From a virus, in the IMG/VR virus record IMGVR_UViG_3300030103_003226, positions 3,674 to 29,381 of that record: a stretch of 25,708 bases of DNA; one strand, written 5' to 3'. A program made the translations under genes and the position numbers. The notes beneath the pieces were generated by a model that did no database searches, had not been told where the DNA came from, and was given only the letters and a program-made list of their open reading frames with translations. Of the stretch, positions 1 to 25,708 are shown one piece after another. The first letter of the stretch is position 1; the number at the start of each line of letters is the position of its first letter.

Positions 1-420
1 AGTTTTAAAGTGGAGATCCTGAAAGGCCTACACAATTTTACGGCAACGACAGGGAACGCTTTTAAACTAGCATTATACGACAACGAAGCTACTTTAAGCA
101 AATCAACAACTGCTTTTCAACAAACTGATGAAGTAGCAAACTCAGGTACTTACTCTGAAGGCGGAGGAGCACTAACATCTGTAACACCTACCTTATCTGG
201 TGATGCGGCTGTTTGTGATTTTTCTGACATTTCATTTACAAGTGCAACTATTTCAGCACAAGCTGCTGTAATTTATAATAGTTCAACTGTATCTGGTTTG
301 ACAACCAATGCATCTGTTTGTGTACTGGATTTCGGTGCAGTTAAAACTTCTACTTCAGGAACATTTACAATTACGTTCCCTGCAGCTGAAGCAACAGCAG
401 CAATTCTAAGGATCGCATAG
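1..420 (+). CDS. Virion structural protein, 5' end outside window
   Basis: The frame is open from base 1 (it reads S-F-K before a GTG at base 10) and no ribosome binding site precedes that GTG, so the true start probably lies left of the window. At least 139 residues are present. The composition is rich in Thr, Ser, Ala and Gly with alternating beta-strand patterns, and the ending is typical of small phage decoration or tail proteins: alternating hydrophobics such as AAVIYN near the middle and an Ala-rich finish. No catalytic motif is seen. It ends 10 bases before the 586-aa repeat protein, in the same direction, and appears to be part of the exterior structural operon. A virion role is inferred from neighbours and composition; the exact part is unknown. 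Confidence 0.75.
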   Translation, partial: SFKVEILKGLHNFTATTGNAFKLALYDNEATLSKSTTAFQQTDEVANSGTYSEGGGALTSVTPTLSGDAAVCDFSDISFTSATISAQAAVIYNSSTVSGLTTNASVCVLDFGAVKTSTSGTFTITFPAAEATAAILRIA

Positions 421-430
421 GAGATAAATT

Positions 431-2191
431 ATGGCCACTATCCAAGGATGGGGCCGACAGACCTGGAATTCGGGTGCATGGAATACCTTCGCACCCGTTA
501 CCGCTACAGGTAATGGTCTCACTTCAACAGTTGGTTCCGTAAGCACAGTAACTACCAATATTTTTGGGGTTACAGGAAATCAACTTACATCTAGTATAGG
601 AGATGCTGCTCAAGCAAATGAGTATGCAGCTACTGGTAATGCAGTAACGTCATCATTAGGCACAATGCCTAATCCGACGATTGTTGACAATCAGTTGCTT
701 ACTGGGTGGAATAGAGGTGTAGGCACAACAATTCCATTAGGATGGGATGCTTCGTCATGGAATAATGGCGACTTTATTTTAACAACAAGTAATGGATTAT
801 CTGGTGTTGGTTCAACATCCGCCGTAGGTTCTGTTACTACTTCGGGAGCTTCTGCTATTGCTCCTTCAGGAGTATCTGCAACTTCGGCTTTAGGAACGGC
901 TGTAGCTACAGGAGTAGCGGAAGCCACTGCTACAGGTAATGTAATTACACCTTCATTAGGTGAAGCCACTGAAACGGGATCCTCTGGTTTCACAGTTACA
1001 GGTATAGGACTGACTGCTCAAGTAGGTGATGAGTCTGCTTCAGGAGTACGTCAATCAGGTTGGAACAGAGGAGCTAATCAAGTTACAGAAGAAATAATTG
1101 GTTGGGGTGATAATCTTTGGAATATATTAGAAAGTGAATATTCTTTATCTGGTAATAGCTTAACATCAGAAACTAATCTAACAGGATTTACAGGAAGTGT
1201 TAATCCAACAATTACAGCAGCAGGACTTCAATCAAATGCTGGTGTTCTTGGAGGTTTTGCTCAAGCAAGTGGTGTACAAGCTACTTCTTCGTTAGGAACT
1301 TTCTCAATATCAGGAGACTCAACATTAACTATTGTTGCAGCTTCAGAACCAGAATTAAATATAACATTAGGAACATTACCACAAACAATTGACGTTGCTT
1401 CTCAAGTAATAACACCATCACTTGGAACAAGTACAATTACTGCAAATGCAATTGTATCAGCAACAGGTAATGGATTAACAAGTAGTCTTGGCTCTGAAGG
1501 AATTGAGATAGATGTAAATGTTGTTGGTGCAGGAGGATTTGTTACAAAAACTGTAACTGTTGTAAGTACATCTAGTGGCAATAAATATGTTGTTGATGGT
1601 ATTCAACAAGATACCTTAGAGTTAGCAGAGGGAAATACTTATAGATTTGATCAATCAGACTACACAAATAATGGGCACCCATTTAGATTTAGTGAGACAC
1701 CGAATGGTACGCATGCAGGAGGCCAAGAATATACAACTGGTGTCACTGTAAGCGGGACTCCAGGGTATGCAGGAGCGTACACTCAAATAACCGTAGCTAG
1801 CGGTGCACCTACTTTATATTATTATTGTACTCAACATTCTGCTATGGGAGGAACGGCAAATACTCCTGCTCAAGATGCAAATCGATTTACAGCAAATGGA
1901 TTAACAAGTTCTGTTGGTGATGTGACTCCTAGTGCTGGAGCAATAACTGCAGTAACAGGTATTGGATTAACTCTTTCTTTAGGTGAAGAAACACAGGAAA
2001 CCAGCTATGAAGCTCCTTCGGTTGAAATAACAAGCGCAATAGGTACTTCTACTGTAATAATAAGTGCAGACTTTACACCTACTGGAGTTTCTGCTACAAG
2101 TAGTACGGGTAATTTAAAAGGGACATTCTGGACCGAAGTAGATGACTCAAACAGCGCAATAAGTTGGACCGAAGTTCATAAAGCTGCATAA
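431..2191 (+). CDS. Repeat-rich tail/fibre protein with embedded cupredoxin-like domain
   Basis: This 586-aa protein is built from about a dozen degenerate copies of a short motif of the form TGNxLTSSLG, spaced irregularly through most of its length. Trp-rich segments (GWNRG, GWGxxxWN) lie near residues 6-18, 90-115 and 210-235, with another Trp pair at the C terminus. Residues about 375-480 are different: they look like a cupredoxin (plastocyanin/amicyanin) fold with a full type 1 copper ligand set, H416 in NNGHP, C466, H469 and M472 in YYCTQHSAMGG. The start is an ATG preceded by AGGAGA. It lies between two structural genes, so a tail or fibre role is likely. No signal peptide is seen. The copper domain is read from motifs only. 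Confidence 0.85.
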   Translation: MATIQGWGRQTWNSGAWNTFAPVTATGNGLTSTVGSVSTVTTNIFGVTGNQLTSSIGDAAQANEYAATGNAVTSSLGTMPNPTIVDNQLLTGWNRGVGTTIPLGWDASSWNNGDFILTTSNGLSGVGSTSAVGSVTTSGASAIAPSGVSATSALGTAVATGVAEATATGNVITPSLGEATETGSSGFTVTGIGLTAQVGDESASGVRQSGWNRGANQVTEEIIGWGDNLWNILESEYSLSGNSLTSETNLTGFTGSVNPTITAAGLQSNAGVLGGFAQASGVQATSSLGTFSISGDSTLTIVAASEPELNITLGTLPQTIDVASQVITPSLGTSTITANAIVSATGNGLTSSLGSEGIEIDVNVVGAGGFVTKTVTVVSTSSGNKYVVDGIQQDTLELAEGNTYRFDQSDYTNNGHPFRFSETPNGTHAGGQEYTTGVTVSGTPGYAGAYTQITVASGAPTLYYYCTQHSAMGGTANTPAQDANRFTANGLTSSVGDVTPSAGAITAVTGIGLTLSLGEETQETSYEAPSVEITSAIGTSTVIISADFTPTGVSATSSTGNLKGTFWTEVDDSNSAISWTEVHKAA

Positions 2192-2225
2192 AAGTTTTGA
2201 CAAACTTTCAAATAATAACTAAAAC
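2191..2225 (+). promoter_or_regulatory. Candidate promoter with hairpin before the fibre gene
   Basis: A perfect TTGACA (2197-2202) is followed after 17 bases by TAAAAC (2220-2225, 4 of 6 to TATAAT). The -35 box sits inside an inverted repeat, AAAGTTT (2191-2197) with AAACTTT (2202-2208) around a TGAC loop. The repeat starts at the last base of the stop codon of the preceding gene. The hairpin has only one G-C pair per arm and no T-run follows it, so it is a poor terminator. Either element could be chance in AT-rich DNA. Confidence 0.4.
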
Positions 2226-2245
2226 TTTAAATAGGAGATAAAACA

Positions 2246-3553
2246 ATGGCGTCAACTTATTCAACAAGTTTGAGAATAGAGCTTCAAGGTTCTGGAGAGA
2301 ATTCGGGAACTTGGGGAACTATTACCAACAACAACTTTTCGCAATCATTAGAGTTTAGTATTGCTGGTGTAGTAAATGTAGCGTGTGGCGATAATGCTGT
2401 TACAACACTTACAAATGCTGACGGACCGCAATCACAAGCTAATAACCAAGCAAGAAATGCTCACATAAGATTAACGGGTGCACATGGTGCAGTAAGAATA
2501 GCACAATTCCCAGCTACTCAAAAAATTTATTTAATTACCAACGCAACAACTGATTCAGGATCTTCAGGGCCTTACGCTATGACTGTAAGACTAGGAGCTT
2601 CTGGCAACACATTATCTATTGCAAATGGCGCTACTAGATTAGTAGCAACAGATGGTACTAGCTGGTATGATGTTTTTGCTTCAGGAGGTCAGTTTGGTGG
2701 TTCTTTCTTAGCTGATGGAACTGTTGATATTAACGGTAAAGATTTAGTATTAGACGCAGACGGCGATACTAAGATTGTTAATTCTACTGATGATAGAATT
2801 GAATTTTCTATTGCAGGCACAGGTGTAGGTAACTTTACAAACTCCTCTAGTGATTTTGTAATTACTTCAGGTGTGCAAGATAAAGATATTGTATTTAAAG
2901 GTGACGATGGCGGATCAGCTATTACTGCTTTAACATTAGACAACTCTGATGGTGGTGCAGCATACTTTAATGATAAAGTTATTGCTGGTACTGGTGGTTT
3001 TCAAGTTGACAACATTACAATAGATGGCACAGAGATTGATTTATCATCTGGAGATTTAACTTTAGATGTTGCTGGTGATATTGTTTTAGATGCTGACGGA
3101 GGAGATGTAAAAATTTCTGATGCTGGTACTCATGTAGGATCATTAAGTAATTCATCTTCTGATTTTGTTATGGAATCTATAGTTTCAGATAAAGATATTA
3201 TATTTAAAGGCAATGACGGTGGCTCTGGTATTACAGCCTTAACACTTGATATGTCAGGTGCTGGTGCAGCAACATTTAATAATGATGTAACAGCTTTCTC
3301 TGATGAAAGACTTAAAACAGATATTAAAACAATTGAAGACGCACTAGAAAAAGTTTCTCAAATGAGAGGTGTAACTTTCAAAAGAGAGGGTGTGAATGGC
3401 ACGGGTGTTATCGCACAAGAAGTTCAACCTCATCTTCCTGAAGTAGTACATGATAAGCAAGAATACTTATCGGTTGCTTACGGAAATATGGTGGGTATTT
3501 TAATTGAAGCAATTAAAGAGTTAAAAACAAAAGTTGATAAACTAGGAGGTTAA
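2246..3553 (+). CDS. Tail fibre with C-terminal S74 self-cleaving chaperone
   Basis: This is a 435-aa fibre. Residues 1-150 form a conserved marine-phage N-terminal domain (GSGENSGTWG near the start). The shaft holds an internal duplication, about 166-245 and 278-351, that shares the blocks LVLDADGD, SNSSSDF, SDKDIIFKGNDGG and ITALTLD. The last 84 residues are a peptidase S74 intramolecular chaperone: SDERLKTDI with the Ser352 and Lys357 catalytic pair, then GVIAQEVQ and a C-terminal helix with VAYGNMVGIL. In this family the chaperone trimerises the shaft and then cuts itself off just before the Ser; that is established for tailspike and endosialidase relatives, while processing here is inferred. 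AGGAGA lies 7 bases before the ATG. It probably takes part in receptor binding. Confidence 0.92.
   Translation: MASTYSTSLRIELQGSGENSGTWGTITNNNFSQSLEFSIAGVVNVACGDNAVTTLTNADGPQSQANNQARNAHIRLTGAHGAVRIAQFPATQKIYLITNATTDSGSSGPYAMTVRLGASGNTLSIANGATRLVATDGTSWYDVFASGGQFGGSFLADGTVDINGKDLVLDADGDTKIVNSTDDRIEFSIAGTGVGNFTNSSSDFVITSGVQDKDIVFKGDDGGSAITALTLDNSDGGAAYFNDKVIAGTGGFQVDNITIDGTEIDLSSGDLTLDVAGDIVLDADGGDVKISDAGTHVGSLSNSSSDFVMESIVSDKDIIFKGNDGGSGITALTLDMSGAGAATFNNDVTAFSDERLKTDIKTIEDALEKVSQMRGVTFKREGVNGTGVIAQEVQPHLPEVVHDKQEYLSVAYGNMVGILIEAIKELKTKVDKLGG
3544..3549 (+). promoter_or_regulatory. Ribosome binding site deciding a GTG start
   Basis: A perfect AGGAGG lies 6 bases before the GTG at 3556. It overlaps the last codons of the fibre gene, so fibre and fibre tip are likely translated together. 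No ATG lies near this position in frame. Confidence 0.8.
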
Positions 3554-3555
3554 GA

Positions 3556-4590
3556 GTGGCTATACCAACTTCAGGTGCTCTTGCTTTCTCTGCTTTACAG
3601 ACAGAGTTTGGCGGCACAAATCCAATCGGACTAAGTGAATATTATGCTGGAGGAGGACTTGTTCCTGCAACAGCTTCAGGTACAAATGGAGCAGTTCCTT
3701 CATCAGGTACAATCGCTATGTCAAAATTTTATGGCACAGAAAACATAGTCTTTATGGCTGCAACTGGTGGTAGTACTAGCACTTCAGGAGACTTTAAATT
3801 TCACACATTTACAGGTAACGGAACTTTTTCAGTTACAACTGCTGGAAATCAAGGCTTTAACTATATTGTAGTAGCTGGTGGTGCTGGTGGATCTTCATCT
3901 GGAGATTGGCAAACTGGAAATGGTGGAGGTGGTGCAGGTGGTATGCTTGTAACTACAAATAATAGTCCAACTACAGGTTCTTTTGGTGTTACTATTGGCG
4001 GCGGTGGATCTGCAGGAACATATTCTCCTTCAACAAAATTAGGAGGAAATGGTAGTAACTCTACTTTTGCAGCAGGAAGTTTAACTGCTACTGGCGGAGG
4101 AAGAGGCGGAAATAATCAAAACAGAAATGGTGCTTCTGGTGGATCTGGTGGCGGTGGCGCTGGATGGAATCAGGGTGGTCATGGTGGTGGTTCAACAACA
4201 GATTCAAATCAAGGTAATGCTGGTGGCTCTGGAATTTGGCAATCCGGCAGTGAAAATCGTGGAGGCGGCGGCGGAGGCGGCGGCAAAGGCGAAGCTGGTA
4301 ATAATGACGGAGCTCAACAAGGTGGTGACGGTGCATCATGGGATGATGGCACAACATACGCTGGTGGTGGCGGCGGTTCAGGGTTTGCAAACGGTAATGG
4401 TTCTGGAGGCTCTGGCGGTGGAGGAAATTCACGACAAGGTATTAATGACAATGCAGGTAACGCTCAATCAGGTTCGTCTAACACAGGCGGAGGTGGTGGA
4501 GGAGTTTCATCATTCGGAGGAAACCCTGGTCAATGGAATGCTGGTGCAGGTGGTTCAGGCATAGTTAAAATTAGGTACAAATATCAGTAA
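3556..4590 (+). CDS. Glycine-rich tail fibre tip/adhesin
   Basis: This 344-aa protein starts at GTG. Residues 1-60 are a short conserved domain (SGALAFSALQTEFGG, then NPIGLSEYYAGG) found at the start of many marine phage fibre proteins. From about residue 70 a beta-strand lead-in (FKFHTFTGNGTFSV, then NYIVVAGGAGG) opens a roughly 230-residue glycine-rich region with many GGGG runs, ending in GGSGIVKIRY. This is the architecture of the glycine-rich phage domain annotated in databases. It may form a polyglycine-II-like sandwich like the adhesin tips of S16-type phages, which is inference. It overlaps the next gene by one base (TAATG). Such tips decide host range and vary fast. Glycine-rich repeats give long false frames in other registers here. 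Confidence 0.85.
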   Translation: MAIPTSGALAFSALQTEFGGTNPIGLSEYYAGGGLVPATASGTNGAVPSSGTIAMSKFYGTENIVFMAATGGSTSTSGDFKFHTFTGNGTFSVTTAGNQGFNYIVVAGGAGGSSSGDWQTGNGGGGAGGMLVTTNNSPTTGSFGVTIGGGGSAGTYSPSTKLGGNGSNSTFAAGSLTATGGGRGGNNQNRNGASGGSGGGGAGWNQGGHGGGSTTDSNQGNAGGSGIWQSGSENRGGGGGGGGKGEAGNNDGAQQGGDGASWDDGTTYAGGGGGSGFANGNGSGGSGGGGNSRQGINDNAGNAQSGSSNTGGGGGGVSSFGGNPGQWNAGAGGSGIVKIRYKYQ

Positions 4591-4997
4591 TGGCACATTT
4601 TGCAAAATTAGATGAAAACAATGTTGTACTATCAATAGAAGTGGTAATGGATTCAGATTGTTTAGATGAAAGTAACAATGAAAGTGAAGCTGTTGGAATT
4701 GCTTTTTTAACTGATTTAACAGGACATTCTAATTGGAAACAAACTTCTTATAATAATAATATTAGAAAAAGATATGCTCAACTTGGAGGTACCTATGATT
4801 CAACAAACAATGTTTTTATACCACCAAAACCCCATGCTTCATGGACTTTAAACAGTGATCATGATTGGGTAGCTCCTATTGATGAGCCTAGTGATGCTGG
4901 AGAAAATAAATCCTATACTTGGGACGAAACTCTTTATCAAGGTGATAACTCAAAAGGTTGGGTAGAATTTACTGCAACTGATGCAGACAAAGCTTAG
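4590..4997 (+). CDS. Conserved marine-phage virion-type protein of unknown function
   Basis: This 135-aa protein begins MAHFAKLDENNVV and carries KRYAQLGGTYDSTNN, IPPKPHASWTLN and a C-terminal YTWDETL...GWVEF stretch. I recognise this pattern from cyanophage and pelagiphage genomes, where it lies beside tail fibre genes and is usually annotated as a hypothetical or structural protein. No catalytic residues stand out. It is translationally coupled to the glycine-rich fibre through the TAATG overlap and ends the plus-strand structural operon. Its stop codon lies in the same small hairpin as the stop of the convergent minus-strand gene. A role in fibre assembly or as a fibre accessory protein is possible but not shown. 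Confidence 0.82.
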   Translation: MAHFAKLDENNVVLSIEVVMDSDCLDESNNESEAVGIAFLTDLTGHSNWKQTSYNNNIRKRYAQLGGTYDSTNNVFIPPKPHASWTLNSDHDWVAPIDEPSDAGENKSYTWDETLYQGDNSKGWVEFTATDADKA

Positions 4998-5010
4998 TTT
5001 TTTAAACTAA
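4994..5010. terminator. AT-rich hairpin shared by two convergent gene ends
   Basis: TTAGTTT (4994-5000) pairs with AAACTAA (5004-5010) around a TTT loop. It contains the TAG that ends the plus-strand 135-aa gene and the TAA that ends the minus-strand 107-aa gene. With one G-C pair it is weak, and no clear U-tract follows on the plus strand. A bidirectional terminator role is a guess. Confidence 0.3.
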
Positions 5011-5317
5011 AAATAATATCGGTATAATTATCAGGAAGAAGAACAGACTCTTGTAGAATTGCAAAAATCTTTTTATTTGTTTCGTTTTTTAACTCTGCAC
5101 TTTCTGCAGTTAATTCAATCACGTGCCTGCTCCAATCTTTAGTTATATGTTTTTCATCATTAGTAAATATTTCTATTATCCCATTAGAAACAAAAGCTGA
5201 AGATTTTGGTGCTATACATAGAGATTTTATATTCCCATAATGCACAAAACAATTTGGTAAATTTACTGGCATGTATTTAAGACTTTTTAAGTAATTTAAT
5301 AAATTTGTGTTTTTCAT
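4994..5317 (-). CDS. Hypothetical protein, 107 aa, between structural and oxygenase regions
   Basis: This minus-strand ORF starts at ATG (5317-5315) and codes for 107 residues of ordinary soluble composition (for example LPNCFVHYGNIKSL, KDWSRHVIELTAE). It is the only substantial open frame in this interval on either strand, which is the main argument that it is real. No Shine-Dalgarno sequence is evident. It converges on the 135-aa gene with a 4-base overlap and diverges from the oxygenase cluster. No domain or catalytic motif is recognised. It is the only minus-strand gene to the left of the large minus operon, so it may be a separately expressed or recently inserted gene. Confidence 0.6.
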   Translation of the reverse strand: MKNTNLLNYLKSLKYMPVNLPNCFVHYGNIKSLCIAPKSSAFVSNGIIEIFTNDEKHITKDWSRHVIELTAESAELKNETNKKIFAILQESVLLPDNYTDIIFSLKN

Positions 5318-5339
5318 AAAACGTTTTGTATGATATACT
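5311..5339 (+). promoter_or_regulatory. Extended -10 promoter for the plus-strand oxygenase cluster
   Basis: TGATATACT (5331-5339) is an extended -10 box (TGn plus TATACT, 5 of 6). A weak -35, TTTTCA (5311-5316), lies 17 bases upstream of TATACT. Transcription would start near 5346, leaving about 16 bases before the ATG at 5362. The 10-base palindrome AAAACGTTTT (5318-5327) lies in the spacer and could be an operator. The promoter position favours the ATG at 5362 over an upstream in-frame TTG at 5326, which lies upstream of the -10 box. Confidence 0.5.
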
Positions 5340-5361
5340 AAAAATACAAAAAGTAGAAATT

Positions 5362-6015
5362 ATGAGTAAAAAAATATTCTGGTTTAACAGTAAAATTCCT
5401 GATGAAATTATGTCTATTGGTATACGTGATTTATTTAAATTTAATGAAGTTATTGATGACTCAACTATTTTAGGAGGAGACGAAAACAATATTATAAATT
5501 CTGATACAAATACAAAAGAATTATGGCGTAAGTCAAAAAACTGTTGGATACCTTCTATACATTGGATGGGTGGTTTTTTATGGCATTACATAACATTAGC
5601 AAATAATCATAACTTTCATTTTGATATAACATGTATAGAAAACCATAAAATGCAATACACAGTGTATGAAAAAGGTTCTTTTTATAATTGGCATACTGAT
5701 GGAGGTACTGAATTTACAATTGAAACAAGCACAGGGAGTCAGCCCTGGGGTGATCCAAAACAAGTTATTGATGACAACATTTTAAAAAATAATAACCTTG
5801 TAAGAAAATTATCTTTTGTTGTACAATTAACTCCTTCCAATGAGTATGAAGGTGGCGAACTACAAATTGATTCAGGTGACGGAACTTTTACAGGGACAAA
5901 AGAACAAGGCTCTATAATATTTTTTGATTCTCGTACTAGACACAGAGTTACAGAAGTAACAAGTGGAGTAAGAAGAAGTTTAGTTGGATGGGTCGTTGGA
6001 CCAGAATGGAAATAA
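5362..6015 (+). CDS. 2OG-Fe(II) oxygenase, PKHD/prolyl-4-hydroxylase type
   Basis: This 217-aa protein has the classic PKHD-type core. The iron ligands H111 and D113 are in YNWHTDGG, the distal ligand H194 is in RTRHRVTEV, and R204/R205 in GVRRSLVGW is the expected 2-oxoglutarate anchor. Between them runs a sheet with YEGGELQI and GSIIFF. Enzymes of this group use O2 and 2-oxoglutarate to hydroxylate prolines or other substrates; the substrate here is unknown. It is the first gene of a five-gene plus-strand cluster behind an extended -10 promoter. The ATG at 5362 is chosen over TTG 5326 because of that promoter. It is the most canonical of the eleven oxygenase-like proteins in the window. Confidence 0.9.
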   Translation: MSKKIFWFNSKIPDEIMSIGIRDLFKFNEVIDDSTILGGDENNIINSDTNTKELWRKSKNCWIPSIHWMGGFLWHYITLANNHNFHFDITCIENHKMQYTVYEKGSFYNWHTDGGTEFTIETSTGSQPWGDPKQVIDDNILKNNNLVRKLSFVVQLTPSNEYEGGELQIDSGDGTFTGTKEQGSIIFFDSRTRHRVTEVTSGVRRSLVGWVVGPEWK

Positions 6016-6016
6016 T

Positions 6017-6700
6017 ATGAAAGATAAACATTTAAAATTACTACAAAGATATGATTTTGAAAAACCTAATTTTAACAAATTTAAAAAAGGTAATATAGAA
6101 GTAAAACACGACAAAGAAACAGGTGCTTGGTCTCTTTATAAAAATAAAAAAGAACTAAGAACAGTAGATAGATTTTTTGTTAAATGTTTTTCTTACATGG
6201 CTATGACAGATTTAGCTTTTGGTACAACAATTATTTCTGGTTTTGGTTTAGGCGACATACCTAATTGGTTAAGGCACAAGCCACAGACAAGAGAAGTTAC
6301 TATTATAGAATCTAGTTTTGAAGTAATAGATTATCATGAAAAATATAATAACGACCTATGGGGCGGTGTTAATATGATTCAAAACGAAAATTTACAATTT
6401 GGTACAAAGTGTGATGTATTACTTCTTGATCACTACTACAATAGAGAGCCATTTGAAATGGAAGTAGTTGATTTTTTAGATTTAGTTAAAAATGATATAC
6501 AAATGATAGAACATAAATTTTTATGGTTCTGGCCTTTAGAAATGTTATTGACTTATGAAACTTTACAAGGAAAGGATTTAATGGACACTTACGATAAAAT
6601 AAAACAAAAATTACCGACATTGCCTTATTTGAGAACACAGGATTTACATTACTATATGGGTATGTCTCATTTTAATTATATACCTTTAAAGAAAAAATAA
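6017..6700 (+). CDS. Class I SAM-dependent methyltransferase-like protein
   Basis: This 227-aa protein has a Rossmann-like nucleotide-binding pattern resembling spermidine synthase-type methyltransferases. A strand and glycine loop, TIISGFGLGDIPNWL, lies at 71-85. A second strand, REVTIIESSFEVIDYH, has the acidic residue E98 expected to hold the ribose, and a third strand, CDVLLLDHYYN, lies near 132-142. Methyl or aminopropyl transfer is inferred from this layout; the substrate pocket is not recognisable. The ATG at 6017 follows the stop of the oxygenase by one base; an in-frame ATG at 5984 would overlap that gene by 32 bases and lacks a better signal. It sits between oxygenases, so it may act on the same target. 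Confidence 0.65.
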   Translation: MKDKHLKLLQRYDFEKPNFNKFKKGNIEVKHDKETGAWSLYKNKKELRTVDRFFVKCFSYMAMTDLAFGTTIISGFGLGDIPNWLRHKPQTREVTIIESSFEVIDYHEKYNNDLWGGVNMIQNENLQFGTKCDVLLLDHYYNREPFEMEVVDFLDLVKNDIQMIEHKFLWFWPLEMLLTYETLQGKDLMDTYDKIKQKLPTLPYLRTQDLHYYMGMSHFNYIPLKKK

Positions 6701-6702
6701 TT

Positions 6703-7356
6703 ATGAGTAATACACAAATATTGAGACCATTTGGTCCTTCTCTTTTAAGATCCAAAATGCCTGATGATGTTTTACAGTTGTTAATTAAAAAAACTGATCA
6801 TCATTTAAACGATCCTGTTCTTTCTAAAAAATATGATTGGTCAGATCATTTAGCAGGTAACGTGCAAAAAGAAGTTAGGTTTGAAAACAATTGGCTAACA
6901 ACACTCGAAGCAAAACCTTTTTCTAATTTTATAACAGAGCAAACAGAGTTATATTTAAATGATGAATCTGTTAGTGCTTTTTTTAATGACAGAGTGAAAG
7001 AAGAAAACAAAAAACATCCTTTTAGTAAAATTAATTTAGGATCTGCTTGGATAGTTTCTCAATGGAATGGTGATTTTAATCCAGCACATATGCATGACGG
7101 TTATCTATCAGGAGTATGTTATGTAAAAATGCCAGACATGAATCCAACAATAGAAAATGAAGATCATACAAAAACCTGTTCTAAAATTGCTTTTATTTCT
7201 GGCAATCCAAATCATTTAAATTTACATCAATATGTAATTTTACCTGAACCAGGTGATTTCTTTTTATTTCCTTCTTGGTTAATACACACTGTATATCCGT
7301 TTAGAACACCTAATACAGAAAGAAGATCTGTTTCATTTAATTTATATTTGGAGTAA
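6703..7356 (+). CDS. 2OG-Fe(II) oxygenase-like protein, H-x-H type, paralogue of the 16717-17379 gene
   Basis: This 217-aa protein belongs to the putative 2OG-Fe(II) oxygenase group of the TIGR02466/PF13759 kind. The core shows FNPAHMHDGYLSGVCYV (H129, H131, possibly D132), FLFPSWLIHTVYPF (H195) and ERRSVSFNL (R207/R208). The usual H-x-D is H-x-H here, so the third iron ligand is uncertain. It shares long exact blocks with the minus-strand protein at 16717-17379 (RPFGP, LSKKYD, LAGNVQKEVR, VSQW, GDFNP, VYPFRTPN), so the two are clear paralogues. It starts two bases after the methyltransferase-like gene and ends two bases before the next one. The substrate is unknown. Confidence 0.85.
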   Translation: MSNTQILRPFGPSLLRSKMPDDVLQLLIKKTDHHLNDPVLSKKYDWSDHLAGNVQKEVRFENNWLTTLEAKPFSNFITEQTELYLNDESVSAFFNDRVKEENKKHPFSKINLGSAWIVSQWNGDFNPAHMHDGYLSGVCYVKMPDMNPTIENEDHTKTCSKIAFISGNPNHLNLHQYVILPEPGDFFLFPSWLIHTVYPFRTPNTERRSVSFNLYLE

Positions 7357-7358
7357 CA

Positions 7359-8024
7359 ATGAAAGAATTAGTACAAAAAGCGATGTTAGATAAAACAAAT
7401 TGGCCACTAGGTCAAAAAAATGAAGAACCTGTAACTCACGAAGATAAGCCTATAACTCACGAAAAAGAAATAGTTCAGTGGCTTCACGCATATAATATTG
7501 ATCTGAAAGAAGAGGACATATTTGAAATACTTAGAATGAAAAGACGTTGGTATCCAAAATATAATATGCTTAATCCTGATGCTGTTGCACATGGGGTTAG
7601 AATAATGAATCAAGTAGGACTTCTTGATATGGTTGATATATATACACAATACATAGATGGCGTGTATTTAGATTTTGATAAATGGAAAAAATATCATGAT
7701 TTAGGTTTTACAACTTTAATACCTAATGTATTGGACACACATAAACAAGTTAGAGACATTGACAATTATTTAAACAAAGAATTAGGAATATGTGCTTGTG
7801 CTAATTTTTATTTTGGTAAACCCGGCAGAAGAGCAAGTTTTAATAAACATCGTCATGATTATGACGTTGTAGTAAAACAGATATATGGAACTACAACTTG
7901 GATAGTAAAAGAACAAGAAATAACAATGGAACCACAATCTGTGCTTTTTATTCCAAAAAATACATATCATGAAGTTGTAAGCAAAAACACACCTAAACTT
8001 TCACTGACTATTAATCTTGAATAA
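7359..8024 (+). CDS. JmjC/cupin-like oxygenase
   Basis: This 221-aa protein has an N-terminal helical part (about 1-115) and a C-terminal beta-helix. The core KHRHDYDVVVKQIYGTTTW is laid out like the cupin_4/JmjC ribosomal-oxygenase signature (H-x-D, six residues on a Val, then Q-x-x-G-x-x-x-W). The spacing puts H164 and H166 at the H-x-D positions, with D167 and D169 close by. The distal ligand is H204 in IPKNTYHEVVS, and the protein ends SLTINLE. Relatives hydroxylate ribosomal proteins or other proteins; here the target is unknown. Near the N terminus an imperfect 21-base tandem repeat encodes PVTHEDK then PITHEKE. The gene overlaps the next oxygenase by 8 bases. Confidence 0.72.
   Translation: MKELVQKAMLDKTNWPLGQKNEEPVTHEDKPITHEKEIVQWLHAYNIDLKEEDIFEILRMKRRWYPKYNMLNPDAVAHGVRIMNQVGLLDMVDIYTQYIDGVYLDFDKWKKYHDLGFTTLIPNVLDTHKQVRDIDNYLNKELGICACANFYFGKPGRRASFNKHRHDYDVVVKQIYGTTTWIVKEQEITMEPQSVLFIPKNTYHEVVSKNTPKLSLTINLE
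7428..7469 (+). repeat. Imperfect 21-base tandem repeat inside the cupin-like gene
   Basis: Two 21-base units, 7428-7448 and 7449-7469, match at 16 positions and share the run TAACTCACGAA. They encode PVTHEDK and PITHEKE in frame, which suggests a local duplication that kept the reading frame. Confidence 0.6.
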
Positions 8025-8655
8025 TTTTTATACAAAAGGTTATGATGTAATTAGGTACGCAGTAACCGATGAGCTAACTAATTTTTGTTACAAGTATATT
8101 CGTAATAAAAGAAAAGTAGTTAATCATATGTTTAAATCAAATTATTTATCAAGTAATGATATGAGCTGGGGAACTTGGGAGAATGAAGAATTATTTATGG
8201 ACACTTATTGTCATTACAGTGATTTGGTTATGGAGACTTTATTAGAAAAACTCTTACCAAAAGTAATTAAAAATACTGAATTAAATTTAGTTCCTACATA
8301 TAGCTATCTTCGTATGTATAAAAATAATGATGTATTAACAAGACACAGAGACAGACCTGCTTGTGAGATATCGTGTAGTTTAAATTTGGGTGGAGATGAG
8401 TGGCCTTTATTTTTAGATCCTACTGGAGGAGAAGGAAACAAAGGTGTTCAGATTGATTTAGAGCCAGGTGATATGTTAATTTATAAAGGATGTGACTTTG
8501 AACATTGGAGAGAACCATTTACAGGGCAGGAATGCTGTCAAGTTTTTTTTCATTATAATGACATAGACGGACCTTTTTTTAAAGATAACAAGTATGACTC
8601 AAGACCTTTTTTAGGACTACCTGGTGATTTTAGAAAGTCAAGAAAACAATTATAA
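8017..8655 (+). CDS. 2OG-Fe(II) oxygenase-like protein (HRD type) with TTG start
   Basis: This 212-aa protein contains SYLRMYKNNDVLTRHRD with H110 and D112, a strand CEISCSLNLGGDEWPLFLD, then LEPGDMLIYKGCDFEHW with distal H163, and CCQVFFHYND. This set is common in phage and bacterial oxygenases annotated near the phytanoyl-CoA/prolyl hydroxylase groups. The expected 2-oxoglutarate Arg after the distal His is not obvious; a Gln stands in the corresponding strand. A stop at 8005-8007 closes the frame upstream, so the start must be at or after 8008. The only usual start codon before residue 38 is TTG at 8017, which overlaps the previous gene by 8 bases. Translation is probably coupled. The substrate is unknown. 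Confidence 0.85.
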   Translation: MNNFYTKGYDVIRYAVTDELTNFCYKYIRNKRKVVNHMFKSNYLSSNDMSWGTWENEELFMDTYCHYSDLVMETLLEKLLPKVIKNTELNLVPTYSYLRMYKNNDVLTRHRDRPACEISCSLNLGGDEWPLFLDPTGGEGNKGVQIDLEPGDMLIYKGCDFEHWREPFTGQECCQVFFHYNDIDGPFFKDNKYDSRPFLGLPGDFRKSRKQL

Positions 8656-8664
8656 AAAGATTTC

Positions 8665-8693
8665 TTGATATATTTTGCACACATGTTTAAATT
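8665..8693 (+). promoter_or_regulatory. Candidate sigma70-like promoter
   Basis: TTGATA (8665-8670, 5 of 6) and TAAATT (8688-8693, 4 of 6) are 17 bases apart in the 74-base gap before the 77-aa gene. It would give a leader of roughly 30 bases. Confidence 0.45.
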
Positions 8694-8718
8694 AGATCTC
8701 ACCCAAAAATTATAAATC

Positions 8719-8724
8719 AAGGAG
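8719..8724 (+). promoter_or_regulatory. Strong ribosome binding site
   Basis: AAGGAG lies 5 bases before the ATG at 8730. It is one of the strongest Shine-Dalgarno matches in the window and suggests that the 77-aa protein is made in quantity. Confidence 0.75.
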
Positions 8725-8729
8725 ATATT

Positions 8730-8963
8730 ATGGAAAATCAAGAAGTATTGAAGGCTATAGCTACCCTTGCTGATAAGGTGAGTCGTTACCACGAACGTTT
8801 ATTAGCAGTGGAAAGAGAAAACGAAAAATTAACAAAAGAACTACAAGAACATAGAAATGTTTCACATATACATACAATTCAAGGAAAACCTCATAACACA
8901 GATACACAGGTTATGATAACTGGTTTAGATTCTGATATGGAATGCGAAGCTTGTAGCGCTTAA
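8730..8963 (+). CDS. Small coiled-coil protein
   Basis: This 77-aa protein has residues about 5-45 forming a predicted coiled coil with heptad hydrophobics (VLKAIATLADKV, LLAVERENEKLTKEL), followed by a His/Thr-rich tail and a C-terminal CEACSA with two cysteines three residues apart. It has its own candidate promoter and a strong ribosome binding site, unlike the coupled genes before it. It converges on the end of the large minus-strand operon with a 4-base overlap. No family is recognised. A scaffold, regulator or virion role cannot be told apart from the sequence. Confidence 0.8.
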   Translation: MENQEVLKAIATLADKVSRYHERLLAVERENEKLTKELQEHRNVSHIHTIQGKPHNTDTQVMITGLDSDMECEACSA

Positions 8964-9544
8964 CTATATAAATTAAGTTGATTAATTTTTTTATTTAAAA
9001 ACTCATGCAGCTCTATATTAAATGATATGATAGTCTTACGGGCATCTGTTGCAAAACTAGGTGCTCTATGGATTATTGTACTAGGAAAAATACATAATTC
9101 TCCCTCATTAACTTCTGGTTGAATAACCTTGTTGCCATCATAAATTTCTGTAGCTGGTGAACCGTGATTCATTTCAAGATAGTAAACACCTGTATAATTT
9201 TCAGCATGTGTATGCCAGTCATGTTTATTACCTTTTGTATATTGTTGAAACCAAAGATTATGAATATGCATGTAACCAAAACCTATTTCATTAACACATT
9301 CATTTAGTGCGCCTTTAAAGTTATTGTTGAGTAATATTTGTTTCCACTCTATGTCCATGTCTTTGGACTTTTTCCAATCAGTTTTGTAAATATTATTCTC
9401 ATACATTTCACTTGTATTGGAAATACCTTCTTTCCAGTTTTCAATACAATCCAATATAGGCTGTTTGACTATATTGTGATTAACAAACTGAAGTCTTATA
9501 TAGGGTAATTTTAATTCTAGTGTCTGTTTATTCAGGCGTTTCAC
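8960..9544 (-). CDS. 2OG-Fe(II) oxygenase-like protein (H-x-H type) with GTG start
   Basis: This 194-aa protein ends the 14-gene minus-strand operon. The beta-helix core reads HDWHTHAENYTGVYYLEM (H111, H113, E115), then GELCIFPSTIIHRAPSF (H159) and ARKTIISFNIEL (R169). It belongs with the H-x-H proteins at 9766, 15606, 16717 and 6703. The start is GTG at 9544, which overlaps the end of the 83-aa gene by 17 bases; no ATG is available nearby. It converges with the coiled-coil gene. Substrate and cofactor use are unproven; a cupin-type metal site is an alternative to a true 2-oxoglutarate enzyme. Confidence 0.82.
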   Translation of the reverse strand: MKRLNKQTLELKLPYIRLQFVNHNIVKQPILDCIENWKEGISNTSEMYENNIYKTDWKKSKDMDIEWKQILLNNNFKGALNECVNEIGFGYMHIHNLWFQQYTKGNKHDWHTHAENYTGVYYLEMNHGSPATEIYDGNKVIQPEVNEGELCIFPSTIIHRAPSFATDARKTIISFNIELHEFLNKKINQLNLYS

Positions 9545-9779
9545 CCAACATATCTGCTAAAGATGGCGCAAATACTTTTACGTCTCTTTTAATTTTTTCA
9601 GCAGTTGTAGAAGTTCCAGGATTATCAACATCAGCTTGAGCTTCTGCTTCTGAGTTATACTCAGCACCTGTATCTACATGAGTGATTGTTGTTTCAGTTT
9701 TTACTTTGTAGTGTGGAATCTTTCTTCCATCTTCAGTAGTAATGTGACCTAATAATTCAGCAGGTTCAACTATCGGCAT
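9528..9779 (-). CDS. Conserved hypothetical phage protein, 83 aa
   Basis: This 83-aa acidic protein has N-terminal blocks (LGHITTEDGRKIPHYKV, ITHVDTGAEY) that I recognise as recurrent in marine phage genomes without a known role. The middle is an acidic spacer (SEAEAQADVDNPGTST), and the C terminus (VKVFAPSLADMLGE) is likely helical. It starts at ATG with GGAG 8 bases upstream, overlaps the preceding oxygenase by 14 bases, and overlaps the following one by 17 bases. It lies between two oxygenases. Whether it is a partner or an unrelated virion component is unknown. Confidence 0.75.
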   Translation of the reverse strand: MPIVEPAELLGHITTEDGRKIPHYKVKTETTITHVDTGAEYNSEAEAQADVDNPGTSTTAEKIKRDVKVFAPSLADMLGETPE

Positions 9780-10359
9780 CTTCGTTTCTCCAATTTATGT
9801 TAAAACTGATGATAACTCTATCTTCATCAGAATTATTTGTTTGTACTTCATGTTGTAACCATGATGGGAAAAAAATCAAGGAATTTTCTACAGGTTCCCA
9901 TTGTACGCTGTGAGCGAGGTGTATAGAGGCTTTATCTGTTTTCGGGGGTGATAGTACCTCTGACTGTGGTTTAGGCTCTAGAAACACAATATTTCCACAC
10001 TTTTTTGGAGCTTTTAAATAAAATACACCAGATAAATAGTTATAAGGATGTGTATGTATGTTGTTTCGTGATCCTGGTGGATTTATCATACCCCACATGC
10101 CCGTCATCTCTGGAACATAATTATGTTTAACATCTAGGTGATTAAAACAATCTTTAGCATGTTTTAATATATCACCGACAAGTGGACGAAACTTTTTTAT
10201 ATTGTATATTTCATCATTGCTGTGCCAACCACCAACATTGGACCGTGGCATACCCATTTCATCTTTTGCTTTCAATTGATAAATCCTATCAACGAGATGT
10301 TCGTGGCCTTTTAAGTCTAGTGAAAATACAGGTGTAATAAATAAAGAATGTAGATTCAT
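9766..10359 (-). CDS. 2OG-Fe(II) oxygenase-like protein (TIGR02466/PF13759 kind)
   Basis: This 197-aa protein is the clearest TIGR02466-like member: NVGGWHSNDE near 41-50, NNIHTHPYNYLSGVFYL (H102, H104), CGNIVFLEP, then IFFPSWLQHEVQ (H170) and EDRVIISFNINW (R181). In this family the His positions bind the metal and the Arg is taken to anchor 2-oxoglutarate; biochemistry for most members is lacking. The start is chosen at ATG 10359 because AGGAGG lies four bases upstream and the ATG overlaps the previous stop (ATGA); a start 33 bases further upstream has no such support. It is a coupled member of the minus-strand operon. The substrate is unknown. Confidence 0.88.
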   Translation of the reverse strand: MNLHSLFITPVFSLDLKGHEHLVDRIYQLKAKDEMGMPRSNVGGWHSNDEIYNIKKFRPLVGDILKHAKDCFNHLDVKHNYVPEMTGMWGMINPPGSRNNIHTHPYNYLSGVFYLKAPKKCGNIVFLEPKPQSEVLSPPKTDKASIHLAHSVQWEPVENSLIFFPSWLQHEVQTNNSDEDRVIISFNINWRNEDADS

Positions 10360-10925
10360 TGTGCCTCCTCTGTTAAATCTATATTTACGCACATTCTGTA
10401 TTTTGATAACACAGGATGTGAACCAGTGTGTAAGATATTACCATTAAAAAATAAAAGTCTACCTGCTTTAGGACTTACTTTTTCTTTGATTGTCATATCT
10501 TTATTAAATAATATTGTATCACCGTCACTATCGTTTACGTAATATAGTGCAACAGTGTGTTCTAAATCAAAATCTTTATGTGGTGTATTATGAAAATTGT
10601 TTTTATTATTTGTAAATTGTGTCTGTAAGTTTGCTTTGCTTCTAAGTATATTAAATTTTTTATTAAATCTGTTTTTAATGTTTTTAAATATATGATCGAC
10701 AATAACTTTACCTTGATCAGATACAACGATAGTTTTGTTTTCTTCTCTTTTGTGAATATCATGAACAAACAGTAAATATTCTTTTAAGTGTTTTAGGTTA
10801 TATTTCTTACTAACTTCTGGCGTACATGTTAATAATGATCCGCTCAAGGACCACGGACATCTTAAAAAAGATTTGTGAATTTCATCAACATCTCTCTTAT
10901 CTAATAAATCGTCAATAACAATCAG
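10356..10925 (-). CDS. 2OG-Fe(II) oxygenase-like protein with probable CTG start
   Basis: The catalytic half has HNTPHKDFDLEHTVALYYV (H116 and D118), a strand DGDTILFN, then RLLFFNGNILHTGSH (H166) and KYRMCVNIDL (R177), numbered from a CTG start at 10925. The first usual start codon in frame is TTG at 10847, but the frame stays open upstream to a stop at 10964. The 26 residues before that TTG (IVIDDLLDKRDVDEI, HKSFLRCPWSLSG) look like the normal N-terminal strand and helix of this fold. CTG at 10925 lies one base after the previous stop and 10 bases after AAAGGA, so I take it as the start, giving 189 aa. ATT at 10922, or a frameshift from the upstream gene, remain possible. Confidence 0.78.
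   Translation of the reverse strand: MIVIDDLLDKRDVDEIHKSFLRCPWSLSGSLLTCTPEVSKKYNLKHLKEYLLFVHDIHKREENKTIVVSDQGKVIVDHIFKNIKNRFNKKFNILRSKANLQTQFTNNKNNFHNTPHKDFDLEHTVALYYVNDSDGDTILFNKDMTIKEKVSPKAGRLLFFNGNILHTGSHPVLSKYRMCVNIDLTEEAQ
10364..10369 (-). promoter_or_regulatory. Ribosome binding site deciding the start at 10359
   Basis: Perfect AGGAGG on the minus strand, four bases before ATG at 10359. It fixes the start of the TIGR02466-like oxygenase and overlaps the end of the preceding gene. Confidence 0.8.
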
Positions 10926-10926
10926 T

Positions 10927-11289
10927 CTAAAGTTGTCCTTTAGTGATCTCCAGAAAACTTGCTATAATATGCACCTGATTGGCAGCGTTAGCTTGAACTT
11001 TAAGAATATCACTTTCTTGCAAAACTAAAGGTTGTGTCAATAGTTCTGTGGTTGTTTTTGTAGCAATGCTCTTTTCTTTAAACACTTCAAAGGTTGAAGA
11101 TCCTCTAACAACTTCAACATCGACTAAAGTTGTTGCACCAGAATCATTGCAAACTAAAAGAGATTTTACTACATCTGTAGTAGGCGGAACTGGTGGTGTC
11201 GCACCAGGGTTTGCCGTAGGAACTGTTAAAACAGTTGTTAAATTGGTTGTGGTTACATCCACCATTGCGCTTTTAAAAGTATTAGCCAA
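10927..11289 (-). CDS. Virion-type protein, 120 aa, TTG start
   Basis: This 120-aa Thr/Val-rich beta protein begins (M)ANTFKSAMVDVTTTNLTTV and has a Pro-rich linker (PGATPPVPPTT) near residues 28-38. The pattern resembles small phage head or tail proteins in which strands such as KSLLVCND and VHIIASFLEI form a beta-sandwich. The start is TTG at 11289, with GGAGG nine bases upstream on the minus strand (11303-11299). It overlaps the 55-aa gene by 8 bases. Position next to the 614-aa tail accessory protein supports a virion role. The exact part is unknown. Confidence 0.75.
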   Translation of the reverse strand: MANTFKSAMVDVTTTNLTTVLTVPTANPGATPPVPPTTDVVKSLLVCNDSGATTLVDVEVVRGSSTFEVFKEKSIATKTTTELLTQPLVLQESDILKVQANAANQVHIIASFLEITKGQL

Positions 11290-11449
11290 GGAAAAAAGCC
11301 TCCGACTCCGACTCGTCTTTTAAATCTTGTTGGTAGTTTGTATTAAGTAAAAAAATTATTTGATCTAACAAACTTACCATTTGATCAAATTGATTAGGAT
11401 CATATTCTGGAGTTGAGTTTGGTAATCTTGTTATAGTAATTTTAGCCAT
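11282..11449 (-). CDS. Small conserved-type protein, 55 aa
   Basis: An ORF of 55 residues fills the space between the 614-aa protein and the 120-aa protein. Its ATG overlaps the upstream stop by one base (TAATG), and its stop overlaps the downstream TTG start. The sequence MAKITITRLPNSTPEYDPNQ, followed by a helix rich in Leu/Ile (VSLLDQIIFLLNTNY) and an acidic end (KDESESEAFFLG), looks like a real protein: a short strand, a Pro-Asn turn and an amphipathic helix. I recall similar short ORFs beside tail genes in marine phages. It may be a virion or assembly component. Its small size means gene finders could miss it. Confidence 0.75.
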   Translation of the reverse strand: MAKITITRLPNSTPEYDPNQFDQMVSLLDQIIFLLNTNYQQDLKDESESEAFFLG

Positions 11450-13293
11450 TATCTTCTTCCATCTGGTCTAAGTTGTAATTTAGTAGAACCAAGTCTCCAA
11501 GCTGTATCATCAACAGTATTTGTTTGATATTTAATCTTAACTGCTCTTCCTCTACCTCTTACATCAATTTTTTCTGTAGTGCTAGAAATAGTTCCGGAGG
11601 TAGTAATAGTATCTGCTGATTGAGGATATTGTTCTAATGTTAATGTAGCAGTCATAGTATTGTTTAAATTATCAAAGTCTGGAACAAGTTTACTTACTGA
11701 CATAAGTTCATCACCATCTGCTATTTCAACAGAACCTGATGTTAAAAAAGCTGTAATAGCTGTTCCATCTGCTTGATTATTACCTGTTTCGTGTTCATAA
11801 ACATATGAAGCACCTGCAGATAACCCAAGTATTGTGGAGTTGTTAGCAGACAAGCTAGAGTCATATTCAGTAGCTATAGGCAACTCAAACACATAGGCTC
11901 CTAACCAAGTAGTTCTTGAAAGAGTTGTAGTATACCAAGTGTTTTCCAAATAATTGTAAACAACAGCTCTATCTACTTGTGTAGCGTTTGCTGATGGATA
12001 ATACCAAATTATTTCATTAAAAGCAGAATTTATACCACAGGCTATATCAGCTTTGTTTGTGTAACTTAAATCATCAAATACAAAATCTTGTACTGAACAT
12101 GGCATTTTTTTGACAACACCATCATACATATAGAAAGCATTGTCTGACATCCAATATGAACGACCATTTATTTCTATTGCTGCATGTTGAGCTATTAGAC
12201 CACAGTTAGCTCCTAGTTGTCTAAGACCAAAAGTAAAAGGTGTACCAACAAACTGAACACCATGAAGAGAAGTATCTGTCCAAACAAGAATTTGACCAGA
12301 TGATTTAACAGCACCTACTATTCTGGAACCGTCTGATATACGTAATGAACCAGCTTCGTTTGTTGCTGTAGGTGTATAATCTGTAGCATCTTCTCTGTCA
12401 GAGAATCTAAATAATAAATCATCTTGAGTAGCACTATTTCCTACAGTTGTCTCTGTGCCAAATATCATTAAGTGTCGTGTATCTGTTGACACTAAACTAA
12501 ATCTTGATGCGGTAGGAGAATTAGATAATGTTGTTGCTCTGTTACTTGTACCACCAGACGTGTCCCAAATAAAAGTACCACCATTTAAAACAGTAGCAAT
12601 TAAATCTTCACCAAAATTATCTAAAGACCAGTTTCTTGCATCTACTACAACGCTTGAAGAAGATCTTGGTGTATCCCAAGTGTTTAAATTCCAAGTTAAA
12701 GTTCCCCAACCGTATCCATATGTAGATGTAGAAGGACCAACATTAATTTGATACTTAGCATTACCGGATCCACCTCCACCTGATGTTGAGCCAGATGCAG
12801 CGCTACTATGAGTTACTGTGTAAACACTAGAAGATACTACTGTGGTAACTTCGAACTCGTTGTTCATATCTAATCCATCGATAGTAGAAAAAGAATCAAA
12901 CGTAACAAAATCGCCTTCTTGTGCGCCGTGAGCTGCGTCTTCTACTGAAACTGTTGTGGTACCGTTTGTTGTAAAAGGATTTGTTAAAGCTTCTTCTTCT
13001 CTAATAGGTGTAATGTCGTAAACAGCACCTTCTGAATATAAGTAAAGTTTTCTATCTGTTCCTAAAGCAAGATACCTGGTTCCATCTAAACCAATCCAGC
13101 TATGCGTATCACGGACCACGCCCACAATAGTTCTATTAGGATTTGGTAAATATTTCCAGCCTTGCCATCTCTCAGGTTTACCATAGTGAAAACGAACAAA
13201 ATCAGAGTCAACATACTTACGTTGATCACCCGCTGAGTAAGCAGTATCTTGTTTGTCTATACCTGGTTGGAATTTTAAATCGACTAATTTCAT
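11449..13293 (-). CDS. Tail accessory / DNA stabilisation-like virion protein
   Basis: This 614-aa beta-rich protein has the look of the podovirus tail hub accessory proteins (P22 gp10-like, beta-propeller): an N-terminal block with YVDSDFVRFHYGKPERWQGW, then repeated strand patterns such as RHLMIFG, ILVWTDTSLHGVQFVG, INGRSYWMSDNAFYMYDG and VVYNYLENTWYTT. The inserted stretch at about 105-185, with a Gly/Ser linker (GSTSGGGGSG), is less conserved in style. The gp10 comparison is at the level of layout and should be tested by structure prediction. It starts 16 bases after the glycosyltransferase stop with no clear ribosome binding site. It is the largest gene of the minus operon and lies amid modification genes. 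Confidence 0.8.
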   Translation of the reverse strand: MKLVDLKFQPGIDKQDTAYSAGDQRKYVDSDFVRFHYGKPERWQGWKYLPNPNRTIVGVVRDTHSWIGLDGTRYLALGTDRKLYLYSEGAVYDITPIREEEALTNPFTTNGTTTVSVEDAAHGAQEGDFVTFDSFSTIDGLDMNNEFEVTTVVSSSVYTVTHSSAASGSTSGGGGSGNAKYQINVGPSTSTYGYGWGTLTWNLNTWDTPRSSSSVVVDARNWSLDNFGEDLIATVLNGGTFIWDTSGGTSNRATTLSNSPTASRFSLVSTDTRHLMIFGTETTVGNSATQDDLLFRFSDREDATDYTPTATNEAGSLRISDGSRIVGAVKSSGQILVWTDTSLHGVQFVGTPFTFGLRQLGANCGLIAQHAAIEINGRSYWMSDNAFYMYDGVVKKMPCSVQDFVFDDLSYTNKADIACGINSAFNEIIWYYPSANATQVDRAVVYNYLENTWYTTTLSRTTWLGAYVFELPIATEYDSSLSANNSTILGLSAGASYVYEHETGNNQADGTAITAFLTSGSVEIADGDELMSVSKLVPDFDNLNNTMTATLTLEQYPQSADTITTSGTISSTTEKIDVRGRGRAVKIKYQTNTVDDTAWRLGSTKLQLRPDGRR

Positions 13294-13309
13294 GTCGGAG
13301 TATACTAAA

Positions 13310-14092
13310 TTATTTATTGTTTTGTGGCAAGAATTGAGTGGATACTCTTCCTCTGAAGTTATAATTACCAGAATGTATTAAGCTACTAGCTATATCTGCA
13401 TATACTTTACCACCTATTTTCTGCCATAAACGACAAAAAGCATAATCTTCAGACAAGTATCTTTTAGTTTCTGGTTCAATCATTGTATCAAAAAAAGCAT
13501 AATTCCAATCAGAAGTGCCGTGATAACCAAATGTTTTATCGTGAGGATCACCTAAATGCTGATCAGATTTAAATCTTAAATTAGGATAAGCCTTTGCCAT
13601 CTTTTCAAATACTTGTTTTTTAATCAACATATATCCAGTTGCTCCATCCAAAACTTCTATAAATCCTTTTTCTACTTTTACTTTGTTAGGATTAGTAACG
13701 TTTAAGTTATATTGTAAAGATGCTGAGTGAAGTTCATCTTCAGATATATTAGGGTTGTCTTTGACTCTTCTTATAGTTTTTGTCCAATCAATAGTTTTGC
13801 GTGGGTACACTCCTGTAACAACTTCTTTATCAAGATCCAACATTCTAAATATTGATTCAGGGTCAAAAGATATATCAGCGTCAATAAACATTAAGTGAGT
13901 ATAATCTCCGTCCATAAACAATTGAACTAAAGTATTACGTGCTCTTGTTATTAAAGACTCATTACCTATCGTACCAAATTGTAATTCTATTTTTTTTGTT
14001 GCAGCCAAAGCTGCTAATTGAAGGCAACTTTTAAAATAGTCTGCTGTAATTAAACCACCATAACAAGGTGTACCTATAAATAGTTTTGTCAT
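13310..14092 (-). CDS. GT-A fold glycosyltransferase
   Basis: This 260-aa protein begins TKLFIGTPCYGGLITADYF and has the metal-binding DxD in THLMFIDADISF (D71, D73), followed by RMLDLDKEVVTGVYPRK. A later acidic block, RYLSEDYAFCRLW, fits the catalytic-base region of family 2-like glycosyltransferases. It lacks membrane segments. Such enzymes are common in marine phages and transfer a sugar from a nucleotide-sugar donor; donor and acceptor are unknown here. It overlaps the preceding gene by an ATGA junction and precedes the tail accessory gene. In the same operon as seven oxygenase-like genes, it could glycosylate hydroxylated residues, which is inference. Confidence 0.85.
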   Translation of the reverse strand: MTKLFIGTPCYGGLITADYFKSCLQLAALAATKKIELQFGTIGNESLITRARNTLVQLFMDGDYTHLMFIDADISFDPESIFRMLDLDKEVVTGVYPRKTIDWTKTIRRVKDNPNISEDELHSASLQYNLNVTNPNKVKVEKGFIEVLDGATGYMLIKKQVFEKMAKAYPNLRFKSDQHLGDPHDKTFGYHGTSDWNYAFFDTMIEPETKRYLSEDYAFCRLWQKIGGKVYADIASSLIHSGNYNFRGRVSTQFLPQNNK

Positions 14093-14832
14093 TTATAATT
14101 TTTCTTTGTCCATACTTTAGTTTTGTATGTGTCAAATAATGTAGAAAACCATTTCCAACTCCAAACATGTATTTTGGCTCTTAAATTTTTATCTTTGATA
14201 ACTTTCATTTTCCAATCATCTCGTTTGAATGGAAAAACTAAAGCAATAGGTGTACCTTTTTTAATTGTCTTTGATGTAGTCTCATGTAAATTCCAATCTG
14301 TTAAGAAAAATGGTAAGTTAATATAAGCTTCATAATTATCTGTATCTACGATACCTGTAATTAATCTTGTATCTTTTTTTTCTGTGTTAAAAGGAGATGT
14401 AAAAATACAGCTATAACCTGGTGGAGTTTTAATAAGCCAAGGATTTAAAAACTTAAAAGATAAAGGAATTTCATTAGGATGAACCATAGATAAACTTATT
14501 TGGTCTTGAGTGTGATTTTGAACACCAACATTAAAATCTTTCATCCACTGATCAGTAGTGTCATCTATATCTAATCTCGCTGGTATTATTTCTATTTCAA
14601 AAGTTTTTGCTTCTAAGTCTTCTTTCTTTCTAAACATAAAATCACAAGGAGATAGTATTGCGTATCCCATAGTAATGCTGTCTAGTACAGGTTGGCATTT
14701 TTTTACAGTCACTGTAAAATCATCAAGATGTAAAACACTTTTTAATTTTTTAAACCAATCAGGTGTAACTTTTTTAACAGGAACTGGGTGTGGAATTAAA
14801 TCAGCAATCTGACTTATAAATTTTATTTTCAT
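14089..14832 (-). CDS. DUF6065-like protein of unknown function
   Basis: This 247-aa protein has blocks that match what I remember of DUF6065: DLIPHPVPVKKVTPDWFKKL near the N terminus, KKCQPVLDSITMGYAILSPCD, NPWLIKTPPGYSCIFTSPFN, GIVDTDNYEAYINLPFFLTDW and KGTPIALVFPFKRDDW. The layout (Pro-Trp-Phe start, hydrophobic beta core, then PFKRD) suggests a beta-rich enzyme-like or ligand-binding fold, possibly related to cupins. No activity is established. It overlaps both neighbours by ATGA junctions, with the glycosyltransferase downstream and an oxygenase upstream, so it is probably expressed with them in fixed proportion and may act in the same pathway. Confidence 0.72.
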   Translation of the reverse strand: MKIKFISQIADLIPHPVPVKKVTPDWFKKLKSVLHLDDFTVTVKKCQPVLDSITMGYAILSPCDFMFRKKEDLEAKTFEIEIIPARLDIDDTTDQWMKDFNVGVQNHTQDQISLSMVHPNEIPLSFKFLNPWLIKTPPGYSCIFTSPFNTEKKDTRLITGIVDTDNYEAYINLPFFLTDWNLHETTSKTIKKGTPIALVFPFKRDDWKMKVIKDKNLRAKIHVWSWKWFSTLFDTYKTKVWTKKNYK

Positions 14833-15341
14833 TCTCCCTCTCTATAAAAAATATTAAGTGTATATCGTGGTGAGCTGTCCCCAAAAGATTGAAGATCTCC
14901 GTGTTTAACTTTAGATCCATTAAAAAATAAAGCTCTATTTTCCACGAAACCTATATGACTCGATAACTCTTCATTGGATAAAAATCCTGTGCCATTGTTT
15001 AACAAAGGTTCTCCTTTAACAAAAAGAAGAAAATTAGCACACCCTCCTTTCTGATCATCAATATGAAACAAAGGTTTTTCAGTATTTAATCTTAAATGAG
15101 AATGAAGAGAGATAGGAACTAAATTTCTATGTGGAAAAAAATACTGTTTGATTAATTTTAATAACGGATCATTTTTAAATGATTCAGGAAAAGTGAAACG
15201 TTTGCCGTATAAATTACCTTCATTATCCCATATTTCTTTATGATTAGTATTTAATATGTTGTCTTGTAGTGATTTTAATGTTTCTTTTTCAAGAAAGTTG
15301 TCAACATACATGACAAACTCTGTATTTTTATTGTGTTGCAT
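14829..15341 (-). CDS. 2OG-Fe(II) oxygenase-like protein (HID type)
   Basis: This 170-aa protein is short for the fold. It has an N-terminal strand and helix (FVMYVDNFLEKETLKSL), a middle with LVPISLHSHLRLN, then PLFHIDDQKGG with H93 and D95, FLLFVKGEP, ENRALFFNGSKVKHGD with distal H147, and PRYTLNIFY with R159. All four expected residues are present. The ATG at 15341 follows AGGTGG six to eight bases upstream and overlaps the 93-aa gene by 14 bases; the stop overlaps the DUF6065-like start. The closest recognisable type is the small DUF6445-like oxygenases, an identification of low certainty. The substrate is unknown. Confidence 0.82.
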   Translation of the reverse strand: MQHNKNTEFVMYVDNFLEKETLKSLQDNILNTNHKEIWDNEGNLYGKRFTFPESFKNDPLLKLIKQYFFPHRNLVPISLHSHLRLNTEKPLFHIDDQKGGCANFLLFVKGEPLLNNGTGFLSNEELSSHIGFVENRALFFNGSKVKHGDLQSFGDSSPRYTLNIFYREGE

Positions 15342-15609
15342 AATCCACCTTTAAGTATTCTATTTTCTTTAACCAATCTTTAGGGATAGCAATAGCACCA
15401 CCACCTGTAATATCATCTTTATCTCTGCTATACGAACGCATAATAATTATTTTTTCTTTACCATTATGTACCATCCACCCTACTTCTTGGCACACGGCCA
15501 ACGGAGCATTAATAACATCTTTAATATCAAGCCACCCTGTCTCTGTATCACGAGCATCTATCCACGTTACACGGACCATAGGGATTTCATCAATATTAAA
15601 TTCTTTCAT
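15328..15609 (-). CDS. Conserved hypothetical protein, 93 aa
   Basis: This 93-aa protein has strands and conserved-looking blocks: VRVTWIDARDTETGWLDI, CQEVGWMVHNGKEKIIIMRSYS and GGGAIAIPKDWLKKIEYL. The pattern (W-D-A-x-D-x-x-x-G-W, then V-G-W, then strand, then I-P-x-x-W) recurs in small proteins of marine phages, where no function is known. It may be a small beta-barrel. It is coupled by ATGA to the oxygenase at 15606-16277 and overlaps the next one by 14 bases. A DNA- or RNA-binding role is only a guess and I do not assign it. Confidence 0.75.
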   Translation of the reverse strand: MKEFNIDEIPMVRVTWIDARDTETGWLDIKDVINAPLAVCQEVGWMVHNGKEKIIIMRSYSRDKDDITGGGAIAIPKDWLKKIEYLKVDYATQ

Positions 15610-16277
15610 AATTTCATGTAATTGTAATTATCATACTTTGAGTGCGTGTTACTTATAATATCAAAAGCTATCGTAATTCTATTGTCTGATAAAACTTCGT
15701 CTGTATAATGTGGTAAATTAGAATTAAACAATGTGATTTTACCGACTTCATTTTTACTAGAATAAATTTCTTTTGTTTCAAACCATTTAAAAGGGTTAAT
15801 ATAATGAGTATAAGTATTATCAACATCAACACATATATTACCTGATAATAAACAATCATTTGAGGTATTGTGAGCATGTAGTTCAATTTTTTGACCTTTT
15901 GTCATTACATTTGCCCAACATTGAATTTTTAAATTAAGAGGTTTTTCTTCTAATATTTTTTCGTAAATCTCGTTAATATTGTTTACAATACTGTTTTTAA
16001 TTTTTTGTATATTTTTATCTTCCCAGTCTAATACGTTGTAATAATTAAATCTTGAAGTCAAACTGTCATTACCTAAACCTGTATCGCCATCAGTATTACT
16101 TTTAGGTGAATCTTCTAATATTGTTTTTTCTTTTGATTTTATTATGTTTGAAACAACATCAAAATTTACATCATTTATAATATTTTCAAATATGTAAAAA
16201 TTATAATCAACATCAAAAGGTGTCTTTTTAAATCCACTTTTCATTATTATTAAATCTACTACGTTAAAGTTTTCCAT
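15606..16277 (-). CDS. 2OG-Fe(II) oxygenase-like protein (H-x-H type, divergent)
   Basis: This 223-aa protein has a beta-helix core KGQKIELHAHNTSN (H134, H136), then LLSGNICVDVDN, a strand GKITLFNSNLPHYTDE (H190) and NRITIAFDI (R200). It is more divergent than the other H-x-H members: the usual SGVYY strand is SGNICVD. The ATG at 16277 overlaps the upstream gene by 19 bases. An alternative ATG at 16244 (MKSGFKKTPFDV) would leave a 14-base gap. Neither has a clear ribosome binding site, so the start is open. An Asn/Asp-rich segment lies at about 60-95. The substrate is unknown. Confidence 0.8.
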   Translation of the reverse strand: MENFNVVDLIIMKSGFKKTPFDVDYNFYIFENIINDVNFDVVSNIIKSKEKTILEDSPKSNTDGDTGLGNDSLTSRFNYYNVLDWEDKNIQKIKNSIVNNINEIYEKILEEKPLNLKIQCWANVMTKGQKIELHAHNTSNDCLLSGNICVDVDNTYTHYINPFKWFETKEIYSSKNEVGKITLFNSNLPHYTDEVLSDNRITIAFDIISNTHSKYDNYNYMKL

Positions 16278-16720
16278 GCTATTGTGTGCCTGTTTTTGTT
16301 AGATAAATTTATGTTAGCGTGATGTATAATTGCAGCGTTAAAAACGATTAGTCTATTTTTTTTATAAGGAATTGACTCTTTGCCCTCATTAATAAAAAGT
16401 TCACCTTTCCACTCTTCTTTCCAATCGTCAGGTAAAAAAAGTAAAGTTGTATCACCATCATCTTCATGAGGCTTACCTCCTGCATGGGGAGGATAAAGGT
16501 TTACATATATTCTTAATAACTCTTTAGTTTTTGTCATTTTTTTTTCATTAAATATATCTAGAAGAAAATTGTGACTAAGACGATCTGTAGTAACACAATT
16601 AAAAAAACCAACATTATCAGAGAATGTGCCATGAACATTCCATGTCATTTTTGTTAGTTCAACTTGAACAAACTTTAGTAAATCATCACTTAAAACATTA
16701 TCGTATACGTCAATGTTCAT
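16259..16720 (-). CDS. 2OG-Fe(II) oxygenase-like protein (HED type)
   Basis: This 153-aa compact oxygenase has an N-terminal strand and helix (NIDVYDNVLSDDLLKFVQ), then YPPHAGGKPHEDDGDTTLLF with H85 and D87, WKGELFINEG, RLIVFNAAIIHHANIN (H133 or H134) and NRHTIAWKTL with R144. The pattern is that of small prolyl-4-hydroxylase/SM-20-like proteins. The ATG forms an ATGA overlap with the upstream paralogous oxygenase gene. It is the shortest of the eleven, close to a minimal beta-helix. The substrate is unknown. Confidence 0.85.
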   Translation of the reverse strand: MNIDVYDNVLSDDLLKFVQVELTKMTWNVHGTFSDNVGFFNCVTTDRLSHNFLLDIFNEKKMTKTKELLRIYVNLYPPHAGGKPHEDDGDTTLLFLPDDWKEEWKGELFINEGKESIPYKKNRLIVFNAAIIHHANINLSNKNRHTIAWKTLT

Positions 16721-17379
16721 TCGTTGATAGGATCCTTTTTTGTTAAATGTAAATTAAAAGATACAGATCTTCTTTCTTCATTAGGGGTTCTGAATGGATA
16801 TACACCATGGGATAGCCAAGATGGAAATAAGTATATTGCACCTATTTCAGGAGTAGCTTGATGCTTATGTCCACTGAAGGTAGCAGCCTGACCGGCATGC
16901 CAAATAATATCACCTACACACGGATAATGATCTTCTTTTTTGTATTCATCTTTAAGACCAGGAGGAACTCTTAAATAAATTACACCTGACAATTCACCTT
17001 GATGTATATGAAAAGGATTAAAGTCGCCAGCCCACTGGCTTACGACCCACATAGATTCTATTACCATTTTACCAACAAACGCTGGAGATATAGTATCACT
17101 AGCAGGAGGAATAGATATGTATTGTTTAACTATTTCACCTAAAGCATTTATTAATGGGTTAAATGTTTTACTTGCTAAATCTTCTTGAGGATAACGTACC
17201 TCTTTTTGTACATTACCAGCTAAATTCATTGAATGATCATATTTTTTAGATAATTTTTCATCATCTAATAATTCTGTTGCCCTATCATCTAATATTTTAA
17301 TTAGATCTAAAGGCAATTTACCTTGTAATATTGTTGGACCAAATGGTCTAATAGCATGGAAATCTACTTCAGTTGACAT
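16717..17379 (-). CDS. 2OG-Fe(II) oxygenase-like protein (H-x-H type), first gene of the minus operon
   Basis: This 220-aa protein is a close paralogue of the plus-strand protein at 6703-7356. The core shows GDFNPFHIHQGELSGVIYL (H124, H126, E129), YLFPSWLSHGVYPF (H191) and ERRSVSFNLHL (R203/R204). Its H-I-H-x-x-E layout also resembles a cupin metal motif. The start is taken at ATG 17379 with AAAGGAAA at 17390-17383; an ATG 42 bases further upstream has no such site. It differs from its paralogue mainly in a longer middle loop (about 90-105) and a DIIWHAGQA segment before the distal His. As the first gene after the divergent promoter region it may be expressed most strongly in the operon. Confidence 0.88.
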   Translation of the reverse strand: MSTEVDFHAIRPFGPTILQGKLPLDLIKILDDRATELLDDEKLSKKYDHSMNLAGNVQKEVRYPQEDLASKTFNPLINALGEIVKQYISIPPASDTISPAFVGKMVIESMWVVSQWAGDFNPFHIHQGELSGVIYLRVPPGLKDEYKKEDHYPCVGDIIWHAGQAATFSGHKHQATPEIGAIYLFPSWLSHGVYPFRTPNEERRSVSFNLHLTKKDPINE

Positions 17380-17407
17380 GCGTTTCCTTTCTTTGCATAA
17401 ATATCTA

Positions 17408-17436
17408 TTGTCATATAGCAATTATTTGCCTATAAA
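17408..17436 (+). promoter_or_regulatory. Strong candidate promoter of the ejection-protein operon
   Basis: TTGTCA (17408-17413, 5 of 6) and TATAAA (17431-17436, 5 of 6) are exactly 17 bases apart, the best sigma70-like match seen in the window. Transcription would start near 17443, giving a leader of about 70 bases that includes a hairpin at 17461-17477. Confidence 0.6.
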
Positions 17437-17463
17437 TATACATTTAAATAGGCTTTTATTCAA
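17435..17463 (-). promoter_or_regulatory. Candidate promoter of the 14-gene minus operon
   Basis: On the minus strand TTGAAT (17463-17458, 4 of 6) and TATATT (17440-17435, 5 of 6) are 17 bases apart. Transcription would start near 17428, about 49 bases before the ATG at 17379. Its -10 box overlaps the -10 box of the opposite promoter by two bases. Confidence 0.5.
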
Positions 17464-17483
17464 GGTCGGCCTCCTTGCGTTTT
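17461..17483 (+). promoter_or_regulatory. Leader hairpin followed by a T-run
   Basis: CAAGG (17461-17465) pairs perfectly with CCTTG (17473-17477) around a 7-base loop, and CGTTTTT follows. It lies in the inferred leader of the plus-strand operon and could attenuate transcription or stabilise the RNA. The stem is short for an intrinsic terminator. It also touches the -35 box of the minus promoter. Confidence 0.35.
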
Positions 17484-17503
17484 TCAATCACATAAATTGC
17501 ACT

Positions 17504-17508
17504 AGGAG
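17504..17508 (+). promoter_or_regulatory. Ribosome binding site of the 305-aa gene
   Basis: AGGAG lies three bases before the ATG at 17512, just upstream of the first gene of the internal virion protein operon. Confidence 0.65.
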
Positions 17509-17511
17509 ATT

Positions 17512-18429
17512 ATGCTTAAAAAATTACGAAAAATGGTGGCGAAAGCGCTACCTGGAGATTCTGAAAAATATTTGGGTACCGTACTCGCATTAGCGACAGG
17601 TAATCCGTTATACGCAGGAATAGGAGCGTTAGCAGATCCTGATGCAGGATTTGGAGAAGTAGCTACAGCAGCATTTTTAGCAAACGCAAGTCCTGGTATA
17701 GGACCATTTCAAAGTGGAATTGGAAAAGCAGCAGATCCAAAGAATTTAACAATGTTTGATAAATTTCTTGGACGTGGAAAAACTGGTGCAGGCTCTTTTG
17801 GAGAATTCTTTTTAGGTAAAAAAGGTGGTGCTGACGGTTTATTTGGAAGTGACGGAAAATTTGTACCTACAAAACAAGTTGAGGGTGCAGATGGAAAAAT
17901 GGTTGATAAGATAGACACTGCAAAATTATTAGGTGCATTAAGTGGAGCAAGTGCGGTTACAGGTGCAGCATTATCGCCGTTTGGAATATTTGATACACCA
18001 AAACCAGAAAAAGGTGAATTTGATGGTACGTTTCCAGGTTCTGATTACGTAGCAAAACCATTTAATTTAACACCTGGTCAATTATTAGACTTACAATTAG
18101 GTGGTGGCATTTCTGGAAATTATTATGATATGCAAGGTAACTTAATACAAAATGCAGCACAAGGTGGTTTCATGCAAGAACCAACAAATGGATTAAAAGA
18201 AATTGAAAATACAATGAAAATGGCACAAGGAGGTACGACAGAGTTCCCTCGTAGAACTGGCGAAATAAGTGGACCAGGTACAGGTACATCTGATAGTATT
18301 CCTGCTATGTTAAGTGATGGTGAATTTGTTATGACGGCCAAAGCTGTAAAAGGCGCAGGCGGTGGTGATAGAATGGCCGGTGCAAGAAAGATGTATCAGA
18401 TGATGGATCAATTAGAAGGAAAAGTATAA
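17512..18429 (+). CDS. Internal virion-type protein, 305 aa
   Basis: The N-terminal third is Ala/Gly-rich and mildly hydrophobic (YLGTVLALATGNPLYAGIGALADP). The middle has Gly-rich turns (GKKGGADGLFGSDGKF) and a second hydrophobic stretch (LLGALSGASAVTGAALSPFG). The C-terminal 60 residues carry a block that I recognise from marine podoviruses: SGPGTGTSDSIPAMLSDGEF, then VMTAKAVKGAGGG and ARKMYQMMDQLEGK. That block probably mediates assembly, since it recurs in phage virion proteins with otherwise different N termini. It is the first gene of a five-gene operon behind the strong promoter candidate and overlaps the next gene by one base. A role in the internal core or in DNA ejection is inferred from the operon. 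Confidence 0.8.
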   Translation: MLKKLRKMVAKALPGDSEKYLGTVLALATGNPLYAGIGALADPDAGFGEVATAAFLANASPGIGPFQSGIGKAADPKNLTMFDKFLGRGKTGAGSFGEFFLGKKGGADGLFGSDGKFVPTKQVEGADGKMVDKIDTAKLLGALSGASAVTGAALSPFGIFDTPKPEKGEFDGTFPGSDYVAKPFNLTPGQLLDLQLGGGISGNYYDMQGNLIQNAAQGGFMQEPTNGLKEIENTMKMAQGGTTEFPRRTGEISGPGTGTSDSIPAMLSDGEFVMTAKAVKGAGGGDRMAGARKMYQMMDQLEGKV

Positions 18430-19442
18430 TGGCTACTCAAACACAATATCAATATCAGCTACCACCAGAATATGTACAAGAACGTCAAAAAGATTTACTC
18501 TTAACATTATTTGGTTCACAAGGTCAGGAACCAACTTTACCAGATGGATCACCTAATCCTGATTATGTACAAGGTTTAATAAATCAACCACGTGATATAC
18601 CTAAGCAAACTGTTGCAGGGTTCACGCAACCACAACAAGACGCTTTTGCATTAGCAAATCAAGGTATTGGAGCTTTTCAACCTTATATAACTCAAGCAGG
18701 TCAAACAGCAGTAGGTGCGGGACAGACAGCAAATTTAGCAGGTCAAACTTTACAAGGAGCAACACAACAGTTTGTTCCAACAACGCAAAATATAGATCAG
18801 TTTAGAGATCCTTATCAACAGTTTGTAACAAACGAAGCATTAAAAGAAATTGATAAACAAGGTGCAATGGCACAATCAAATCTTGCAAGTGCTGCACAAA
18901 AAGCAGGAGCTTTTGGTGGCTCACGTTTTGGAGTACAAGAAGCAGAATTACAAAGAAACTTAGGTGACATAAAATCACGACGTATATTTGAAGATAAATC
19001 AAGAAACTATCAACAAGCTTTAGCAGGAGCTCAAGCTGCACAAGAAGCTCAACAACGTAGACAATTATCTGCAGGGCAACAATTAACAGGATTATCAGGT
19101 CAATTAGGAAATCTTGCAAGAACGCAAGGGGGTATCGGTCAATTAGGTCAACAAATGTTTGGACAAGATTTAAGCACCTTACTTGGTGTAGGCGGTCAAC
19201 AACAACAATTACTACAAGCAGGTCTTGAAGCTCAAAGACAAAATCTTGCAGCTCAACAACAAGAACCTTTCCAACGAATTTCTTTTGGTACAGATATATT
19301 GGCTGGATTACCTTTTGGTGGTCAGACTATTTCACAAATGCCAGTAACACCAGCTAATCCATTCTTACAATTTGCAGGAGGTATTGGTTCACTCGGCACA
19401 GGAATTGGAAGTTTATTAGAGGGATTTGGATCTCTTAAATAA
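18429..19442 (+). CDS. Internal virion/ejection-type protein, Gln-rich, 337 aa
   Basis: This 337-aa protein is rich in Gln, Ala and Gly with long helical stretches (LASAAQKAGAFGGSRFG, AGAQAAQEAQQRRQLSAGQQ). The segment DPYQQFVTNEALKEIDKQG followed by AQSNLASAAQKAGAFGG is typical of internal virion proteins in marine podoviruses. The C-terminal 30 residues are a glycine-zipper-like hydrophobic stretch (LQFAGGIGSLGTGIGSLLEG), which suggests membrane contact during DNA delivery. It is joined to both neighbours by one-base TAATG overlaps. No enzymatic motif is seen. The function is inferred from composition and position. Confidence 0.8.
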   Translation: MATQTQYQYQLPPEYVQERQKDLLLTLFGSQGQEPTLPDGSPNPDYVQGLINQPRDIPKQTVAGFTQPQQDAFALANQGIGAFQPYITQAGQTAVGAGQTANLAGQTLQGATQQFVPTTQNIDQFRDPYQQFVTNEALKEIDKQGAMAQSNLASAAQKAGAFGGSRFGVQEAELQRNLGDIKSRRIFEDKSRNYQQALAGAQAAQEAQQRRQLSAGQQLTGLSGQLGNLARTQGGIGQLGQQMFGQDLSTLLGVGGQQQQLLQAGLEAQRQNLAAQQQEPFQRISFGTDILAGLPFGGQTISQMPVTPANPFLQFAGGIGSLGTGIGSLLEGFGSLK

Positions 19443-21541
19443 TGTCAGTATATAACAGAAAAATGTTTGAAAACGCTCCAGAGCGTATGAAGATTAACTC
19501 AAGGGGTACAGGTATAACATCTGGTTTAGTTCCAATGAAACCTATTGGAATGAATAAAGGTGGAGACATAACGTATGAGTCACTTTACGATATTTATTCA
19601 AAAGCATTAGGTGATCAACCAAAAGGTTTTTTTGCACAAAATGCAGGACCATTATTACAATTTTTTGCTAATCTTGCGGAATCAGGTGAAGGTGGTAAAC
19701 CTTTAACAGGAGGTGAACAATCACCTTTTTTATCCACGTTAACTGGAGTTGCAAAAGCAGCCCCAGCTCTTGCAAACATAAGACCCTATCAAGATCCAGC
19801 AGCAGCTTTAGCCGCAGAAAAGTTTGCTGAGTTTGAAATTGACAAGGCTTTAACCGCAGCAAAGGCAGGTCCAGTTGAACTTAAAAACTTAAAATCAGAA
19901 GAAGTAACCCTAGTAGCTGGTACTAAAATTGACTTGTATGGTACTGATAAACAAGTAATAATAGGAGAGACACCTGGTTATCCGGAAGGTAAATATAGTA
20001 CAGCAATTTATTCACTAGGTGGTGAAGATAAAAAAGCAATAATTGGAGGTGTTGATGATAAATTTGATATATCAGCACCTAATAAAGTATTTTATGAAAA
20101 AGGAGATAAGATTCCTATATTTGGATCCGAAGGACAGTTTGAAGTTCAAGAGTCAGGTTTTTACGAAATAGTTACAGGGTCAAAAAATGGTGAAGAATAC
20201 ATTGGATTAGTAGGACGTGCAGACGATCCAAATGCACTTAAAGATGTTAAGACTGAATTTAAAGATGGTAAAATAATTACAAGTTACTTCCAAAACGGTG
20301 AGTTTAAATCAGAAACAATTGATAGCGGAGTAGACGATTACAAAAATGTTGCTACTGTAAATGTATTAGAAGATGGTGAAGTAGTAACCAAACATTATTT
20401 TAGAAAAAATGGTGTGTTAGAATTTACAGATTTAGGTAAGGCTGAACCAACTTCACAAATGATTGACAAAGAAAAGTATAATAAAGCTGTAGGTACAATT
20501 CAAGAAGCTTGGAAAGCGTTTCAAGCTAAACAAGAAATTGAGTTACCTGATTTAAGTACATCACAATTAGATAGAATGTATGCAACAGTAGGTGATGACA
20601 ATTGGACAAAAATTACAGATGAAGGTGAATTAGTTGACAAAATAAATGGTGTTTTCTTTAATCAAATTTTACCAGAATTTGGTGTCGAACTAAATGCTAA
20701 AAACAAAGGCAAAGGAACTGTGGTAAGTGAAGGTAAGATTACAGAAGTACCAGACGGTACTGATGCAAACATAATTTCATATTATAATTTAAATCCAAGC
20801 GATCCAAACTTTCCTAATCAGTATGCTGATGCTGTAGAAAAATATAATGATTTACCAAGACCTGATAAAGAAGTAACAGACAAATTAATAAGTGGTGTTG
20901 ATAATATAAAGACTCTAGCTGCTATGTTAAATGTTGCTGATGCTACAACACCTTTAGGAGAAGTAGGTTTATATCAAAGTTTAGCTAAAACATTTAATGT
21001 AGCTCCTTTTACAAACACTGAAGATTTTGTTGAATTTATAACATTAAAAGAATTATTAGATCTACAAGCAACAGACCTTTTAATTAAAGGTGTGCCATCC
21101 AATATTGATTTAAGAAAAGTAGAAAATCTAACACCATCTGCAAGTGATAGTGAAACAACAGTTCTTAAAAAACTACAAATACTAAACGGATTTTTCTCAA
21201 ATGCAGTTTTAGAAAGAATTTCATACAGCGCAGGCAAAGGTGAAATAATCCCTGATAATGTTTTAAACGAAATGCGTGAAATTTTCGGAAATGAAGCTAT
21301 TAATGATGCTCTTGGAAATAAATGGTCGCCTGAAAGAGTAAGCGATTTAAATAGTATGACAAGAGAAGACTATATTAAAAAGTATGGTGATCCTTTTGAA
21401 AAAGCAAAATCATTCTTAGATCAAGATATAGAAAATTATGTTCTTGATTCAAACTTAATAAATACAGAAGGTACAAAAAATTATTCAGATGAAGAGTATA
21501 AAGATATTTTAATGGGTACTTTTGAAGGAGAAATAAAATAA
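19442..21541 (+). CDS. Large internal virion-type protein, 699 aa
   Basis: This 699-aa protein starts MSVYNRKMFENAPERMKI and has an early VPMKPIGMNKGGDITYE block, an N-terminal layout I recognise from marine podovirus structural operons. Residues about 60-145 are Ala-rich and helical. About 150-340 is a beta-rich acidic domain with Gly turns (AGTKIDLYGTDKQ, GDKIPIFGSEGQF, FKDGKIITSYFQNGEF). The rest is mostly helical (IQEAWKAFQAKQEIELPDL). No lysozyme, protease or DNA-binding motif is evident. It overlaps the next gene by one base. Its likely place is the internal core or ejectosome; alternatively it is a tail component. Confidence 0.8.
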   Translation: MSVYNRKMFENAPERMKINSRGTGITSGLVPMKPIGMNKGGDITYESLYDIYSKALGDQPKGFFAQNAGPLLQFFANLAESGEGGKPLTGGEQSPFLSTLTGVAKAAPALANIRPYQDPAAALAAEKFAEFEIDKALTAAKAGPVELKNLKSEEVTLVAGTKIDLYGTDKQVIIGETPGYPEGKYSTAIYSLGGEDKKAIIGGVDDKFDISAPNKVFYEKGDKIPIFGSEGQFEVQESGFYEIVTGSKNGEEYIGLVGRADDPNALKDVKTEFKDGKIITSYFQNGEFKSETIDSGVDDYKNVATVNVLEDGEVVTKHYFRKNGVLEFTDLGKAEPTSQMIDKEKYNKAVGTIQEAWKAFQAKQEIELPDLSTSQLDRMYATVGDDNWTKITDEGELVDKINGVFFNQILPEFGVELNAKNKGKGTVVSEGKITEVPDGTDANIISYYNLNPSDPNFPNQYADAVEKYNDLPRPDKEVTDKLISGVDNIKTLAAMLNVADATTPLGEVGLYQSLAKTFNVAPFTNTEDFVEFITLKELLDLQATDLLIKGVPSNIDLRKVENLTPSASDSETTVLKKLQILNGFFSNAVLERISYSAGKGEIIPDNVLNEMREIFGNEAINDALGNKWSPERVSDLNSMTREDYIKKYGDPFEKAKSFLDQDIENYVLDSNLINTEGTKNYSDEEYKDILMGTFEGEIK

Positions 21542-24500
21542 TGGCTACAAAAGATAATCAAGTACCATTACCACTAATATCTGTTGAGTTTGGATTAGAT
21601 AAAGAAACAAAACAAGATGACGTGATATCATCACAAGCTAAGGTAGGTGAATTTACTCCACTTGCTAAAACAGAACTAATTAAAGATATAAAATATTTAT
21701 CAAAAGACAAACCAGAGGTTTGGAATTCAATGAAACCTATTATTCTCGATATTGAAAAAAATAGACGAGCATATAACAATACTGATGAACCTGAATTAAA
21801 AGAAGATTATTTTAAAAAAAATATTTCTAATTATCAAACGTTGCAATCTATGGTTGTTGCAAATGAGGGAGTGTGGAACAAAACAAAAAACTTATGGGAA
21901 GAATCTAACGTTGGATTAAATAAAGGATTTACAGAATTACTTGGTTTTCCAATAGATATGAGTAATATGTTAATGTATTTTGGTGAACAAAAAACAAGAG
22001 AAGCTTTAGCCAGTGCAGGTTTTGATGTTCAGACAGAAAATTATGAACCATATTTTTCATCGGACAATCCTATACTTGGTTCAAAAAGTATACAAAATTT
22101 TTACAACGATTTAGGAATAAGAACAGAGTATGACAAAAGTAGAGCAAGCACAGCTTTTGTAGGAAGAGTATCAGAGGAGTTAGGTTTAACTTTACCTATA
22201 ATTGCAGTTCCAGGTTTAAGTTTGGCAAAAGGCGCAATGAATCCAGGTAAAGTAGTAGCAGGTGAAACAGCACTAAGTTTAACATCAGGAATATTTGCAG
22301 CGACAGCAGAACAAGCAGGAGCAAGTCCTATGGGAGAAGCTTATGCATCTATGGCAGGATATCTGACACCATTAGCTCTTTATAAAGTATTTCCAAAACA
22401 GTCTATTAAAGATGCTTTCTCTGTTACCTTTACACCAGATAAAGCAGCAAGAACTTCTGCAACAACAATTTTAGCTAATGCACTTTTAAAAGATAATAAA
22501 ATAACACAGGTTCAGTTTGAAGGAATAATAAATAAGTTAGCTGCTGGTGATTCGACATTTTTTGGAAAGACATATCCTAAACAAGGAGAAGGTGCCTTTC
22601 CAGCATTGTTAAATGATATTGTTGATGCTCCAGGGCTAGAAGCTTTACAAAAAATAATTTTATCTGCAGAAGATGGTGGCGCATTCTTTAATTCAATACA
22701 AGGTATTAAGACTCAACAAAATGCAATGTTAGAAATAGCATTTTTAAATAGATTAGATGAAATAACTAAAAGTAGTAATGCAGCTAAACTAAGCATGACA
22801 GATATTACATCTGAGTTTCCAGTTTTAAAAGATTACTATAAAATGAGACTTACACTAGCCGAAGATACAGCGGGTCAAATTATAGCAAAATTAGGAGATC
22901 AAATAGATCCAGAACAAGCTGCATTAATATTACAAAGAGAATTAAATTCAGCATTGTTTGATGCACGTAACATGGAGAAAGTAGCACATGCTAATTTATC
23001 ACCACTGCCTTCAAGCACAATAGATGATATTAAAAATGGTTTTCAATCAATAATAAACAATCAATTACAGGTTTCTGACGGAGCTAATATACCAAGTGTT
23101 ATTTCAAACGTTGCAGGAAAACAACAAACTACTACCGTCACAAGTGTTGGTGGTAAAGGGTTAAGTGATACTTCAGAAGTAACCAAAACATTTAGTATAC
23201 TTGATAACATTGATGAAAAAAATACAACCACAGAAGTTTTAAGTTTAAAGAATCATTTGTATGATTTGAAAAACAAAGAAATAAAAAAAGGTGTAAACGC
23301 AAACATTGATAAAATAAATGCGATTGAAGATGCAATTGGCGTGGTTGATAATGCAATAATCAATGGTTATCGGTCCACGGATCAATCACTTTTAGATGTA
23401 AATAATGCTTTAGATTTTACTAATAATCTAAGAGTAAATTTTTATGACAATCCTGATATTGGGGGAGTGCTAGGATATAATAATCTGTCAGGTGACATGG
23501 CAGTAATAAATCAACAAAAAATAGAAAAACTAATAAACAAAAATACTGTAAATTCAGTTTCAGAAGTTTTAGACGGTACATCAAAAGGTGTAGAACAAAA
23601 AATATTACAAGAATTAGTAGGTTTAGCTGATAACAATAATCAAATTACAAACGCCACGCTTAATGCTTTTTTGAAAAAGAACAAAGAATTATTAGAGTCA
23701 TACCCTGATTTAAATAATCAAATTATAGATTTAAAAGATGCTAATAAATTAATTAGTGATGTAAAATCTAAAGGAGGAGAGTTCGGTGTTACTTTAAATC
23801 AATTACAATCTAATAGAGCTAAACTATTACTAGACACAACAGTTGATCAAAGTGATTTAACTTTTAAAGGTATATTAGAAAATGCTTTCAAACAATCTAC
23901 CGATAAAAAAAATGCTACATTTGAAAGTTACTTAAATTTAGTTCAGGATGATGTAATCGCATTAACAGGATTACAAAATGAAGTCACGGATTTCATGATG
24001 AACACAATAAAAACAAAAAAAATTAAAGGTGGCACTATAGATGCAGAACCACAAATAGTTATGGATCTTTCTGAAACCAATAAATTTATTGAGGGAAACC
24101 AAGATGTTTTACTTAAAATTTATGGTGAAGAAGGGCTTGCAACTATAAATGAGATGAATACTGTCTTATTTAATATTGAAAAAGTAATTAACAATCCTGG
24201 TCAGTATGCAGGATTAATAGATAACTTAAAAGGAAATAATTTATTTGTATCATCAATAGGTAGAATTGCAGGTTCTAACATTGCAGGTATGACCGGAGGC
24301 CCAGCGCTTGTCTTTGCAAGTATTGGTGGAAGATTAGCAAACAATTTTATATCAGGAAAATCTGTTCAAGAAACGATGTTGATTTTACAAAAAGCATTTA
24401 CTGATCCTCAATTTGCAGCTGAACTTTTAGAACCTGTTAATAAAACATTAATTAAAGAAAAAGAACAATTAATAAATGGATATCTCTCTAGTGTAACTGA

Positions 24501-24762
24501 TTTAGTAAAAGTACCTGCACCAGTAAGGGCAAGTGAGATAGCAATTGAAGAAGAACAATCAGCACCAATAAATGTTGAAAAACCTGCAGAGGTTGAGGGA
24601 TCAAGTATAAACAATACAAATATAATTATGCCAAATATTCCTAATCAAAAAACAAATGTAAATCCAAATATGATGGCTGCAGGGCAAAGTGTATTTGGTC
24701 AAGATGATCCAGTATTTAGTGGTATCATGTCAACAAATGTAGGAAAGCAGAGGGTAGCTTAA
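21541..24762 (+). CDS. Very large internal virion/ejection protein, 1073 aa
   Basis: This is the largest gene in the window. The protein is long, mainly helical and mildly acidic. A hydrophobic Gly/Ala-rich region at about 213-285 (LGLTLPIIAVPGLSLAKG, TSGIFAATAEQAGASP, YASMAGYLTPLALYKVF) and a second one at about 907-940 (NIAGMTGGPALVFASIGG) could insert in the host membrane during DNA entry. The end carries PNMMAAGQSVFGQDDPVFSG, a block I recognise from marine phage proteins. Podovirus ejection proteins (T7 gp16-like, P22 gp16/gp20-like) are similar in size and in having such segments, but no transglycosylase motif is visible. It is coupled by TAATG overlaps on both sides. Confidence 0.82.
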   Translation: MATKDNQVPLPLISVEFGLDKETKQDDVISSQAKVGEFTPLAKTELIKDIKYLSKDKPEVWNSMKPIILDIEKNRRAYNNTDEPELKEDYFKKNISNYQTLQSMVVANEGVWNKTKNLWEESNVGLNKGFTELLGFPIDMSNMLMYFGEQKTREALASAGFDVQTENYEPYFSSDNPILGSKSIQNFYNDLGIRTEYDKSRASTAFVGRVSEELGLTLPIIAVPGLSLAKGAMNPGKVVAGETALSLTSGIFAATAEQAGASPMGEAYASMAGYLTPLALYKVFPKQSIKDAFSVTFTPDKAARTSATTILANALLKDNKITQVQFEGIINKLAAGDSTFFGKTYPKQGEGAFPALLNDIVDAPGLEALQKIILSAEDGGAFFNSIQGIKTQQNAMLEIAFLNRLDEITKSSNAAKLSMTDITSEFPVLKDYYKMRLTLAEDTAGQIIAKLGDQIDPEQAALILQRELNSALFDARNMEKVAHANLSPLPSSTIDDIKNGFQSIINNQLQVSDGANIPSVISNVAGKQQTTTVTSVGGKGLSDTSEVTKTFSILDNIDEKNTTTEVLSLKNHLYDLKNKEIKKGVNANIDKINAIEDAIGVVDNAIINGYRSTDQSLLDVNNALDFTNNLRVNFYDNPDIGGVLGYNNLSGDMAVINQQKIEKLINKNTVNSVSEVLDGTSKGVEQKILQELVGLADNNNQITNATLNAFLKKNKELLESYPDLNNQIIDLKDANKLISDVKSKGGEFGVTLNQLQSNRAKLLLDTTVDQSDLTFKGILENAFKQSTDKKNATFESYLNLVQDDVIALTGLQNEVTDFMMNTIKTKKIKGGTIDAEPQIVMDLSETNKFIEGNQDVLLKIYGEEGLATINEMNTVLFNIEKVINNPGQYAGLIDNLKGNNLFVSSIGRIAGSNIAGMTGGPALVFASIGGRLANNFISGKSVQETMLILQKAFTDPQFAAELLEPVNKTLIKEKEQLINGYLSSVTDLVKVPAPVRASEIAIEEEQSAPINVEKPAEVEGSSINNTNIIMPNIPNQKTNVNPNMMAAGQSVFGQDDPVFSGIMSTNVGKQRVA

Positions 24763-25553
24763 TGCCAATTTCATTTAAAACAACTTATGATGAGGATGGA
24801 AATCCACAAAGAGTAAATATTTCGGGAAGATCATTTGAATCAGGCAAAACTTACGAAGCAGATCCAAATAATACTTCAAGAGTAATTGATACAAATACTG
24901 GGGCAGATGTTCCAACAAATGAAGAAAAAAGAAGACAATTTGGTGAGGTCTTATCAAGTTTAGAAAATCTTGATATATCAAAAGTTACACCTGAAAATAT
25001 TGGGCAAATAAAAGATGAGCTTAAAGGGTTTCCTATTACAACAACTGATCCAAATGAACAAAGAAATGCTTATCAACTTTTTATAAATTCAATGTTAGGA
25101 AATAACAGAGGAGCAAAACCTATTGATGTGAGAGAGTTTACAGGTTTATTTGACGGAGCAGATAATTTTTTTGATTTAAGAAGAACAGGTCCAGAAACAT
25201 TTATTAATCCAGATGTAGATCCAAGCATTACCAGAGATATATTTAGTTTGTTAACAGGTGCGAGTAATCCACGTGTTTTTAATTTACCCGAAGGTGGTAT
25301 TACTTCTATTGATTATGGACAGGAAGGAAAAGATAAAGCGGCTGAATTAGGAATAAAAGATTATGGAGCAATATTAGAAGGTCTTATAAAAGCTGGAAGT
25401 CCACTAAAATATTTAGACTTTGTTTTAAATCCAGCTAAAGACGCTTTAGAAGCAGGTGGAGATATGACAAGCAACCTTCTCGAAAAAGCAACTTCACCAA
25501 TTGATTATGCAGCTGAACTTTTAGAAAAAATGAGAACTGGACTGGTAGAATAA
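24762..25553 (+). CDS. Hypothetical protein at the end of the ejection operon, 263 aa
   Basis: This 263-aa protein has a short N-terminal beta part (ISFKTTYDEDGNPQRVNI), an acidic helical middle, and a helical end with a mild amphipathic character (LNPAKDALEAGGDMTSNLL, then IDYAAELLEKMRTGL). It overlaps the 1073-aa gene by one base and directly precedes a small membrane protein, with no gap after its stop. I do not recognise a family. It is probably a minor virion protein, given the co-translation with the internal proteins, but a lysis or scaffolding role is also possible. Confidence 0.75.
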   Translation: MPISFKTTYDEDGNPQRVNISGRSFESGKTYEADPNNTSRVIDTNTGADVPTNEEKRRQFGEVLSSLENLDISKVTPENIGQIKDELKGFPITTTDPNEQRNAYQLFINSMLGNNRGAKPIDVREFTGLFDGADNFFDLRRTGPETFINPDVDPSITRDIFSLLTGASNPRVFNLPEGGITSIDYGQEGKDKAAELGIKDYGAILEGLIKAGSPLKYLDFVLNPAKDALEAGGDMTSNLLEKATSPIDYAAELLEKMRTGLVE

Positions 25554-25708
25554 ATGATGGAAAAAGATTTTAATTTACGTAATGTTGTTTGGTTCTCCAT
25601 GATACTTGTATCTGCAGGTATAGTATACGGGATGCTTACTCAACGTGTCACGGCCCTCGAAACAAAACAAATAATGATGGAGAGTGCTATTTTAGAAACA
25701 ATACCTGA
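25554..25708 (+). CDS. Small single-membrane-segment protein, 3' end outside window (holin candidate)
   Basis: The frame opens with ATG ATG directly after the stop of the 263-aa gene and is still open at the window edge, with 51 codons seen. The product starts MMEKDFNLRNVV, then a hydrophobic segment of about 20 residues (VVWFSMILVSAGIVYGML), then an amphipathic, probably coiled-coil part (QRVTALETKQIMMESAIL). One N-terminal membrane segment followed by a coil fits small phage holins or spanin-like lysis proteins; an inner-membrane virion accessory is also possible. The call is by topology only and the rest of the gene would be needed. Confidence 0.6.
   Translation, partial: MMEKDFNLRNVVWFSMILVSAGIVYGMLTQRVTALETKQIMMESAILETIP

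Follow-up and report, generated by a model that had tools for sequence, protein, structure and literature searches.

Oxygenase gene sets in a marine podovirus lineage follow the type of the neighbouring tail-tip protein

The composition of a block of eleven oxygenase-like genes, sited among the tail genes of a marine phage, tracks the kind of tail-tip protein encoded beside it, which suggests that the oxygenases chemically finish the tail tip. Clusters of such oxygenases were known before; the dependence of the set on tip type is new. Our best reading is that the block is a late, exchangeable set of hydroxylases, some of which would modify the adjacent tail-tip proteins, the linkage being observed, and the substrate and the activity being what we infer.

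Results

The eleven genes and their products

The window, by which we mean the whole stretch analysed (25,708 nucleotides, positions 3,674 to 29,381 of IMG/VR record IMGVR_UViG_3300030103_003226), carries within 12 kb all eleven ORFs that the sequence-only reading had taken for oxygenase or cupin-fold genes, where they interleave or overlap with same-strand virion genes.

3556..4590, plus: Gly-rich protein of the tail tip, co-occurring with the 5362-type enzyme, whose substrate it is proposed to be (109 Gly in 344 aa; phrog_2295, 5e-41)
4590..4997, plus: short conserved tail-associated protein that accompanies the Gly-rich tip (locus comparison)
5362..6015, plus: 2OG-Fe(II) oxygenase of the PKHD-type subfamily linked to Gly-rich tips (PF13640, 2e-14; NCBIfam Fe2+-dependent dioxygenase/PKHD, 3e-16)
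5984..6700, plus: methyltransferase-like gene (phrog_15480 only, 0.0025), accompanying 5362, 6703 and 7359 in the same loci as 5362
6703..7356, plus: 2OG-Fe(II) oxygenase, PF13759 (8.5e-20)
7359..8024, plus: JmjC_2/cupin-like metal protein, H-x-H...H (PF08007, 31 bits, cut-off 22; phrog_29157, 1.5e-53)
8017..8655, plus: phrog_2954 protein, "ferrochelatase" by name, with a prolyl-4-hydroxylase-like predicted fold (2e-46; AlphaFold pLDDT 86.5)
8960..9544, minus: 2OG-Fe(II) oxygenase, PF13759 (2e-9)
9766..10359, minus: core 2OG-Fe(II) oxygenase, PF13759/TIGR02466 (5e-24; 88 loci at at least 50% identity)
10356..10925, minus: 2OG-Fe(II) oxygenase, PF13640/phrog_274, start codon uncertain (Pfam, PHROG)
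11449..13293, minus: virion "stabilization" protein, the survey anchor (phrog_3287, 5e-81)
13310..14092, minus: glycosyltransferase-like protein (phrog_1574, 4e-43; weak Anp1)
14089..14832, minus: DUF6065 protein (PF19541, 1.6e-8)
14829..15341, minus: core 2OG-Fe(II) oxygenase, phrog_274, "DNA endonuclease V" by name (AlphaFold pLDDT 91.6; PHD2/P4H matches)
15606..16277, minus: accessory 2OG-Fe(II) oxygenase, PF13759 (6.5e-9; one further locus)
16259..16720, minus: 2OG-Fe(II) oxygenase, PF13640/phrog_274 (PF13640, 24.8 bits; phrog_274, 3e-18)
16717..17379, minus: core 2OG-Fe(II) oxygenase, PF13759 (2e-18; 36 loci at at least 50% identity)

The source of the block is an AT-rich marine podovirus lineage; database relatives of the DUF6065 protein are mainly from haloarchaeal viruses and are uninformative on function.

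Judged by sequence or by predicted fold, ten of the eleven proteins resemble 2OG-Fe(II) oxygenases, and the other, 7359..8024, is JmjC/cupin-like. A correction to the initial gene list concerns the start at 10925, where a CTG stands and neither ATG, GTG nor TTG is found. Above the Pfam gathering thresholds, PF13640 matches 5362..6015 and 10356..10925, PF13759 matches five ORFs (6703..7356, 8960..9544, 9766..10359, 15606..16277 and 16717..17379, with 9766..10359 alone passing the TIGR02466 cut-off, at 134 bits against 62.5), and JmjC_2 matches 7359..8024 over part of the domain, with H-x-H instead of H-x-D (31.3 bits against 22); 16259..16720 falls slightly under the PF13640 gathering threshold (24.8 against 27 bits). 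Neither 8017..8655 nor 14829..15341 has a Pfam match, and their PHROG matches are to phrog_2954 (2e-46) and phrog_274 (1e-8), respectively. Iterative HMMs join nine of the eleven proteins into one superfamily, from which 7359..8024 and 8017..8655 remain separate. The double-stranded beta-helix was assigned from AlphaFold models for 8017..8655 and 14829..15341, and through the Pfam profile for the other ORFs.

A loose H-x-D/E(/H)...H metal pattern fits 512 of 519 oxygenase-like ORFs, and the metal triad is invariant both within the phrog_2954 family, which includes 8017..8655, and within that of 14829..15341. The triads read from the sequence are confirmed, and the Arg that was said to follow in most proteins is less constant: HxD...H...R is invariant across 30 members of the 14829..15341 family, the phrog_2954 family has HxD...H with Gln at the canonical 2OG-binding Arg position, and 7359..8024 lacks the residue. 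In 23 relatives of 5362..6015, H125 and D127 (alignment numbering) are among the invariant residues. This enzyme resembles the PKHD-type hydroxylases YbiX/PiuC in matching Fe2+-dioxygenase models at 3e-16, but at 59.6 bits it stays far under the cut-off of 143 of the best NCBIfam PKHD equivalog model, being a relative rather than a member, and unlike YbiX/PiuC the phage subfamily is linked to Gly-rich tips.

Predicted folds and inherited names

Structure prediction, which had been proposed as a check, bore out the oxygenase assignment for both proteins modelled. The model of 8017..8655 (pLDDT 86.5) has P. putida P4H as its best PDB match (7e-10), and that of 14829..15341 (pLDDT 91.6) is beta-rich and matches PHD2/P4H. 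The closest solved folds of both include protein prolyl hydroxylases, and their fold relatives also take in small-molecule oxygenases and AlkB; the likeness to collagen, HIF and EF-Tu prolyl hydroxylases amounts to TM-scores of about 0.5–0.7 at an identity of 11–19%. Since profile-profile comparison of the two families gave no significant match, their common fold rests on structure.

In published work, phrog_2954 figures as a ferrochelatase AMG with seasonal enrichment (PMC11561400) and as the iron partner of pelagiphage oxygenases (PMC9599517). A ferrochelatase Pfam match was found neither in 27 phrog_2954 members nor in the S-PM2 and Syn9 proteins, and the predicted fold is that of a 2OG oxygenase, so that ferrochelatase identity is rejected and only the name is shared. 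As the 8017..8655 model matches a bacterial prolyl-4-hydroxylase, the "ferrochelatase" partner of the pelagiphage work is probably another oxygenase-fold protein, and this re-annotation takes away a main support for an iron/heme interpretation. The DNA endonuclease V identity given to phrog_274 is likewise rejected: Pfam gave no endonuclease match, and the model of 14829..15341 is beta-rich with 2OG-oxygenase matches.

The oxygenase set follows the tail tip

Among relatives anchored on the virion gene 11449..13293, the oxygenases 9766..10359, 14829..15341 and 16717..17379 form a core present with every tail-tip type, the remaining ones being accessory. Of 32 collar-tip loci, 31 have cluster OX2, which none of the 14 Gly-rich-tip loci has (p=6e-11; p=3e-5 after dereplication of the tips at 80% identity), and the PKHD-type subfamily of 5362 shows the opposite distribution (14/14 Gly-rich-tip against 0/32 collar loci). 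Over all loci, this subfamily and the Gly-rich ORF occur together in 19, each without the other in five and neither in 137 (p=4e-16); in the five with the enzyme and without the Gly-rich ORF, the gene lies near a contig end. Where the tip is of a third type, the accessory arm has 0–1 oxygenases and the left arm is the usual one.

The link is kept on diverged backbones, in HTVC023P and psg01 (42–43% anchor identity) and, for the collar type, in L068; it is also found in HTVC033P and in the myoviruses HTVC008M, EXVC030M, S-SM2, Bellamy, ACG-2014b and Sf-CH11, and it persists where other accessory genes around the pair have been exchanged. HTVC023P and HTVC033P combine a Gly-rich tip with both the PKHD-type gene and phrog_2954, and HTVC027P has a collar tip and neither of these two genes. 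A whole-genome test on ten isolates, most of them myoviruses, placed 9 of their 13 PKHD-type genes at most 6 kb from a Gly-rich ORF against 2.0 expected (p~5e-5); both the distance limit (6 kb) and the Gly threshold (40%) were set post hoc, after inspection of the data. Other oxygenases of these genomes lie that close in 31 of 103 cases (Fisher p=0.010 against the PKHD genes), and PKHD genes paired with phrog_2954 in all eight (8/8). A general proximity of phage oxygenases to fibres was not borne out in cyanophage S-SCSM1, whose 24 annotated oxygenases lie no closer to fibre genes than expected under rotation (fraction 0.37–0.52); the oxygenase family at large is therefore not fibre-bound.

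Density and selection

The sequence-only reading had regarded the density of these genes as exceptional and had named its routine occurrence in the group as evidence against a dedicated modification system. The density is routine, at 6.9–8.2 oxygenases per 12 kb in the anchored relatives against 0.9 in the next-nearest relatives; together with the Syn9 block, an isolate precedent with nine oxygenases recognised by HMMs in less than 8 kb, and the published pelagiphage and cyanophage cases, this disposes of uniqueness. That the oxygenases form a dedicated set and are not strays is still supported by interleaving with virion genes, by the core and accessory structure, by dN/dS of about 0.1–0.27 and by the tracking of the tail tip. 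Core oxygenases are as strongly constrained as the virion gene (dN/dS 0.106 over 83 pairs for 9766..10359). The 519 genes fall into 122 clusters at 50% identity, and recent tandem duplication is rejected: 235 of 240 genes have their closest relative in another locus and not among their paralogs, and a paralog at 60% identity or more exists for 3 of 240. A promoter and terminator scan found no excess of promoters.

Discussion

We read the block as a modular "oxygenase island" common to the lineage, whose accessory arm would hydroxylate the tail-tip proteins encoded beside it while virions are assembled, a proposal to which we give an even chance. The island is placed with late virion genes and its expression would presumably be late; core oxygenases come with all tip types, and membership of the accessory arm goes with the tail-tip gene. 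The accessory enzymes would use 2OG, O2 and Fe(II) to hydroxylate residues of the neighbouring tip proteins, the PKHD-type 5362..6015 together with 8017..8655 acting on the Gly-rich protein 3556..4590 and the collar-type tip being the target of the OX2/8/10/11 set, with a possible effect on adsorption or stability. A broader idea, whose chances we put somewhat short of even, is that marine phages carry interchangeable hydroxylase sets, each paired with a single class of tail-tip adhesin, that the tips are hydroxylated before release, and that the PKHD/phrog_2954 pair and its Gly-rich tip form a phage counterpart of collagen-type maturation common to podo- and myoviruses.

Because the tip gene physically adjoins the accessory arm, transfer of one block by recombination could yield the same association: both would share a recombination hot-spot, and the oxygenases would act on host surface glycans, lipids or small molecules, in superinfection exclusion or metabolism. 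The glycosyltransferase-like and DUF6065 genes of the operon fit this reading, as do the oxygenases of S-SCSM1 that lie elsewhere, in regions devoted to glycans, tRNAs, replication and photosynthesis. We nevertheless consider it unlikely, for the pairing is kept at about 43% anchor identity, in podo- and myoviruses and with other accessory genes exchanged; only this persistence across diverged backbones counts against hitch-hiking of the block. Host translation or regulatory proteins, as for the RoxA/JmjC ribosomal oxygenases and bacterial P4H (EF-Tu complex), are distinctly unlikely targets: 7359..8024 does match JmjC_2, and the P. putida P4H that tops the matches of 8017..8655 was solved with EF-Tu, but a fixed host target does not predict dependence on tail-tip type.

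Neither does this dependence, nor the sequence diversity of the enzymes, find an explanation in a drain on 2-oxoglutarate that would alter host nitrogen signalling, a hypothesis already proposed for cyanophages (PMC3037559) and agreeing with the high gene number, which we hold to be very improbable here. Hypermodification of DNA or nucleotides, a branch of the initial reading left without support in this analysis, seems more improbable still: weak TET-like and AlkB structure matches and PHROGs names such as "DNA endonuclease V" speak for it, and against it stand best fold matches to small-molecule and prolyl hydroxylases, a gene order that goes with virion genes, and a window in which no thymidine-modification partner genes were seen.

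Hydroxylation of the tail tip, the reading we prefer, would bear on one of the most frequent classes of "auxiliary metabolic genes" in marine phages. Our search of the literature on marine-phage 2OG-Fe(II) oxygenases found no substrate named, nor a paper on the FlmC family; the tip-type association supplies a concrete candidate, testable on cultured phages. Oxygenase clusters beside a "ferrochelatase" are already documented in HTVC023P-type pelagiphages, podoviruses with several non-orthologous 2OG genes in the same tail region (PMC9599517). These isolates carry 1–5 oxygenases, against up to 11 in loci of the present lineage, and that paper takes the partner as ferrochelatase and, in the available excerpt, draws no connection between the oxygenases and the kind of tail tip. 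The same families (PF13640, PF13759, phrog_274, phrog_2954 and JmjC_2) recur in cyanophage S-SCSM1, which has 24 2OG genes (PMC9602691), and in block gp45–gp60 of Syn9, but both phages are myoviruses, and the oxygenase genes of S-SCSM1 are dispersed over its genome.

Oxygenase-like proteins of the window

The window covers bases 3674-29381 of a virus contig of 29,381 bases. The relatives of the virion 'stabilization' protein, which served as the anchor for collecting related loci, indicate that the kin of the window are podoviruses: at ~34-45% identity they occur in phage DSL-LC04, 023Pt_psg01, the Pelagibacter phages HTVC023P and HTVC027P, and roseophages. The genes are arranged as follows.

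1-4997, plus strand: tail genes, running into the next block
5362-8655, plus strand: block continuing from the tail genes
17421-8960, minus strand: operon with seven oxygenase-like genes plus genes for the virion protein, a glycosyltransferase-like product and a DUF6065 protein
11449-13293: virion 'stabilization' protein (phrog_3287)
from 17512, plus strand: virion genes, after the minus-strand operon

The G+C content is 28-31% in the oxygenase blocks (5000-9000, 14000-17000) versus 38-43% in the tail genes to their left (1-5000). The DUF6065 protein (14089-14832) is common in this marine lineage, yet its relatives among database phages are nearly confined to haloarchaeal tailed viruses. In tblastn against ~160 related loci, many of whose flanks may stop short of this region, three right-hand genes (19442-25553) had no match covering >60% of the gene, although their neighbours were matched.

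The sequence-only reading of eleven oxygenase/cupin-type proteins holds: eight pass Pfam cut-offs (five PF13759, two PF13640, one JmjC_2) and one falls slightly below that of PF13640, these nine being putatively assigned by profile, while the two devoid of any Pfam match (genes 8017 and 14832, named by window position) are placed by folds predicted with alignments of relatives. The model of 14832 (pLDDT 91.6) matches 2OG oxygenases from fungi as well as HIF prolyl hydroxylase 2 and P4H from bacteria (E ~1e-6, TM ~0.6-0.7); that of 8017 (pLDDT 86.5) matches first a Pseudomonas putida prolyl-4-hydroxylase (7e-10, TM ~0.6), then PHD2 and AlkB. The metal residues do not vary within either family, and in the 8017 family a Gln occupies the position expected for the 2OG-binding Arg. 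Another oxygenase, ORF 10356-10925, follows the upstream gene's stop codon immediately and has no ATG, GTG or TTG near its expected start; CTG or another unusual codon possibly serves instead.

Density of oxygenase genes across the lineage

Eleven such genes in ~12 kb had been taken as exceptional for this phage, which is not borne out by its relatives. In loci drawn from IMG/VR through the virion protein and without reference to the oxygenases, 12 kb of flank holds 8.2 oxygenase-like genes at anchor identity >=75%, 6.9 at 50-75% and 0.94 at <50%; for PF13759 taken by itself, every one of 13 lineage virus records shows 3-9 match rows and six outgroup records show none. The density is therefore a property of the lineage. 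Isolates carry 1-5 oxygenase-like genes at the same place; in Syn9, also an isolate, the HMMs recognise nine members within gp45-gp60.

A relative contig with five oxygenase-like genes was found in AG-910-K03, an alphaproteobacterial single-cell genome whose sampled host contigs have 26-30% GC; within this AT-rich genome, contig 11 (27,967 bases, loci L186/L191) has an anchor 79% identical. This hints at a SAR11-like host and possibly at an infected cell, or the contig may instead be a co-sorted virus.

Tail-tip type and oxygenase set

When gene order was compared across 57 loci, the make-up of the arm lying between virion protein and tail genes was seen to go with tail-tip type. The oxygenase cluster OX2 occurs in 31/32 collar-type loci, with HTVC027P as the sole exception, and in 0/14 Gly-rich loci (p=6e-11), whereas OX4 (phrog_2954, the 8017 family) occurs in 10/14 Gly-rich and 0/32 collar loci. 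The OX2 contrast persists after dereplication of tips at 80% identity (10/11 collar vs 0/10 Gly-rich, p=3e-5) and at 70% (4/5 vs 0/8, p=0.007). Loci of a third tip type have 0 or 1 oxygenase in the tip-side arm and the usual left arm. The PKHD-type subfamily of 5362, set apart by score (>=201 bits vs <=97), is present in all Gly-rich loci and absent from all collar loci; cross-tabulating PKHD-type gene and Gly-rich ORF (2x2) over the full set of loci gives 19/5/5/137.

Ten isolate genomes were also surveyed (HTVC008M, EXVC030M, S-SM2, ACG-2014b, Sf-CH11, Syn9, Bellamy, HTVC033P, S-SCSM1 and HTVC023P, the last also part of the HMM training set). Since the 6 kb limit and the Gly threshold were chosen post hoc, the p-values are only guides: 9/13 PKHD-type genes lie <=6 kb from a Gly-rich ORF vs 2.0 expected (p ~5e-5), compared with 31/103 for the other oxygenases in these genomes (Fisher p=0.010). 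The PKHD-type and phrog_2954 pair is near a Gly-rich ORF in 8/8 genomes having it. A wider rule, that all phage oxygenases lie near fibres, failed in S-SCSM1. In myoviruses, genes for tryptophan halogenase are repeatedly found next or close to those for oxygenases (Syn9 gp41-gp42, HTVC008M gp079, Sf-CH11_94), possibly as further protein- or metabolite-tailoring enzymes.

Origin and possible function

Among the core genes, orthologs at >=50% were found for 9766 in 88 loci (partly because 9766 itself was a query), for 16717 in 36 and for 14829 (the 14832 gene) in 31, and for most other oxygenase genes in 1-6; at 50% identity, 519 oxygenase-like ORFs fall into 122 clusters. In rich loci, 235/240 genes have their closest counterpart in a different locus and not in a paralog, a pattern of exchange and not of recent duplication. 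The main rival explanation of the pairing is that the tip gene and the oxygenases hitch-hike within one recombination block. We favour a functional link: the placing of the oxygenases among virion genes, their dependence on tip type, folds like those of protein hydroxylases, and low dN/dS (~0.1-0.15 in core genes, close to the 0.10 of the virion protein; 0.09-0.27 in accessory genes, from 2-3 pairs each) point to hydroxylation of tail-tip proteins, in which the oxygenases would act during assembly; activity, substrate and timing are all inferences. The window's Gly-rich tip (3556-4590, plus strand) has a high content of Ser, Ala, Thr and Asn and also contains Pro, Asp and Lys, so its composition offers several candidates for the modified residue. 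The oxygenase clusters themselves are already known; their pairing with tip type across podo- and myoviruses was absent from the literature searched, which covered few subscription journals.

Misleading family names

Catalogues name phrog_2954 ferrochelatase and phrog_274 DNA endonuclease V. A ferrochelatase profile matched 0/27 phrog_2954 members, and likewise neither the S-PM2 nor the Syn9 protein so named; a correction of the phrog_2954 and phrog_274 names was also absent from that literature, again with few subscription journals covered. The naming matters because PMC9599517 takes the 'oxygenase + ferrochelatase' pair as an iron-related partnership, and PMC11561400 counts phrog2954 as a seasonally enriched AMG. 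More generally in PHROG names, and in NC_008296 (gp46, gp51-gp54), phage proteins with an oxygenase fold are listed under 'minor coat protein', 'DNA endonuclease V' or 'ferrochelatase', and AMG surveys relying on such names undercount oxygenases.
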